A DNA stretch of 64,000 nucleotides from Microbulbifer sp. VAAF005 (GTDB taxonomy: Bacteria; Pseudomonadota; Gammaproteobacteria; Pseudomonadales; Cellvibrionaceae), in the NCBI RefSeq assembly GCF_030012985.1, contig NZ_CP120233.1, positions 2,703,501-2,767,500 on the forward strand, given 5' to 3'. A program made the position numbers and the translations under genes. Positions 1-64,000 of the stretch are shown one piece after another (within the stretch, counting starts at the first letter, position 1; each line of letters begins with the position of its first letter). The notes beneath the pieces were generated by a model. That model was not told the DNA's origin. It made no database searches and saw nothing but the letters and a program-made list of their open reading frames with translations.

Positions 1-1002
1 ACCCGGAACAATATTGGCCGGCGCAAACGCGGATTGCTCAGTTTCCTGGAAGAAATTAGTGGGCACACGGTTGAGTGTCATGGTGCCGACTTTGGTTTCC
101 TTCACGTCCAACCACATTTTGGTGGCGTCCAGGGGGTTGTAATTAAAGCTGTTAAGCTGGGAGGGCTTCAGAACTTTAATAAACAGATCCCACTGGGGGT
201 GCTCGCCTTTTTCAATCGCGGCATACATATCGCGAGTTGCGTGGCTGAAGTCCTTGCTCTGAATTTCTGCTGCCTCTTCCGCAGTCAGGTTCTTGATACC
301 CTGACGGGTTTTCCAGTGGAATTTCACATAGTTCACTTCACCCTTGTCATTGATAAACTTATAGGCGTGAACACCCCAGCCATCCATCTGGCGCAAGTTA
401 GCCGGTGTTCCGTAATCGGAATAGACCCAGCTCAGCATATGGGTGGATTCCGGCACATGGCTAAAGAAATCAAAGAAGCGGTTGGGGTCCTGTTGATTAG
501 TCACCGGGGAAGGCTTCAGGGAGTGAACCATATCCGGGAATTTAATCGCGTCGCGGATAAAAAATACCGGCAGGTTGTTACCCACCAAATCCCAGTTACC
601 CTCTTCCGTATAAAACTTGGTGGCAAACCCACGGGGATCACGCAGGGTTTCCGGGGAACCTTTTGAGTGGATTACTGTTGAAAAACGCACAAACACTGGC
701 GTTTTACTACCGCGCTCAAACACCGCTGCGCGGGTTAAATCACTGAGGTCAGCCGTCGCAACAAATTCACCGTGAACACCAGTTCCACGAGCATGAACTA
801 CACGCTCGGGAATACGTTCACGGGCAAAACGCTGCAATTTCTGAATCAGTTGAACATCTTGCAGCAAATTACCGCCATTTTCTCCAGCAGTTTGTGCGTT
901 CTGGTTGTCTCCGACTGGGGCGCCATTATCGCGAGTCAATGTCTCTGCATTGGCACCGCCTATCAGACCGATAGTTAATGCAAATAAGGGTAAGTATTTC
1001 AT
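1..1002 (-). CDS. Periplasmic catalase (KatA/KatB type), 3' end cut by window edge
   Basis: Monofunctional haem catalase that disproportionates hydrogen peroxide. Read on the minus strand from an ATG at 1002, the frame stays open to base 1 (334 residues), so the C-terminal third is outside the window. Residues 1-19 form a signal peptide ending GGANA, so the enzyme is probably periplasmic. The catalytic His segment reads RVVHARGTGVHGEF, followed by KTPVFVRFSTV, a DPRGFATKFYT block and NLPVFFIRDAIKFPD, all standard for the family, and the distal-pocket Asn is in VGNNLPVFF. No partner gene is visible. The family call is firm; the exact subclass cannot be judged without the C-terminus. Confidence 0.93.
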   Translation of the reverse strand, partial: MKYLPLFALTIGLIGGANAETLTRDNGAPVGDNQNAQTAGENGGNLLQDVQLIQKLQRFARERIPERVVHARGTGVHGEFVATADLSDLTRAAVFERGSKTPVFVRFSTVIHSKGSPETLRDPRGFATKFYTEEGNWDLVGNNLPVFFIRDAIKFPDMVHSLKPSPVTNQQDPNRFFDFFSHVPESTHMLSWVYSDYGTPANLRQMDGWGVHAYKFINDKGEVNYVKFHWKTRQGIKNLTAEEAAEIQSKDFSHATRDMYAAIEKGEHPQWDLFIKVLKPSQLNSFNYNPLDATKMWLDVKETKVGTMTLNRVPTNFFQETEQSAFAPANIVPG

Positions 1003-1167
1003 GGGATTATTTATCTCTACTGCCATCTCTATTACAGGAGTAGAGCTTATAGGGGAGAACAATAAGCGGGAAATTAGACCTTGTTATCGCTCTTATAGCA
1101 GGGATCAATAATGATGAGTCAGAAAGAGCAATTCAAATTTTTCAACAAGTCAAAATAAAGAAACTGT

Positions 1168-1554
1168 TCAATCAGATTTTTCTTGCTTGGGCATAAGGTA
1201 CCAAAGCACAGCGGCAATCAAAAAAAGGGCGGGGATATCTCCCATCAAATTAATCCGTTCTGTTTTATCCACCAATGCCTGCACCAACATAATGACGGCA
1301 TGTACAAGGCTGGACCATATGGTAAACCAAATTAAACTGGCATTCGCAGCGGGATTTTTTGCAGCGCGTATCAAGAACACCCCCAGGGTGACATAAATAC
1401 CGATAATCATTTGCTCATACTCAGGCTGCCGTGGGGTCCAGCCCCACCCTTCCGGCCAAATCCACATCATCATCGGGTAAATCGCCAGAATAAAAAGCAC
1501 TCCTACAACGACCAGCGCTATTGGCAGGCATTTTGCCCGGGCTGTCTCATTCAT
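1168..1554 (-). CDS. Small four-helix membrane protein (DUF6632-like)
   Basis: 128-residue inner-membrane protein of unknown function. Four hydrophobic stretches are visible, at about residues 10-32, 47-65, 72-92 and 105-122, with a short Trp-rich loop (WPEGWGWTP) between the first two. The layout matches small proteins annotated DUF6632; that name comes from memory of the family and was not searched. The ATG is preceded by GGGAG at good spacing. It lies 25 bp downstream of the VOC gene on the same strand, so the two are probably co-transcribed. No catalytic motif is visible. Confidence 0.7.
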   Translation of the reverse strand: MNETARAKCLPIALVVVGVLFILAIYPMMMWIWPEGWGWTPRQPEYEQMIIGIYVTLGVFLIRAAKNPAANASLIWFTIWSSLVHAVIMLVQALVDKTERINLMGDIPALFLIAAVLWYLMPKQEKSD

Positions 1555-1579
1555 AATTTACTCCCAAATCTCGATCGAC

Positions 1580-1957
1580 TTATTCCTGTAAGTCCCCCGG
1601 TAAATGACACACTACTTCCAGGTTATGTCCATCGGGATCAAGTACGTAGGCGGCGTAATAACCAGGGTGATATTGTTCGTAGACAGCCGGTGCACCATTG
1701 TCCTTGCCTCCGGCCTCCAGGGCCAAGCGATAGAATTCCCTGACCACTTGCCGCTCTTCAGCGCGAAAGGCGATATGCAATTGTGGAGTGGTGCTGGTCC
1801 CCCCACGAATCCAGAGTTCCGCTTTATCTGCCCAACCAAAGCCCGCCCAATCGTCAAACTCCATCACCAACTGGTATCCCAGTGGCATCAGCGCCTGCTG
1901 ATAGAAGTCCTTACTGCGTTCATAGCTGTGCACATAAAGGCGGATATGATCAAGCAT
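1580..1957 (-). CDS. VOC family protein (glyoxalase/dioxygenase fold)
   Basis: 125-residue single-domain vicinal-oxygen-chelate protein. It opens with MLDHIRLYVHSYERSKDFY, the usual first beta-alpha unit with the metal-ligand His, and ends with AAYVLDPDGHNLEVVCH, the typical last strand with the Glu ligand. The middle carries HIAFRAEERQVVREFY. The start was set at the ATG at 1957, because the 31 upstream in-frame residues are basic, unlike the family, and begin at a weaker codon. Such proteins are often glyoxalase I-like or resistance proteins; the substrate cannot be inferred. Followed closely by the small membrane protein gene. Confidence 0.85.
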   Translation of the reverse strand: MLDHIRLYVHSYERSKDFYQQALMPLGYQLVMEFDDWAGFGWADKAELWIRGGTSTTPQLHIAFRAEERQVVREFYRLALEAGGKDNGAPAVYEQYHPGYYAAYVLDPDGHNLEVVCHLPGDLQE

Positions 1958-2111
1958 CGTATAAACCTTGGGAGGGAAGCGGATACTTCTGCAAGATAGC
2001 CTAGCGAGGGGAGTCACGCCGACTTGCCGACTTTTAGACGTGCGAGACAAAGAGGAGGTTGTGGCAGGTAGTTCACTTCATGCAGTCATACCCGCCACTG
2101 CAAGGTTGGGA

Positions 2112-2564
2112 TTAAGGGGCGATATACCAGTGATAAATACCGTAAGAAGCGACGCCCAGACCAAAGAACAGCTGCCCCACCAACAAAACCCTGAAAGCGA
2201 AAGTGTATCGGGCCAAGTCACCTCGGCGAATGGCATCGTTGGAAAAAATTCTCGCTTCCTCAGGGAATCCCATTTCCAGGGTTTTCAGTGCCGGAACAGC
2301 AAGCTTGATAAGCTGGCGGCTGCGAATGTCCATCAGCCAAAATACGGTTACCAGTATGACCACAGACCCTCCCAGCAACGCCAGGATTAGAGGGTGGAAG
2401 TCTTTCTCCATGGCAGTGAAAATTCCGCCCTCAACAAACATGGTTAACACAACAAAAAAATTAAAAACCTTGAGGCGCTGATCGGCGGCGAAGCGGTAGT
2501 GATCGCAGAGGTACTGTCCCTGTTCCAAACGGAATCTCCTTAACTGTAAATACCCTGAAAACAA
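2112..2564 (-). CDS. Hypothetical two-to-three helix membrane protein
   Basis: 150 residues. A soluble amphipathic N-terminus (about 1-33) precedes hydrophobic segments near 34-52, 58-78 and 122-146. The N-terminal helix followed by a paired hairpin faintly recalls the RipA-type octameric membrane protein family, but this is a weak impression. Transcribed alone: the neighbour upstream is acs, more than 150 bp away beyond a terminator. Function unknown. Confidence 0.6.
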   Translation of the reverse strand: MFSGYLQLRRFRLEQGQYLCDHYRFAADQRLKVFNFFVVLTMFVEGGIFTAMEKDFHPLILALLGGSVVILVTVFWLMDIRSRQLIKLAVPALKTLEMGFPEEARIFSNDAIRRGDLARYTFAFRVLLVGQLFFGLGVASYGIYHWYIAP

Positions 2565-2677
2565 TATCCGGAGTTAGAGGGTTACTAACTGTGCAAAGCA
2601 GCAGGCATTTACTTGTCTATTTAGCTGAAAATGGCGCAAAAATCGGGGAGGAATTTAACCTCTTGCCCCAATGAAAA

Positions 2678-2696
2678 GGCCGGGCTATGCCCGGCC
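2678..2696 (-). terminator. Intrinsic terminator of acs
   Basis: A perfect 8-bp GC stem, GGCCGGGC and GCCCGGCC with a 3-base TAT loop, is followed on the minus strand by TTTT. It lies about 30 bp past the acs stop codon. Confidence 0.8.
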
Positions 2697-2725
2697 AATA
2701 AAACCTTCACGCGCCAAACCTATGG

Positions 2726-4663
2726 TCAGCGATTTTCGCGGTGATCAATCAATGCGTCAACCACAGTGGGATCGGCAAGAGTGGAAACGTCTCCCAGATT
2801 GTCCAGCTCATTGCAGGCAATCTTCCTCAGGATACGCCGCATGATTTTGCCGGAACGGGTTTTTGGCAGTGCAGGCGCCCATTGGATAAAGTCAGGCTTG
2901 GCAATTGGTCCTATCTCCTTGCGGCAGAGTTCAATTAATTCTGCCTTCAGCTCATCACTGGGTTCATGGCCGGATTTAAGCATTACAAAGGCATAGATTC
3001 CCTGCCCTTTGATATCGTGGGGATAACCTACCACCGCCGCCTCCGCCGTATCATTGTGCAGTACCAGGGCGCTCTCAATCTCAGCTGTTCCCAGGCGGTG
3101 TCCAGAGACATTTAACACATCATCAATGCGCCCTGTGATCCAGTAATAACCGTCACTATCGCGGCGGGCACCATCGCCGGTAAAGTAATAACCGGGGAAT
3201 GCGGAAAAATAAGTATCCAGCATTCGCTGGCGATTGCCGTACACATCCCGAATCATGGAGGGCCAGCTCTTTTTAATCACCAGAGAGCCCTCGCCCTCCC
3301 CTTCAATCTCCCGGCCTTCACTATCCAGCAGCGCGGGCTGGACGCCAAAGAAGGGCCGAGTGGCTGACCCGGGCTTCAATGCCATGGCACCGGGCAATGG
3401 GGTGATCATCTGCGCACCGGTTTCAGTTTGCCACCAGGTGTCCACAATCGGGCAGCGCTCATCGCCCACCACGCTGTAATACCATTCCCAGGCCTCCGGG
3501 TTTATGGGCTCACCCACGGTGCCTAAAAGTCGCAGGGAGCTGCGCTCGGTGGCTTTTACAAACTCGTCACCCGCTCCCATCAGCGCCCGAATCGCTGTCG
3601 GCGCGGTGTAGAAAATATTGACCTGATGCTTATCCACAACCTGCCAGAAGCGTGAGGCATCCGGGAAAGTGGGCACGCCCTCAAACATCAGACTGGTGGC
3701 CCCGGCACACAATGGTCCATAGACGATATAGCTGTGCCCAGTGATCCAGCCCACATCGGCAGTACACCAAAAAATCTCTCCCTCGCGATAATCAAAGGTA
3801 TATTTGAAGGTCATGGTGGCCATCAGCAGATAGCCGGCAGTGGTATGCAGGACCCCTTTGGGTTTACCGGTAGAGCCCGAGGTATAAAGGATAAACAGCG
3901 GGTCCTCCGCTCCCATCACTTCAGGCGTGCAGTCCGGCTCCATCTCACCTATGGATTCGCCATACCAGATATCCCGCTTGCTATTCCAGTCTACCGGTGT
4001 GCCCGTGTGTTTAACCACAATTGTCGTATGCACATTGGGGCAGTCCACCAGTGCTTTATCCACATTGGCTTTTAGCGGTACTCGCTTACCGCCGCGAACG
4101 GCTTCATCAGCAGTGATCACCAGGCGACAATCGGAATCGAGAATACGGTCTTTCAGAGACACCGGGGAGAAACCACCAAATACTACCGAGTGCACAGCGC
4201 CGATACGGGCACAGGCGAGCATGGCGTAGGCCGCCTCGGGGATCATCGGCATATAAATACACACCCGATCCCCCTTTTTAACTCCCCGGGATTTCAGCAG
4301 ATTGGCCAAGCGACACACATTTTCGTACAGGCTCTGATAACTGATCGCCTTACTGTCAGCGGGATTATCTCCCTCCCACAGAATTGCGGTCTGCTCGCCA
4401 CGGCTGGCCAGGTGCCGATCGATACAGTTCACGGTCACATTCAACTGGCCATCGGAGAACCAGGCGGTATGGCCTTTGTGCAGATCCTCCTCAAGAACCT
4501 GGGTGAACGGCTTGTCCCACTGCAAAAAGTCCTTGGCCTGTTGTGCCCAAAACGCCTCCGGGCTTTCCACCGACTGGCGGTACATTGTCTCGTAGTCTTC
4601 GGCGCTAATAAGCGCATTGGCAGCAAAACCGGGGGAGACTGGGCGGGTATGCACTTCAGACAT
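2726..4663 (-). CDS. acs: Acetyl-coenzyme A synthetase
   Basis: AMP-forming ligase that makes acetyl-CoA from acetate, ATP and CoA via acetyl-AMP. 645 residues, against about 652 for E. coli Acs. Visible motifs: the P-loop-like [11 protein letters not shown], the WWQTETG adenylate-binding block, the [22 protein letters not shown] hinge region, and the C-terminal catalytic lysine in [11 protein letters not shown], whose acetylation controls the family. Two adjacent ATGs occur (4666 and 4663); the second sits at better distance from AGGAG and was chosen. Single-gene unit ending in the hairpin at 2678-2696. Confidence 0.97.
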
Positions 4664-4879
4664 CATCTTCTCCTTTATTATTAGCGTGGCATGGCTAGCC
4701 TAGAGAAATCTGAGTTTATTAGAGCTTTATTCTTGTCACTTTATAACATAGCCGCTGCGAAACAGTCCCCTCATCTCAAAATTAGGCATGGGCCGAGGAC
4801 AATCCAACGCAGGCCCTGAAAGGTGCAAGTTAATCAGACAAGCAAACAGCAAAAGAAAGTTGATTAACAGCTCAATCAC

Positions 4880-5245
4880 TTAGATCCAGACATCATTTTT
4901 CGCAGTTAGATCTCCACCGGCATCGCCCGTATTAACGACCCCTTTAGGCTCAATCAATAGTACTTCACATTCCTGTTCAGCTCTGGGTTTATGCTCCACA
5001 CCCTTAGGTACTACCGTCATCTCACCAGGTCCAAGGGATATAACACCATCGCGAAACTCGATCTGCATATGCCCGGAAACTACAACAAACACCTCATCGG
5101 TAACGGGATGATCATGCCAGGTAAATTCACCCTGGATCTTAACCAGTTTAAACTGGTAATCGTTCATCTCGGCAATCACTTTAGGGGACCAGTGCTCTGA
5201 GAACAGGTTCAATTTTTCTTTAAAATTGATAACTTTAGAATTCAC
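4880..5245 (-). CDS. Cupin-domain protein
   Basis: 121-residue single cupin barrel. Motif 1 reads [18 protein letters not shown] (two His and a Glu as metal ligands) and motif 2 lies in [19 protein letters not shown] (His ligand). This matches small mannose-6-phosphate-isomerase-like cupins of unknown substrate. The longer open frame to 5332 would overlap the upstream DUF523 gene. A GTG at 5245 preceded by AGGTAGG at 7-nt spacing removes the overlap and was chosen. It lies 40 bp behind the DUF523 gene on the same strand, suggesting co-transcription. Confidence 0.83.
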
Positions 5246-5285
5246 TTTTATACCTACCTTTAATATGACTATATATCTGGAAAAC

Positions 5286-5780
5286 TTATTTATCTCTGGA
5301 TACTTCCAAAAGTTTTCTAAGCCTGCCCACAATATTCTGGTTAAATACCTGTATACCCTCCCTCTTCAGTAGCGCAGATACAACGCCAGAACCAACTATT
5401 TTCGCACCAGAAAAACTACCATCGTAAATATAATCACTACCACATGATGGGCTATTTTCCGTAAGTACTGCGTACTTAATATTGTGCTGCAGACACAGCT
5501 GTAATGCCCGTTTAGCTCCCCGTATAAATTGCTCAGTTAAGTCTTCGTTATTTATCCCTAAAACTTTGGCTGAGCCCGCTAAAACCTCTACACCCCTACC
5601 GCCGCTAATCTCAGCCGGCACCCTGGGAACAGGCAGTCCGGCTACAACCTCTGGACATAGAGGTACTATCTCTTGAGTTTCTATAATCCAATCAAAGTGA
5701 TTGTTGTGGACCTCAACATGACTACCGTTGTAACGCACAGCACACCCCAGGAGACAAGAACTCACTAATATTTTTGCCAT
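5286..5780 (-). CDS. DUF523 family protein
   Basis: 164 residues. The N-terminus [19 protein letters not shown] and the later [17 protein letters not shown] block with paired Cys are the signature of DUF523, a small cysteine-containing family of unresolved biochemical role. The start was placed at the ATG at 5780, which gives the family N-terminus directly; the upstream TTG adds nine poorly fitting residues. First gene of a likely two-gene unit with the cupin. Confidence 0.88.
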
Positions 5781-5949
5781 ATACACCCGCGACCAAAGTG
5801 GACACAATAGAGAACAATGTTTAAACGATGCTTAGATTACCCATATAGATTGCCCAGCAAGTAAATTAAGACAGAAAACCGGCGAACCGAGACAAATAAA
5901 TCCAAACTTAGCAAACGGCCTCTATATTAACTTACAAGAGAAATAAACC

Positions 5950-6867
5950 ATGCAGCGCTCAATCTTTATTTTGATAAGCTACCTGTTAATAATTCCTGTG
6001 GTTAATGCCAAACAACTGGCCATCACATTCGATGACGCTCCCCGCAAAGCCGACGGTTACTTTGACGGGCCCACTCGGGCCAAAACGCTCATTGAAAGCC
6101 TGGAACAGCATAAAATCGGCAAAGTAGCCTTCTTTTCCAATACCCAATCCTTCGATAAAGAAGGATTGGAACGGATGCACCGCTACGATAAGGCTGGGCA
6201 TATTATTGGCAATCACACCCATAGCCATCCCAATTTTCTGGAAACAGGGCTATCCACTTATCAAGCGGATTTTTTGCAGGCCCACCAGCTGCTTCAACAA
6301 TTTGACAACTTTAAACCCTATTTTCGCTTTCCCTATCTGCGCGAGGGAGAAACTGTCGAAAAACGCGATGGTATCCGGGATCTACTACAGAAAAATAACT
6401 ATCAAAATGCCTATATCACCTTAAATAACTACGACTGGTATATCGAGGAACTTTTCCAAACAGCAGTGAAAGACGGAAAACCAGTTGATATGGAGAGACT
6501 CTCCAACTTTTATGTCGACGTTCTTATGGCGAGCATTAAGTACTACGACGATATGGCAATTAAATATCTCGGGCGATCCCCAAAGCACGTGATACTGTTG
6601 CATGAAATGGATATTTCAGCCCTGCTTATTGGTGATCTGGCTGAACGACTGAGGAAGGAAGGCTGGGAGATAATTCCTTTAGAGGAGGCCTATCGGGACC
6701 CCATCGCCAAATACCAACTCGCCCAACCGATTAAATATAACCCTGGCAGAATCGGCAAAATCGCTTTAGCTAAAGGACAAAAGAAAAATCTCTGGCACTA
6801 CACCCTGGACGAGTCCTACCTGGAAAAGAGGTTTAATCAGGAAGTGTTATTAATGTCTGGTCAATAA
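5950..6867 (+). CDS. Secreted polysaccharide deacetylase (NodB homology, CE4)
   Basis: 305 residues with a signal peptide (1-20, ending VVNA). NodB motif 1 is AITFDDAP (catalytic base Asp and metal-binding Asp), motif 2 GNHTHSHPN (His-x3-His zinc ligands), motif 3 YFRFPYLREG, and a late LLHEMD supplies the C-terminal His. It should remove N- or O-acetyl groups from a cell-envelope or environmental polysaccharide in the periplasm or outside the cell. SD-like AAGAGAAA precedes the ATG. Stands alone between divergent DUF523 and convergent panD. Confidence 0.88.
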   Translation: MQRSIFILISYLLIIPVVNAKQLAITFDDAPRKADGYFDGPTRAKTLIESLEQHKIGKVAFFSNTQSFDKEGLERMHRYDKAGHIIGNHTHSHPNFLETGLSTYQADFLQAHQLLQQFDNFKPYFRFPYLREGETVEKRDGIRDLLQKNNYQNAYITLNNYDWYIEELFQTAVKDGKPVDMERLSNFYVDVLMASIKYYDDMAIKYLGRSPKHVILLHEMDISALLIGDLAERLRKEGWEIIPLEEAYRDPIAKYQLAQPIKYNPGRIGKIALAKGQKKNLWHYTLDESYLEKRFNQEVLLMSGQ

Positions 6868-6878
6868 GCAGCGGGGAT

Positions 6879-6903
6879 GCTACAGGGCACAACGCCCTGT
6901 AGC
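6879..6903. terminator. Perfect 10-bp hairpin between convergent genes
   Basis: GCTACAGGGC and GCCCTGTAGC with a 5-base ACAAC loop, placed between the stops of the deacetylase (+) and panD (-). There is no clear T run on either side, so it may act as a bidirectional or Rho-assisted end signal. Confidence 0.45.
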
Positions 6904-6911
6904 GAAAAGAG

Positions 6912-7298
6912 TCAGGCTTCGGCTAGCTGAACCGGAATAGTATTAGTGCTGCGCTCTACCTTGTTGTTCTCATCCAGGTAGACCAGCTTGGGCTTGTGGC
7001 TATCGGCTTCGCCCTCTGTCATCTGCGCATAGGAAGCAATAATAATACGGTCACCCACCTGTACTCTGCGTGCAGCGGCGCCGTTCATGGAGATAATACC
7101 GGAACCGCGCTCGGCGAGGATCACATAGGTGTGGAAGCGCTCGCCATTGCTCACATTGTAAATATCGATTTTCTCGAATTCACGCAGACCAGCCAGTTCT
7201 ACCAGGTCCTCATCAATTGCACAGGAACCGTCATACCAGAGTTCGGCCTGAGTCACTGCGGCCATGTGCAACTTGCACTTCAACATTTCAATTTGCAT
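6912..7298 (-). CDS. panD: Aspartate 1-decarboxylase
   Basis: Pyruvoyl enzyme that converts L-aspartate to beta-alanine for pantothenate synthesis. 128 residues from the ATG at 7298, which matches the family length and puts the self-cleaved Gly24-Ser25 bond (WYDGSCAID) at the standard position. [20 protein letters not shown] is the usual core. The 11 extra upstream codons would run into panC and were left out. Lies 13 bp downstream of panC in a two-gene operon; beta-alanine made here is the substrate of PanC. Confidence 0.96.
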
Positions 7299-7311
7299 AG
7301 TTGGATGCCCC

Positions 7312-8160
7312 TCAGAGTTCCAGGGAAACATTGTCGATCAGGCGCGCTGCACTGGTGTACATAGCTCCCAGGATCGTGATTTCTTTATCGTCATCTGCCG
7401 CTGGCTGTAAATCCTTGCTGTAACAGATGGAGAAGTAGTCAACTCGAAAGCCACTCTCTTCAATTCTCTTGCGCGCCTCTGTCTCGAGGTCGGCGAAATC
7501 CCGGCGTCCAGCCACAATTTCATCCTTAGCCCAGTTAAGTGACTGGTTGAGCACGGCAACCTTCGGTCGCTCTTCCGCAGTGATATAACCATTGCGGGAG
7601 CTCAATGCCAAGCCATCTTCCTCACGGTGCACCGGCGCCGCCACAATTTCCACCGGCATACACAGGTCTTCCACCATACGGCGAATCACTGCTAACTGCT
7701 GGAAATCCTTAATCCCGAAAATAGCCTTATCCGGCTGCACAATGTTGAAAAGCTTCGACACTACGGTGGTGACCCCTTCAAAGTGACCCGGTCGGCTGGC
7801 GCCGCACAGGACATCGGTCATTGCCGGACAAACCACGCGGGTCTGCTGGTCCATGCCATTGGGGTAAATTTCACTCTCATCCGGATGAAACAGGAAGTCA
7901 CAGTCCGCTTCGCGCAGCCTGGCCATATCCCGCTCCATAGTGCGCGGATACTTATCCCAATCCTCGTTCAAACCGAACTGCAGTCGGTTGACGAAGATGG
8001 ATACCACAACCAGATCGCAGTGTTGCTGGGCGATTTTGACCAGCTCTATATGGGCATCGTGCAAATTGCCCATGGTTGGCACAAAACCGACGGTCTTGCC
8101 GTCTTTGCGGGCCTGGGCCAGCGCCTCGCGCAGACTTGCTACGTGGTGGAAGACTTGCAT
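7312..8160 (-). CDS. panC: Pantothenate synthetase (pantoate--beta-alanine ligase)
   Basis: Condenses pantoate and beta-alanine using ATP. 282 residues from the ATG at 8160 (E. coli 283). The nucleotide-binding segment is [16 protein letters not shown], with an Asp in place of the commoner Glu in the GxLHxGH region. [19 protein letters not shown] and [10 protein letters not shown] are the other conserved blocks. The GTG five codons earlier is possible but less like the family. Forms an operon with panD. panB, often the third member, is not next to it in this window. Confidence 0.96.
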
Positions 8161-8453
8161 CTTGCTACCGCTCACTATGAATCAGCGCGGCATCATACTC
8201 GCTGAGACCAGGTGTCTCAACATAGCAAAATTGCCGTTCTCTATAAGGTTTCGCCGCAGAATCCCGCCTGTGGCCCCACCAGCCAGTCACCGCCAAAACC
8301 TGAACTACTGGTCATCAGAAGCATTATCGGCTGCCGCCGAATTTTAACGCATTCAGTTCAGGAAGTGTTCAGACCCGCCAAGGCAAACTTCACGCCAAGA
8401 TACACAAAAGACCTGAATTGAAAGAAAAGAGCCCAGTGCTCGGGAGAGATGTT

Positions 8454-9122
8454 ATGAGACACCTCACTACGGCTATCGCCACCCTAAGTCTGCTGCTGAT
8501 CGCGGCACCCGCCCTGTCCGAGTCGCATCGCGGGCACCAGCGCGCCATGGACGACCACCACAAATATGGGAGAGCCGAACGCGAGCAACGCCATATAGAG
8601 CGCAACCACAGTAAGCAGCATCAGAAGCAGGAAAAAAAGCAACGCAAACAGGAACGCAGGGAAGAACGTCAGCACCGCCGCGAAGTGCGCAATGCCTATA
8701 AAGCAGGCTATAGCAAAGGTTACGATAAAGGACATCGAAAAGGGCACAATAGCGGCCATCGTCACGAGTACCGCGCCACCTACAGGCCCCGATACCGCCA
8801 TGGGTACAGTGGACACCGCCCTCACTACCGTCCCTCACACTACGGTTACGGCTACCGCTGGCGTCACCTGCCAAAAAATTTCGTCAGCATCAGTATTGGT
8901 GCTGCGGGTTTCTACTACAGCGATGGGATTTTTTACCGCCCAGCTACTTCTGGCTACGTAGTAGCACAGCCCCCCCACGGCGCTATCGTGCACAGCCTGC
9001 CGGCTTCAGCGCTAACCGTAGTTGTGGGTGGACACAATTACTACGTGGCCTACGACACCTACTACCTGTGGGACCACAGCCATCGCGGCTACCGGGTTGT
9101 CCCCAGACCCAGCGTGATTTAG
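8454..9122 (+). CDS. Exported His/Arg/Tyr-rich protein, DUF6515-like (copy 1)
   Basis: 222 residues: signal peptide (1-20, cleavage near PALSES), a highly charged coiled stretch rich in Gln/Lys/Arg/Glu (about 30-75), a His/Tyr/Arg/Gly-rich repeat zone (about 80-140), then a C-terminal domain with paired Tyr motifs (GFYYSDGIFYRPATSGYVV, NYYVAYDTYYLW). The C-terminal pattern matches proteins named DUF6515. The start is the ATG at 8454 behind GGGAGAG; the upstream TTG adds a non-signal extension. Role unknown; a periplasmic or envelope structural or metal-binding role is a guess from the His content. A related gene lies at 14856. Confidence 0.75.
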   Translation: MRHLTTAIATLSLLLIAAPALSESHRGHQRAMDDHHKYGRAEREQRHIERNHSKQHQKQEKKQRKQERREERQHRREVRNAYKAGYSKGYDKGHRKGHNSGHRHEYRATYRPRYRHGYSGHRPHYRPSHYGYGYRWRHLPKNFVSISIGAAGFYYSDGIFYRPATSGYVVAQPPHGAIVHSLPASALTVVVGGHNYYVAYDTYYLWDHSHRGYRVVPRPSVI

Positions 9123-9144
9123 TACCCAATACCATCCCCTGCGT

Positions 9145-9168
9145 GCGGCCTCCGGGCCGCCTTTTTTC
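9145..9168 (+). terminator. Intrinsic terminator after DUF6515 copy 1
   Basis: GCGGCC, loop TCCG, GGCCGC, then CTTTTTT on the plus strand, 23 bp after the stop codon. Confidence 0.85.
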
Positions 9169-9356
9169 CAGTCTGCCTCCCTGTATTAATTGCCAATTAC
9201 GGCACCCTGTCACTGCGAGCAAAAGCACCGCTGTAATACTGCTTGTCCATTTACTTTTTTATACACAAAAATTAGCGTTTTTTTATCTATAGTTATTGCT
9301 TTCCGGCCCTGCTGGGCCCAAGATTCGCGCCCGCCAAATATCAACAGAAAGGCGCC

Positions 9357-11279
9357 ATGAAGAAGCAACAAGTAAAAGACTGGACTTGCGAAGATTCGGC
9401 CGAACTCTACGGCATCCGCAATTGGGGCGCCGGATATTTCGATTTGAACGAAAATGGTGAAATTTCACTGCAAGTCGACGGCCCCAACGGGGTATCACAC
9501 AGCGTTTCCCTAATGGACATTGCCCGAGGCGCCACCGAGCGCGGCCTGGGAATGCCCCTGCTATTGCGTATTGAGAATTTACTCGAAGCGCAGATTGCCC
9601 GGATTAACGAATCCTTTGCCCGCGCTATCGATGACTGCGGCTACGGCAACGTTTTTCGCGGTGTATTTCCCATTAAGGTGAATCAGCAGTGCCAGGTGAT
9701 TGAAGAAATTGCCAATGCCGGCCGCCGTTTTAATCACGGACTGGAAGCAGGCAGTAAAGCGGAGTTAATTGCCGCGCTGTCCATTCTGGATAACACCGAA
9801 TCCCTGATCGTCTGCAACGGTTACAAGGACGAGGAATTTATTAACCTCGGTCTACAGGCCCAGCGCCTGGGCGTGCAGGTTTTCTTCGTCGTGGAAACTC
9901 CCTCGGAAGTAGAAACCATTATCCGCTGCGCCGAGCGCGAGCAGGTGCGCCCGAATATTGGCGCCCGGGTAAAGCTCGCCTCGAAAGTTGGCGGCTACTG
10001 GAATGCAACCAGCGGCGACCGCAGTATTTTCGGCCTGGGCAGTAACGACCTGATCGCCATGGTCGATCAGCTGCGCAATCACGATATGCTCGACTGCCTG
10101 AAACTACTGCACTACCACCTGGGATCACAGGTACCCAATATCCGCGATATCCGCACCGGAGTTTTGGAAGCCTGTCGCTACTACGCCGATCTGGTGGAAG
10201 AAGGCGCGCCCATGGGCTACCTGGACCTGGGCGGTGGCCTGGCAGTGGATTACGATGGCAGCAAGACCAATTACACCCACTCCAAGAATTACTCCCTGGA
10301 TGAGTACTGTGTCGATGTAGTGGAAGCCATTATGGGCACCCTCGATAGTGAGGGGGTCGAGCACCCGGTAATTATCACCGAATCCGGCCGCGCCACTGTG
10401 GCTTACTCCTCAGTGCTGCTGTTCGATATTCTCGACACCACCCGTTTCGAACCGGTGGAACTCGAACACACCAGGATCAGCGAGGGCGACCACCAGATGC
10501 TGCTCAACCTGCAGGACGCAGTGCGCAGTATCACCCCCAAAAACCTGCAGGAGAGCTACAACGACGCCCTCTACTATCGCGACGAGGTGCGCTCCCTATA
10601 CCTGCACGGCCAGGTGAGCCTGCGCGAGCGCGCCAATGCGGAAAACTTGTTCCTGCAGGGCGCCCAGGATATTCGCAAACTACTGGATGAAGCCGAGGAG
10701 ATTCCTGCAGATCTGCAAGCGCTGCCGGAGGTACTGTCGGATATCTACTACGCCAATGTGAGCGTATTCCAGTCGGTGCCGGATATCTGGGCTATCGACC
10801 AGGTATTTCCATTGTTGCCGATCCACCGCCTCGACGAAGCACCGACCCGCTCCGCCATCATCGCCGATATCACCTGTGACTGTGACGGAAAGATCGACCG
10901 CTTTATTGGCCGGGAAAAAGAGCAGAAAACCCTGCCGTTGCACGAACTAAAAGATGGCGAAGACTATATCCTCGGCACCTTCCTGATCGGCGCCTACCAG
11001 GAAACCCTGGGCGACCTGCACAACCTGTTTGGGGACACCAACGTGGTGAGCGTGCGCATTCAGGAAGACGGCAGCATCGACTTCAGCCATGAGATTCACG
11101 GCGACAGTATTTCCGATGTACTGAGTTACGTAGAATATCAACCCAAAGCGCTGTTCGAGCGCTTCCGCCGCCTGGCGGAACGCGCCGTTAAACAGGGGCT
11201 GATTACCGCTGCCCAGCGCAAGCAGATTCTGCAGACTTATACCGCCAGCATGAGCGGATACACCTATTTCGAAAAGTAA
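9357..11279 (+). CDS. speA: Biosynthetic arginine decarboxylase
   Basis: PLP enzyme that converts L-arginine to agmatine, the first step of putrescine formation in this cluster. 640 residues, close to E. coli SpeA (658). The PLP lysine is in GVFPIKVNQQ. LGSQVPN, LDLGGGLAVDYDG and HPVIITESGRA are the fold III decarboxylase blocks, and the late CDCDGKIDRF carries active-site residues. AAAGG precedes the ATG at 9357. First gene of a same-strand series with the carboxyspermidine genes and agmatinase. Confidence 0.97.
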   Translation: MKKQQVKDWTCEDSAELYGIRNWGAGYFDLNENGEISLQVDGPNGVSHSVSLMDIARGATERGLGMPLLLRIENLLEAQIARINESFARAIDDCGYGNVFRGVFPIKVNQQCQVIEEIANAGRRFNHGLEAGSKAELIAALSILDNTESLIVCNGYKDEEFINLGLQAQRLGVQVFFVVETPSEVETIIRCAEREQVRPNIGARVKLASKVGGYWNATSGDRSIFGLGSNDLIAMVDQLRNHDMLDCLKLLHYHLGSQVPNIRDIRTGVLEACRYYADLVEEGAPMGYLDLGGGLAVDYDGSKTNYTHSKNYSLDEYCVDVVEAIMGTLDSEGVEHPVIITESGRATVAYSSVLLFDILDTTRFEPVELEHTRISEGDHQMLLNLQDAVRSITPKNLQESYNDALYYRDEVRSLYLHGQVSLRERANAENLFLQGAQDIRKLLDEAEEIPADLQALPEVLSDIYYANVSVFQSVPDIWAIDQVFPLLPIHRLDEAPTRSAIIADITCDCDGKIDRFIGREKEQKTLPLHELKDGEDYILGTFLIGAYQETLGDLHNLFGDTNVVSVRIQEDGSIDFSHEIHGDSISDVLSYVEYQPKALFERFRRLAERAVKQGLITAAQRKQILQTYTASMSGYTYFEK

Positions 11280-11350
11280 GTTTGAATAATAAGGCGCCAG
11301 CGCCTTTGAAAAGATAGCGGCAGTAAAAGCCGCAGATTAAGGAGATCTTT

Positions 11351-12544
<1,194 letters not shown>

Positions 12545-12614
12545 GCCGTACTTTTCTCAGACCTCCGGGGTGGGCCCCAGCGCCCGCCCCAACGCACCAG
12601 GATATAACGCCCCC

Positions 12615-13808
12615 ATGGACCTCACTCCCCGCGTTGACTACTTCGGACACTTTGATCCCTACCGCGTACCCTCACCCTGCTTCGTCGTGGATGAGATCGC
12701 CCTACGCGACAATTTGGCACTGCTCGCCGACGTACAAGAGCGCAGCGGCGCCAAGGTACTGGCAGCGCTCAAAGCCTTTTCCATGTTCAGCACCGGACCC
12801 ATCGTGGCTGAATACCTTTCCGGCACCTGTGCCAGTGGCCTGCACGAAGCCAAGCTGGGTTACGAAGAATACGGCGGTCGCGACAAAGGCAAGGAAGTCC
12901 ATGTATTTAGTGCCGGTTACAAGGACGAGGAACTGCGCGAAATACTGCAATTCGCCCACCATGTGGTTTTTAACTCTTTTTCCCAGTGGAAGCGCTATCG
13001 GGAACTGTGCCTGGATATGCAGAAGCAGCGGCCAGAGCTAAGTTTCGGCTTGCGGATTAACCCGGAGCACTCCGAGGGCCACACCGATCTCTACGATCCC
13101 TGTGCCCCCTGCTCACGCCTGGGAATCGTGCGCTCGCTGTTTGAAAACGAGTCCCTTGAGGGCATTAGCGGCCTGCATTTCCACACTTTATGTGAGCAGG
13201 ATTTCAAACCCCTGGAGCGCACTATCGCTGCGGTAGAGGAAAAGTTTGGCGACCTGATTCCGCAGATGGAGTGGATCAATTTTGGTGGTGGCCACCACAT
13301 TACCCGCCGCGACTACCAGGTGGACGAACTGGTCGAAGCGGTGCGCAATTTTGCCGAAAAATACGATGTGCAGGTTTACCTGGAACCCGGCGAGGCAATT
13401 TCCCTTTTCGCCGGTATCCTTGTGGCCGAGGTAGTGGACATCACCTGGAATGGCGAAAACCAGGCCATCCTGGACGCCTCCGCCACCTGCCATATGCCCG
13501 ATGTGCTGGAAATGCCCTACCGACCGGAAATTACCGGCGCCGCTCGCCCCGGTGACCTTCCCCATACCTATCGCCTGGGTGGGCAAAGTTGCCTCGCCGG
13601 CGATAGCATCGGCGAATACAGTTTCAGTCAACCATTGCGGATTGGCGAACGCCTGGTATTCGAGGAAATGGCCTATTACACCATGGTAAAAACCAATACC
13701 TTCAACGGTATCCCCCTACCCGCAATTGCCCTGTGGAACTCGGATACCGACGATTTGAAGATGATCAAAGCTTTCGGCTACGAGGATTTCAAGGAACGCC
13801 TCTCTTAA
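12615..13808 (+). CDS. nspC: Carboxynorspermidine/carboxyspermidine decarboxylase
   Basis: 397 residues. PLP enzyme of the alanine-racemase fold that decarboxylates carboxy(nor)spermidine to (nor)spermidine. The PLP lysine lies in VLAALKAFSMFS. INFGGGHHITRRDY, VYLEPGEAISLFAG and the catalytic Cys/Asp region GGQSCLAGDSIGEYSF are all visible. The ATG at 12615 behind AGGAT was chosen; a GTG 15 codons earlier adds a Pro-rich leader unlike the family. Together with the dehydrogenase, SpeA and SpeB it completes a route to spermidine without S-adenosylmethionine. Confidence 0.94.
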   Translation: MDLTPRVDYFGHFDPYRVPSPCFVVDEIALRDNLALLADVQERSGAKVLAALKAFSMFSTGPIVAEYLSGTCASGLHEAKLGYEEYGGRDKGKEVHVFSAGYKDEELREILQFAHHVVFNSFSQWKRYRELCLDMQKQRPELSFGLRINPEHSEGHTDLYDPCAPCSRLGIVRSLFENESLEGISGLHFHTLCEQDFKPLERTIAAVEEKFGDLIPQMEWINFGGGHHITRRDYQVDELVEAVRNFAEKYDVQVYLEPGEAISLFAGILVAEVVDITWNGENQAILDASATCHMPDVLEMPYRPEITGAARPGDLPHTYRLGGQSCLAGDSIGEYSFSQPLRIGERLVFEEMAYYTMVKTNTFNGIPLPAIALWNSDTDDLKMIKAFGYEDFKERLS

Positions 13809-13871
13809 ATAGTGCCGATAGAGATAGATGCGGCAGGCAATGAGTTCTTGCCTCCGCCAGAGGACCAGTAG

Positions 13872-14744
13872 ATGTTGTCAGAAAACGAATACCCCATTTT
13901 TCTCGGCTCCGAGATCGAGCAGCCGAAGCCGGAAGACGCCCTCTTTCACATTATCCCCATCCCCTATGAAGAGACCGTCTCCTACGGCGGCGGCACCGGC
14001 AAGGGCCCAACTTCCATTCTGGAAGCCTCCTGGCAGCTGGAGACTTTCGACAATTTCTCCAATCCCTGCGATCTGGGCATTTACACTCGCTCACCGGTCT
14101 CGGTTTTCGGCCCCGCAGAACAGGTGATGGACAATATCGCCGCAGCCACCAAAGAGGTATTGGCACTGGGCAAGATGCCGGTGGGTATCGGCGGCGAACA
14201 CTCCGTGACCTGGGGCATTATCAAGGGGCTACTGGACGCCGGTGAAACAGACTTTGGCGTAGTGCAAATCGATGCCCACGCCGACCTGCGCGATCGCTAT
14301 GAAGGTCACAAACACAGCCACGCCAGCGTGATGCGTCTAGTGGTAGAAGCCGGTGTTCCCCTGTTCCAGCTGGGAATCCGCGCCTATTGCGAAGAGGAAG
14401 TACAGGCCCGCAAGGACCACAACGTAGGCTACCTGGATGCCCACCAACTGGTGCCCAACAACGTGCAGGAATTCCAGTTACCGGAGAATTTCCCCAAGAA
14501 AGTCTTCTTTACCCTGGATGTGGACGGTATGGACCCATCGGTCTTCCCTTCTACCGGCACCCCGGTACCCGGCGGTCTCGGCTGGTACCAGACCCTCAAC
14601 TTATTCGAATCTGTTGCGCGACAAAGAGAGATAATTGGCTTCGATCTGCTGGAATTTGCGCCGATCGAGGGCTTTCACGCCTATGACTTTGCCGCCGCAC
14701 AACTGATGTACAAATTGATGGGAATCATCCAGCGCAACCGCTGA
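13872..14744 (+). CDS. speB: Agmatinase
   Basis: Hydrolyses agmatine to putrescine and urea. 290 residues of the arginase fold, with Mn ligands in GGEHSVTWG, QIDAHADLRD and TLDVDGMDPSVFP and the end block GFDLLEFAP. GAGGAC precedes the ATG. The gene follows nspC by 63 bp, so the chain speA - dehydrogenase - nspC - speB is probably read as one unit or from closely linked promoters. It supplies putrescine to the two enzymes encoded just upstream. Confidence 0.96.
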   Translation: MLSENEYPIFLGSEIEQPKPEDALFHIIPIPYEETVSYGGGTGKGPTSILEASWQLETFDNFSNPCDLGIYTRSPVSVFGPAEQVMDNIAAATKEVLALGKMPVGIGGEHSVTWGIIKGLLDAGETDFGVVQIDAHADLRDRYEGHKHSHASVMRLVVEAGVPLFQLGIRAYCEEEVQARKDHNVGYLDAHQLVPNNVQEFQLPENFPKKVFFTLDVDGMDPSVFPSTGTPVPGGLGWYQTLNLFESVARQREIIGFDLLEFAPIEGFHAYDFAAAQLMYKLMGIIQRNR

Positions 14745-14855
14745 CTGCAGCTCCAGGCTCCGGCACTTTGACAATTCTTAACCAATTAACCTGTCTTTAA
14801 TGTCAGTTTAAGAGTTAGTATGTCAAATGTGAGTAATCACTTCGCTGGAGAGACT

Positions 14856-15544
14856 GTGAATAAACTGAATGTCGTAATTGGCGCCAGTGCGTTCCTGGCA
14901 CTGGCCGCTTTTGCCTTTAGCCCACCCGCCGATGCGCGCGGTTATGAGCGCGGGGAGATCATCGCCACCACCACCGTGGTGGAGGTTATCGCGGACCACG
15001 TATTTCGATCGGATTCATTGCACCCGTTCTACCTGTGGGCCATGTGCGTGTCGCAGTCGGCGGACGCCCCTTTTACTACCATGGCGGACATTTCTACCGC
15101 CACGGCCCTCGTGGTTATGTGGTTGTCGCTGCCCCCCTGGGCGCCTCGGTAGTCACCCTGCCAACTAGTGCTGTGAGAGTCCAAGTAGGCGGAATTACTT
15201 ATTACCAGTACGCCGATGCCTATTATCAATGGCACCCGGCTACGCGCACTTATGTTGTGGTAGCACCACCCGCAGTGGCTGTAGCTCCAGCACCCGTGGC
15301 CGTTGTTCCTGCGCCAGCGCCGGCTGTAGCAGTCCCCGTTGCAACGGCAGCAGCTCCCGCTACTGTGCCTGCAACCCCGGACCCTGGCCCCCAGGGCTTC
15401 CAGCCCGGACAAGTGGTGGAAACCTTACCCAAAGGCTACGCCGCTGAAATTATCAATGGCATCCAGTACTACCGCTATGGCGGCAATTACTTTATGCCGA
15501 CCCAGCGCGATGGCCAGGAGGTCTACGTAGTCGTCAAGCTGTAA
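14856..15544 (+). pseudogene. DUF6515-like exported protein, copy 2, frame broken at a G run
   Basis: The start is a GTG at 14856 behind GGAGA, giving a signal peptide ending PADA. The frame is right to about 14951 (ADARGYERG). From there on the family sequence continues only in the -1 frame, as GDHRHHHRGGGYRG, then GGRPFYYHGGHFYRHGP and TYYQYADAYYQW, down to the stop at 15544. One more G in the GGGG run at 14952-14955 would restore a single frame of about 229 codons. An Ala/Pro/Val-rich linker (about 125-165) precedes a last domain with YYRYGGNYFMP. Either a real inactivating frameshift or a homopolymer sequencing error. The 3' end overlaps the convergent ycaQ-like gene by 11 bp. Confidence 0.72.
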
Positions 15545-16619
15545 GCGCGGCTTCGCTTTGCAGCCCGTGAAAACGGGCAAACTGCCCCAGAGCCCGGTGG
15601 TAGCTCGCCTCTAGCGAGACACCGGGTTTCTTATTCCAGTGCAGGGCCTCTACCCTCAATACACCCGCATCCCGATCAGCCTTCAAGTCCACCTGCCCCA
15701 CGAATTGGTCGCCATATAAAATCGGTAGGCAAAAATAGCCATAGCGGCGCTTGGCCGCCGGCACATAGCACTCCAATTGATATTCAAAATCAAACAACCG
15801 GCGCAGGCGTTTGCGCTGCAATATCAGCGGATCAAATGGGGATAACAGGCGCACTTTGCGAGATGGTCGTACCGGCTCCCAGTCCAGGTGCTCAGTGAGC
15901 ATCAGCTCTTTTCCCCACTGCGTGAGTTCGCCGGTTGCCAGCATACGCTTAATTGCCAGCTGGATAAGGGGTTTGTCTTCCCGGCGCAAGTAAGCAATTT
16001 CCTCCGCTCGGCCAATCCCCTGGCACCCCAGAAAAGTGCGCACCAGATGGCTGCCGTACTCAATTTCCGAGGCGGCATTGGTCGGGATATTTGCCGGCAG
16101 TATCCGCTCCGGGAGATCAAAGACTTTTTGAAAGCCCTCCCGGTGGCTGACCATCAGCTCACCTTCATGAAACAACTGCTCCAGGGCTTTCTTCTCATCG
16201 GACCACTCCCACCATCCACTCTTGGTGCGCACAAAATCGCTGGCCCTCAGCGCGCCCTCCTCTCGCACACGATCGAGAACATAGCGGCACAACTTGGCAT
16301 TCTTCTCAAACCAGTGGCGCTGACCCGCGCGGATACGATCCATACGCACCCGTGCATAGTGGTAATGGGCCATTGGCAGATAGGCGGCGGCGTGGGACCA
16401 ATACTCGAATATTTCGCGACGTTGCTCCGCTTCAGCCAGGTGTGTCTCGCGGTAGCGGGGCAGGCGATTGTAGAGCTGGTGATGGTGGGCCCGGGTAATT
16501 CGCTGAATGGCATCCAACTGCAGGGCCCCCAGATGTTGTAACAACTGCGACAGCCCACCGCTCCAAGGGTTGTGGATAAATTGGCGCTGCAGCACCAGTG
16601 CGCGGATCTTTTGCTCCAT
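15534..16619 (-). CDS. YcaQ-like DNA glycosylase (winged-helix, crosslink repair family)
   Basis: 361 residues. Members of the YcaQ/AlkX group (HTH_42, formerly DUF1006) unhook interstrand DNA crosslinks; that role is inferred from family membership. Visible: LGALQLDAIQRITRAHHHQLYNR near the N-terminus, the YWSHAAAYLPM block, and the C-terminal LLSPFDPLILQRKRLRRLFDFEY and PILYGDQFVGQVDLKADR. The catalytic-type QxD is seen in the last of these. The start was set at ATG 16619; the frame also allows TTG at 16625. A degraded second copy of the 5' part lies at 18955-19140. Confidence 0.87.
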   Translation of the reverse strand: MEQKIRALVLQRQFIHNPWSGGLSQLLQHLGALQLDAIQRITRAHHHQLYNRLPRYRETHLAEAEQRREIFEYWSHAAAYLPMAHYHYARVRMDRIRAGQRHWFEKNAKLCRYVLDRVREEGALRASDFVRTKSGWWEWSDEKKALEQLFHEGELMVSHREGFQKVFDLPERILPANIPTNAASEIEYGSHLVRTFLGCQGIGRAEEIAYLRREDKPLIQLAIKRMLATGELTQWGKELMLTEHLDWEPVRPSRKVRLLSPFDPLILQRKRLRRLFDFEYQLECYVPAAKRRYGYFCLPILYGDQFVGQVDLKADRDAGVLRVEALHWNKKPGVSLEASYHRALGQFARFHGLQSEAALTA

Positions 16620-17171
16620 TAGCAAAGTGCGGTTCCCCTTTACCGATGAACAGTAAATACTCTAAAACTCTCAAGGTATAAATTAAAGAGCCCCTGAATA
16701 ACTCCGCAATATCCCTGCGGGTATTGCAGGCTACCGATGTTAGGCGCAACTCGCCGCAAATGGCTAGCCCTTTGCAAGAACTGCACTTTAGGGCTTGCAG
16801 AGACATCACGGAGGTGTGCAGAAATTTCCTGATTTAAAACAAATCGATAAACCTATATATATCCCGAATTCAGATGCCCATGCTTTCAACATATTTGAAG
16901 AAATTACTACTGGGGAGGAAGGAAAGAATACACTTCACTCGAGACACGCTGTGAATACATCCCTGTAAGCTCCTAATCGGCATCCATGCCTCATAGGGTC
17001 CCGAGCGCAGTGTATTATTTCCTTCTCCCTTTTTAGTAAATATAACCAGAAGTGAAAAGAAAGTGGCAGCAGCGGATGAGTCAAACCATTACCTTTTGTG
17101 CCGTGGGCTGCACGAAAACTGTAGATTAAACTTACCGCTGTGCCAGGCAGTCCATAGCCACAACTAGACTC
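16620..17171. other. Gene-free interval between the ycaQ-like gene and csrA
   Basis: No convincing gene. It contains a hairpin at 16706-16727 (GCAATA.CCC / GGG.TATTGC), preceded by a CCCTGAATAACTCCG motif that resembles, in part, a stretch near 27905. It also contains the inverted-repeat element at 16912-17029, described separately. The look is that of transposition debris. Confidence 0.6.
16912..17029. mobile_element. MITE-like 118-bp inverted-repeat element
   Basis: The arms are at 16912-16934 (GGGGAGGAAGGAAAGAATACACT broken by single differences) and 17009-17029. The second arm's reverse complement matches the first at about 20 of 21 positions with one gap. The interior holds CACGCTGTGAATACATCCCTGTAAGCTC split by a GGCATCCATGCC inner palindrome, a composition I associate with short intergenic repeats dispersed in marine gammaproteobacteria. 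No coding frame. Whether other copies exist cannot be seen here. Confidence 0.55.
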
Positions 17172-17360
17172 TCAACAACTTCCATTCCTCTGTGTTACTT
17201 CCTTTCGGACACGTATATATATTTCTTCACGGTGCACGGGTAAGGATTTTGGAGCACGTATTCCTATCTTCACCTGATTACCCTTAACTTCCAATACGGT
17301 GACTGACACATTACTCCCTATCCTTAAGTTTTCACCTGTACGGCGCTTTAAGATCAACAT
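17172..17360 (-). CDS. csrA: CsrA/RsmA-family RNA-binding regulator
   Basis: 62 residues; post-transcriptional regulator that binds GGA-containing hairpins in mRNA leaders. [15 protein letters not shown], then [19 protein letters not shown] with the key Arg44-type residue, match CsrA throughout. The C-terminal [13 protein letters not shown] tail diverges. It stands alone in a debris-rich interval with no alaS or recA-type neighbour, so it may be an accessory copy rather than the main housekeeping csrA. An SD is weak (GTAGGC). Confidence 0.88.
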
Positions 17361-18000
17361 AGTTATTGCCTACTGATACTCAAATCATGGGTAGCCCCTC
17401 CGTAATGGAAGGCCAAAAAATAATGTTTTAGGGAAATACGGGGTGGTGCGCGGGAACGGTAGGCGAAGAAGAAGAAAAGGCGGGCACTACGCTCCCAGAG
17501 CTTGGGGAATCGCTCCAAGCCGCTGAATGTTCTCCACTTTATTGAAGACGAGCGGGTTTCTAGCGTACTATGCATATAGCCATCTTGATAGGGTCTTTAT
17601 CAATTTGGTCAGCTGGCCCCTGGTGTTCGCCCACCTTGGGTCAGCGCCTTTTACTTACTCTTACGTCACACTACCGTTCTCCTTTGAGGGGAGGGTTGTT
17701 GAGAAAACTCTTAGATATTTTGATTCTCTCGAATCCCTTTGGCCACCGGCCTTCAGAAAGCCACTAAATCACAGCCAAAATACCGATAAATATCTATCGA
17801 TTCTACGCAGCTTTGATACTAAAACAAACTTAATAAAATCCAATAAGATAATTTTTGTGCCAATTTTTCATCTGCGACTATAAAAATTTATCTCACTATA
17901 AAATTGGAAATTAGAAATATAAGAGCGAGCGTTTAAAAACAGCCGTAAGATAGTATATAAATTATTTATTGATACCCCATGGCAGACCGCTCCCGAGCTC
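17361..18000. other. Gene-poor interval with unrecognised open frames
   Basis: Open frames of 70 codons (17363-17575, minus) and 118 codons (17527-17883, plus) overlap each other. Neither shows an SD, a recognisable domain or convincing amino-acid composition. The last 120 bases are very AT-rich. I see no supported gene. Confidence 0.5.
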
Positions 18001-18603
18001 TTAACCTATATTGATAAGGCGAGACTGTTTTGAATTGGCAGAAAGAAGAGCTGTACCAAAGCTCAAGCCTTCCAGATCGAATTCTTCGCAAAGATTTTTG
18101 AATTTTTCATTGCAAAAGCAAACTGAACATCCTTCCCAATAGCTCCTGAATAATAGCTTTTCCCTAGCCTCTTCACCAAATACTAACGATTTAATAGTCT
18201 GTGTGTCTGGCTCGCTATGGAAACTACGCGATAAATCTGGACTCAAATCAGTCAGGTTATTAAATAAGTAATAGTTGTACCCTGAAACATTTAAAGGAAG
18301 AAATTCACCAAAGTCGTCCAGCATCAGGCGAAAGACAGCATACGCCCTCTCTGAAAAAACAAGGTTGGGTCCCGACCAGATACAAATACTGGGGATCTTA
18401 ACTGCCTCAGGAAATGCTGGTGGAGACTGGAAAACTGTTTTTATTGGCCCCCAATAGCCAGCTAGCTTCTTTTCCTTTATCCCCATATAGACAAAATCCA
18501 TAATATGATCATCAGCATTTAGTTGATCAGCAATATCCTCCATATCAAGAGGTATCTCCTTGTATATTGCAGGATTGGTAGTTAACCTATAAATCTGTTT
18601 CAT
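18001..18603 (-). CDS. Immunity-type protein (Imm11/DUF1629-like)
   Basis: 200 residues, cytoplasmic, no signal peptide. The segment LVFSERAYAVFRLMLDDFGEF and then LPLNVSGYNYYLFNNLTDL resembles the core of DUF1629/Imm11-type proteins, which occur as immunity partners next to polymorphic toxins. This rests on pattern memory and has not been searched. The start is the ATG at 18603, which overlaps the TGA of an upstream reading frame (ATGA), so translation is probably coupled. The upstream partner is only a remnant, leaving this gene as an orphan. AT-rich compared with its conserved neighbours, which suggests transfer. Confidence 0.6.
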   Translation of the reverse strand: MKQIYRLTTNPAIYKEIPLDMEDIADQLNADDHIMDFVYMGIKEKKLAGYWGPIKTVFQSPPAFPEAVKIPSICIWSGPNLVFSERAYAVFRLMLDDFGEFLPLNVSGYNYYLFNNLTDLSPDLSRSFHSEPDTQTIKSLVFGEEAREKLLFRSYWEGCSVCFCNEKFKNLCEEFDLEGLSFGTALLSANSKQSRLINIG

Positions 18604-18821
18604 ACCCTGTTCCAATCTATATTCTCAGGCTCTAAAATCTCCCTTGGATATCCACTGCCTTTTAGCTTTAAATCCTTTAAAGCTCTTAAAAACATCCCAT
18701 CAACTAATGTGAGTTCCATATTCACAACGACCCCTCTTTCATAATTATATCCATATAATGGATTGTGGATGGGGCGGCCAGGGATTGACCAGGAAACGGC
18801 CTTAAAAAGAGAGGCTATTTC
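18600..18821 (-). pseudogene. 3' remnant of a gene upstream of the immunity-type protein (probable toxin tail)
   Basis: A 73-codon open stretch with no good start near its beginning runs from a TAA at 18822-18824 to the TGA at 18600-18602. It includes VSWSIPGRPIHNPLYGYNY, ERGVVVNMELTLVDGMF and YPREILEPENIDWNRV. The stop overlaps the immunity-type start by the ATGA arrangement normal for toxin-immunity pairs. The sequence reads like the C-terminal end of a larger protein rather than a complete gene. The toxin family is not identified. Confidence 0.5.
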
Positions 18822-18954
18822 TTACCTATGATTATTTATAGATTTCCTGAAGAAAAAGAATACGCAGAGTACTACGCTGAACGCCCATCCCCCCTAATCC
18901 AGTAACGCGCAGAACAATCTTGGGCATCCATAGACTTAATTTAGCGGCACTGCT

Positions 18955-19140
18955 CTCTTTCAGCCGGGTGAGACTCGCGGCAAAGGGAGGCAATGGTAGA
19001 GCTGGTGGTGGACCCGGGTAATTCGTTGGAGGGAGCCCAGGTGTTGCGCCAGCCCCAACAGCCCTTCAGTCCAGGAGCTATGGATAAATTAGCGCTTTAG
19101 CACCAATCTTTTTTTTCGCATAACAAGAGGTGGCTCCCCT
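18955..19140 (-). pseudogene. Decayed fragment of a second ycaQ 5' end
   Basis: On direct comparison the bases at about 18957-19140 align with 16428-16640, the start and upstream part of the intact ycaQ-like gene. Shared blocks include TTCAGCC.GGTG, GTAGAGCTGGTG, CCCGGGTAATTCG, GGATAAATT.GCGCT, GCACCA and the upstream GG.TCCCCT. Several indels and the loss of about 20 bases destroy the frame. It is therefore a dead partial duplicate on the same strand. Confidence 0.78.
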
Positions 19141-19180
19141 AGGTTCGGATATTCGACAGCCGCGAACCTAGCAGAAAGGC

Positions 19181-20623
19181 TTATTCGCCCTGGTAGTATT
19201 CCGGCGCCAGATTATCGAAGCGAGTGTATTTGCCTACAAACGCTGCGCGGCAGGTGCCGATCTCACCGTTACGCTGCTTGCCGATAATCAACTCGGCCAT
19301 CCCTTTATCCGGGCTGTCCTCGTTATAGTATTCATCGCGGTAGATAAACAGGATCACGTCAGCATCCTGCTCGATCGCTCCGGATTCCCGCAGGTCCGAG
19401 TTCATCGGCCGTTTGTTGGGGCGCTGCTCTACTCCCCGGTTAAGCTGCGACAGGGCAATCACCGGGCATTCGTATTCTTTCGCCAGCGCCTTGAGAGAGC
19501 GGGAGATTTCGGAGATCTCCTGGGTACGCCCCTCGGTAGACCCCTTCACCTGCATCAGCTGCAAGTAGTCCACCATAATCATGGCGGGCATACTCTTGGC
19601 CTCAGCGTCTTCGCGGCTTAACTTGGGGTTCTCGCGCATCAATTTGTTGATGTGATCGCGCACCGTGCGCTTGGTACGTGCGCGCACCTCGCTGGGACTC
19701 AGTGCCGGCGTATCGTCGATATACAGGGACTTGCCTTTCATCTTCTGCACGGCGCTGGACAGCTTGGGCCAATCCTCTTCCTGCAGCTTGCCGTTCCTGA
19801 TGCGCCCCTGGTCGATACGACCAATAGAGGACAACATCCGCATCACCAGGCTGTCCGAGGGCATCTCCATACTGAAGACCAGCGTCGGGCTCTCCTGGCA
19901 GAGCATGGCGCTCTCGATAAAATTCAATGCGAGCGCGGTCTTACCCATGGAGGGACGCGCGGCGAGAATAACCAGTTCGCCCGGCTGCCAGCCGGAGGTG
20001 CGCTGGTCCAATTCGGTAAGACCGGTACTGATACCGGTGATATCACCCTCGGTCTTGAACAGCTCATCGATGCGCTCGACAGTCTTTTTCAGCAGCGTAT
20101 CCACGCCGACAAAGCCGCCCTCTTTGGCGCGCCCCTCGGCGATTTCCGCCACGCGGCGCTCGGCCATCTGCAGCAGGTCGGCGGAAGCGAGACCACCGGG
20201 ATTAAAACTGGTGCGGCTGATCTCACCGGCAGCGGCGATCAGCTGGCGCAGCATGGAGCGCTCACGCACGATCTTGGCGTAGGCGACGATATTCGCTGCG
20301 GAGGGAGTGTTTTCGGCCAATTCCGCCAGGTAGGCAGGGCCACCCACTTCACCGAGCAGGTCGCGGCTGGCGAGGCCTTCGGCGAGGGTAACGATATCCA
20401 GGGGCTGTTCGCCATTACTCAGCTCGCCCATAACCGCAAAGATCTTGCGGTGACTGGCGCTGAAGAAATCCTCTTCACTCAGCTGTTCGGCAACGGCATC
20501 AATACGGCCCGGGTCCAGCATCAGGCCGCCAAGCACAGACTGCTCCGCCTCTACCGAATGCGGTAGGGGTGAACTCTCTTCGCTGTGGATCTCTTCTTCA
20601 GGGGCGGCGTATTCGTCGATCAT
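19181..20623 (-). CDS. dnaB: Replicative DNA helicase
   Basis: Hexameric 5'-3' helicase that opens the replication fork and recruits primase. 480 residues. The N-terminal domain begins LPHSVEAEQSVLGGLML; the RecA-like domain has Walker A ARPSMGKTALALN, Walker B MIMVDYLQLM, and SQLNRGVEQRPNKRP with the arginine-finger region. It follows rplI on the same strand behind a terminator. This is the usual gammaproteobacterial order rpsF-rpsR-rplI-dnaB. SD before the ATG is weak. Confidence 0.98.
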   Translation of the reverse strand: MIDEYAAPEEEIHSEESSPLPHSVEAEQSVLGGLMLDPGRIDAVAEQLSEEDFFSASHRKIFAVMGELSNGEQPLDIVTLAEGLASRDLLGEVGGPAYLAELAENTPSAANIVAYAKIVRERSMLRQLIAAAGEISRTSFNPGGLASADLLQMAERRVAEIAEGRAKEGGFVGVDTLLKKTVERIDELFKTEGDITGISTGLTELDQRTSGWQPGELVILAARPSMGKTALALNFIESAMLCQESPTLVFSMEMPSDSLVMRMLSSIGRIDQGRIRNGKLQEEDWPKLSSAVQKMKGKSLYIDDTPALSPSEVRARTKRTVRDHINKLMRENPKLSREDAEAKSMPAMIMVDYLQLMQVKGSTEGRTQEISEISRSLKALAKEYECPVIALSQLNRGVEQRPNKRPMNSDLRESGAIEQDADVILFIYRDEYYNEDSPDKGMAELIIGKQRNGEIGTCRAAFVGKYTRFDNLAPEYYQGE

Positions 20624-20653
20624 GGGACTTTACTGGATAGTAAAAACAAAACA

Positions 20654-20681
20654 GGCGCTGGACCCGATAGGGTGCAGCGCC
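20654..20681 (-). terminator. Intrinsic terminator after rplI
   Basis: GGCGCTG and CAGCGCC arms with an inner ACCC/GGGT stem and TATC loop, followed on the minus strand by TGTTTTGTTTTT. It separates the ribosomal protein operon from dnaB. Confidence 0.85.
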
Positions 20682-20732
20682 CGATTGTAGCGCGGCTGGC
20701 GCCCGAAGCACCAACCGTTCGTCAACAAAACC

Positions 20733-21179
20733 TTACTCGGCTTCGATAACGACTTTAACTGCAGCAATTACGTCGGAGTGCAGCTGTACGTCTACGTCGT
20801 ACTCGCCCACTTCGCGCAGCGCGCCTTCCGGCAGCTTAACTTCAGCTTTAGCTACTTCAACGCCACCAGCAGAGATCGCTTCAGCGATGTCGCGAGTGCC
20901 GATAGAACCGAACAGCTTGCCTTCGTCGCCAGCGTTAGCAGCGATGGTAACAACCAGGTCGGCCAGCTTGGTAGCGCGGCTCTCAGCTTCAGCCAGCTTA
21001 GCGGCAGCAGCGGCTTCCAGTTCAGCGCGCTTAGCTTCGAACTCAGCAATGTTAGCGGCGGTAGCAGCAATTGCCTTACCAGTCGGCAGCAGGAAATTGC
21101 GGCCAAAACCGGCTTTAACATCAACGCGGTCACCCACGTTGCCCAGTTTGCCTACTTTATCGAGCAGAATAACTTCCAT
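20733..21179 (-). CDS. rplI: 50S ribosomal protein bL9
   Basis: 148 residues. The N-terminal 23S-binding domain [19 protein letters not shown], with [13 protein letters not shown], is followed by the long connecting helix and the C-terminal domain ([16 protein letters not shown]). GAGGA precedes the ATG. Last gene of the rpsF operon. The complete standard length and lack of frame damage indicate a functional gene. Confidence 0.98.
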
Positions 21180-21215
21180 CTCGGTTTCCTCAATTTCTGT
21201 ATTGTGCGGGCGCGC

Positions 21216-22058
21216 TTATTTGGAAGAGCGTCCGCGAATATCTATCCAGCTATCTACCAGGGCCAGGCCGCAGAGGAAGCCCGCCAGGGGCAGCCCTCCA
21301 ATCACCAGCATGATGTACATCGCTACCAGGGGACCTACCCCCCAACCGCGACTGGCAACCAACCAGTGGACCAGGGCAATACCAGCTACCACCATCGGGA
21401 ACGCAATCACCGCTCCCCAAAATGCGTAGCCTGGGGTTACCAAGCTGACTACCCACAACAACATGCTTGTCGCTGACAGCCACAGGGGCAGGCGCAGCTG
21501 GTGGAACTCCTGGCGGAAACCGCCGGGGTTGTACAGCAGGGCCTGCCAGTAACGCCCCAGTACCAGAGCCAATGTGGCACTTATCGCCGAAATCAGGCTC
21601 AGGTAACCGGTAATTTGCAATTCACCCGAAAATATCTGCTTCAGTTCATCCATTGGAACAGTATTGGGCTGTTCCGCTGCATTCTCGACTGCCTGCAAGA
21701 ACCCTTGCATCAGTCCTCCACTGAAGAGAGAGGTCAGCAATATGCCTGCTGCCGATACCGCCGTTACAGCCACCAGGCCAGTGGCCCAGGAGCGACTGCT
21801 GCGCAATGCCATGGCGCCGCAAAAAACTGCAACAAAATGGCCTGCGGATATACCAGTCACCAGTGGTGGTACATGACCACTCATACCCATAACGACAATC
21901 GGCAACAGAGCCCAGGCCAAAACCATCAGGCCGTCACTGCCGCCTCGACGCAAACTCACCAGAGCGAGAATTGCCGGGCTTATCAGCGGAATCCCCAACA
22001 TGGTGAGGATTACCGCCCTGACGCGTCCGCGCATAATAAATTCAGCTACGGCGCGCAT
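21216..22058 (-). CDS. Multi-pass membrane protein of the rpsR-rplI interval (DUF2232/YybS-like)
   Basis: 280 residues with about seven to eight hydrophobic segments and short loops. One longer polar loop lies near residues 125-150 (AAEQPNTVPMDELKQ). A protein of this kind is found between rpsR and rplI in pseudomonads and relatives and is often annotated DUF2232. The name is from memory of that synteny. Gaps of 36 bp to rplI and 43 bp to rpsR place it inside the ribosomal operon. Function unknown. Confidence 0.82.
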   Translation of the reverse strand: MRAVAEFIMRGRVRAVILTMLGIPLISPAILALVSLRRGGSDGLMVLAWALLPIVVMGMSGHVPPLVTGISAGHFVAVFCGAMALRSSRSWATGLVAVTAVSAAGILLTSLFSGGLMQGFLQAVENAAEQPNTVPMDELKQIFSGELQITGYLSLISAISATLALVLGRYWQALLYNPGGFRQEFHQLRLPLWLSATSMLLWVVSLVTPGYAFWGAVIAFPMVVAGIALVHWLVASRGWGVGPLVAMYIMLVIGGLPLAGFLCGLALVDSWIDIRGRSSK

Positions 22059-22101
22059 ATCTAGATAGCTTCTCTATTAATGAGTCTAAGCAAACTGCGG
22101 C

Positions 22102-22332
22102 TTAGGCTTCGTGGCTGTCCGTGTACGGCAGCAGGGCCAGGTAGCGAGCGCGCTTGACCGCAGAGGCCAGCTGACGCTGATACTTGGCTTTGGTACCGGT
22201 GATACGGCTAGGAACAATTTTGCCAGTCTCGGAGATGTAGGCTTTCAGGGTATCGAGATCTTTGTAGTCGATACGCTTAACACCTTCAGCGGTGAAACGG
22301 CAGAACTTGCGACGACGGAAAAAACGTGCCAT
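22102..22332 (-). CDS. rpsR: 30S ribosomal protein bS18
   Basis: 76 residues. [20 protein letters not shown] and the end block [20 protein letters not shown] are the S18 signature. AAGGGG lies upstream of the ATG. Second gene of the operon, 12 bp behind rpsF. S18 pairs with S6 on the ribosomal platform. Confidence 0.98.
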
Positions 22333-22344
22333 CTGATAATCCCC

Positions 22345-22788
22345 TTACTCTTCGCTTTCAGCGTTATCGGAAGAAGCTTCTGCAGCGTCGGAAGAAGCTT
22401 TCTCTTCTCCGGCGCGCTCGCGACGCTCGGTGCGCTCTGCACGGGCAGCTTTGCGCTCACGGCTTTCTTTTTCCGCTTTCATGATCGGGCTCTCTTCAGT
22501 GATCGCCTCGTCTTCACGAATTACCAGATTACGGATAACCGCATCGTTGTAACGGAAGTTGGTAGTCAGTTCCTCAAGGGCTTCTTCAGAACATTCTACG
22601 TTCATCAGAATGTAGTGAGCCTTGTGGATCTTGTTGATCGGGTAAGCCAGACGGCGACGGCCCCAGTCTTCCAGACGGTGAACCTGTCCACCGCTCTCCT
22701 TGATGGACGCAGTGTAGCGCTCCACCATGCCAGGTACCTGCTCGCTCTGGTCCGGGTGAACCAGGAATACAATTTCGTAATGACGCAT
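22345..22788 (-). CDS. rpsF: 30S ribosomal protein bS6
   Basis: 147 residues. [20 protein letters not shown] and [19 protein letters not shown] are the S6 core; the C-terminal tail (about 105-147) is charged, Glu-rich and low-complexity, ending AESEE, as in E. coli S6, where glutamates are added by RimK. AAGGAG precedes the ATG. First gene of the rpsF-rpsR-membrane protein-rplI operon. Confidence 0.98.
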
Positions 22789-22811
22789 TTTAGCTCCTTA
22801 CGGGTTAATCA

Positions 22812-22835
22812 GCCTCTCGGACAGTCCGATGAGGC
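22812..22835 (-). promoter_or_regulatory. Candidate S6:S18 autoregulatory leader hairpin
   Basis: In the rpsF leader, 24 bp before the start codon, GCCTC/GAGGC arms enclose a TCGGA-CTG-TCCGA stem. A leader motif that binds the S6:S18 complex is known upstream of rpsF in many bacteria and carries a conserved CCG. This hairpin is in the right place and has a CCG, but the full consensus was not checked. Confidence 0.4.
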
Positions 22836-22882
22836 AAGGAGTACAACGGGCACGGATAAACCGGGCCCATTGCGGGCGGCGT

Positions 22883-22911
22883 ATTCTAGGCAGTTGTGGG
22901 ATTGGTTGCAA
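22883..22911 (-). promoter_or_regulatory. Sigma-70 promoter of the rpsF operon
   Basis: On the minus strand, TTGCAA (22911-22906), a 17-base spacer and TAGAAT (22888-22883), about 95 bp before rpsF. A GC-rich discriminator (ACGCCGCCCGC) follows, as expected for a growth-rate-controlled ribosomal promoter. Confidence 0.7.
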
Positions 22912-23013
22912 GTTGATCAATTACTTCAGCCCAATGCCTTCGCTAACCCGGTTGCAAGTTAACCAGTTGCATCAGGCCCTGTGCCTTCGCCCACCCGGTT
23001 GCAAGTTGATCAA
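22904..23013. repeat. Three tandem copies of a 46-47 bp unit upstream of rpsF
   Basis: GGTTGCAAGTTGATCAA recurs at 22904-22920, 22950-22965 (as GGTTGCAAGTTAACCA) and 22997-23013. Between copies lies a related spacer containing GCCTTCGC.AACCC or GCCTTCGCCCACCC. The first copy contains the -35 hexamer of the rpsF promoter. No coding frame explains it. Confidence 0.8.
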
Positions 23014-23141
23014 GATGACCACCCTGCCACCTTTTTGATTTCCCTGATTTGGCGGATTGGGACACAGCACTGCGCGGTCTGGTCATGGGTTTGGCAAGCT
23101 GGCTTCGCCTATGATGCCGGACTGCTAACGGGAGAAGTACC

Positions 23142-23969
23142 ATGCCCCAACAAACCCACCAATTAGAATTTGGCGCCTTCCAGGTACCAGTAACCACAGT
23201 ACACAACGGCGAAGGCCCCCTGGTATTGGTACTTCCCGCGATGGGCGTACCGGCCAACCGCTACCGCCTGCTCTTGGAAGAATTGCAAAAGCTCGGTTAC
23301 AGCACCGCTATCAGCGAACTGCCCGGCACCGGGGAGAGCCTGCCGCGCCCCCACCGAAATGCAGACTACGGTTACAACGATCTGGTGTTTTCATTTATCC
23401 CACAGTTAATCCAACTGCTGGAACAGCAATTCCCCCAGGGGCCAACACTGATTCTCGGCCACAGTATCGGCGGCCAAACCAGTACGCTGGCGGCCCGCGC
23501 CGGCCTCACCGGTAACGCCAAGGTTGTCAGTATCGCCTCCGGCCATGTGGACCACCGCAGCTGGAGTGGCCTGCACAAGTACGCCATCCTGCTCTTCGCC
23601 TCAATTGCCAGTGTGACCTCAAGCCTGCTGGGTTATTTCCCCGGTGCGCGCATGGGATTCGGCTGGCGCGAAGCCCGCAGACTGATGAAAGACTGGGCAC
23701 GATCCATATTTAGCGGCCGCTTTGCACCGGAGGATCGCTTTGGGCAAATGGAAAAGACAAGCCAGCCCACCCTGCATATTGCGCTGGACGGCGACCCCTT
23801 CGCCCCTATCCAGGCCGCCCGCAAATTAGCGGCAATCGTCGGCGGTGAAACCCGGGAGATGCAACCTACCTACCCCAAAGGCAATCCTCACCTCAGCTGG
23901 ATCAAGAATCCCGCCCCCGTAGTTGAGGCGGTACAGCAGTGGCTACATAAAGATCCCGCTCTCAACTGA
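23142..23969 (+). CDS. Alpha/beta hydrolase (serine)
   Basis: 275 residues, no signal peptide. The nucleophile elbow is LILGHSIGGQTSTLAAR (Ser in GHSIGG). The oxyanion region LVLPAMGVPANRYR precedes it, and an Asp (ALDGDPFAP) and His (GNPHLSWIK) in the C-terminal part fit the triad. The oxyanion and N-terminal style resemble enzymes annotated as alpha/beta hydrolases near quinoline or lipid metabolism, but no substrate can be named. GGGAGAAG precedes the ATG. Single gene. Confidence 0.85.
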   Translation: MPQQTHQLEFGAFQVPVTTVHNGEGPLVLVLPAMGVPANRYRLLLEELQKLGYSTAISELPGTGESLPRPHRNADYGYNDLVFSFIPQLIQLLEQQFPQGPTLILGHSIGGQTSTLAARAGLTGNAKVVSIASGHVDHRSWSGLHKYAILLFASIASVTSSLLGYFPGARMGFGWREARRLMKDWARSIFSGRFAPEDRFGQMEKTSQPTLHIALDGDPFAPIQAARKLAAIVGGETREMQPTYPKGNPHLSWIKNPAPVVEAVQQWLHKDPALN

Positions 23970-24199
23970 TTTTCCTTTTTTCCTTTTTCTGTCTCTTTCC
24001 TACATGGCTAAGAAAGTAATTCACAGCTTTCTCGGCCATGCATTAATAACACTTGTCTGCTCCCCCTCTCCCACATCGCAACCAACAACCTTAATTGCCC
24101 TTCCAGTTTTCACGGTTCAGTTCCGATTGTGGCCAGTGAACCAATCTCTTGAGCGGTAAATTCACTACTCAAACAACATCGCTCAAGTAGGTTATCCCC

Positions 24200-25006
24200 A
24201 TGAACAACAGCCCATTCAATACCTTCATCAAGTTGCACCAAACTGACTCCCCATTGATCCTGCCAAATGCGTGGGATGCTGCCAGCGCTTTAATCTGCCA
24301 AAACACAGGCGTCCAAGCAGTGGGCACCAGCAGTGCCGCCGTCGCCTGGTCGCTGGGTTATGCCGACGGCGGTACCCTGCCAGTTGAGGAACACTTAAGC
24401 GCTATCGCACGAATTGCCCGGGTAACCTCTTTACCTCTGAGTGTGGATATTGAAGGTGGATATTCCCAAAATCCCAAACAGGTAGCTGAGCTGGCCTGTA
24501 ACATGGTTGCGCTGGGCGTTGCAGGCATCAATATTGAAGATGGTAATGACACCCCCGAATCTCTTGGCGAAAAAATCAGCGCTATTCGCCAAGCGCTTAA
24601 CGGCCGCCCGCTTTTTATTAATGCCCGTACCGATGTTTATCTCAATGCACTCGCCAGCGGTGATAAAGCGGTAAATATGTGTGCAGAGAGGTTAGAGCTT
24701 TATCAGAGTGCCGGTGCTGACTGCGGCTTTGTGCCTGGGCTCTCTTCCATTGAGGAGGCAAGGAGTTTGGCAGCGGGTATCGACCTGCCAATCAATATTA
24801 TGCTGCTTCCGGATATGGCCCCTCTATCGGATTTTTCTGCCGCAGGTATAAAACGTTTTAGTACCGGACCGGCTTTATTCCAGTCTGTCTACGGGCACTT
24901 AAGCGAATCATTAAAGCCGCTGACAGTGGTTAAAAGTGATAACGGTTTGTTTGGCAATGCGCTGGACTACGGTACATTGAATTCTGCATTTGTTGAGAGT
25001 ATTTAG
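24200..25006 (+). CDS. Isocitrate lyase/PEP mutase superfamily protein
   Basis: 268 residues. LPNAWDAASALI at the N-terminus, GTSSAAVAWSLGYADG, SVDIEGGY with the Mg-binding acidic pair, GINIEDG and FINARTDVYL follow the PEP-mutase-like TIM barrel pattern. Related proteins include oxaloacetate decarboxylase-like and 2,3-dimethylmalate lyase-like enzymes. The active-site Cys motif of true isocitrate lyases is absent. AAGTAGG precedes the ATG. Substrate unknown. Confidence 0.85.
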   Translation: MNNSPFNTFIKLHQTDSPLILPNAWDAASALICQNTGVQAVGTSSAAVAWSLGYADGGTLPVEEHLSAIARIARVTSLPLSVDIEGGYSQNPKQVAELACNMVALGVAGINIEDGNDTPESLGEKISAIRQALNGRPLFINARTDVYLNALASGDKAVNMCAERLELYQSAGADCGFVPGLSSIEEARSLAAGIDLPINIMLLPDMAPLSDFSAAGIKRFSTGPALFQSVYGHLSESLKPLTVVKSDNGLFGNALDYGTLNSAFVESI

Positions 25007-25459
25007 AGAGAAGCTTATAGCCAGGGTATATCAGTTTATGGCTTTTAGCTATTTACGGGGATTCTTTAGCTAACCTTCTGCACAAAACAAAAAGATAAAA
25101 TAAGAAAGGGTCAGAAGAAAATATTGGGGGTATATGATTCTAATAGCGGACTGGAACAGAAATCCCAATAAAAGATCCATCAGAAAACTGCTGTCACGCA
25201 AATAGCTATTACCGGGATACCCCACTAAAAATATGAAGTAATCTTTTGAGCTGCAAATAAAATATTATTTGTACGAGGTATATTTAGCAAAGCAGATGGA
25301 TGCTAGACAGCTAATATATTTATCTTGGCAAGCCGACAATCAATAGCTACCTGATTGTCGGCTTAAGGCATACCAGTCTGTAATATCCACCAGATCAACC
25401 GGCAGCATTACCATCAGAAGTCAGTAAACCGCTCCCAATTCCAGCAATATAATTTCTAT
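25007..25459. other. Intergenic interval with a long perfect hairpin
   Basis: No gene seen in 453 bases. AAGCCGACAATCA (25330-25342) and TGATTGTCGGCTT (25352-25364) form a 13-bp perfect stem with a 9-base loop and no T run on either side. It may be an end signal for the convergent genes. Confidence 0.6.
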
Positions 25460-27370
25460 TTAATAGAAATCAATCTCACTGCTGTCGCCAGCCCCTGTTT
25501 CATCGCCCCAAGTCACCACAGACTTGTCATCTTTTATTGCTGCAAAGGATGAATAATTGGTAAAAACCTCCAACACCCCACTCTCTAATTGATCACTGAC
25601 ACTGCTAGTATCAGTATAGTCACTGAGCCCCCAACTAATTACCGATCCATCAGCTTTTAGCGCGGCAAAACCCACATTACTCGCACCACTATAGGGATAA
25701 ATCATTGCCACATCTCCAGTTAACTCAGCACTAACCTCGCTGCTATCGCCACCCCGGTCAGAAGAACCCCAGGTAACGACCGAACCATCTGATTTTAAAG
25801 CGGCATAAGCATAATTAGCAGTAAAGAGAGTTTCGACATCGCTCGCAATCTGATCACTCACTTCACTACTATCGCCACCATAGCCAGAACCACCCCAGGT
25901 AACCACCGAGCCATCTGATTTAAGGGCTGCTATAGCTCCGGCAGTTGCAAATACATCAACAACACCGCTGGAGAGTTCTGTGCTCACAGTACTGCTATCG
26001 CCACCATAGCCAGATGCACCCCAGGTAACGACCGAACCATCTGACTTAAGTGCGGCAAAGGAAACTTCCGATGCAAAGATAGTTTCGACTTCACTGGAGA
26101 GTTCCGCGCTAACGGCACTGCTATCACCACCGAGATCCTCGTCCCCCCAGGTTACAACAGAGCCATCTGACTTAAGTGCGGCAAAAGCATATCTATTCGG
26201 AAAGACAGTCACTACATCACTGGAGATTTCTGCACTAACGTCGGTGCTATCACCACCTTCATCTTCGTCTCCCCAGGTCACTACAGAACCATCAGATTTC
26301 AGTGCAGCAAAAGCATCTTTGCTTGAGACAATAGCCACTACATCACTGGAGATTTCCGTGCTAACGTCACTGCTATCGCCACCGACAGTTGCGCTTCCCC
26401 AGGTTATTACGGAACCATCGGATTTCAGCGCTGCAAATGCATATTCTGATGAATAAATATTAACAACATTATCAGCTAGGTCCGCACTCACAGAGCTGCT
26501 GTCTCCACCATAATCAGCAACTCCCCAGGTAACAACAGAACCATCAGATTTTAATGCCGCGAAAGCAGAATTCGCAGAAAAAATCTCAATAACATCTCCG
26601 GTTAAGTTGCCACTAACCTCACTAAAGCTGACATAATCATCATCTTCATCATCGGGCCATGACACAACCGAGCCATTATTTTTTAATGCCGCAAACTTAT
26701 ACCGGGACGAAAAAATTTCACGCACATAGACAAGGTGTTCAATTTCCATATCCGCCGTTTCACCGCTAAAGGAGGCGGTCAAGGTAGCTGAGCCACTCTC
26801 CAGTGCGGTGATAAGGCCAGCCTCTACCGTCGCCAAGTTGGTATCGCTTATCGACCACTCCGCTTCTTCTGTAACATCTTCTGAGGAGTCATCGTCATAG
26901 TAAGCGGTGAGATAATATTGATCAAAATTTGAGGTATCCCTGTCCAGCTGTACGCTTTCAAGGATAGGGGCCAACTCAACATCCACCTCAGTATCCACCC
27001 CTTCATAGGAGGCATACAGAGTAAATGACCCACTATGTAGCGGGGTGAGCAGCCCGGCATCCACCGTTGCCAGGTCAGTGTCACTCACGGACCAATCCGC
27101 ATCACCCGTAACATCAACGGAAGAGTCATCACTGTAGTAAGCCGTTAAAAAATACTGGTATTCATTCGAGCTATCTTGTTCCAGCCCAATACTTTCCAAT
27201 GTAACGGTTTCTGTGGTGCCGTTACCGCCACTACTGCTTCCGCCACCACCACAAGCACTGAGTAGACCAACCGTGAGCGTTAGTATTCCCAGGCGTAAAA
27301 TGTGCAAAATGTGCAAAATGTGCAAAATGTGCAAATGCCAAGACTGATATTGGCCTTTAATTCCATTCAT
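25460..27370 (-). CDS. Repeat-rich lipoprotein: Ig-like domains plus RCC1-like repeats
   Basis: 636 residues. A strong SD (GGAGGGGG) sets the start at ATG 27370. The n-region holds a HIL tripeptide repeat, then a hydrophobic core and the lipobox LLSACGGGG. Two Ig-like repeats follow (about 55-200: VTLESIGLEQDSSNEYQYF and VQLDRDTSNFDQYYL starts, each with a DLATVDAGL/NLATVEAGL end). Then come about ten units of roughly 41 residues with FAALKSDGSVVTWG, which recall RCC1/regulator-type beta-propeller repeats. Strongly acidic. Probably an outer-membrane-anchored surface protein; the ligand is unknown. Confidence 0.8.
   Translation of the reverse strand: MNGIKGQYQSWHLHILHILHILHILRLGILTLTVGLLSACGGGGSSSGGNGTTETVTLESIGLEQDSSNEYQYFLTAYYSDDSSVDVTGDADWSVSDTDLATVDAGLLTPLHSGSFTLYASYEGVDTEVDVELAPILESVQLDRDTSNFDQYYLTAYYDDDSSEDVTEEAEWSISDTNLATVEAGLITALESGSATLTASFSGETADMEIEHLVYVREIFSSRYKFAALKNNGSVVSWPDDEDDDYVSFSEVSGNLTGDVIEIFSANSAFAALKSDGSVVTWGVADYGGDSSSVSADLADNVVNIYSSEYAFAALKSDGSVITWGSATVGGDSSDVSTEISSDVVAIVSSKDAFAALKSDGSVVTWGDEDEGGDSTDVSAEISSDVVTVFPNRYAFAALKSDGSVVTWGDEDLGGDSSAVSAELSSEVETIFASEVSFAALKSDGSVVTWGASGYGGDSSTVSTELSSGVVDVFATAGAIAALKSDGSVVTWGGSGYGGDSSEVSDQIASDVETLFTANYAYAALKSDGSVVTWGSSDRGGDSSEVSAELTGDVAMIYPYSGASNVGFAALKADGSVISWGLSDYTDTSSVSDQLESGVLEVFTNYSSFAAIKDDKSVVTWGDETGAGDSSEIDFY
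27297..27332 (-). repeat. Four in-frame 9-bp tandem repeats in the lipoprotein signal peptide
   Basis: AAAATGTGC is repeated four times on the plus strand, coding a HIL tripeptide repeat in the n-region of the signal peptide. A change in copy number would add or remove three residues without shifting the frame. Confidence 0.9.
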
Positions 27371-27985
27371 ATAAACCCCCTCCAATAAAGCCGTCATAAT
27401 AAAAAGCCAAGTGCCATATAGCAATTAAAATGGCTTTCGAATTGCAAATATTTCGACTCACTCCAACTATATAAGCATCATAAAAATCAAAACATTAAAG
27501 GATAAAGCCCTACCTTTATATTTGAATAAATACGAACAAGATATACAGATACAGGAGTACCACTTAAGGCACTCAACCCCAATACCCTGGAGGTTTCCAC
27601 TTACTATTGCGATTAAAAAACAATTTTTTAACCTGCATTTAGATCTATATTTTTATTGGAAAGCTTAAGCTGCGGTAAATTAGAGATAATTAAATACGGG
27701 CATTTAAAAATTAAGCTCCGCCTTCCCCAAGAGGAATTTCACGAAAACAATATCGCTGTATAAAACTGGCAATCCGCCGATTATTATTTATCAAAAAATA
27801 TAACCATGGCGAATCTAAAACCGCTAAGTATATCCGTAAAGCACGGCAACTGCCGCTAACCTATGGTTACGTTAATGAAGTCAAGGTATAAGTTTTGTAA
27901 ACGAGTCTCTGAATAGTTCGGTAAGGCCTCTGGCTTTCAGAGGCCCCATAAACTTTCCTCAGTCCGCACATCTCATACAGGCTAC
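27371..27985. other. Intergenic interval between the lipoprotein gene and rlmB
   Basis: No gene seen; AT-rich. Contains GGCCTCTG / CAGAGGCC (27925-27932, 27938-27945), an 8-bp perfect hairpin downstream of rlmB with no T run, which may be its end signal. A GAGTCTCTGAATAGTTCGG motif just before it resembles one near 16690. Confidence 0.55.
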
Positions 27986-28741
27986 TTAGCCGTTGCGCTG
28001 ACGCACAGCCTCGAACAGGCAAACACCCGTGGCAACAGAAACATTCAAGCTGCTGACCTCTCCCGCCATAGGAATTTTAATCAGGTGATCGCAGTGTTCC
28101 CGGGTTAAGCGCCGCAAGCCGCTGCCCTCGGCACCCATAACCAGCGCCAGGGGGCCGGTTAATTGGCTTTGGTATACATCCTGTGTCGCCTCACCGGCTG
28201 CACCATATATCCACACTCCCGCCTGCTGCAGCTGCTGCAGTGCGCGAGCCAGGTTAGTCACGGTAACAAAGGGTAATACTTCGGCAGCGCCGCAGGCCAC
28301 CTTGCGGGCTGTTGGTGTCAGCCCGGCGGATTTATCTTTCGGCGCAATCACCGCATGTACTCCGGCAGCCTCTGCCGAGCGCAGGCAGGCACCCAGGTTG
28401 TGGGGATCAGTCACTCCATCCAGCACTAATAAGAAAGGTGCTTCCCCCCGCTGATCCAGTTTTTTCAGCAGGTCGAACAGGAATTTTTCATCGTGTACCT
28501 TTGTTTTGCCAGAACAGATAGCAACGACACCCTGGTGATTAGCGCCATCCTCTACTTTGTCATCCAGCGCTCGCCGGTCAATAAAGCGCACGGCAATATC
28601 ATTTTTTTCTGCCTGCTGAATTATTTTTTGCAGGCGCTGGTCCTTGCGTCCACGCAGTAGCAGAAGCTCCGATACATTCTGCGGAGAACCTTTTAGGAGG
28701 GCCTGCACCGCGTGCAGGCCATAGATAACTTCCTGACTCAA
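27986..28741 (-). CDS. rlmB: 23S rRNA (guanosine 2251-2'-O)-methyltransferase
   Basis: 251 residues; SPOUT-family enzyme that methylates G2251 in the ribosomal P-loop. Substrate-binding N-terminus [17 protein letters not shown]; knot motifs [30 protein letters not shown] and [14 protein letters not shown]. The start is a TTG at 28741, supported by GAGGA five bases upstream. Lies 12 bp behind rnr, the normal pairing. Confidence 0.97.
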
Positions 28742-28753
28742 TTTATTCCTCGA

Positions 28754-31492
28754 TCACTTTTTCTTTTTACTGCTAGAAGAAACCTTTTTCTTCTTTTTTA
28801 ACTTACCCGAACGGGTTTTGGCGTTTTCAGCCTTTTGCGCGGCTTTACGGGCAGCCACTGCAGGCCGCTTTCCGCCTTTGCGTGTCGGGGTACGCTTTTT
28901 AATCTTGCGTTTGGGCTGGGCATCTTCGCTTTGCCCGCCTTCACCTCGCCTATTGAGCGGCTCTTTTTCCGGTTTTGCTACAGGGGCTTCAACACTGGCC
29001 TCTACTGGCACAGCCTCATCTGATCCCACCTTGCGCTTGCGGAAAGGCGAGGACTTGGCTGTGGTTTCGGTATGCTTGGCCCAGGGGTTAGCACTGGTAT
29101 TGCTGGGTTTTTCTTTTTTATCGCGGCCCCGGCGCTCGCGTTCCAACTGATGTTCTACTGCCATTTCCATAGCGCGGGCACTCACCCGCGTACTCTCTTT
29201 CTTTTTCTTCGACTCACGCTTTGCGCGTGGGACCAGTTCATTCAAGGTGAAATCCACCTTGCGCTCTTCGAGATCCACCCGTGCAACCTGCACGGTGACA
29301 GAATCACCCAAATGGTAACGCTTGCCACTGCGCTCCCCGATAAGACGCTGGTGCGCCTGCTCAAAACGATAATAGTCTTTGGGCAGGGCAGTGACATGAA
29401 TCAGGCCCTCCACGTAGAGTTCATCCAACTCCACAAATAACCCAAAGCCGGTTACCGCACTGATAACACCGGAATAGGTTTCGCCCACATGGTCCTGCAG
29501 GTATTCACATTTTAGCCAGCTAAGCACATCCCGGGTCGCATCATCGGCGCGCCGCTCGGTCAGCGAACACTGCTCCCCAAGTTGCAACATGGCCGGCATG
29601 TCGTAGGGTAAAATCTGCTCTCGAGCAATCGGTTTGGCGCCGGGCACAGAGTAAACTTTTTTTACTACCGCAGCTGGGTTGGCGCTGCCGTTGCGTATCA
29701 ACCAGCGCAGCGCCCGGTGCAGGAGCAAATCCGGATAGCGGCGAATCGGGGAGGTGAAATGGGCATAGGCCGGGTAATCCAAACCGAAGTGTCCGCGATT
29801 CTCCGGCTGGTAAACCGCCTGGTTCATAGAACGCAGCAGCATCACCTGAATAATATGCGCATCTGCACGGCCCTCAATCTGCTCCATCAGGTCCTGGAAA
29901 TCTTTGGGCTGGGGCTCACCACCACCGGGAAGGCGCAATCCCAATTCACCCAGGTATTCGCGCAAATTACTGAGTTTTTCCTCTTTGGGCGCATCGTGTA
30001 CCCGGTAGAGTGCGGGCAGTTCCGATAGCTCCATCAGACTCGCCGCGCTGACATTGGCCGCGAGCATACACTCTTCGATCAGCTTGTGAGCATCGTTGCG
30101 CACCACCGGAATAATCCGCTCAATTTTTCGTTGGGCGTCAAATATTATCCGGGTCTCAGTCGTCTCAAAATCAATAGCACCCCGGCGCTCCCGCGCTTGG
30201 CGCAACGCCAGGTAGAGGTCGTGGAGATTGTCCAGGTGTGGGGTGAGGGTCGCAAATTGCTTGCGGGCACCACTGTCGCGGTTATCCCGCTCATCGAGTA
30301 TTTGCCCTACCTGGGTATAAGTCAGGCGCGCGTGGCTGCGCATAACCGCCTCAAAGAAACGGTAATCCTGAATTTCACCGCTTCGGGTGATGTGCATTTC
30401 GCAGACCATACACAGCCGATCGACATCGGGGTTCAGGGAGCAAAGGCCGTTGGACAATTTCTCCGGCAGCATGGGTACAACGAAATCCGGAAAATAAACC
30501 GAGTTTCCACGGCCGTGCGCTTCCTCATCCAGCGCACTACCCGGACGTACATAGTGGGAAACGTCGGCAATGGCCACCAGCAATTTCCAATTGCCATCGG
30601 GTAAAAGTTCACAGTAGACCGCATCATCAAAATCCCGCGCGTCTTCACCATCGATAGTAACCAATGGTAACTGGCGAAGATCCACCCGGGATTTCTTGTG
30701 GTCCTCAAGCACTTCATCGGCAATTTCATTGACCTCGGCCGTCAGTGCACTGGGCCAGGTGTGGGGAATTCCGTAATTGCGAATCGCAACGTCAATCTCC
30801 ATACCCGGGGCAAGGTGGTCACCGAGAACTTCGCTAACCTCACCTTGCGGCACTTTATCCCGGCCCGGTTGGGTAACAATTTTTACTACGACATACTGGC
30901 CGTGATCGGCTCCGGCGGTATCCTCAGAGGCCACCATAATATCCAGGTTAATACGGGGATTGTCCGGGCGCACAAAACAAATACCATTTTCCCGGTACAG
31001 ACGCCCAGCCAGCTGCTCGGTATTGTGCTTGATCACCCGAACAACAGCGCCCTCGCGTTTACCGCGAAAACCTCCGGGCGTTTCCCGCACTAATACTTCG
31101 TCACCATCAAAGACTTTGCGCATCTGTCGGTGGGATAAAAAAAGATCGGTGCCGCCATCGCTGGGGATAACAAAACCAAAACCGTCCCGGTGCCCCATAA
31201 CCCGGCCGCGTATCAGGCTCATTTTATCCAGAACACCAAAATCACCGGCACGGTTGCTGGCAATCTGCCCATCCCGGGACATGGCGATCAAACGGCGCCG
31301 CACCCCTTCGCGGCGATCCTCATCGGTTATTTCCAGTAAATCGGCCACCGCTTCCCAGGGCACAGGTTCCGCCTGCTTCTCAAGGACTTGTAACAAGTAC
31401 TCCCGACTGGGCACGGGCTTTTCATATTTCTCTGCCTCGCGCTGGGCATGAGGGTCAATATTGAAGGGGTCTGAGGTATTTTTTTGAGTCAA
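28754..31492 (-). CDS. rnr: Ribonuclease R
   Basis: 912 residues (E. coli 813). Processive 3'-5' exoribonuclease for structured RNA. Order: N-terminal winged-helix region, cold-shock domains, the RNB catalytic domain with TIDGEDARDFDDAVY (metal-binding Asp set), the YAHFTSPIRRYPDL motif, an S1 domain (GETYSGVISAVTGFGLFVEL), then about 150 residues very rich in Lys/Arg/Ser ending in poly-Lys. The tail is longer than usual. The start is a TTG at 31492 with weak SD; no ATG is available upstream in frame. Operon with rlmB. Confidence 0.96.
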   Translation of the reverse strand: MTQKNTSDPFNIDPHAQREAEKYEKPVPSREYLLQVLEKQAEPVPWEAVADLLEITDEDRREGVRRRLIAMSRDGQIASNRAGDFGVLDKMSLIRGRVMGHRDGFGFVIPSDGGTDLFLSHRQMRKVFDGDEVLVRETPGGFRGKREGAVVRVIKHNTEQLAGRLYRENGICFVRPDNPRINLDIMVASEDTAGADHGQYVVVKIVTQPGRDKVPQGEVSEVLGDHLAPGMEIDVAIRNYGIPHTWPSALTAEVNEIADEVLEDHKKSRVDLRQLPLVTIDGEDARDFDDAVYCELLPDGNWKLLVAIADVSHYVRPGSALDEEAHGRGNSVYFPDFVVPMLPEKLSNGLCSLNPDVDRLCMVCEMHITRSGEIQDYRFFEAVMRSHARLTYTQVGQILDERDNRDSGARKQFATLTPHLDNLHDLYLALRQARERRGAIDFETTETRIIFDAQRKIERIIPVVRNDAHKLIEECMLAANVSAASLMELSELPALYRVHDAPKEEKLSNLREYLGELGLRLPGGGEPQPKDFQDLMEQIEGRADAHIIQVMLLRSMNQAVYQPENRGHFGLDYPAYAHFTSPIRRYPDLLLHRALRWLIRNGSANPAAVVKKVYSVPGAKPIAREQILPYDMPAMLQLGEQCSLTERRADDATRDVLSWLKCEYLQDHVGETYSGVISAVTGFGLFVELDELYVEGLIHVTALPKDYYRFEQAHQRLIGERSGKRYHLGDSVTVQVARVDLEERKVDFTLNELVPRAKRESKKKKESTRVSARAMEMAVEHQLERERRGRDKKEKPSNTSANPWAKHTETTAKSSPFRKRKVGSDEAVPVEASVEAPVAKPEKEPLNRRGEGGQSEDAQPKRKIKKRTPTRKGGKRPAVAARKAAQKAENAKTRSGKLKKKKKVSSSSKKKK

Positions 31493-31676
31493 AACAGCAT
31501 CCGTTGTTGGGCAGTTGCCAGGGTTGGCAACCTCCGGAGATTATCCGGCCATAAAGAAAGGCGGCGCCGATGGTGGATTCCTGGTCAATAATTCGCCGCT
31601 ATTGCACGCATTATAAGCGATTTCGCCGATTTTCCCGACCCAAGAAAAAAATGTTGAAAAAAGCGCAACGCAGCCG

Positions 31677-31704
31677 TTGACACAGGGGGGCAGATCTCTA
31701 TAGT
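31677..31704 (+). promoter_or_regulatory. Sigma-70 promoter of tRNA-Leu
   Basis: TTGACA (31677-31682), a 16-base spacer and TATAGT (31699-31704), then a GC-rich discriminator (TCGCGTCC), typical of stable-RNA promoters under stringent control. Thirty bases before the tRNA. Confidence 0.85.
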
Positions 31705-31734
31705 TCGCGTCCTCAACGGAGCACACGTTGAATT

Positions 31735-31821
31735 GCCCAGGTGGCGGAATTGGTAGACGCGCTAGCTTCAGGTGCTAGTGACCTTACGGTCGTGGAGGTT
31801 CAAGTCCTCTCCTGGGCACCA
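31735..31821 (+). tRNA. tRNA-Leu (anticodon CAG)
   Basis: 87 nt including encoded CCA. Acceptor GCCCAGG pairs with CCTGGGC. The D arm region, anticodon loop CTTCAGG (anticodon CAG), long variable arm (GACCTTACGGTC) and TTCAAGTC T loop are all present. It is almost base for base like E. coli tRNA-Leu(CAG). Confidence 0.98.
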
Positions 31822-31826
31822 ATTCC

Positions 31827-31859
31827 AAAAAGGCTGACTCGCAAGAGTCGGCCTTTTTT
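31827..31859 (+). terminator. Intrinsic terminator of tRNA-Leu
   Basis: AAAAAGGCTGACTC, loop GCAA, GAGTCGGCCTTTTTT. A near-perfect stem with a T run, six bases after the tRNA. Confidence 0.92.
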
Positions 31860-31936
31860 CGTTTGGGCGATTAATTTTCCGGCCTTCACTTTTAGCTCTC
31901 TCCTTCTCAAATCCCTGCCAGGAAAATTCCGGGCAC

Positions 31937-31966
31937 AAAAAAAGCCGGCCCTGAAGACCGGCTTTT
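31937..31966 (-). terminator. Intrinsic terminator of the giant adhesin gene
   Basis: On the minus strand AAAAAGCCGG, a short loop region, CCGGCTTTTTTT. It lies about 20 bp past the adhesin stop codon. Confidence 0.9.
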
Positions 31967-31984
31967 TGCAAAGGAGAGTTTACT

Positions 31985-34900
31985 TTAGTGCCCTGCACTG
32001 CCTCCATTAAAGTCCCCAAGATCTACAGCGATATCGCTGGGTGCATCGCTGGTACCCAGCTCCAGTTCAGCATCAAACTTAGGTGTGGTTTCCGCCTCCT
32101 CAGCAGCTGAAGCTACGGCAGGACTCAGCTCTCCAGACTTGAGACGCATCTCAGGGGAGTTCACTGCATCGACACCACTACTGTAAGGCTTCACAGCACT
32201 AAAGATCGCGGGGTCTACATGGCTGAAATCCTCTACCGCATTCTGAACTGCTGATTTGAGGCCCTGGGATGCCTGGGCACCAGCAACTGACTGCAGCTCG
32301 TCACCAGTACTGGTAACCGTCGGGATCTGGCCAATAAAGTCGGGCTCATAGTAACTGACGGAATAGATATCCAGTGTATTGGTGACATCCATGCGGAGAG
32401 GGTTAGTCGCCTCACCAATAATGGTCCACAGCTCAGTTTCTGTTCCCAGGGTCACAGCGGATGCAGTGATATGGGTATCTCCGTAAGTTTCAGCGGTCAG
32501 GATGCCAAAGCTGGAGCTGGCCAGGGAGACAGTGCCCCGCCCTGCATCGATCTCGTCAATCACAAGATCTCCAGCAGCGAGCACACTGATATCGATATCC
32601 GCGCCCGAAGTGGCAACACCCAGGACACTAACATCCGTCTCAATATCTACATCGCCACCAACAACCAGTTCGGCACGATCAGCGGTCAAGCTACCGCCGA
32701 TTGTGTCTGTTGAGCTGCTGGTGACATAAATATCGCCCTCACCATCGTAGCCCAACCGCATATCGCTGAACTGGAGTCCGGCCCCGTTTTTATTGAAGCT
32801 TTCGGATCTATTTCCGCCATCTTCAAAATCAAATGCACGATCGGTCAGGACGGTAATACTGTCAGAGGTGTTATCCAGATATTCGAAGCCTGTGAAGCTA
32901 AAGTTACCTACCTGGTTGCCACTGCTATAAATCTCCCAGGTAGCACCGGACAGGTTGTATTGGAAATCATCAGATCCGCCACCACCAGCAAGCTCTACAT
33001 CCTGGCCAATATCAGTTTCTACCGTCAGCAGGTCATTGCCAGCACCAAGGGAAATACTGTCAATCACAGTGCCGGAGAAGGTGACGGTGTCACTGCCTGC
33101 ACCAGTATCAATCCCGGTGAGTTCACCACCGTTTAAATTAAACTCGTCAGCACCTGAACCGGCAGTAATAGACTCGATACCGGTAATCGTGAGTGATTCC
33201 CCACCACTGGAAACTGTGTGTTCAGAGTCATTGATATCCCAGACGGCATCAATATCTGCACCATAAACAGTATCTGTGCCGGAACCTGCAGCAACACTAT
33301 CCAGGTCGGCAAACGTTACTCCGCCAATCGTCATGGTATCCAGAGCGCTAAACTCATACTCACCATCGATATCCTGGCCAATATAACTTCCCGCCCCTTC
33401 TACGAGTTCGAGGTTATCAAAATAGACGGTCAAGCCATTTACTTCAGCCTCTACACTGCCTTCGACAAGTGAGTTGCCGGAGCTCGTGGAGGTCCAGGTA
33501 GCGCCATCCGCACTAACGGTGTCGCTACCACCTGCGCCATCTACCGTTTCCAGCCCACTGAAGTCGATGCCCGCAACACTGATATCGCCATCGGAGCTAA
33601 GGGTAAAGTCATCGTCACTGTCAGTGGCCACCAGGGTGTCATTACTACCCGACGTATTTACTTCTTCAAGGCCGGTAAAACTGATGCCCGCAGTTTCCAG
33701 TGCCTGATCCCCCTGCAACTGGAACTCAGCAGAATCGTAGGTGTTTGTCAGGACGGAAGTGACCGCACTGGAAATGTTATAGAAGGACAGTGAGCCAGCA
33801 GCTACCTGGTTATCAGTACCCGTTAATGACAGGCCATCACTGTAGGCGCTGGCATCCAGGCTATCATCACCGCCATTGCCATCCACCGCAGACATGCCGG
33901 ATACGGTCATGCTGTAAACTTCTACATCCGCATCAGACTGGAGCACAAATGCATCATCATTGGTTGTAGCAACCAAATCTGCATTTACGGCGGTGAGATT
34001 ATCGATGTTGGTAAAAGTGATGCTGCTGTTAACGGCTTCGTTATCAGTTCCCGTGAGGCTCCAATCTGCACCGTCTGCACCAGTAGCAGTATCATCACCC
34101 GTTCGAGCGTTAATGGTACTCAATCCGGTAAAGGCGATACCGTAGCTGGTCGCGGCATTATCACCATCTATAGTGAAGCTATCCGCGCCAGTAGTGCCTA
34201 TCAGCGCTGAAGTCACGGCACTGACGATGCCATCAAAAGTCAGGCCAGCCACCGTTACCTGATTATCGGTGCCGGTAAGCCTCAAGCTATCGCTATAGGC
34301 GCTGGCGTCCAGGCTGTCATCACCACCCTGACCATCGACAGCAGACATACCGGAAACGGTCATGCTGTAGACTTCGATATCACCAGTCGACTGCAGCGTA
34401 AAGGCATCTGCACTGCTGCTTCCCAACAGATCGGCATCGGTTACAGCAAGGCTATCGACACCGGCGAAGCTAATGCCACTGCTGCTGGCTTCATTATCAT
34501 CCCCTTCCAGAGTCCAATCAGCACCGCTAGCGCCAATAACACTATCGCTGCCAGAGCCCGCCTCAACGGTATCCACCTCGGTAAAGTTAATTCCGGCGAC
34601 CTCTAAGGCATTATCACCGGTGATGGTGAAGCTATCCGCATCACTGGTACCGGTCAGCACTAAGGTCTCTGCATCTGAAATGCCGGAAAACACTAAGGTG
34701 CCGGCGCTGACTTTTTTATCCGTGTCGGTGAGGGTCAGGCCATCGGTAAAGTTCGTGGCATCCAGGATGTCATCACCATTGCCAACCACCTCGGACATGC
34801 CGGAGACCGTCATATCATTGACTTCGACATCGCCGCCAGAGGTTAGGAGAAACGTTTCTGTACTGTTGCTGTAACCCTCAAGGTTGGCATTGACGGTAAC

Positions 34901-37900
34901 CAGGGTTTCCACGCCGGTAAAGGTGATACCGTGATTGGTCGCCTCATTAGTATCGCTTCCCAGGACCCAGTTTTGACCGCTGGCCCCGGTGACACTGTCT
35001 GTGCCATCCATGGCGTTAACGCTGTCAATATCGCTGAAGGCTATCTGATTGGCCTTCAGGGCTTCATTGCCTGTTACCTCGAAGGTATCGTTCCCCGCCG
35101 AACCTTCCAGGTCACCGCCACTGACACTCTCAATATCGCTGAAGGTGATTGAGCTTGTAGTCGCCTCATAGTCATCACCAGTCAGGGTTACGGTGCTGAT
35201 CGCAGTAACACTGTCACTGCCTGTTCCCGCATCCCCCGCATCGACCGTGTCCACACTGCTAAAGTTGATGCTATTGGCAGTTAGGCTGTTATCACCGGTT
35301 ACGACGAAGCTATCTGCTGAATCAGAGCCTTCGAGGCTATCCGCAGTGACGCTTTCAATATCACTAAACGTAATTAAGTTCGTTTCGGCTTCATAGGCTG
35401 TGCCGGTCAGGGTTACGGTGCTGATCGCGGTAACACTGTCACTGCCGGTTCCCTCATCCCCGGCATCGACCGTGTCCACACTGCTAAAGTTGATGCTATT
35501 GGCAGTTAGGCTGTTATCACCGGTCACGACGAAGCTATCTGCTGAATCAGAGCCTTCGAGGCTATCCGCAGTGACGCTTTCAATATCACTAAACGTAATT
35601 AAGTTCGTTTCGGCTTCATTGGCTGTGCCGGTCAGGGATACGGTGCTGATCGCGGTAACACTGTCACTGCCTGTTCCCTCATCCCCCGCATCGACCGTGT
35701 CCACACTGCTAAAGTTGATGCTATTGGCAGTTAGGCTGTTATTACCGGTCACGACGAAGCTATCTGCTGAATCAGAGCCTTCGAGGCTATCCGCAGTGAC
35801 GCTTTCAATATCACTAAACGTAATTAAGTTCGTTTCGGCTTCATAGGCTGTGCCGGTCAGGGTTACGGTGCTGATCGCGGTAACACTGTCACTGCCGGTT
35901 CCCTCATCCCCGGCATCGACCGTGTCCACACTGCTAAAGTTGATGCTATTGGCAGTTAGGCTGTTATCACCGGTTACGACGAAGCTATCTGCTGAATCAG
36001 AGCCTTCAAGGCTATCCGCAGTGACGCTTTCAATATCACTAAACGTAATTAAGTTCGTTTCGGCTTCATTGGCTGTGCCGGTCAGGGATACGGTGCTGAT
36101 CGCGGTAACACTGTCACTGCCTGTTCCCTCATCCCCCGCATCGACCGTGTCCACACTGCTAAAGTTAATGCTATTGGCAGTTAGGCTGTTATCACCAGTT
36201 ACGACAAAGCTATCTGCTGAATCAGAGCCTTCGAGGCTATCCGCCGTGACGCTTTCAATATCACTAAACGTAATTAAGTTCGTTTCGGCTTCATTGGCTG
36301 TGCCGGTCAGGGATACGGTGTTGATCGCGGTAACACTGTCACTGCCTGTTCCCTCATCCCCCGCATCGACCGTGTCCACACTGCTAAAGTTGATGCTATT
36401 GGCAGTTAGGCTGTTATTACCGGTCACGACGAAGCTATCTGCCGAATCAGAGCCTTCGAGGCTATCCGCCGTGACGCTTTCAATATAACTAAACGTAATT
36501 GAGTTCGTTTCGGCTTCATTGGCTGTGCCGGTCAGGGTTACGGTGCTGATCGCGGTAACGCTGTCACTGCCTGTTCCCTCATCCCCGGCATTAACCGTGT
36601 CCACACTGCTAAAGTTGATGCTATTGGCAGTTAGGCTGTTATCACCGGTCACGACAAAGCTATCTGCTGAATCAGAGCCTTCGAGGCTATCCGCCGTGAC
36701 GCTTTCAATATCACTAAACGTAATTGAGTTCGTTTCGGCTTCATTGGCTGTGCCGGTCAGGGTTACGGTGCTGATCGCGGTAACGCTGTCACTGCCTGTT
36801 CCCTCATCCCCGGCATCGACCGTGTCCACACTGCTAAAGTTGATACTATTAGCAGTTAGGCTGTTATCACCGGTCACGACAAAGCTATCTGCTGAATCAG
36901 AGCCTTCGAGGCTATCCGCCGTGACGCTTTCAATATCACTAAACGTAATTAAGTTCGTTTCGGCTTCATAGGCTGTGCCGGTCAGGGTTACGGTGCTGAT
37001 CGCGGTAACGCTGTCACTGCCTGTTCCCTCATCCCCCGCATCGACCGTGTCCACACTGCTAAAGTTGATGCTATTGGCAGTTAGGCTGTTATCACCGGTT
37101 ACGACAAAGCTATCTGCTGAATCAGAGCCTTCGAGGCTATCCGCAGTGACGCTTTCAATATCACTAAACGTAATTAAGTTCGTTTCGGCTTCATTGGCTG
37201 TGCCGGTCAGGGATACGGTGCTGATCGCGGTAACACTGTCACTGCCTGTTCCCTCATCCCCGGCATCGACCGTCGTCACGCTGGTAAAGCTGATATTTGC
37301 AGCATCCAAGGCGTTATCACCGGTGATGGTGAAGCTATCCGCATCACTGGTACCGGTCAGGGCTAAGGTCTCTGCATCCGAAATGCCGGAAAATACCAGG
37401 GTGCCGGCGCTGACTTCATTAGTGCTACCGGTGAGGGTCAGGCCATCGGTAAAGTTCGTGGCATCCAGGCTGTCACTACCGTCGCCAACCACCTCTGACA
37501 TGTCGTAAACCGTCATATCATTGACTTCGACATCGCCGTCGGAGGTCAGAACAAACGCATCCGCATTGCTGCTACCCTCAAGGTTGGCACTCACGGCAAC
37601 CAGGCTTTCCACACCGCTGAAAGTAATACTGCTATTGGTTGCTTTGTTATCTTCAGTAGTCAGGGCCCAGTTTGCACCACTGGCACCAGTCACACTATCG
37701 TCACCGTCTGCGGCATCAATAGTAGTGCCAAATCCTGTCACAGTAATCTCATTGGCTGTGACTTCTGTAGCGCTCACTACGACAAAAGTATCGTTATTGC
37801 TAGAGCCGGCCAGGGTGCCGGCAGCCGTAATACTTTCAATATCGCTAAAGGTAATGGAGCTTGAGGTTGCTTCATTATCATTGCCGGTCAGGCTTACGGT

Positions 37901-40900
37901 GCTGGTCGCAGTAACACTGTCACTGCCTGTTCCCTCATCCCCAGCCTTAACTGTCGTCACGCTGGTAAAGCTGATATTTGCAGCATCCAGGGCGTTATCA
38001 CCGGTGATGGTGAAGCTATCCGCATCACTGGTACCGGTCAGCACTAAGGTCTCTGCATCTGAAATGCCGGAAAACACTAAGGTGCCGGCGCTGACTTTTT
38101 TATCCGTGTCGGTGAGGGTCAGGCCATCGGTAAAGTTCGTGGCATCCAGGCTGTCACTACCATTGCCAACCACCGCTAACATACCGGAAACCGACATCTC
38201 ATTGACTTCGACATCGCCGTCGGAGGTCAGAACAAACGCTTCTGCACTAGAGGTACTCACAAGGTTGGCATTGACGGCAACCAGGGTTTCTACGCCGGTA
38301 AAGGTGATACCGTAGTTGGTCGCCTCATAATCATCGCTTCCCAGGGTCCAGTTTTGACCGCTAGCCCCGGTGACACTGTCTGTGCCAGCCATGGCGTTAA
38401 CGCTGTCAATATTGCTGAAGGCAATCTGATTGGCCTTCAGGGCTTCATTGCCTGTTACCTCGAAGGTATCGCTCAACCCCGAACCTTCCAGGTCACCGCC
38501 ACTGACACTCTCAATATCGCTGAAGGTGATTGAGTTTGTAGTCGCCTCATAGTCATCACCAGTCAGGGTTACGGTGCTGATCGCGGTAACGCTGTCACTG
38601 CCTGTTCCCTCATCCCCGGCATCGACCGTGTCCACACTGCTAAAGTTGATGCTATTGGCAGTTAGGCTGTTATTACCGGTCACGACGAAGCTATCTGCTG
38701 AATCAGAGCCTTCGAGGCTATCCGCCGTGACGCTTTCAATATCACTAAACGTAATTGAGTTCGTTTCGGCTTCATAGGCTGTGCCGGTCAGGGTTACGGT
38801 GCTGATCGCGGTAACGCTGTCACTGCCTGTTCCCTCATCCCCGGCATCGACCGTGTCCACACTGCTAAAGTTGATGCTATTGGCAGTTAGGCTGTTATCA
38901 CCGGTTACGACGAAGCTATCTGCTGAATCAGAGCCTTCAAGGCTATCCGCAGTGACGCTTTCAATATCACTAAACGTAATTAAGTTCGTTTCGGCTTCAT
39001 TGGCTGTGCCGGTCAGGGATACGGTGCTGATCGCGGTAACGCTGTCACTGCCTGTTCCCTCATCCCCCGCATCGACCGTGTCCACACTGCTAAAGTTAAT
39101 GCTATTGGCAGTTAGGCTGTTATCACCAGTTACGACAAAGCTATCTGCTGAATCAGAGCCTTCGAGGCTATCCGCCGTGACGCTTTCAATATCACTAAAC
39201 GTAATTAAGTTCGTTTCGGCTTCATTGGCTGTGCCGGTCAGGGATACGGTGTTGATCGCGGTAACACTGTCACTGCCTGTTCCCTCATCCCCCGCATCGA
39301 CCGTGTCCACACTGCTAAAGTTGATGCTATTGGCAGTTAGGCTGTTATTACCGGTCACGACGAAGCTATCTGCCGAATCAGAGCCTTCGAGGCTATCCGC
39401 CGTGACGCTTTCAATATAACTAAACGTAATTGAGTTCGTTTCGGCTTCATTGGCTGTGCCGGTCAGGGTTACGGTGCTGATCGCGGTAACGCTGTCACTG
39501 CCTGTTCCCTCATCCCCGGCATTAACCGTGTCCACACTGCTAAAGTTGATGCTATTGGCAGTTAGGCTGTTATCACCGGTCACGACAAAGCTATCTGCTG
39601 AATCAGAGCCTTCGAGGCTATCCGCCGTGACGCTTTCAATATCACTAAACGTAATTGAGTTCGTTTCGGCTTCATTGGCTGTGCCGGTCAGGGTTACGGT
39701 GCTGATCGCGGTAACGCTGTCACTGCCTGTTCCCTCATCCCCGGCATCGACCGTGTCCACACTGCTAAAGTTGATACTATTAGCAGTTAGGCTGTTATCA
39801 CCGGTCACGACAAAGCTATCTGCTGAATCAGAGCCTTCGAGGCTATCCGCCGTGACGCTTTCAATATCACTAAACGTAATTAAGTTCGTTTCGGCTTCAT
39901 AGGCTGTGCCGGTCAGGGTTACGGTGCTGATCGCGGTAACGCTGTCACTGCCTGTTCCCTCATCCCCCGCATCGACCGTGTCCACACTGCTAAAGTTGAT
40001 GCTATTGGCAGTTAGGCTGTTATCACCGGTTACGACAAAGCTATCTGCTGAATCAGAGCCTTCGAGGCTATCCGCAGTGACGCTTTCAATATCACTAAAC
40101 GTAATTAAGTTCGTTTCGGCTTCATTGGCTGTGCCGGTCAGGGATACGGTGCTGATCGCGGTAACACTGTCACTGCCTGTTCCCTCATCCCCGGCATCGA
40201 CCGTCGTCACGCTGGTAAAGCTGATATTTGCAGCATCCAAGGCGTTATCACCGGTGATGGTGAAGCTATCCGCATCACTGGTACCGGTCAGGGCTAAGGT
40301 CTCTGCATCCGAAATGCCGGAAAATACCAGGGTGCCGGCGCTGACTTCATTAGTGCTACCGGTGAGGGTCAGGCCATCGGTAAAGTTCGTGGCATCCAGG
40401 CTGTCACTACCGTCGCCAACCACCTCTGACATGTCGTAAACCGTCATATCATTGACTTCGACATCGCCGTCGGAGGTCAGAACAAACGCATCCGCATTGC
40501 TGCTACCCTCAAGGTTGGCACTCACGGCAACCAGGCTTTCCACACCGCTGAAAGTAATACTGCTATTGGTTGCTTTGTTATCTTCAGTAGTCAGGGCCCA
40601 GTTTGCACCACTGGCACCAGTCACACTATCGTCACCGTCTGCGGCATCAATAGTAGTGCCAAATCCTGTCACAGTAATCTCATTGGCTGTGACTTCTGTA
40701 GCGCTCACTACGACAAAAGTATCGTTATTGCTAGAGCCGGCCAGGGTGCCGGCAGCCGTAATACTTTCAATATCGCTAAAGGTAATGGAGCTTGAGGTTG
40801 CTTCATTATCATTGCCGGTCAGGCTTACGGTGCTGGTCGCAGTAACACTGTCACTGCCTGTTCCCTCATCCCCAGCCTTAACTGTCGTCACGCTGGTAAA

Positions 40901-43900
40901 GCTGATATTTGCAGCATCCAGGGCGTTATCACCGGTGATGGTGAAGCTATCCGCATCACTGGTACCGGTCAGCACTAAGGTCTCTGCATCTGAAATGCCG
41001 GAAAACACTAAGGTGCCGGCGCTGACTTTTTTATCCGTGTCGGTGAGGGTCAGGCCATCGGTAAAGTTCGTGGCATCCAGGCTGTCACTACCATTGCCAA
41101 CCACCTCCGACATGTCGTAAACCGTCATATCATTGACTTCGACATCGCCGTCGGAGGTCAGAACAAACGCATCCGCATTGCTGCTACCCTCAAGGTTGGC
41201 ACTCACGGCAACCAGGCTTTCCACACCGCTGAAAGTAATACTGCTATTGGTTGCTTTGTTATCTTCAGTAGTCAGGGCCCAGTTTGCACCACTGGCACCA
41301 GTCACACTATCGTCACCGTCTGCGGCATCAATAGTAGTGCCAAATCCTGTCACAGTAATCTCATTGGCTGTGACTTCTGTAGCGCTCACTACGACAAAAG
41401 TATCGTTATTGCTAGAGCCGGCCAGGGTGCCGGCAGCCGTAATACTTTCAATATCGCTAAAGGTAATGGAGCTTGAGGTTGCTTCATTATCATTGCCGGT
41501 CAGGCTTACGGTGCTGATCGCGGTAACGCTGTCACTGCCGGTTCCCTCATCCCCGGCATCGACCGTGTCCACACTGCTAAAGTTGATGCTATTGGCAGTT
41601 AGGCTGTTATCACCGGTTACGACGAAGCTATCTGCTGAATCAGAGCCTTCAAGGCTATCCGCAGTGACGCTTTCAATATCACTAAACGTAATTAAGTTCG
41701 TTTCGGCTTCATTGGCTGTGCCGGTCAGGGATACGGTGCTGATCGCGGTAACACTGTCACTGCCTGTTCCCTCATCCCCCGCATCGACCGTGTCCACACT
41801 GCTAAAGTTGATGCTATTGGCAGTTAGGCTGTTATTACCGGTCACGACGAAGCTATCTGCTGAATCAGAGCCTTCGAGGCTATCCGCAGTGACGCTTTCA
41901 ATATCACTAAACGTAATTAAGTTCGTTTCGGCTTCATAGGCTGTGCCGGTCAGGGTTACGGTGCTGATCGCGGTAACACTGTCACTGCCGGTTCCCTCAT
42001 CCCCGGCATCGACCGTGTCCACACTGCTAAAGTTGATGCTATTGGCAGTTAGGCTGTTATCACCGGTTACGACGAAGCTATCTGCTGAATCAGAGCCTTC
42101 AAGGCTATCCGCAGTGACGCTTTCAATATCACTAAACGTAATTAAGTTCGTTTCGGCTTCATTGGCTGTGCCGGTCAGGGATACGGTGCTGATCGCGGTA
42201 ACACTGTCACTGCCTGTTCCCTCATCCCCCGCATCGACCGTGTCCACACTGCTAAAGTTGATGCTATTGGCAGTTAGGCTGTTATCACCGGTCACGACGA
42301 AGCTATCTGCTGAATCAGAGCCTTCGAGGCTATCCGCCGTGACGCTTTCAATATCACTAAACGTAATTGAGTTCGTTTCGGCTTCATTATCATTGCCGGT
42401 CAGGGTGACGGTGCTGATCGCGGTAACGCTGTCACTGCCTGTTCCCTCATCCCCGGCATTAACCGTGTCCACACTGCTAAAGTTGATGCTATTGGCAGTT
42501 AGGCTGTTATCACCGGTCACGACAAAGCTATCTGCTGAATCAGAGCCTTCGAGGCTATCCGCCGTGACGCTTTCAATATAACTAAACGTAATTGAGTTCG
42601 TTTCGGCTTCATTATCATTGCCGGTCAGGGTGACGGTGCTGATCGCGGTAACGCTGTCACTGCCTGTTCCCTCATTCCCGGCATTAACCGTGTCCACACT
42701 GCTAAAGTTGATGCTATTGGCAGTTAGGCTGTTATCACCGGTCACGACAAAGCTATCTGCTGAATCAGAGCCTTCAAGGCTATCCGCCGTGACGCTTTCA
42801 ATATAACTAAACGTAATTGAGTTCGTTTCGGCTTCATTGGCTGTGCCGGTCAGGGCTACGGTGCTGATCGCGGTAACGCTGTCACTGCCTGTTCCCTCAT
42901 CCCCGGCATTAACCGTGTCCACACTGCTAAAGTTGATACTATTAGCAGTTAAGCTGTTATCACCGGTCACGACAAAGCTATCTGCTGAATCAGAGCCTTC
43001 GAGGCTATCCGCCGTGACGCTTTCAATATAACTAAACGTAATTGAGTTCGTTTCGGCTTCATTATCATTGCCGGTCAGGGTGACGGTGCTGATCGCGGTA
43101 ACGCTGTCACTGCCTGTTCCCGCATCCCCGGCATTAACCGTGTCCACACTGCTAAAGTTGATGCTATTAGCAGTTAGGCTGTTATCACCGGTCACGACGA
43201 AGCTATCTGCTGAATCAGAGCCTTCAAGGCTATCCGCAGTGACGCTTTCAATATAACTAAACGTAATTGAGTTCGTTTCGGCTTCATTGGCTGTGCCGGT
43301 CAGGGTTACGGTGCTGATCGCGGTAACGCTGTCACTGCCTGTTCCCTCATCCCCGGCATTAACCGTGTCCACACTGCTAAAGTTGATGCTATTAGCAGTT
43401 AGGCTGTTATCACCGGTCACGACGAAGCTATCTGCTGAATCAGAGCCTTCGAGGCTATCCGCCGTGACGCTTTCAATATAACTAAACGTAATTGAGTTCG
43501 TTTCGGCTTCATTATCATTGCCGGTCAGGGTGACGGTGCTGATCGCGGTAACGCTGTCACTGCCTGTTCCCTCATCCCCGGCATTAACCGTGTCCACACT
43601 GCTAAAATTGATACTATTAGCAGTTAAGCTGTTATCACCGGTCACGACAAAGCTATCTGCTGAATCAGAGCCTTCGAGGCTATCCGCCGTGACGCTTTCA
43701 ATATAACTAAACGTAATTGAGTTCGTTTCGGCTTCATTATCATTGCCGGTCAGGGTGACGGTGCTGATCGCGGTAACGCTGTCACTGCCTGTTCCCGCAT
43801 CCCCGGCATTAACCGTGTCCACACTGCTAAAGTTGATACTATTAGCAGTTAGGCTGTTATCACCGGTCACGACAAAGCTATCTGCTGAATCAGAGCCTTC

Positions 43901-46372
43901 GAGGCTATCCGCCGTGACGCTTTCAATATAACTAAACGTAATTGAGTTCGTTTCGGCTTCATTGGCTGTGCCGGTCAGGGTGACGGTGCTGATCGCGGTA
44001 ACGCTGTCACTGCCTGTTCCCGCATCCCCCGCATCGACCGTGTCCACACTGCTAAAGTTGATGCTATTGGCAGTTAAGCTGTTATCACCGGTTACGACAA
44101 AGCTATCTGCTGAATCAGAGCCTTCGAGGCTATCCGCCGTGACGCTTTCAATATAACTAAACGTAATTGAGTTCGTTTCGGCTTCATTGGCTGTGCCGGT
44201 CAGGGTGACGGTGCTGATCGCGGTAACGCTGTCACCGTCTGCTCCCCCATCCCCTGCATCAACCTTGGTCACATCACTAAACCTGATGCCTTTGGCCCTT
44301 AGACTGTTATCACCCGTCACCTCGAAGCTATCTGCTGAATCAGAGCCTTCGAGGCTATCAACACTCATAGTGTCAATATTACTAAACGTAATTAAGTTTG
44401 TTTCGGCTTCATAGTCATTGTCGGTCAGGGTCGCAGTGCTGATTGCTGTGATATTGTTATCACCACCACCCAAATCAACTTCTTCAATACCAGAAAAGGA
44501 AATGGTATCGAGGGAAAATGCGTTGTCACCAGTAATGGTTATATCATCGTTATCATCTGACAATGTGAATTTATCTGAATCACTGCTGCCTGTAATAGTA
44601 CCGGCATTACTTACAGTAAGGTCGCCCAACGTATTTTCTGTTGCATCAGATCCGGTATCACTATATGAGTCATAACCTACGGTTAAATCAAAATTATAAA
44701 CATCGATAGTGCCTGAGTTAGTAAAAGCTCCGCCGGCCTGAATAATCAGGTCACTACTACCAGTGGCCTTAATAGTGGCTTTTGAATCGACTGTCACATC
44801 ACTGTAAGAAGTTAGCGTGAGTGTTGTATCCTCGCTCCAGCTAATACTTTCATTAACTAGGATGCCGTAGCCCCCATCATTTCTTGACTCTCCTGTATCA
44901 GTGACATTAATTACATAATTATTATTCTCTAGTCCTTCTTCAATTGATCCTGCGGTAATACAGTTCGACGCATCGCCACAGTCACCGTCACCCACGATAT
45001 CCATCCAACCCGGGTCCAACAACCAGGTGCCGGTCTCCCCATCCCCATAAGCAAGGGTGGAAACAAACATGTTGTCTTCATCCAGATTCAGGTAAATCTT
45101 GCCGGAAGTTTCTACCAGGCCGCCATCACCGCCGTCTTCCCCTGACTCGGCGAGAATCGTACCGCCAAAATCAGTAGTGTCATCGGCCCAGACAATAACG
45201 GTGCCACCATCGGCATCGCCAACACCGCTGGCATCGATATTGGCTTCTGCCGTGACCATGGTGGTTTCGGCATTACGAACATCTTCATTATTCCCCTGGT
45301 AGTCGCCGCCAATAAGGACTTCACCACCGGAGGAAGTACCACGGGCATCAATATTCCCGCTGACAACAACTTCATCACCCAAAACAGCAACGTAACCGCC
45401 ACTGCCAGAGTCAGCGGCTACCGAAATATCTCCGCTGTGCTCAGCAAAATCGCCCTCCAGGACAACCTCACCACCGGCGCTGCCGGATGCATCCAGAGTT
45501 CCACTATTGACGACCCCGGAACCCGATCCAAACAGGCGGATCTTGCCTCCGCTGGTATCAATACCACGAGCGGTTATTGTGCCTTCATTGTTTACTGCGG
45601 CAGTAAACAGGTCGCCGGAAACACTGGCTTCCATCACAACTTGGGCGCCGTCAATGGAACCTTCGTTTAATACGGCACTATCGAGGCCGAGGTCATTTTC
45701 CATAACCTCTTTAGTTACTTTGAGGCCGATCAAGCCATCCGCATCAAAAGTTAATAAAGCTTCATCAGCTGCTGCCAGGGTAACAAGTTCTGCACTGATT
45801 AAACCGCTAGAGGCATTTGTTACCTGCTTACCAACCAGGACTGCGCTGGACGCATTAATTACACCCCGGTTAATAACAACCCCTGAGGAACCCGACTCGC
45901 CTTTAAAGGCAAAATCGCCGTTCATAAAGTCTTCAGGGCTCATATCGAGCCCGGACGCGGTTATCGCACCGACATTAACTGTGGCTGTTTCGGTAAAGAG
46001 AACTCCTCGCGGGTTCACCAGGATAACGTGGCCGTTGGCTTCTATCGCACCTTGGATCGTGGTGACATCCTGATCCAGGATTCGGTTCAGTACGATAGAG
46101 GAGGAGTCCGGCTGCAGGAATTGAACCAGTTCCTCTTCACTTAAATTAAAAGAATCCCAGTCGATTGATAACAGGTCTGTTACCTGGTCGACCGTTGTTG
46201 TGGCCCCATCGACATCGATGGTGCCGCTACCGCCGGTTACCACACCGCCTTCAGGTCCAGCATGAACCATCGGACTGATCAGCCCTGCAAACAGGCCTGC
46301 ATAGGCAAAACTTGATACCTTAATGGCACTTGCTAATTTTCTTAACTCAAGCTTTTTGTCTTTGGCTTTCAT
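31985..46372 (-). CDS. Giant two-partner secretion adhesin (TpsA, filamentous haemagglutinin type)
   Basis: 4795 residues. Signal peptide 1-38 (cut after MVHA), then a TPS secretion domain (about 39-300) with SSIVLNRILDQDVTTIQG and VNPRGVLFTE, a variant of the NPNG motif. Much of the rest, from about residue 650 to 4200, consists of 75-residue modules (typified by SVTADSLEGSDSADSFVVTG and LTANSINFSSVDTVNAGDEG), broken by variant blocks (VSATEVTANEITVTGF; SDGDVEVNDMTVYDM). Asp/Ser/Thr-rich and very acidic, probably a long beta-helix. No protease or toxin domain is seen at the C-terminus (ends DLGDFNGGSAGH). It lies 59 bp behind the tpsB partner. Probably exported to the cell surface for attachment or biofilm. 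Confidence 0.93.
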   Translation of the reverse strand: MKAKDKKLELRKLASAIKVSSFAYAGLFAGLISPMVHAGPEGGVVTGGSGTIDVDGATTTVDQVTDLLSIDWDSFNLSEEELVQFLQPDSSSIVLNRILDQDVTTIQGAIEANGHVILVNPRGVLFTETATVNVGAITASGLDMSPEDFMNGDFAFKGESGSSGVVINRGVINASSAVLVGKQVTNASSGLISAELVTLAAADEALLTFDADGLIGLKVTKEVMENDLGLDSAVLNEGSIDGAQVVMEASVSGDLFTAAVNNEGTITARGIDTSGGKIRLFGSGSGVVNSGTLDASGSAGGEVVLEGDFAEHSGDISVAADSGSGGYVAVLGDEVVVSGNIDARGTSSGGEVLIGGDYQGNNEDVRNAETTMVTAEANIDASGVGDADGGTVIVWADDTTDFGGTILAESGEDGGDGGLVETSGKIYLNLDEDNMFVSTLAYGDGETGTWLLDPGWMDIVGDGDCGDASNCITAGSIEEGLENNNYVINVTDTGESRNDGGYGILVNESISWSEDTTLTLTSYSDVTVDSKATIKATGSSDLIIQAGGAFTNSGTIDVYNFDLTVGYDSYSDTGSDATENTLGDLTVSNAGTITGSSDSDKFTLSDDNDDITITGDNAFSLDTISFSGIEEVDLGGGDNNITAISTATLTDNDYEAETNLITFSNIDTMSVDSLEGSDSADSFEVTGDNSLRAKGIRFSDVTKVDAGDGGADGDSVTAISTVTLTGTANEAETNSITFSYIESVTADSLEGSDSADSFVVTGDNSLTANSINFSSVDTVDAGDAGTGSDSVTAISTVTLTGTANEAETNSITFSYIESVTADSLEGSDSADSFVVTGDNSLTANSINFSSVDTVNAGDAGTGSDSVTAISTVTLTGNDNEAETNSITFSYIESVTADSLEGSDSADSFVVTGDNSLTANSINFSSVDTVNAGDEGTGSDSVTAISTVTLTGNDNEAETNSITFSYIESVTADSLEGSDSADSFVVTGDNSLTANSINFSSVDTVNAGDEGTGSDSVTAISTVTLTGTANEAETNSITFSYIESVTADSLEGSDSADSFVVTGDNSLTANSINFSSVDTVNAGDAGTGSDSVTAISTVTLTGNDNEAETNSITFSYIESVTADSLEGSDSADSFVVTGDNSLTANSINFSSVDTVNAGDEGTGSDSVTAISTVALTGTANEAETNSITFSYIESVTADSLEGSDSADSFVVTGDNSLTANSINFSSVDTVNAGNEGTGSDSVTAISTVTLTGNDNEAETNSITFSYIESVTADSLEGSDSADSFVVTGDNSLTANSINFSSVDTVNAGDEGTGSDSVTAISTVTLTGNDNEAETNSITFSDIESVTADSLEGSDSADSFVVTGDNSLTANSINFSSVDTVDAGDEGTGSDSVTAISTVSLTGTANEAETNLITFSDIESVTADSLEGSDSADSFVVTGDNSLTANSINFSSVDTVDAGDEGTGSDSVTAISTVTLTGTAYEAETNLITFSDIESVTADSLEGSDSADSFVVTGNNSLTANSINFSSVDTVDAGDEGTGSDSVTAISTVSLTGTANEAETNLITFSDIESVTADSLEGSDSADSFVVTGDNSLTANSINFSSVDTVDAGDEGTGSDSVTAISTVSLTGNDNEATSSSITFSDIESITAAGTLAGSSNNDTFVVVSATEVTANEITVTGFGTTIDAADGDDSVTGASGANWALTTEDNKATNSSITFSGVESLVAVSANLEGSSNADAFVLTSDGDVEVNDMTVYDMSEVVGNGSDSLDATNFTDGLTLTDTDKKVSAGTLVFSGISDAETLVLTGTSDADSFTITGDNALDAANISFTSVTTVKAGDEGTGSDSVTATSTVSLTGNDNEATSSSITFSDIESITAAGTLAGSSNNDTFVVVSATEVTANEITVTGFGTTIDAADGDDSVTGASGANWALTTEDNKATNSSITFSGVESLVAVSANLEGSSNADAFVLTSDGDVEVNDMTVYDMSEVVGDGSDSLDATNFTDGLTLTGSTNEVSAGTLVFSGISDAETLALTGTSDADSFTITGDNALDAANISFTSVTTVDAGDEGTGSDSVTAISTVSLTGTANEAETNLITFSDIESVTADSLEGSDSADSFVVTGDNSLTANSINFSSVDTVDAGDEGTGSDSVTAISTVTLTGTAYEAETNLITFSDIESVTADSLEGSDSADSFVVTGDNSLTANSINFSSVDTVDAGDEGTGSDSVTAISTVTLTGTANEAETNSITFSDIESVTADSLEGSDSADSFVVTGDNSLTANSINFSSVDTVNAGDEGTGSDSVTAISTVTLTGTANEAETNSITFSYIESVTADSLEGSDSADSFVVTGNNSLTANSINFSSVDTVDAGDEGTGSDSVTAINTVSLTGTANEAETNLITFSDIESVTADSLEGSDSADSFVVTGDNSLTANSINFSSVDTVDAGDEGTGSDSVTAISTVSLTGTANEAETNLITFSDIESVTADSLEGSDSADSFVVTGDNSLTANSINFSSVDTVDAGDEGTGSDSVTAISTVTLTGTAYEAETNSITFSDIESVTADSLEGSDSADSFVVTGNNSLTANSINFSSVDTVDAGDEGTGSDSVTAISTVTLTGDDYEATTNSITFSDIESVSGGDLEGSGLSDTFEVTGNEALKANQIAFSNIDSVNAMAGTDSVTGASGQNWTLGSDDYEATNYGITFTGVETLVAVNANLVSTSSAEAFVLTSDGDVEVNEMSVSGMLAVVGNGSDSLDATNFTDGLTLTDTDKKVSAGTLVFSGISDAETLVLTGTSDADSFTITGDNALDAANISFTSVTTVKAGDEGTGSDSVTATSTVSLTGNDNEATSSSITFSDIESITAAGTLAGSSNNDTFVVVSATEVTANEITVTGFGTTIDAADGDDSVTGASGANWALTTEDNKATNSSITFSGVESLVAVSANLEGSSNADAFVLTSDGDVEVNDMTVYDMSEVVGDGSDSLDATNFTDGLTLTGSTNEVSAGTLVFSGISDAETLALTGTSDADSFTITGDNALDAANISFTSVTTVDAGDEGTGSDSVTAISTVSLTGTANEAETNLITFSDIESVTADSLEGSDSADSFVVTGDNSLTANSINFSSVDTVDAGDEGTGSDSVTAISTVTLTGTAYEAETNLITFSDIESVTADSLEGSDSADSFVVTGDNSLTANSINFSSVDTVDAGDEGTGSDSVTAISTVTLTGTANEAETNSITFSDIESVTADSLEGSDSADSFVVTGDNSLTANSINFSSVDTVNAGDEGTGSDSVTAISTVTLTGTANEAETNSITFSYIESVTADSLEGSDSADSFVVTGNNSLTANSINFSSVDTVDAGDEGTGSDSVTAINTVSLTGTANEAETNLITFSDIESVTADSLEGSDSADSFVVTGDNSLTANSINFSSVDTVDAGDEGTGSDSVTAISTVSLTGTANEAETNLITFSDIESVTADSLEGSDSADSFVVTGDNSLTANSINFSSVDTVDAGDEGTGSDSVTAISTVTLTGTAYEAETNLITFSDIESVTADSLEGSDSADSFVVTGNNSLTANSINFSSVDTVDAGDEGTGSDSVTAISTVSLTGTANEAETNLITFSDIESVTADSLEGSDSADSFVVTGDNSLTANSINFSSVDTVDAGDEGTGSDSVTAISTVTLTGTAYEAETNLITFSDIESVTADSLEGSDSADSFVVTGDNSLTANSINFSSVDTVDAGDAGTGSDSVTAISTVTLTGDDYEATTSSITFSDIESVSGGDLEGSAGNDTFEVTGNEALKANQIAFSDIDSVNAMDGTDSVTGASGQNWVLGSDTNEATNHGITFTGVETLVTVNANLEGYSNSTETFLLTSGGDVEVNDMTVSGMSEVVGNGDDILDATNFTDGLTLTDTDKKVSAGTLVFSGISDAETLVLTGTSDADSFTITGDNALEVAGINFTEVDTVEAGSGSDSVIGASGADWTLEGDDNEASSSGISFAGVDSLAVTDADLLGSSSADAFTLQSTGDIEVYSMTVSGMSAVDGQGGDDSLDASAYSDSLRLTGTDNQVTVAGLTFDGIVSAVTSALIGTTGADSFTIDGDNAATSYGIAFTGLSTINARTGDDTATGADGADWSLTGTDNEAVNSSITFTNIDNLTAVNADLVATTNDDAFVLQSDADVEVYSMTVSGMSAVDGNGGDDSLDASAYSDGLSLTGTDNQVAAGSLSFYNISSAVTSVLTNTYDSAEFQLQGDQALETAGISFTGLEEVNTSGSNDTLVATDSDDDFTLSSDGDISVAGIDFSGLETVDGAGGSDTVSADGATWTSTSSGNSLVEGSVEAEVNGLTVYFDNLELVEGAGSYIGQDIDGEYEFSALDTMTIGGVTFADLDSVAAGSGTDTVYGADIDAVWDINDSEHTVSSGGESLTITGIESITAGSGADEFNLNGGELTGIDTGAGSDTVTFSGTVIDSISLGAGNDLLTVETDIGQDVELAGGGGSDDFQYNLSGATWEIYSSGNQVGNFSFTGFEYLDNTSDSITVLTDRAFDFEDGGNRSESFNKNGAGLQFSDMRLGYDGEGDIYVTSSSTDTIGGSLTADRAELVVGGDVDIETDVSVLGVATSGADIDISVLAAGDLVIDEIDAGRGTVSLASSSFGILTAETYGDTHITASAVTLGTETELWTIIGEATNPLRMDVTNTLDIYSVSYYEPDFIGQIPTVTSTGDELQSVAGAQASQGLKSAVQNAVEDFSHVDPAIFSAVKPYSSGVDAVNSPEMRLKSGELSPAVASAAEEAETTPKFDAELELGTSDAPSDIAVDLGDFNGGSAGH
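33900..44450 (-). repeat. Array of about 45 near-identical 225-bp coding modules
   Basis: Successive copies are 225 bp apart over much of the array (for example unit starts near 43068, 43518 and 43743) and differ at only a few bases. Variable positions recur in mosaic combinations (N/D before AGD; YI/DI before ESVT; T or ND after TG). This is the pattern left by unequal exchange and gene conversion. Coordinates are approximate at the edges, and the module count is estimated from length. Confidence 0.85.
35630..41104 (-). repeat. Higher-order duplication of about 2.54 kb inside the adhesin
   Basis: Bases 35630-38173 recur, nearly unchanged, at 38561-41104, an offset of 2931 bp (977 codons). 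The match includes several 75-residue modules and the variant block containing TVYDMSEVVG. A partial third copy of the variant block begins near 41133. The module count in front of the block differs between copies by two units (offset 3381 further left), showing independent later change. Confidence 0.85.
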
Positions 46373-46431
46373 ACCAGCACCTTGCGAAGAGGAACCTTGC
46401 TACTTTTAAGTTTCGAGGAAACAGTATTTGT

Positions 46432-48393
46432 TCAGTTATAAAAAACGGAGAAATCAGCGTAGACGGTGGGTTCGTCTTCACCAATTGCAATATTCGTTAT
46501 CGAGGAACTCGACATAATTGGCCAAGCGACAGAGACCTTACTTGAGAAGCTGTCACTCCAATTCATCTTAAACAGCATTCCGCCTCCGGAGAATCGAGCC
46601 CAGTCATCCTCCACAGTCTCCTCATAGTTATTCACATAGCCATAGCCCACATCGGCAATCAGTGCTACTTGGAAAATGTCATTTAAACGCTGATTAAACA
46701 GGATCGGGTTCATGAACTCAGGGAAGTTGAGGTACCACTCTGCGGTAACCACTGCCCCAATATCTGCAGAGAAATCTCTTGCTGAGAACGCGCGCACGCC
46801 ATTGGCGCCACCGAGGGATAATTGCTCAAACCCTGGCAGATTACTCTCACTGTATTGAGCTCTTCCTTTCACGATTAACCTTGAACGATCATCAGTAAAA
46901 GGCATGGGTAAAAAGAGCAGTGAGCTGGTGTTAATTGCCAGTTTATTAAAGTCGTCCCCTCTTCCCTCTTCAACCGTATTTTGATGCTCACCATATTGTG
47001 CTGTAGCACTCAAAACATTGAGCATTGGAATGAAGCCACTGGAAAGGCTATCCATATAAAAACCGACTTCACTGCCATAGACGTGGTCATTAGTGAATTC
47101 AATAATGCCATCAAGGTCTGATTTCTTTTCTGTCAGACCGAAAGAGCCAGTGAGATTGAAATCCCTGGAGCGTCGGAATTTATGGTCTAAAGACAATGCA
47201 TAACTTTTATTAACACCGGAAATTTCCAGTAAGTTAATTACGTTATCTTCATCGGTCTCATCGTAAAGACTAAATTCATTATGATCGGCAGATATTTCCA
47301 GGCGGGTGCGAGGGCCAAATAACGGGAAGCTATATCTGAACTGGCCGAGGTCAGAACCAAAATCGTCATCTGACTCAGGGTTTGATTTCAAATATCCCAG
47401 GGTCAATGCATCACCAAACCCAAGGGGGTTCAACCAGTCGACAGTTGCGTAAAGTCGCTCACTACCGGTATACAGTGAACCGTGGTTATCAGCCCTGAAA
47501 GTTGCACGCCAGGAGTCTGATTCGCGCACTTTTAAATTGAGCTTGGTTTCACCAGGGTTATCCCCCGCACTGAAATACCCAGTAACATTTAATCCGGGCA
47601 AGTCGTTAAGTAAATATAACCCTTCCTCGATATTCTCATGATTTACCAGGTGGCCGCGCTGCTCTTCGAAGGGCTCCGCCAGTTTTTCGTCTGAGTAATT
47701 TTCGTTATCTTCTGCAACAACCTGTCCGAGGAGTCCCTCTTGTACGGTAAGAGTGACCACCCCATTTTCTACATCTTGAGCGGGAATTTGCACTTGGGCC
47801 AAAAACAGCCCCTGGCGACGATAGAAACTTGTCAGTTCTGCGGCGATCTCTTCGAGATCTCCATAACTTAAGCCTCTTTCTCTATTTTGTTTTTCAATTA
47901 CACCGACCAGTTTCTTGAGCTCCGCTGGCCCCAAGCCACCTGGATTAAACTGGGCGTTCATGTTGCCGAGCAATATTGCCAGCTCTTCAAGGTTATCTAC
48001 GGTGTAACCGCTAGCGAGAATTTGATCCTCTTTCATGAATTTTGCCCGAAGATCCTCTGCCATTTCCTCTACAACTTCTCGGGAAATACCAAACTCTGGA
48101 AACTCTTCTAAGCGGTGAAACTTGAATTCTTTTACAGTGATCCGCGGTCCCTGGTTCCTCTCGGAGACCTCAGGGATTTCAGTGTTTAAGTTGGGATCTT
48201 CTGCTTCATAAGTACGCTGCAGGAAATCTTTAGTTACATCCACCTCAGTAATTGTGGAGGTATCCTGATTAAAGGCTTCCCGGACCCGGCTGCGAAAACT
48301 GGATCCATCATCCTGGGCAAAAACCGGTACTTGCGATACAAGAAAGCCAGCACCAATAAATAATGCCAACTTACTTTTTTCTAGCCCAAGCAT
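46432..48393 (-). CDS. Two-partner secretion transporter (TpsB/FhaC/ShlB family)
   Basis: 653 residues. Outer-membrane Omp85-type pore that secretes the adjacent adhesin. Signal peptide 1-26 (VPVFAQ). POTRA-like domains at about 85-275 (ITVKEFKFHRLEEFPEFGIS; GVVTLTVQEGLLGQVVAED), then a C-terminal beta barrel with the loop-6-type motif GGANGVRAFSARDF (VRAF in place of the common VRGY/F). GGGGG precedes the ATG. Same strand as, and just upstream of, tpsA, as in most two-partner systems; the pairing is specific by position. Confidence 0.94.
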   Translation of the reverse strand: MLGLEKSKLALFIGAGFLVSQVPVFAQDDGSSFRSRVREAFNQDTSTITEVDVTKDFLQRTYEAEDPNLNTEIPEVSERNQGPRITVKEFKFHRLEEFPEFGISREVVEEMAEDLRAKFMKEDQILASGYTVDNLEELAILLGNMNAQFNPGGLGPAELKKLVGVIEKQNRERGLSYGDLEEIAAELTSFYRRQGLFLAQVQIPAQDVENGVVTLTVQEGLLGQVVAEDNENYSDEKLAEPFEEQRGHLVNHENIEEGLYLLNDLPGLNVTGYFSAGDNPGETKLNLKVRESDSWRATFRADNHGSLYTGSERLYATVDWLNPLGFGDALTLGYLKSNPESDDDFGSDLGQFRYSFPLFGPRTRLEISADHNEFSLYDETDEDNVINLLEISGVNKSYALSLDHKFRRSRDFNLTGSFGLTEKKSDLDGIIEFTNDHVYGSEVGFYMDSLSSGFIPMLNVLSATAQYGEHQNTVEEGRGDDFNKLAINTSSLLFLPMPFTDDRSRLIVKGRAQYSESNLPGFEQLSLGGANGVRAFSARDFSADIGAVVTAEWYLNFPEFMNPILFNQRLNDIFQVALIADVGYGYVNNYEETVEDDWARFSGGGMLFKMNWSDSFSSKVSVAWPIMSSSSITNIAIGEDEPTVYADFSVFYN

Positions 48394-48473
48394 ATTTCCC
48401 CCAGTCTTAATCTCTAAATTTTTAATCTAACCAACTTGACTATCGTATCGACATTCGCTGGTAATTGTTTAAC

Positions 48474-51026
48474 CTAGTTAACATCTCTAACGATACGGAA
48501 ACCGGTGAATTCGTCGGGCTGGCCATTATGGAGTTTCTTGGTTGTTGCCAGGCAGCGGCTCATCGGGTCAATACGACTTCCCCCGAGAGCAAGTAATTCA
48601 CCTTCTGTACCCAGCCCCCACTCCTGGACATTACCTACCGCATTCAGCAGCCCAAATCCGTTGGAGGACCCGGCCCGGGTGGGAACCATTTCAGCGCCTT
48701 TTTCGATGCCGCCATACTTCAAGTGGCAGTTTCGATCCGCCACCTCGTCCTCTCCCCTGGCACTGGCGGCTGCAAACCACTCCTGTTCCGAGGGCAAGCG
48801 GTAACGATAGCCTGTCTCATCACTGAGCCAGCTTAAATAAGCCTCCGCTGTTGCCAGGGATAGGTTATTGGCCGGCAGCCCTGATGCAGCCGGGGTCTGC
48901 TCCCCGCATTGACCAGCTATACGGCAGAATTGAGCCAACTCGGTGCTGCTGACCTCGTACTTACCCACTGCCAGCGACCTGCCACTCAACCCTTTGATCA
49001 CGACCATTGTCGGCCCTCTGCTACCATCCGCTAAGCGATCGCGGCAGGTATAGCGGTCGCCTCTGCGACCACTTCCGGGGACTAAATGGCCGCAGAAGTC
49101 CAACTTGAAATCTTTCAATGGTTGGTATGCAGGCAGGAGAGCCCTGAACTGATCAACCAGGACCTCTGTTTGAATTGGGTCTTTCATACCCAGGTTGGTT
49201 GCGCAATTCACAAGCTCTTCACCCACTACAGGGCGTATCTGCAAGGCTTTTGCACTATCCAGTTTTGCCAGGCGGGCCAACTGGGAGCCTACTGAGGAGG
49301 CGCTCATTGTAAAACCACAGGTAAGCGCCACTTCCATATCATCAAGAACAGCGTCGATCTGCTTTTGCTTGAGGGCAGCCAGACGGCGGCGTTCCGCGCG
49401 CTCTTCAGCCAAACGGATGCGCTCGGCCTCACGCTCTTCTGCAATCCGCTCCGCCTCTAGGCGCGCACGCAAGCTCTCTCTATCATTCGCCAGCTGAGTC
49501 TTGATAGCTTCAGCTTCTTTTGACTCGCCATACCAGTTGGCTACACCCGCTAGCATGACATCGGCCTGATCGAGGTTACCCAGATTTAACTGACCCGTTG
49601 CAGCGGCGAGGAAAAGTTCTGAGACTTGGCGACGGGAAGAATCCAAAAATTCTTTATCCACAGGGTTCAGCTCGGAGTATTCCTCTAACTCCAGCTGAAG
49701 ATCCCGCTCCCAGGCTGGGGTCAAAATACTCAAGCCAATCAGCCGGGTGATAGCCTCTTTCTTGTCGCTAATGCGCCGGGCCAATAACTCCTGCTCATGC
49801 TTAAGCTCAAGCTCAACCCTGACTCGCTCTTGCTCTGCAGCATTTTGCTGCTGCAGGTGGCCGTAACCTACAACTGCGCCCCCCAGAACCATCACAAACG
49901 CACTGCCGAGCACCCACTTCCAGGCATGGCTAACAAAAAATGCCTGAACGAATTTATCAACCGTACTTGTACGATTTTCCCGCTTCAGCTCAAGTGCTGA
50001 CTCAAGCGCCCGCCACTGCCGGCGGTTGAGCCCTTTGATCCGCTTGGGCCGTAAGCCTTGCTCCAAGGCTTTGTCTGCTGGCGTTTTGTTGTAAGGGTGG
50101 CGACCGCAGAACAGCTCGTAGGCAACACACCCCAATGCATATACATCATCACTCGGTGCCGGCTCTGCCCCCTTGAGCATCTCAAGGCTCGCATAGGCCG
50201 GGGTGAGAGCTCCGAGAGTACCTGCATCAAATACTGTGGTTTCACCAGCCTTATTAGCGATGCCACCCTCAGAAACTGCTCGGGCAATACCGAAATCAAA
50301 TACCTTTGCACCCTTTTTATTGGTGACAAAGATATTGCCCGGTTTAAAGTCTGAGTGAACAATCTTGTGGGAGTGGGCGTATATCAGGGCCTGGGAGATA
50401 TCCCAAAATACCGAGCGGGCACGCTCTGGCTCCAGCCCCACATCCGCATGATCGCGTAACAACTTGTCCAACGGAGCACCCTCAAGGAACTCCATTGTCA
50501 TAAATACGCGATCCCCATCACGGTCAAAGTCGTAAACCGTTACGATATTAGGGTGCGCGAGGGTCTGAGACTTCCGTGCTTCCCTCTGGAGAGAGATAAA
50601 TGCATCAGGGTGCTTTTGGAAGTCATCATTAAGCAGCTTGATAGCGACATAGGGCTCGCTGTCATTGGCTTCCAACTTCCGGCGGTCCAGAGCTTTGTAA
50701 ACCGCTCCCATTCCCCCTACACCCAGAAGCTTATCCAGCTCAAACCGGCCTTTGATCACCGTTTTGGTCACGGCATTTGAGCCGGCCGCCTCCAGAGGCT
50801 CAGACAATATAGCTGAATCGGCAGAGACCCCACCCAAAACCTCATCAACCCCAGCTGCATCCCCTGTTCGTCTTGGGGTGGACACAAAAACTGTCGCATC
50901 AGAGCTAAAACCGGCGGCAGCCGAGGGGATTACAGGTTGCGCACCTTTAACAGGTTGAGCACCTTTAATGGGGGTGATCATTGGCTCCGGTCTTATCCTG
51001 CTGGACAATGACGGTGATATCACCAT
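48474..51026 (-). CDS. Membrane-anchored Ser/Thr protein kinase with C-terminal FGE-sulfatase-like domain (PpkA-like)
   Basis: 850 residues from ATG 51026 (a second in-frame ATG is at 50981). Hanks-type kinase domain (about 92-350): glycine loop LGVGGMGAVYKA, Lys130 in VAIK, catalytic loop IVHSDFKPGN (HSD, not HRD), DFG at 244-246. A transmembrane segment follows (about 370-392), then a coiled coil rich in Glu/Arg, and a SUMF1/FGE-like domain (about 690-850; YRLPSEQEWFAAAS, NVQEWG, GFRIVRDVN). The domain order fits PpkA kinases that control T6SS firing through Fha. It is divergent from hcp. The N-terminus appears broken by a frameshift (see 50965-51117). Confidence 0.88.
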   Translation of the reverse strand: MVISPSLSSRIRPEPMITPIKGAQPVKGAQPVIPSAAAGFSSDATVFVSTPRRTGDAAGVDEVLGGVSADSAILSEPLEAAGSNAVTKTVIKGRFELDKLLGVGGMGAVYKALDRRKLEANDSEPYVAIKLLNDDFQKHPDAFISLQREARKSQTLAHPNIVTVYDFDRDGDRVFMTMEFLEGAPLDKLLRDHADVGLEPERARSVFWDISQALIYAHSHKIVHSDFKPGNIFVTNKKGAKVFDFGIARAVSEGGIANKAGETTVFDAGTLGALTPAYASLEMLKGAEPAPSDDVYALGCVAYELFCGRHPYNKTPADKALEQGLRPKRIKGLNRRQWRALESALELKRENRTSTVDKFVQAFFVSHAWKWVLGSAFVMVLGGAVVGYGHLQQQNAAEQERVRVELELKHEQELLARRISDKKEAITRLIGLSILTPAWERDLQLELEEYSELNPVDKEFLDSSRRQVSELFLAAATGQLNLGNLDQADVMLAGVANWYGESKEAEAIKTQLANDRESLRARLEAERIAEEREAERIRLAEERAERRRLAALKQKQIDAVLDDMEVALTCGFTMSASSVGSQLARLAKLDSAKALQIRPVVGEELVNCATNLGMKDPIQTEVLVDQFRALLPAYQPLKDFKLDFCGHLVPGSGRRGDRYTCRDRLADGSRGPTMVVIKGLSGRSLAVGKYEVSSTELAQFCRIAGQCGEQTPAASGLPANNLSLATAEAYLSWLSDETGYRYRLPSEQEWFAAASARGEDEVADRNCHLKYGGIEKGAEMVPTRAGSSNGFGLLNAVGNVQEWGLGTEGELLALGGSRIDPMSRCLATTKKLHNGQPDEFTGFRIVRDVN

Positions 51027-51117
51027 CTTCTGTCAGCCCACTGGTAGATTCGCTCGAGCCCGGCGGAGTGCCACTCGGCCGAACAATACGTGTCTTATCG
51101 TTCAATTCCGCCTCCAT
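50965..51117 (-). pseudogene. Probable out-of-frame N-terminal piece of the kinase
   Basis: A 50-codon frame from ATG 51117 to TAA at 50965-50967 encodes NDKTRIVRPSGTPPGSSES and then DGDITVIVQQDKTGANDHPH. It overlaps the first codons of the kinase frame. Removing one base from the G5 run at 50970-50974 joins it in frame to KGAQPVKGAQPVIPS of the kinase. Disordered DKTRI/DATVFV-type leaders are usual for T6SS kinases. Either a sequencing slip or a length-variable tract. Confidence 0.6.
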
Positions 51118-51694
51118 GGAAAACCATTACGACACATCCAAATTCGCAAAAGCTTTGTTATTGGTCGATTGGGTAAGGCAATAAAGTAGGGTGCGAAGTA
51201 TATCGAACAGCCTATGGGGCAACAATGAATCAATATTCAAATAAATTTGCCTTAACGCGCCATCAAACTATTATTCGAATCCAGCCCCCGAAATCATTGA
51301 GCATTACCTCTTTAAAGGGATGGATTACATATTATTACATAGCGAGTTTATCAAAATAGTACGGTTAAATGCTTTCAAATAGATGTTCGCCTGTCAATCA
51401 ATATCCATGACCAAAATCATCAACTTAGCCTCAACAATGAGTTGTTAATTTTTATAAGTAAAAAAATAGTGTCAGAGTCAATTAGAGCAAACAGGCAGAA
51501 TCCGTAACAGCTGAAAACCGCTTCGCGAAATTAGTGCCAGAGTCGATTAAATAACTAGAAAATTAGTTTTTTTTTCGCGTTCTCTTTGTTTAAATCACCT
51601 CAGTTGCTACCGCGACAACAACCTAAACAACTGCAAGTCGCGATGGTACGGAATTAACCACCAACATCACACGCCAACCAATGAGGGACACCCC
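51118..51694. other. Divergent regulatory interval between the kinase and hcp
   Basis: No gene seen; AT-rich centre. It must hold both promoters. Contains two copies of a 20-bp motif, TAGTGTCAGAGTCAATTAGA (51467-51486) and TAGTGCCAGAGTCGATTAAA (51532-51551), 65 bp apart. No convincing sigma-54 -24/-12 pair was found by eye. Confidence 0.6.
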
Positions 51695-52183
51695 ATGGCT
51701 ATTTACATGAACTACAACGACAAAGCTGTAAAAGGTAATGTTACTGCTTCTGGCTACGAAGACTGGATTGAAATTGACAATCTGCACTTCGGCGTTGGCC
51801 GTGGCATCACCATGGAAGCCGGCGCTATGGCAAACCGTGAAGCTTCTCGCCCAAGCCTGAGTGAATTAACTTTCAGCAAGCGCTTGGACGCAGCTTCCGG
51901 CGGCCTGCTCAAAGCTTCTGTAACTGGTGACGAAGGCGTTAAAGTAGAGATCCACGTAGTTCAAACCGGTGCGAACTCTGTTGAGAAGTATGCTGTTTAC
52001 AAACTGGAGAACGTCCTGATTTCTTCTTACAGCACTTCAGCTTCTGCTGGCGGTCCTCCCTCTGAGTCTGTTGCTCTGAGCTACGCCAAAATCGAAACTG
52101 AGCTCAACCACGCTGACAAGAGCAACAAGAACCCAACCAGCATGCGTGTTGGATACTGCCTGGAAACTGCCAAGGCCCTGTAA
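51695..52183 (+). CDS. hcp: T6SS tube protein Hcp
   Basis: 162 residues. Forms the hexameric rings of the secreted T6SS inner tube. IYMNYNDKAVKGNVTASGYEDW at the start, MEAGAMANREASRPSLSEL and KTEL-like end blocks match the Hcp1 family. No signal peptide and no C-terminal effector extension. GAGGGA precedes the ATG. Codon use is strikingly even and GC-rich in the third position relative to the AT-rich flanks, suggesting high expression. Followed by two long hairpins before vgrG. Confidence 0.95.
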   Translation: MAIYMNYNDKAVKGNVTASGYEDWIEIDNLHFGVGRGITMEAGAMANREASRPSLSELTFSKRLDAASGGLLKASVTGDEGVKVEIHVVQTGANSVEKYAVYKLENVLISSYSTSASAGGPPSESVALSYAKIETELNHADKSNKNPTSMRVGYCLETAKAL

Positions 52184-52211
52184 GCCAGATCAAAGTGCGA
52201 TCTGCTTACAA

Positions 52212-52240
52212 AATGGTCTGCGGAAACCCCGCAGACCATT
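52212..52240 (+). terminator. Hairpin 1 after hcp
   Basis: AATGGTCTGCGG and CCGCAGACCATT form a perfect 12-bp stem with a 5-base loop, 29 bp after the hcp stop, without a T run. Likely a partial terminator or an mRNA 3'-end stabiliser. Confidence 0.6.
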
Positions 52241-52247
52241 GTCTGGC

Positions 52248-52290
52248 AGTTCTTTAGCTGAGCGCTTACCGAGCTTTCAGCTAAAGAACT
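52248..52290 (+). promoter_or_regulatory. Hairpin 2 between hcp and vgrG
   Basis: AGTTCTTTAGCTGA and TCAGCTAAAGAACT form a perfect 14-bp stem with a 15-base loop, only 7 bp after hairpin 1 and 57 bp before vgrG. No T run. Confidence 0.6.
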
Positions 52291-52346
52291 GAATACACAA
52301 AACTATTACTACTCTCAAGGCACCGTAGGGATAGTAGGGGCTGCCC

Positions 52347-54254
52347 ATGACTACATTAAATCAAGATAGAAGACTAATTAAGGTCGACAGCCCGCTCGGT
52401 ACCGATGCGGTAATCGCTACCAACTTACAAGGTGAAGAGCATATATCCAAACTCTTCCGCTACGAAGTTCAGCTTCTCTCTGATGATCATGCCATAGACC
52501 AGAAAGATATCGTTGGTAAGGCCATCACCATCTCTGTACATCACTCAGAAACCCCTCGTTATATCAATGGTTACGTAACTCAGCTATCTCTTCGCGATGT
52601 TACCGCAGAAGGAATACGTAGCTATAGCGCCACAGTTCAACCGGGCCTGTGGTTTACCAGCCTCGGGGGCTCCAACAGAATCTTCGAAAAGAAATCAGCA
52701 AAACAAATTCTTGAAGAAGTTTTGGGTGAATACAGTAAGGTTATCAAAGTAAGCACCAAGTTAAATGCTGAATATATAACCCGCGAATACTGTGTGCAGT
52801 TCGATGAAAGCGATTTTGAATTTATCAATCGCCTTATGGCTGAAGAGGGAATCTCTTACTACTTCAAACACTCAAACGGGCAACACGAGCTTGTTCTCTG
52901 TGATGATAGCCAGGACTTCTATGACTGCGACAGCGAGCAAATAGAATACGATGGTGGAGGTAGCCACCCAACAAAAAATACTATCAGTAGCTGGCAGCGA
53001 AACTTTAATTATCACGGTGGCGGTTTTGAGTTAAAAGATTACTGTGAATTTACCGCTACAAAAGACAATAAGCAGCAGGTTAAAACCACCAGCCAGCTAA
53101 ATGATGTCAGCAATTATTTGCGCGGAATGTATGGGTTAAACCACTTCCAGGCAGATGGCGAAAATAAACATAAATTTACCGATAGCTACCACAAGGCGCT
53201 CGCGGAGCGCTCCATGGAAGCGCAGGAAGCTTTATTTGACGTAAGCCATGGCCGCAGCGATTGCCCTTCATTTACAGCTGGCGGCCGCTTTAATTTTGAT
53301 CACACTGTATCTTCAGAGAAAGGTAAGTATCTAATTACCTCTGTACATATCTCTGCAAGCGATAGTAATAGCGACGCGACTCATTTCCACAATACATTTA
53401 GCTGTATTCCTGCAACAGTAACACCAAGGCCTGAGCCCTCTATCTTTGCGAAGAAAGTTCACTCTCCACAGGTCGCACGGGTTCTTGAAGTTAAGGCTAC
53501 AACCTCAGATAACTCTCAGGACCCCTATACCCAAATCAAAGTGAAATTCCCATGGAACTCACAGCAAAACAGCTGCTGGGTACGGGTAATGCAATCTTTT
53601 GCTGGAAAAAACTGGGGGGCAAACTTTGTTCCCAGGGTAAATCAGGAAGTTATTGTAACTTACATAAATGGTGACCCAGATAGGCCGCTGATTACTGGGG
53701 CTGTATACAATGGTGACAACCCAGGACCCAATTACACAGCAACTCAAAGCGGCTGGAAAACCGAGTACGAAAGTAGCGCCTTTAATGAACTTCGCTTTGA
53801 TGATAAAGGCGGGAGTGAAGAAATTTATATGGAGGCAGGTAAAGACCATAACTTTGTCGTCCATAATGACCAAACAGGCAAGATAGAAAACAAGCAGACC
53901 CTAGAGGTTAAGCAGGATCGCTCTATTACGGTTACCGATGGCAGTGAAGTTGTTACCATCGCAAAAGGTGATCAAAAACTTAATGTCAGCAAGGGTAATC
54001 AGGTTGTAACTATCGGGTCGGGAAATCATACGCTCAAAGTCAGTAAGGGCTCGCAAACTACCGATGCTATGGGAGCAATTAAGATTACTTCCAAAGCATC
54101 TATAGAATTGAAAGTTGGCAGCAGCAGTATCAAACTAACTCCAGCTGGCATCACCATCAAAGGAACAATGCTCTCCTGTAAGGGCGACGCTACTGCGGAA
54201 GTTAAAGGTGGTGGCATGCTGACGCTGAAAGGCGGCGTCACCATGATTAATTGA
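52347..54254 (+). CDS. vgrG: T6SS spike protein VgrG (TssI)
   Basis: 635 residues. Trimeric spike tip that carries effectors. The gp27-like N-terminal region (about 1-380) is followed by the gp5-like OB region (QIKVKFPW; CWVRVMQSFAGKNWGANFVP; GDPDRPLITGAVYNG) and a repetitive beta-helix end (about 520-635) with no extra effector domain. Effectors are therefore probably carried as separate proteins. Weak SD AGGGGC. Followed by DUF6931, PAAR and the lipase cargo genes on the same strand. Confidence 0.95.
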   Translation: MTTLNQDRRLIKVDSPLGTDAVIATNLQGEEHISKLFRYEVQLLSDDHAIDQKDIVGKAITISVHHSETPRYINGYVTQLSLRDVTAEGIRSYSATVQPGLWFTSLGGSNRIFEKKSAKQILEEVLGEYSKVIKVSTKLNAEYITREYCVQFDESDFEFINRLMAEEGISYYFKHSNGQHELVLCDDSQDFYDCDSEQIEYDGGGSHPTKNTISSWQRNFNYHGGGFELKDYCEFTATKDNKQQVKTTSQLNDVSNYLRGMYGLNHFQADGENKHKFTDSYHKALAERSMEAQEALFDVSHGRSDCPSFTAGGRFNFDHTVSSEKGKYLITSVHISASDSNSDATHFHNTFSCIPATVTPRPEPSIFAKKVHSPQVARVLEVKATTSDNSQDPYTQIKVKFPWNSQQNSCWVRVMQSFAGKNWGANFVPRVNQEVIVTYINGDPDRPLITGAVYNGDNPGPNYTATQSGWKTEYESSAFNELRFDDKGGSEEIYMEAGKDHNFVVHNDQTGKIENKQTLEVKQDRSITVTDGSEVVTIAKGDQKLNVSKGNQVVTIGSGNHTLKVSKGSQTTDAMGAIKITSKASIELKVGSSSIKLTPAGITIKGTMLSCKGDATAEVKGGGMLTLKGGVTMIN

Positions 54255-54267
54255 TGGGGAGATAGCA

Positions 54268-54846
54268 ATGACAGACCTCATTAAAGTAGAAGCATTAACA
54301 GCCGATGAGCTTCTCAAGAATTTTGAAGTTAGTGACGAGGCAGAAGAACACCTGGTGCCAGATACCGCACCAGAAGTCAGTATAAACCGCCTTGTAGATG
54401 CCGGTTTATTTCCAGATGCAATTAAGCTATTAGCTCACGGCCTCCCTAAGCGGGAAGCCGTATGGTGGGCCTGTCTCGCTGCTCGAGACATCCAGGGGCC
54501 ACAAACTGATGAAGACAATGTTAATGCTTTGAATGCAGCGGAGACTTGGGCGAAAAAGCCTAGTGAGGAAGCTCGATTACGCTGCAAGCTGTTTGGTGAA
54601 AAAACTAAACATAAAACTCCTGCGAGCTGGGCCGCTACTGCAGCAAGCTGGTGTCATGGCAGTTTAGCTGCTGAGGGTGAGCCTGTGGTAGAGCCACCCG
54701 AGCATCTATATGCTCACGCGGTCGCCGGCAGTGTCACTCTTGCTGCCGTGTTATCTGACCCTGTTGATCCAAATAAGAGATTCATGCGCTATATGGAGCA
54801 AGGCCTTGACCTGGCCAGAGGCGGAAATGGTAGGGCTGAGGGATAA
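54268..54846 (+). CDS. DUF6931-like T6SS-associated protein
   Basis: 192 residues, cytoplasmic. LVDAGLFPDAIKLLAHGLPK, REAVWWACLAARDIQGP and a later AASWCHGSLA are the recurring motifs of small proteins encoded between vgrG and PAAR in marine T6SS clusters (DUF6931 as I recall it). Starts 13 bp after vgrG behind GGGGAG and ends 3 bp before the PAAR gene, so tightly coupled. Likely an effector-loading adaptor by position; this is an inference. Confidence 0.75.
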   Translation: MTDLIKVEALTADELLKNFEVSDEAEEHLVPDTAPEVSINRLVDAGLFPDAIKLLAHGLPKREAVWWACLAARDIQGPQTDEDNVNALNAAETWAKKPSEEARLRCKLFGEKTKHKTPASWAATAASWCHGSLAAEGEPVVEPPEHLYAHAVAGSVTLAAVLSDPVDPNKRFMRYMEQGLDLARGGNGRAEG

Positions 54847-54849
54847 ATC

Positions 54850-55143
54850 ATGGGAAAACCAGCTTCTCGTGTTGGTGATATGCACGTATGCCCAATGGTC
54901 ACTGGCACTGTTCCCCATGTAGGCGGCCCAGTACTTAGCCCAGGAGCCCCAACTGTTATTATCGGCGGAATGCCTTCAGCCACTGTGGGAAGCAGCTGTA
55001 CCTGTGTCGGTCCACCAGATAGCGTCGCAATGGGAAGTACAACGGTAATGCTGCAGAAAAAACCTGCAGCGAGAATGGGCGACACTACCGGCCATGGTGG
55101 AAATATAGTTATTGGCTGCCCTACAGTGTTAATAGGCGGATAA
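54850..55143 (+). CDS. PAAR-repeat spike-tip protein
   Basis: 97 residues, a complete stand-alone PAAR domain. It sharpens the VgrG trimer and binds cargo. PASRVGDMHVCPM, GMPSATVGSSCTC and ARMGDTTGHGG carry the Pro-Ala-Ala/Ser-Arg motif and the His/Cys zinc ligands. The ATG follows the DUF6931 stop almost at once. No extension, so it recruits rather than carries an effector domain. Confidence 0.93.
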   Translation: MGKPASRVGDMHVCPMVTGTVPHVGGPVLSPGAPTVIIGGMPSATVGSSCTCVGPPDSVAMGSTTVMLQKKPAARMGDTTGHGGNIVIGCPTVLIGG

Positions 55144-55835
55144 ACTGGGACTATCTTGGCTGATTACTAATTTCGGCGTAACGGCATAGATAAAATTGGA
55201 GACCAACTCTCCCCCCAAGCAAGATCACCTCATATCTATAGTGAAGAACATTGAAACGTGTCCGCTTTTTTAAGTGGACCGTTCCAACGCATCGCAACCG
55301 CTAAACAAAGATAGCGGCTAAAAAATTGACCTTAATCCGCAAGGTAATATTTCTCGCGATATAAAAATATCGCCTTCTTTATTAAGATGTTTCGCCACCT
55401 GCAATGGGTGAGCTATTTCCCCATCAAAAATAACTTATATCAAGAAGTCTTTGCCAAGTATATTAAAGCTTACTTAGACAGACCGAGAACAAGCAATTCA
55501 ACAGTCAGGCACTCAGTCAAAGCAAGCGGAAGCTGTCTAGCCGCTAGAGATACTCTATCAACTAAAACCTCAACCTTAAAAGAGAGGCAAGCCAATCTTA
55601 TTCCGTTAAAATTAGCACAAAAATACCAATTAAATATAAACAATATGTTTATAACAACCACAGCATAATAATTAAAATATTTCACACAAAGCAAATACAA
55701 CATATTCCAAAAGCGGAATATTTGAATATTTTTGAAAACAACATTTACCCAAATTAACCTAAGGCAAACTTAGAGTTAACAATACAAGCAATCAAACAAC
55801 AATTACCTTAATCAAAAAGGTTTGAGCATTTCAGC
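55144..55835. other. AT-rich interval before the lipase cargo pair
   Basis: No supported gene. A weak hairpin GTCCGCTT / AAGTGGAC (55260-55279) lies 120 bp after PAAR. An open frame of 93 codons (55387-55668) has no SD and no recognisable domain. The base composition drops sharply in GC here compared with hcp and vgrG. Confidence 0.55.
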
Positions 55836-56315
55836 ATGCATGAAAAATATATATTTAATTTATTTTCAATATTTTTTCTATTAATTCTTGTGTCACCTGG
55901 AGGAACTTACGCTATGGCTTCTTTTAATCCTTTTAAAGCTTGTACATTTTCAGAAATGAAAATCAAGCTAACCTTAAATGGTAAGCCTATATCAGGAGCC
56001 CAAATTACACGCTCAATCCAATGGCAAAAAGAATGGGTAGATACCTTCACATCAGATGAAGATGGGGTTGCTGTTCTCCCAGCTAAGTTTTCAAACTCCT
56101 TAACCCAGGTCTTACCTGTTGAATTTGTTGTCTCTCAGGCTATTGACGTCAACTATGAAGATAAAAATTATGAGATCTGGGTTTATGCAAAAAGAAACCC
56201 CGGGGAAAACTCCGAAATGGGGAAACCTTTTAACTTAACTTGCGAGCTAACTGACGAAACCAGACTGGAAGAAGTATTCGATTCCGCCCTATTGACTTCA
56301 TGCCAATTTAATTGA
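55836..56315 (+). CDS. Exported DUF6795-like protein beside the lipase (possible immunity protein)
   Basis: 159 residues. Residues 1-26 form a signal peptide (hydrophobic core IFFLLILVSPGG, cut near TYAMA). The mature part has an Ig/transthyretin-like pattern: MKIKLTLNGKPISGAQITRS, then TSDEDGVAVLPAKF, as in DUF6795 proteins. It ends 26 bp before the start of the lipase gene. An exported protein next to a likely antibacterial lipase would be placed to protect the periplasmic side of the membrane; this is an inference from position and signal peptide. AT-rich. Confidence 0.65.
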   Translation: MHEKYIFNLFSIFFLLILVSPGGTYAMASFNPFKACTFSEMKIKLTLNGKPISGAQITRSIQWQKEWVDTFTSDEDGVAVLPAKFSNSLTQVLPVEFVVSQAIDVNYEDKNYEIWVYAKRNPGENSEMGKPFNLTCELTDETRLEEVFDSALLTSCQFN

Positions 56316-56341
56316 ATAAAAACAAAAGGAGTAGATATATT

Positions 56342-57496
56342 ATGCTGAGTCCGAAATATACTGCAAAACTTGCTGCAGATACTTACCTGGTAAAAGAAAG
56401 CAGGACAAGGAAATTATTCTATGAATTGTATAAAAATGATTTTGACATAGATGAAAAAATAACAAACAAAATAGATGCCGAGGCCGGCGCTTTTATTTTC
56501 TTGAAAAGCACTGACGCAAGAGGCATAGCGACCCTAGGAAAAGGGCAACATAAAGGACAGGCTTTCTTTAGTATTTTAGGTACTGATAGCCTGTACGATC
56601 TATTAACAGACCTAAATACTGGAGTTAGGCGATTCCATACTGGTGGCGCTGTACACCAGGGATTTTATTATACTTTCGAATCTCTATTACCTCAGCTCGA
56701 AAGATTTGTACAAAACCTGCCTAGTGATATTCACACCATTAATTGCCTTGGTCACAGCCTTGGCGGAGCGATAGCTACACTTGCTGCAGATTGGCTATCA
56801 TCCAATACAGAAAAATCTATAAAACTGTATACGTTTGGTAGCCCAAGAGTTGGGCTTGACCACTTCGCAAGCGGCTGTAAACGCAAACTTAAATCCGAAA
56901 ATATTTATCGCGTTTACCATCGCGCAGACCCCGTTCCTATGGTCCCCACATGGCCGTTTATTCATGTTCCAAATGGTGGTACCGGGGATTTTGAATTACC
57001 GACCCCCAGCCACAACCCTGGAACTAATCACAGCAGTAAAACTTATGTAAAGTCTGTTTCCCCCAACGGAACCAGTCTAGATTGGGACACAGTAAGACTT
57101 AGAAAACCCAAAGGCAATATAGAAAAAAGCGTTGAAGCATGGTTAAGATCAGATGGAGTCCTATCCTTAACCTTAAATACAGCATGGATAGCTGGTGAAG
57201 CACTACTGTGGGTTCTTAAAAAGATAGCTCACCTTGCAGGAATTTCTCTGGTAGTGGCAGGTGGTACTACCTTCACGCTTCTCGATAGACTTGCGATCTT
57301 CCTACACAAGGCTTATGAAATCAGCAAGGACATCTCTTTCTGGGTATTGCGGCTTATCCGCAGATTAGCTCAGCTTATTGGTATAGCTGTTGTGGAGGGT
57401 GCCGATATCACTGTCTCCTTTATACGCATGATATTTTTACGCATGCACCATATGGTATCGGAATTGGTAATGAGAGCAGGCAGAGGCAACCAGTAA
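56342..57496 (+). CDS. Class 3 lipase, candidate T6SS effector
   Basis: 384 residues from ATG 56342 (behind AAAGGAG; an earlier TTG is possible). Lipase_3 fold: nucleophile elbow NCLGHSLGGAIATLAADW, FGSPRVGLDHF with the Asp region, HRADPVPMVPTW with the downstream His/Asp. No signal peptide, as expected for a T6SS substrate. The last 110 residues contain hydrophobic or amphipathic stretches (AWIAGEALLWVL, GISLVVAGGTTF, IGIAVVEGADI) that could bind membrane. Placed after vgrG-DUF6931-PAAR and next to an exported partner. Confidence 0.8.
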   Translation: MLSPKYTAKLAADTYLVKESRTRKLFYELYKNDFDIDEKITNKIDAEAGAFIFLKSTDARGIATLGKGQHKGQAFFSILGTDSLYDLLTDLNTGVRRFHTGGAVHQGFYYTFESLLPQLERFVQNLPSDIHTINCLGHSLGGAIATLAADWLSSNTEKSIKLYTFGSPRVGLDHFASGCKRKLKSENIYRVYHRADPVPMVPTWPFIHVPNGGTGDFELPTPSHNPGTNHSSKTYVKSVSPNGTSLDWDTVRLRKPKGNIEKSVEAWLRSDGVLSLTLNTAWIAGEALLWVLKKIAHLAGISLVVAGGTTFTLLDRLAIFLHKAYEISKDISFWVLRLIRRLAQLIGIAVVEGADITVSFIRMIFLRMHHMVSELVMRAGRGNQ

Positions 57497-57541
57497 ATTT
57501 TCATTAAAACCAGTTGTATCTTTATGGTTATTAGTGGTAAC

Positions 57542-57581
57542 TAGCCCAGCAGTAAAATCTAACAGCATTACTGCTGGGCTA
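57542..57581. terminator. Perfect 14-bp hairpin between lipase and clpV
   Basis: TAGCCCAGCAGTAA and TTACTGCTGGGCTA with a 12-base loop, between convergent genes. No T run; likely serves both directions. Confidence 0.5.
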
Positions 57582-57593
57582 ATTCGCTCTACG

Positions 57594-60260
57594 TTATTCT
57601 ACGGTGTAGCTGAAATCTCCCTCTTCTGTAGCAGAGACTTTAATTGCTTTAACTTCTTCACCCCTTGCCATTTTATCCAGGCATTCACTCGCTAATTCTG
57701 GCAACAAGGTTTTGTTCAGAATTACTTCAATATTTCGAGCACCTGTATCTGCTTCGTGACAACGAGCAACAATGTTAATTAGAACATCTTCATCGTAACT
57801 GAAGGAGGCTCCGTAATGCTCATGAACACGCTTCTCGATCTTGCGCATGTTAATTCTGCAAATTTCTACCAGGTTCTCATCATCGAGAGGGTAGTATGCG
57901 ATTACATTCGCTCGCCCAAGGAATGCGGGCTTGAATTTCTGCAACAAGTGCGGACGGATATTATCCATTAACACATCAGGCTCAGGCTTTTCTTCAACTT
58001 GATTAAAGATAGCCCTGATTGCATCCTCTCCCGCGTTGGAAGTCATTATTATCACGGTATTCTTGAAGTCGATGTCCCTTCCCTCACCATCCTTGATGGT
58101 GCCCTTATCAAAGAGGTTATAGAAGACATCCTGTACGCCGGGGTGAGCTTTTTCCATCTCATCCAGCAGGATTACAGAATAAGGTTTGCGACGTGCGGCT
58201 TCCGTGAGTACACCACCCTCTCCATAACCGACATAACCGGGAGGAGAGCCCAGGAGCATAGATACTTTATGCTCTTCCTTAAATTCAGCCATATTAATGG
58301 TTGTGATATTTTGTTCACCACCAAATAACTCATCGGCCAGTGCAAGAGCAGTTTCTGTCTTACCTACACCACTCGTACCACAGAACATAAACACGCCTAC
58401 TGGTTTACGTGGATCTGTCAGTCCCGCGCGAGAAGTACGAATCGCCTGAGCTACTGCTTCAATTGCATGAGGTTGGCCAATAACACGCTTGTTCAGGCGC
58501 CCTGCCAAAGTTTTAACGGCGACAATCTCATCACTAACCATCTTACCAACGGGAATCCCGGTCCAGTTAGCAACCACCGCAGCAATCGCCTGCTCATCAA
58601 CAGCAGGTTGCATTAATGGGGTATCACCTTGAATGGCCTCAAGCTCAGCAGTTAATAATTTGAGCTGTTGCTGATAATCAGCTAGCAGGGCTTCGTCTGG
58701 GGTTTCTTCACCGCCATCCTGAGCCTTCATAAACTCAACATCAATTTGGTCGCGGAGCTGTTGAATCTGCCCAATTAATTCATTTTCTTTAAGCAGCTGC
58801 TGCTCAAGAACCTCTAAACGCTCTTCTTCAGAGGATTTAAATTCTTTAAGCTCAGCCAATTGCTCTTCATGCTCACCCATTGCTGCGTTTTCACGCTCTA
58901 GTTTTGCTAAGGTGGTATTAGTACGATCAATATTAATTCGAGCATCCTCAATCGCACCTGGAGTAGCAGACTGACTCAGAGCGACACGGGCACAAGCAGT
59001 ATCCAGCAGACTGACGGACTTGTCTGGTAGCTGGCGCCCTGGGATATAACGATGGGATAGTTTGACTGAAGCTATAATTGCCTCATCTAAAATTCGTACT
59101 TTGTGGTGCTCCTCTAGTGAGGTTGCAATACCACGCATCATGTCAATCGCATTACTCTCATCGGGCTCCTCAACCTTTACTACCTGGAATCGACGAGTTA
59201 ACGCGGGATCACGCTCAAAGTACTTTTTATATTCTGCCCAGGTTGTAGCGGCTAAAGTGCGAAGTTCACCGCGCGCCAAAGCTGGCTTCAGAAGGTTTGC
59301 CGCATCGCCTTGACCTTCCTTACCTCCCGCACCAATCATCGTATGCGCTTCATCAATAAACAAAATAATTGGTGTAGCAGATGCCCGCACTTCTGAAATT
59401 ACAGATTTCAGGCGGTTTTCAAACTCTCCTTTTACACTTGCGCCAGCTTGCAGTAAGCCCAGATCTAGCGTGCGCACTGCAACACCACGAAGAGGTTCGG
59501 GCACATCACCACTAGCAATACGAAGTGCAAAACCTTCAACTACCGCAGTCTTACCAACACCCGCCTCACCAGTCAGGATGGGATTATTCTGGCGCCGGCG
59601 AGTAAGGATATCAATACATTGGCGAATTTCTTCATCACGCCCAAGTACAGGATCAATCTCACCTTTTTTTGCTCTCTCGGTCAAATTGATGGTGTATTTA
59701 TCTAATGCCGGAGCTTTAGAAGCTGCCGCAGCGACTGCTGCTGCACCATCACCCATATCTGCAGCTGCACTAATATGGCTGGATTCACCACTTTGCCCAA
59801 ACATTGCACGAGCAGTTTCACGAATAGATTCCGGGGCGATTTCTTTAAGTTCTGGGCAAGACTCTAAAATTTGGCGACGAGAAGTTTCTTCCAATAAAAG
59901 CGCTGCCAATAAATGCCCAGAACTAATTGCTTTATGACCATAGTCAATGGAAGCCAACATCCAGGCATTCTTTGCAGCTTCTACAATGGTAGGAGACAAA
60001 GAAGGGGGACGGCTGCTACCAGCACGGAACCCGGCAATTGCAGTAGCCAGTTGCTTGGCAAAATTCGCCGGATTACAGTCGTGCTTTTCGAGCAAGTGGT
60101 ACAAGTCGGTATCAGACTGGTCCAGTAGTTTTAACAACCAATGCTCTAGTTCAACATTGTACTGGTTCTGCGATAAACATAGCCCCGCAGCCCCTTCAAG
60201 TGAATCCCGCATATGCGGTGTCATGGTATCAACCAATCTCTTCAAGTCGATATTGATCAC
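57594..60260 (-). CDS. clpV: T6SS sheath-disassembly ATPase ClpV (TssH)
   Basis: 888 residues. AAA+ unfoldase that recycles contracted TssB/TssC sheath. N-domain, then AAA-1 (Walker A GEAGVGKTAVVEG, Walker B LFIDEAHTMIGAGG), a coiled middle domain (about 410-540), and AAA-2 (GTSGVGKTETALAL; VILLDEMEKAH). The ClpV-style linker, not ClpB, is judged from context and from the T6SS neighbours. The start is GTG at 60260 behind AGGAT. Last gene of the tssC-E-F-G-H order, 41 bp behind tssG. Confidence 0.95.
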   Translation of the reverse strand: MINIDLKRLVDTMTPHMRDSLEGAAGLCLSQNQYNVELEHWLLKLLDQSDTDLYHLLEKHDCNPANFAKQLATAIAGFRAGSSRPPSLSPTIVEAAKNAWMLASIDYGHKAISSGHLLAALLLEETSRRQILESCPELKEIAPESIRETARAMFGQSGESSHISAAADMGDGAAAVAAAASKAPALDKYTINLTERAKKGEIDPVLGRDEEIRQCIDILTRRRQNNPILTGEAGVGKTAVVEGFALRIASGDVPEPLRGVAVRTLDLGLLQAGASVKGEFENRLKSVISEVRASATPIILFIDEAHTMIGAGGKEGQGDAANLLKPALARGELRTLAATTWAEYKKYFERDPALTRRFQVVKVEEPDESNAIDMMRGIATSLEEHHKVRILDEAIIASVKLSHRYIPGRQLPDKSVSLLDTACARVALSQSATPGAIEDARINIDRTNTTLAKLERENAAMGEHEEQLAELKEFKSSEEERLEVLEQQLLKENELIGQIQQLRDQIDVEFMKAQDGGEETPDEALLADYQQQLKLLTAELEAIQGDTPLMQPAVDEQAIAAVVANWTGIPVGKMVSDEIVAVKTLAGRLNKRVIGQPHAIEAVAQAIRTSRAGLTDPRKPVGVFMFCGTSGVGKTETALALADELFGGEQNITTINMAEFKEEHKVSMLLGSPPGYVGYGEGGVLTEAARRKPYSVILLDEMEKAHPGVQDVFYNLFDKGTIKDGEGRDIDFKNTVIIMTSNAGEDAIRAIFNQVEEKPEPDVLMDNIRPHLLQKFKPAFLGRANVIAYYPLDDENLVEICRINMRKIEKRVHEHYGASFSYDEDVLINIVARCHEADTGARNIEVILNKTLLPELASECLDKMARGEEVKAIKVSATEEGDFSYTVE

Positions 60261-60301
60261 GTTGATTATCCTTTCCTAAATAATAATGTTGTTAATTGTA
60301 C

Positions 60302-61432
60302 TTATGCAGCAGGTAAAGCTTCATCAGGTGGAATATTGTCTGCACTCAAGGTAATCTGAACCAGCCTCTCTCCATCTTGCTCACTGGCCATATGAGTATT
60401 CCATCCCAATAATGGCTCATTCTCAGCTTTTCTATTTAACTGAATTGGTGCTACTTGGCTGGTTGAAAGTGTCACTGACAACTCGAAATCCATTTCAATG
60501 CCAGCACTAAAACGGATAAATTCCTTAAGTGACTCTAATTTCTTCGTACCAGGTGCAATAGTCATATATTGCTCATAAGGCATTGACTCGATAATTACCT
60601 GGAATTTATTTTGGGCCTGGAAACAGTGCGTACCCAAAATGGTGTTTACACCCAGGCAATTATTAACCCCATTGGGCGCCTGAACGCTCGGCAAACGACA
60701 CAGAATATCATCGGGCAATTCATCCCACTGCCCTTGAAACTGCTCAATACTTACAGATAAATCAAAGAAGTGCTTAATCATGCTGGATAAAGCAGTTGCT
60801 GAGCAGCGTCCACTGGAGAGGTGCCCACCCATGCCCACAAGCGCTTCATCTGGCATGGGCATACGATAGCGCATTTCACTGGTCCCAAGCCCAGCTAAAG
60901 AAGCAAGAGCTTGGGTAAACTTGTCTGGCTCTCGGGAATTCTGTAAACGCTGCCGCTCATAATTCACCGGTAACTGATACTTATGCCAAGCCTGGTAAAA
61001 AAGTGAAATACTGCGGTGATTAAACATATCAAGGAAATCACGCAGCGCGGTACTTTTTTCTCTGAGTTCCCTTTGCACAAGCTCTGTCAGGTAATAAGGC
61101 AATACCCCCTGACTACCGATTAACCCCGTGAACCCCACTTCCATTTGCCATTGGTGTGAATCGTCTTCATTAGGGTCTTCATGCTCAACAGCCTTTTTCT
61201 CTAGACGCAGGACATCTGAGCCTGTAAAAGACAAATTAGGTTGGGAGCTAAATTTTATCAATTCTTTAGCAGGTGGAGCCGCACTGGCTATTGGCTCCTT
61301 ATTAAAATTAGCACCTGCTAAATGAACCGCCCGCTCGACTAACCTTACCGCTTGAAAAAAATCAAAGTTATAAGGCTCTCGACGCAAGCGCTCAATTACA
61401 GTAACGCTTTTTCGCCGGCTCGAGGTGGCCAT
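60302..61432 (-). CDS. tssG: T6SS baseplate protein TssG
   Basis: 376 residues. RREPYNFDFFQAVRLVERA at the N-terminus and the GLIGSQGVLPYYLTELVQRE block are diagnostic. It is a component of the TssE-F-G-K baseplate wedge. GGGGAG precedes the ATG. Its first codons overlap the end of tssF by 37 bp, so translation is coupled. Confidence 0.95.
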   Translation of the reverse strand: MATSSRRKSVTVIERLRREPYNFDFFQAVRLVERAVHLAGANFNKEPIASAAPPAKELIKFSSQPNLSFTGSDVLRLEKKAVEHEDPNEDDSHQWQMEVGFTGLIGSQGVLPYYLTELVQRELREKSTALRDFLDMFNHRSISLFYQAWHKYQLPVNYERQRLQNSREPDKFTQALASLAGLGTSEMRYRMPMPDEALVGMGGHLSSGRCSATALSSMIKHFFDLSVSIEQFQGQWDELPDDILCRLPSVQAPNGVNNCLGVNTILGTHCFQAQNKFQVIIESMPYEQYMTIAPGTKKLESLKEFIRFSAGIEMDFELSVTLSTSQVAPIQLNRKAENEPLLGWNTHMASEQDGERLVQITLSADNIPPDEALPAA

Positions 61433-63225
61433 CGCTTCAACTCCCCATCCCTATCACTCATAGTGGCAATCAGTTTTGTAAATGAATTAATCGAGCAATA
61501 AAGCCCAAGAAAACGCTCTATTATACTGGCAAATAGCAATGGGCTTGTTCCATTTAGCATCATAGAATCAAGCTCAATTTCAACTTCTGTACCACGACAC
61601 AACACTACACTTTGGTCAATTTGAATTGGTGCAGTGACGGGCTTGGTATTAAGCTTTAACAATGATTCAATCAGGTTGCGAGTGCTCGCAGAATCACGAA
61701 AATCATAAAGCCTAAATATTTCTTTTAGAGCATTACACCCTTCTGGTCCGGATAAAGATAGGTGATTCAAGTTTAGATGAGAGATAAGCCTCCAATACCC
61801 CCTCTCCCGACGAGGAGGCCTCAACGTTGCTGTTGGGGAGACCACACAACTAATTCGACTTACCGGTAAATCGCCATCAACAACTTCCAAGTAAGGCTGG
61901 GCATTACCATTGGGTAGCTTTTTAGCCAGATTTCTATTACAACAGGTTAGTTTTATATCTAAAGTCTGATCACTAATTCTATGTGGATTGAAATCTAGAT
62001 CGACTAAAGTAATATCGATCTCAGACGCCTGCTCGTTTCGATGCTCGCCTTCAATTACATCTCTACGACGGCTATACCAGAAAGCCGACTGATCTGCGTG
62101 GTGTTTACTATGCTGAATACCATAGAAGGGCCGGTAATTAGTTACTCCTCCATCACCATCAGTCGCTGCGACTTGATCAATTGAATATATTTCCAGGCCT
62201 TCGCTGCGACGAGCATCAGGAACCACATGGTAATTATATTGCGTGTGACTGAGTGGTATCGGGTCTGCACTTTGCTTAAATAGATTTACAGCCGGAGCAC
62301 ATCCCAAAGCAAACATACTTGGGCTAAGTTGCTTTTCTAATTCTTCATGAGTCTCAGACAAGTAAAAATATAAATTTAATGTGTCTTCAAAATTCTCATT
62401 TAGAGCCTCACCAACATCAAGCACATCCAAAAATAAGAACTTTTCTGGAAAAGCAAAATATTCTGTGAGTAACCTATACCCTACAAATGCGGTATCAGGA
62501 TATGGCAACAAGCCTTCGTCCGGACTAAGGCCCACTTGCTGTATTTTATCTGATGAGATAAAGGTCGGCTTAGGATCACTCTCTCCACTAGCAACAACAA
62601 GCTGTACACATTTACTTAAAATTAAATCATATAAGCTATATATGTGAGACGGCTGTCCACGCAAGAAGAAGCGTAGATTCTTTAAGTCCAGGTCAGAAAA
62701 TTTCAAACTTGGGCTAAACGTTTTTAGCGATAGTTTTAGAACTGCGTTAGCTCCCTGAACGTCATTACAACCTGGCGCTATGAAAGGCCTTGGCATAAGG
62801 CTGGCGCTTACAGCCTGAAAAGGACAAATCTCTGCTGGGTAACACGTTGTGAATCGACAGGTTTGCCCATGAAAACTATCACTCTCCAGTAGAGTTTCTT
62901 TTTCTACAGGAGTTATCGCATCCAAATCCTTCTCGGGTTCAAACTGAACAATTGCACAGGATGGAATTGGGCGAAGATAGTGGGGATAAAGAGTCTCCAG
63001 CATTGCATCTGTTAACTCTGGGAAATCATCGCTTAGCTTTTGCTGAACTCTGGCATTCATATAAGCAAAACCAGACAGCAAACGGCCCACTAGAGGGTCA
63101 TCGACCGTATCTGCATTTAGCTGAAGCCTAGATGCAGCAGCAGGGTGCATTTTTGCAAATTCAGCAGATGTTTGCTGAATAAATGCAAGTTCACGCTCAT
63201 AGAGATCTATTAATTTTTCACTCAT
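61396..63225 (-). CDS. tssF: T6SS baseplate protein TssF
   Basis: 609 residues from ATG 63225, which overlaps the TGA of tssE by one base (TGATG); a GTG one codon earlier is possible. LIDLYERELAFIQQTSAEFA, LLSGFAYMNARVQQKL and LTDAMLETLYPHYLRPIPSCA are the family N-terminal blocks. Forms the wedge with TssG. No frame damage. Confidence 0.96.
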   Translation of the reverse strand: MSEKLIDLYERELAFIQQTSAEFAKMHPAAASRLQLNADTVDDPLVGRLLSGFAYMNARVQQKLSDDFPELTDAMLETLYPHYLRPIPSCAIVQFEPEKDLDAITPVEKETLLESDSFHGQTCRFTTCYPAEICPFQAVSASLMPRPFIAPGCNDVQGANAVLKLSLKTFSPSLKFSDLDLKNLRFFLRGQPSHIYSLYDLILSKCVQLVVASGESDPKPTFISSDKIQQVGLSPDEGLLPYPDTAFVGYRLLTEYFAFPEKFLFLDVLDVGEALNENFEDTLNLYFYLSETHEELEKQLSPSMFALGCAPAVNLFKQSADPIPLSHTQYNYHVVPDARRSEGLEIYSIDQVAATDGDGGVTNYRPFYGIQHSKHHADQSAFWYSRRRDVIEGEHRNEQASEIDITLVDLDFNPHRISDQTLDIKLTCCNRNLAKKLPNGNAQPYLEVVDGDLPVSRISCVVSPTATLRPPRRERGYWRLISHLNLNHLSLSGPEGCNALKEIFRLYDFRDSASTRNLIESLLKLNTKPVTAPIQIDQSVVLCRGTEVEIELDSMMLNGTSPLLFASIIERFLGLYCSINSFTKLIATMSDRDGELKRWPPRAGEKALL

Positions 63226-63698
63226 CACATAATCTCTGAAACATCAACCAGCTGGGTAACCGGATTGAGTGCCGAGTCAAATACAATTACTTCTGATGCT
63301 GGATTAACGTGTAATACTGCTTCCACCCGAAAGCGAATGCTCGGATCTTCAACATCTACCTGATCTTGGGTAGTCACTTTGACCGAGCGTATTCTCGGTT
63401 CAAAATTTAGAATTGTTTTTTCAATATCCCGGCAAAATTGTTTTCGGCTAGTCGCTGAAGTCAGGTTTACTGTTGATAGGTCCGGCAATCCATAGTTAAC
63501 ATTAGACTTCTGTAAATTTTCATGAGTTGCCGGCGCGGAAATACATTTGTATCGTGTATTGAATAAGTATTCCAAATCACGGCGCACCCCTTCGCGGAGC
63601 TGTCTCAACACTTGGTGAGATTGATGCACATCCATTTTATTAGACGATTGCAACAGTCGATCAAGCACCGGAGCCAATAAACGCTTTTCTCTCACCAT
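63225..63698 (-). CDS. tssE: T6SS baseplate protein TssE (gp25-like)
   Basis: 157 residues. Phage gp25-like protein that starts sheath polymerisation. QLREGVRRDLEYLFNTRYK and the late NFEPRIRSVKVTTQDQ with the acidic core match. Starts 5 bp after tssC and overlaps tssF. Confidence 0.95.
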   Translation of the reverse strand: MVREKRLLAPVLDRLLQSSNKMDVHQSHQVLRQLREGVRRDLEYLFNTRYKCISAPATHENLQKSNVNYGLPDLSTVNLTSATSRKQFCRDIEKTILNFEPRIRSVKVTTQDQVDVEDPSIRFRVEAVLHVNPASEVIVFDSALNPVTQLVDVSEIM

Positions 63699-63703
63699 AA
63701 TAA

Positions 63704-64000
63704 TTAATTAGCTCCTGCGCCAATTGTTGCCAGAGCTGTTGTAAGCTTCAGTTCGGATACAAGATGATCAACGGTATAATGGCTCTTAAGGTGAATAACA
63801 CTTTGATAGCTACCTGCCTTTCCTGGCTCATCCATTACTTGAACACGAGATTCCCGCAGTGGATATCTAGCCTGCATTTCCCAGGAAAGATCATCTCTAC
63901 CTGTCGTATAGTCATTTAACCAGCTCTGTAACTTCCGCTCGCAGTCTGCTGCATTCAAATAGGAGCCGACCTTATCCCTGATCATTACCTTGATATACTG
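63704..64000 (-). CDS. tssC: T6SS sheath protein TssC (VipB), C-terminal part only
   Basis: 98 codons plus stop visible; the frame is open to the right edge (QYIKV before the internal Met), so the N-terminal bulk of the gene is outside. YLNAADCERKLQSWLNDYTT and GRDDLSWEMQARYPLRE are the highly conserved sheath C-terminus. First visible gene of the structural operon; tssB is expected just beyond the edge. Confidence 0.95.
   Translation of the reverse strand, partial: QYIKVMIRDKVGSYLNAADCERKLQSWLNDYTTGRDDLSWEMQARYPLRESRVQVMDEPGKAGSYQSVIHLKSHYTVDHLVSELKLTTALATIGAGAN

Follow-up and report, generated by a model that had tools for sequence, protein, structure and literature searches.

Here we report the analysis of a 64,000-nucleotide window (the whole stretch of DNA studied) from Microbulbifer sp. 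VAAF005, in which a giant TPS exoprotein, TpsA, is encoded beside a T6SS locus. With about even confidence we read this protein as a likely cell-surface contact fibre with fast turnover that would bring neighbouring cells within reach of the T6SS, a reading based on the anatomy of the protein, its gene neighbourhood, its co-occurrence with a T6SS in 37 of 48 Microbulbifer genomes, the turnover of the core of its repeat array, the mosaic structure of the repeat copies and the precedent of TasL. Secretion through TpsB, a rod-like beta array, binding of other cells and service to the T6SS are what we infer for it. Among the titles and opening lines of abstracts listed by searches of the open-licence literature, we saw no paper that ties a TPS exoprotein to this T6SS locus. 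The features of the window are collected in Table 1.

Table 1. Features of the window, with coordinates counted from its first nucleotide
Feature	Position	Strand	Basis or remark
tpsA, giant TPS exoprotein	31985..46372	minus	4795 aa, 482 kDa calculated, pI 4.05; single open frame
Signal-peptide-like N-terminal 38 residues	46259..46372	minus	read from sequence: charged start, hydrophobic stretch, ...VHA before GPEGG
TPS secretion domain, aa 40-292	45497..46255	minus	PF05860, TIGR01901, PDB EtpA sequence match
Array, 48 full modules, aa 605-4209	33746..44560	minus	module HMM scan of protein; TRF
Near-identical 75-aa modules, block 1, 11 copies	41645..44119	minus	HMM scan, module comparison
Near-identical 75-aa modules, block 2, 7 copies	38483..40057	minus	HMM scan, module comparison
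Near-identical 75-aa modules, block 3, 9 copies	35102..37126	minus	HMM scan, module comparison
2064-bp exact direct repeat, first copy	39042..41105	minus	higher-order duplication
2064-bp exact direct repeat, second copy	36111..38174	minus	offset of 2931 bp applied to first copy
C-terminal edge modules, aa 3985-4301	33470..34420	minus	86-96% aa identity to palette I edge, unlike core
C-tail downstream of full modules	31985..33745	minus	non-repeat end with genus-wide conserved block around GLKSAVQN...DPAIFSAVKPYS
tpsB, outer-membrane transporter	46432..48393	minus	PF03865 ShlB E 8.5e-25, PF08479 POTRA_2 E 5.4e-11
Ser/Thr kinase, PpkA-like	48474..51026	minus	PF00069 E 4.6e-40; C-terminal FGE-sulfatase-like PF03781 E 2.2e-08
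hcp, T6SS tube	51695..52183	plus	PF05638 E 4.5e-33; divergent from kinase gene
vgrG, T6SS spike	52347..54254	plus	PF05954, PF22178, PF04717
Class-3 lipase, candidate T6SS effector	56342..57496	plus	PF01764 E 2.4e-27; effector role inferred from place
clpV (tssH)	57594..60260	minus	AAA and ClpB domains; position in T6SS locus
tssG, tssF, tssE	60302..63698	minus	T6SS locus runs on past window

Judged from its sequence, TpsA is a TPS exoprotein, with the secretion domain, the NPXG domain and an adjacent TpsB all present, and the TPS domain together with the adjoining tpsB gene is the basis for predicting its secretion via TpsB. PF05860 was absent from the scan of the whole protein and appeared once the N-terminal part was scanned separately (E 2.2e-24); the NPXG domain was matched by the NCBIfam model TIGR01901 at E 2e-19. 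A PDB sequence search aligned aa 39-424 with the adhesin EtpA (8cpk, E 2.3e-47), the match to the long EtpA chain 8vba being confined to aa 33-307. The predicted structure of the N-domain matched EtpA 8vbb in Foldseek at E 1.8e-16, over an alignment of 1106 columns with an rmsd of 16.1 that extends into low-confidence residues; in this model, where residue 1 is aa 39, pLDDT exceeds 70 for most of residues ∼121-530 but dips near 172 and 322. At the other end of the protein, the C-tail has no Pfam or NCBIfam family at trusted score, and its C-terminal block is conserved across 23 sequences of the genus. The original prediction held that no cell-binding domain was obvious outside the modules and that the repeat itself could be the functional surface; the sequence does not establish this view, as the EtpA-like N-domain and the conserved C-terminal block both lie outside the modules and any of these parts may be the one that binds.

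The array itself was recovered by Tandem Repeats Finder as a 225-bp unit (35181-44443, score 9259), and beyond the last full module, after aa 4209, the module HMM gave four weak partial stretches above 0 bits, reaching aa 4434. The array, its unit and its place are thus as originally described, but the description of about 45 near-identical modules was too generous: only 27 of the 48 full modules, each of 75 aa, are at least 85% identical to a consensus that was typed by hand, and lowering the cut-off to 80% qualifies 31 of the 49 stretches of at least 20 bits. The module-by-module comparisons leave out modules below 20 bits and, in some tables, part-matched ones. The 27 near-identical modules fall into 22 different sequences at the DNA level and 15 at the protein level; the remaining 21 full modules are less alike, vary from 72 to 77 aa and include some that are half near-identical and half divergent. 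Less similar modules separate the three near-identical blocks, and a higher-order duplication (high identity across ∼2.6 kb, of which 2064 bp is exact) spans much of blocks 2 and 3 plus the divergent modules preceding them, a feature absent from the original prediction. When one module was compared with the whole 5.4-Mb contig at the DNA level, all 34 matches fell inside the tpsA array. The acidic character noted at the outset is pronounced: aa 752-4209, a stretch of 3458 residues, contain 587 Asp+Glu but 15 Lys+Arg, together with a single His, no Cys and no Pro.

Pfam matches in the array to LnmK_N_HDF, YfbK_C, KCT2 and NDK were rejected as repeat or composition matches, being short and mutually contradictory; YfbK_C and LnmK_N_HDF nevertheless exceed their cut-offs in one piece of the array. 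AlphaFold modelled the modules as 11 in-register rows, all beta, at a pLDDT of 57.7, and Foldseek found no PDB match for this model at E 0.001 or better; for three array modules by themselves no PDB chain was better than E 0.66. Given the low pLDDT and the lack of a Foldseek match at that threshold, we claim no fold for the array.

Within the array, the near-identical copies carry the marks of exchange. Among 25 strict copies the mean synonymous difference (pS) is 0.114, with a maximum of 0.283, against 0.023 at other sites, and pN/pS among near-identical copies is ∼0.2. In the four-gamete test, applied to 24 informative sites in the 20 haplotypes of these copies, 102 of 276 site pairs fail, and the Rm statistic requires at least nine recombination events. 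Failures increase with distance, although not strictly monotonically, from 23/92 pairs at 40 bp or less, through 25/79, 27/51 and 16/40, to 11/14 pairs more than 160 bp apart. Such a rise is expected from exchange and would not be expected from repeated mutation alone. The mosaic combinations of variants that had been proposed are confirmed. The claim of recent and repeated exchange was right in outline: the mean pS of the copies compares with 0.29 and 0.32 for the flanks of the gene against the relative G010, so that a large part of the near-identical set postdates the split from that genome. Purifying selection also keeps the modules alike, as indicated by pS values that reach the maximum above together with the low pN/pS. 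Unequal exchange and block duplication within a strand would yield near-identical module sets that are specific to each species.

The comparison with G010 separates the fate of the array core from that of the rest of the gene. G010 carries a tpsA gene of 5896 aa in the same place, whose N-domain is 96-97% and C-tail 95% identical to those of VAAF005; the corresponding pS values are the 0.29 (N-domain) and 0.32 (C-tail) given above, with 0.26 for RNase R. The core modules, in contrast, are only ∼56% identical to those of G010 at the DNA level, with pS of 0.70-0.93, values which are raw proportions and hence saturated in this range. Across the 48 modules, the median pS to the best match is 0.08 within the array itself and 0.88 to G010; equal divergence at synonymous sites, which the original prediction named as the sign against recent homogenisation, is therefore absent. 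None of the 65 modules of G010 reaches 90 bits with the near-identical module type, and each genome has its own near-identical sets, the median best within-array DNA match being 1.00 in VAAF005 and 0.98 in G010. The two relatives therefore differ wholesale in the array core although their N-domains and C-tails are almost the same, a replacement between conserved flanks that the original prediction did not include. Its edges behave differently from one another. The C-terminal edge modules at aa 3985, 4062 and 4137 have pS values of 0.48, 0.54 and 0.26 against G010, and on these values the last three modules are orthologous between the two strains; the first module, at aa 605, has the first module of G010 as its best match, at 69% aa identity and pS 0.71, and on account of these figures the N-edge is not clearly conserved.

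A wider comparison of six close proteins out of 22, in which the proteins numbered with P were compared at the protein level only, resolved two module palettes, I (P0002, P0004 and P0009) and II (P0001 and P0007), although P0007 is assigned to palette II on the strength of few modules, most of those that it has amplified matching both palettes at 0.57-0.70. P0007 and P0004 are 99.3% identical in the C-tail and 96.7% in the N-domain, yet 69 of P0007's 71 modules reach no more than 0.56-0.69 against P0004, and only the final two are closer, at 0.89 and 0.77. P0005 looks like a chimera of the two palettes as far as module similarity can tell: at a margin of 0.1, its first 12 modules are clearly of neither palette, six of the 11 modules in aa 1543-2296 are nearer palette II and none nearer I, and from aa 2449 on 34 of 42 modules are nearer palette I and none nearer II. 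One module of P0007 is 82% identical to the VAAF005 consensus, but the sets that P0007 has itself amplified are of other types (28 and 20 of its 71 modules), from which it follows that relatives share a stock of modules and amplify different ones. Taken together, the cores appear to have been recombined between strains. Recombination through shared flanks and module tracts would swap the core, and the flanks and C-edge modules would persist because they carry, as we suppose, the functions of secretion and anchoring.

It is tempting, if rather doubtful, to take one further step and regard the array core as a swappable recognition surface, with the palettes as alternative specificities that choose which neighbours the fibre pulls into T6SS range, so that a change of partner would come about by recombining whole cores between conserved flanks. 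Such an arrangement would resemble the toxin-tip swapping of other systems, but placed in the stalk. Palette showed no correlation with the type of candidate effector in G050 and G010, both of palette I, in which the lipase is 74% and 37% identical, respectively.

The length of the gene also varies, as had been anticipated, both between species and between very close lineages. The 22 intact tpsA genes, counted from the first ATG, encode 2866 to 7926 aa; since one genome was sampled per species, these are differences between species or lineages. P0004, P0005 and P0007, from strains EKSA005, PAAF003 and VVAC002, respectively, have C-tails 98.3-99.3% and N-domains 92-97% identical, and measure 6066, 6140 and 6476 aa. 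The sample covers 29 of the 37 genomes of the genus with TpsB, eight being left out, and among its 29 loci the gene is split into two frames in G003, contains a run of N in G024 and runs off the contig in five (G004, G006, G009, G013 and G017), which means that the variation is partly hidden in draft assemblies.

The genes for the kinase, TpsB and TpsA lie in this order on the minus strand, 80 and 59 bp apart. A terminator scan of 46300-51800 on both strands found five candidates where 5.7 are expected by chance, and therefore neither supports nor breaks an operon. TpsB adjoins TpsA in 18 of 19 loci of relatives, the exception being a second TPS locus (G023b). The T6SS part of the window also holds a DUF6931 gene, and the locus continues past the window with TssC, an ImpA_N protein, TssM, DotU/TssL, TssK, TssJ, FHA proteins and a PP2C phosphatase. 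This T6SS and kinase setting formed no part of the original prediction. The neighbouring kinase has one hydrophobic helix-length stretch near aa 368-389 by hydropathy, a DFG motif at 244 and a catalytic loop that reads HSDFKPGN. T6SS regulation is known to involve a pathway of PpkA kinase, PppA phosphatase and Fha. The kinase described here resembles PpkA in combining a Ser/Thr kinase domain and a probable membrane helix with a T6SS cluster that holds FHA and PP2C genes, and differs from the components of that pathway in its C-terminal FGE-sulfatase-like domain and in having tpsB as its neighbour in 36 of 37 Microbulbifer genomes. The kinase also lies within ∼14 kb of TssC in G136, G252 and G329, all of which lack this TpsB at E 1e-80, and this nearness to T6SS genes where the TPS system is missing makes a T6SS-type PpkA the best reading of it. 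The TPS pair is then best read, from gene position, as a frequent companion of the T6SS kinase; that the kinase regulates the fibre too is a guess, prompted by its adjacency to tpsB.

Across the genus, TpsB (at least 58% identity) occurs in 37 of 48 genomes, and those 37 also hold the kinase (E 1e-60) and ClpV (at least 80% identity), the other 11 genomes having none of the three at these thresholds. The kinase and TpsB genes are separated by no more than 250 bp in 36 of the 37, with ClpV between them in the exception (G007), and in 33 the kinase and ClpV are no more than 20 kb apart. In three drafts (G006, G016 and G058) kinase and ClpV are on different contigs, and in G056 the T6SS and TPS genes are far apart on one contig with both retained. 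On a ClpB tree of all 48 genomes, which is the tree of one gene and not a species tree, the label changes six times, and since the three presence patterns are identical the T6SS and TPS genes change together in 6/6 independent pairs (sign test p 0.031). Joint loss may nonetheless be plain physical linkage, since most genomes have the T6SS, kinase and TPS genes close to one another.

Among 293 genomes of the order, this TpsB was found in 19, TssC in 82 and both in 17. TssC is thus present in 17/19 genomes with this TpsB against 65/274 without it (Fisher p 1.1e-8), and in 11/13 against 65/273 when Microbulbifer is excluded (p 1.3e-5), p-values that are too small given that related genomes are not independent. 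As the 65/274 indicates, a T6SS without this TPS is common. Outside Microbulbifer, TssC is within ∼21 kb of TpsB in five of 13 genomes (G291, G031, G150, G222 and G242) and far away or on another contig in six (G062, G067, G076, G115, G137 and G178); in G114 and G218, TssC was absent at E 1e-100 despite the presence of TpsB. The TPS genes adjoin an FHA gene in G291 and G031, as against hcp in Microbulbifer, and a phosphatase gene in G150 and G222, where the T6SS genes lie between them and the kinase, and in G067 and G114 the kinase-tpsB-tpsA run has no T6SS genes in the stretches examined. Linkage of TPS and T6SS genes is therefore seen again in other families, where the genes are ordered differently. 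In addition, G050, which on the one-gene ClpB tree falls outside the clade of VAAF005, has a pS of 0.74 to VAAF005 in RNase R but only 0.35 in the TpsA N-domain, and between VAAF005 and G010 the pS values of TpsB (0.54) and the kinase (0.56) exceed that of RNase R; such values indicate that the locus itself is exchanged between species.

The main rival to a contact fibre is a general surface adhesin or biofilm-matrix fibre, a periscope-like stalk of variable length whose nearness to the T6SS is hitchhiking on one shared mobile genomic island. We consider it less probable than the contact fibre but well ahead of every other alternative. The variation in length among the 22 intact genes, the TPS adhesin EtpA as the nearest solved relative of the N-domain and the movement of the locus between species, as seen in G050, all suit it, physical linkage would suffice for the joint loss, and of the 11 genomes beyond the genus with both systems, six have them unlinked in the assembly. 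Hitchhiking sits less easily with a linkage that holds in other families and despite differing gene orders, with the retention of both systems in G056 although they are separated, and with an association that persists once Microbulbifer is excluded. An acidic coat that shields its maker from T6SS attack, predators or phage, rather than aiding attack, appears improbable: it would suit the strong negative charge and large size of the predicted protein, and fast turnover of the core would fit escape from recognition too, but protection needs no T6SS of one's own, and TssC accompanies the TPS genes in nearly all of the 19 genomes that carry them.

Two further alternatives carry far less weight. 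That the copy number of the array is wrong in the assembly, with the block duplication as an assembly effect, strikes us as very improbable; a 2064-bp exact repeat could mislead a short-read assembly, and tpsA stands at a contig end in five of the 29 loci in draft relatives, but the VAAF005 genome is a single contig of 5,397,440 bp, intact genes are also present in relatives on long contigs, where they encode 2.9-7.9 thousand aa and, in G010 and G050, contain repeats of their own, and two divergent palettes with mosaic copies cannot arise from assembly. We give almost no credence to CdiA-like contact-dependent inhibition with delivery of a C-terminal toxin. TpsA shares with CdiA/CdiB the pairing of a TPS exoprotein with its TpsB, the giant size, a locus devoted to antagonism and a presumed use between bacteria; it departs from them in a C-terminal block that is conserved across the genus and not polymorphic, in a C-tail without a toxin family at trusted score and in the lack of a convincing immunity gene, the next genes being tRNA-Leu and RNase R. 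In the gap, the longest frame on the same strand begins with TTG, has 83 aa and overlaps both the tRNA gene and the end of tpsA; the next longest begins with GTG and has 61 aa, and neither is gene-like.

The contact fibre that we prefer has partial counterparts in known systems. EtpA of enterotoxigenic E. coli has repeats and binds flagella. TpsA has the TPS secretion domain and N-terminal beta-helix region in common with the EtpA structures (8cpk, 8vba and 8vbb) and is unlike EtpA in that its array modules have no PDB match at the levels given above and that tpsA lies beside a T6SS locus in Microbulbifer. For the proposed role, the closest precedent is TasL of Vibrio fischeri, which is described as a putative lipoprotein of more than 380 kDa, encoded in a T6SS island, with five fibronectin-type repeats and a proposed reach of up to 70 nm, that mediates the contact needed for killing (PMC9040878). 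Both are very large proteins of surface type whose genes lie within T6SS loci, and we take them to be probably alike in role but not in sequence or family. TpsA differs in being a TPS exoprotein that has a TpsB of its own and repeats of a different kind, and in lacking an N-terminal lipobox Cys, its only cysteines being at 465 and 471, both upstream of the array. The periscope proteins of streptococci, in which SHIRT domains are described as projecting a ligand-binding domain (PMC8201768), offer a parallel in their near-identical tandem modules and varying gene length; TpsA differs from what is described there in being a Gram-negative TPS protein and in the replacement of whole module sets between relatives, and on either side of its repeats it has the conserved N-domain and C-terminal block.

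As a mechanism we suggest that TpsB would thread the acidic chain outward and that the modules would fold outside the cell into a long beta rod. A beta-helix rises by ∼0.48 nm per 19-25 residues, and at that rise the 48 modules as a beta rod would span ∼70-90 nm. The fibre would then hold neighbours for the T6SS, much as has been shown for the unrelated TasL (PMC9040878).

For the question of how T6SS-armed cells select their targets and keep hold of them, the giant fibre offers a concrete, deletable candidate; its gene accompanies the T6SS in one genus and is met again next to T6SS genes in further families of the order. For concerted evolution, too, the array provides a clean natural experiment, in which the N-domain, the C-tail and the last modules are orthologous and the core has been replaced, and in which two palettes and a probable chimera were found among lineages with C-tails 90-99% identical. 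If the core does set the binding partner, Microbulbifer would change the specificity of its fibre by swapping the stalk.

Judged by its synonymous differences from the close Microbulbifer relative G010 (raw proportions), the kinase-TpsB-TpsA locus is a mosaic in its own right, because the divergence of TpsB (0.54) and the kinase (0.56), encoded at window positions 46432-51026, is about twice that of the neighbouring RNase R gene (0.26) and the TpsA N-domain (0.29).

Comparison with the same relative marks the RCC1-repeat gene as a second fast-changing repeat gene close to the island: its product is 72% identical to that of G010, whereas identity reaches 97-98% for both RNase R and the product of gene 27986. 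The DUF6795 and lipase genes are likely to be a swapped effector pair, given that locus comparison with G010 yields 30% and 37% identity, respectively, amid neighbours (DUF6931, 54850-55143, VgrG and ClpV) at 95-100%. Outside Microbulbifer, a Y1-transposase-like gene adjoins the T6SS phosphatase gene in both G150 and G222 at ∼70% identity, a degree of conservation that is unusual for a transposase.

Features compared with relatives of Microbulbifer sp. VAAF005
Feature	Coordinates	Strand	Remarks
RCC1-repeat protein gene	window 25460-27424	-	126-bp tandem repeats
DUF6795 gene and lipase gene	window 55836-57496		compared with G010 locus L087
Y1-transposase-like gene	locus L073:17222-17941		counterparts in relatives

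In two other Microbulbifer genomes parts of the locus are disrupted. The tpsA of G003 (locus L025/L026) is a broken gene, divided between one frame of 5206 aa and another of 1365 aa. G050 has a broken kinase gene (G050:C1:1207492-1209971), its search match containing an in-frame TAA, whereas tpsB and tpsA are both open. A third genome, G056, keeps both the T6SS and the kinase-TPS genes, with ClpV distant from the latter on the 4.43-Mb contig 1, an arrangement that helps to distinguish linkage from function.
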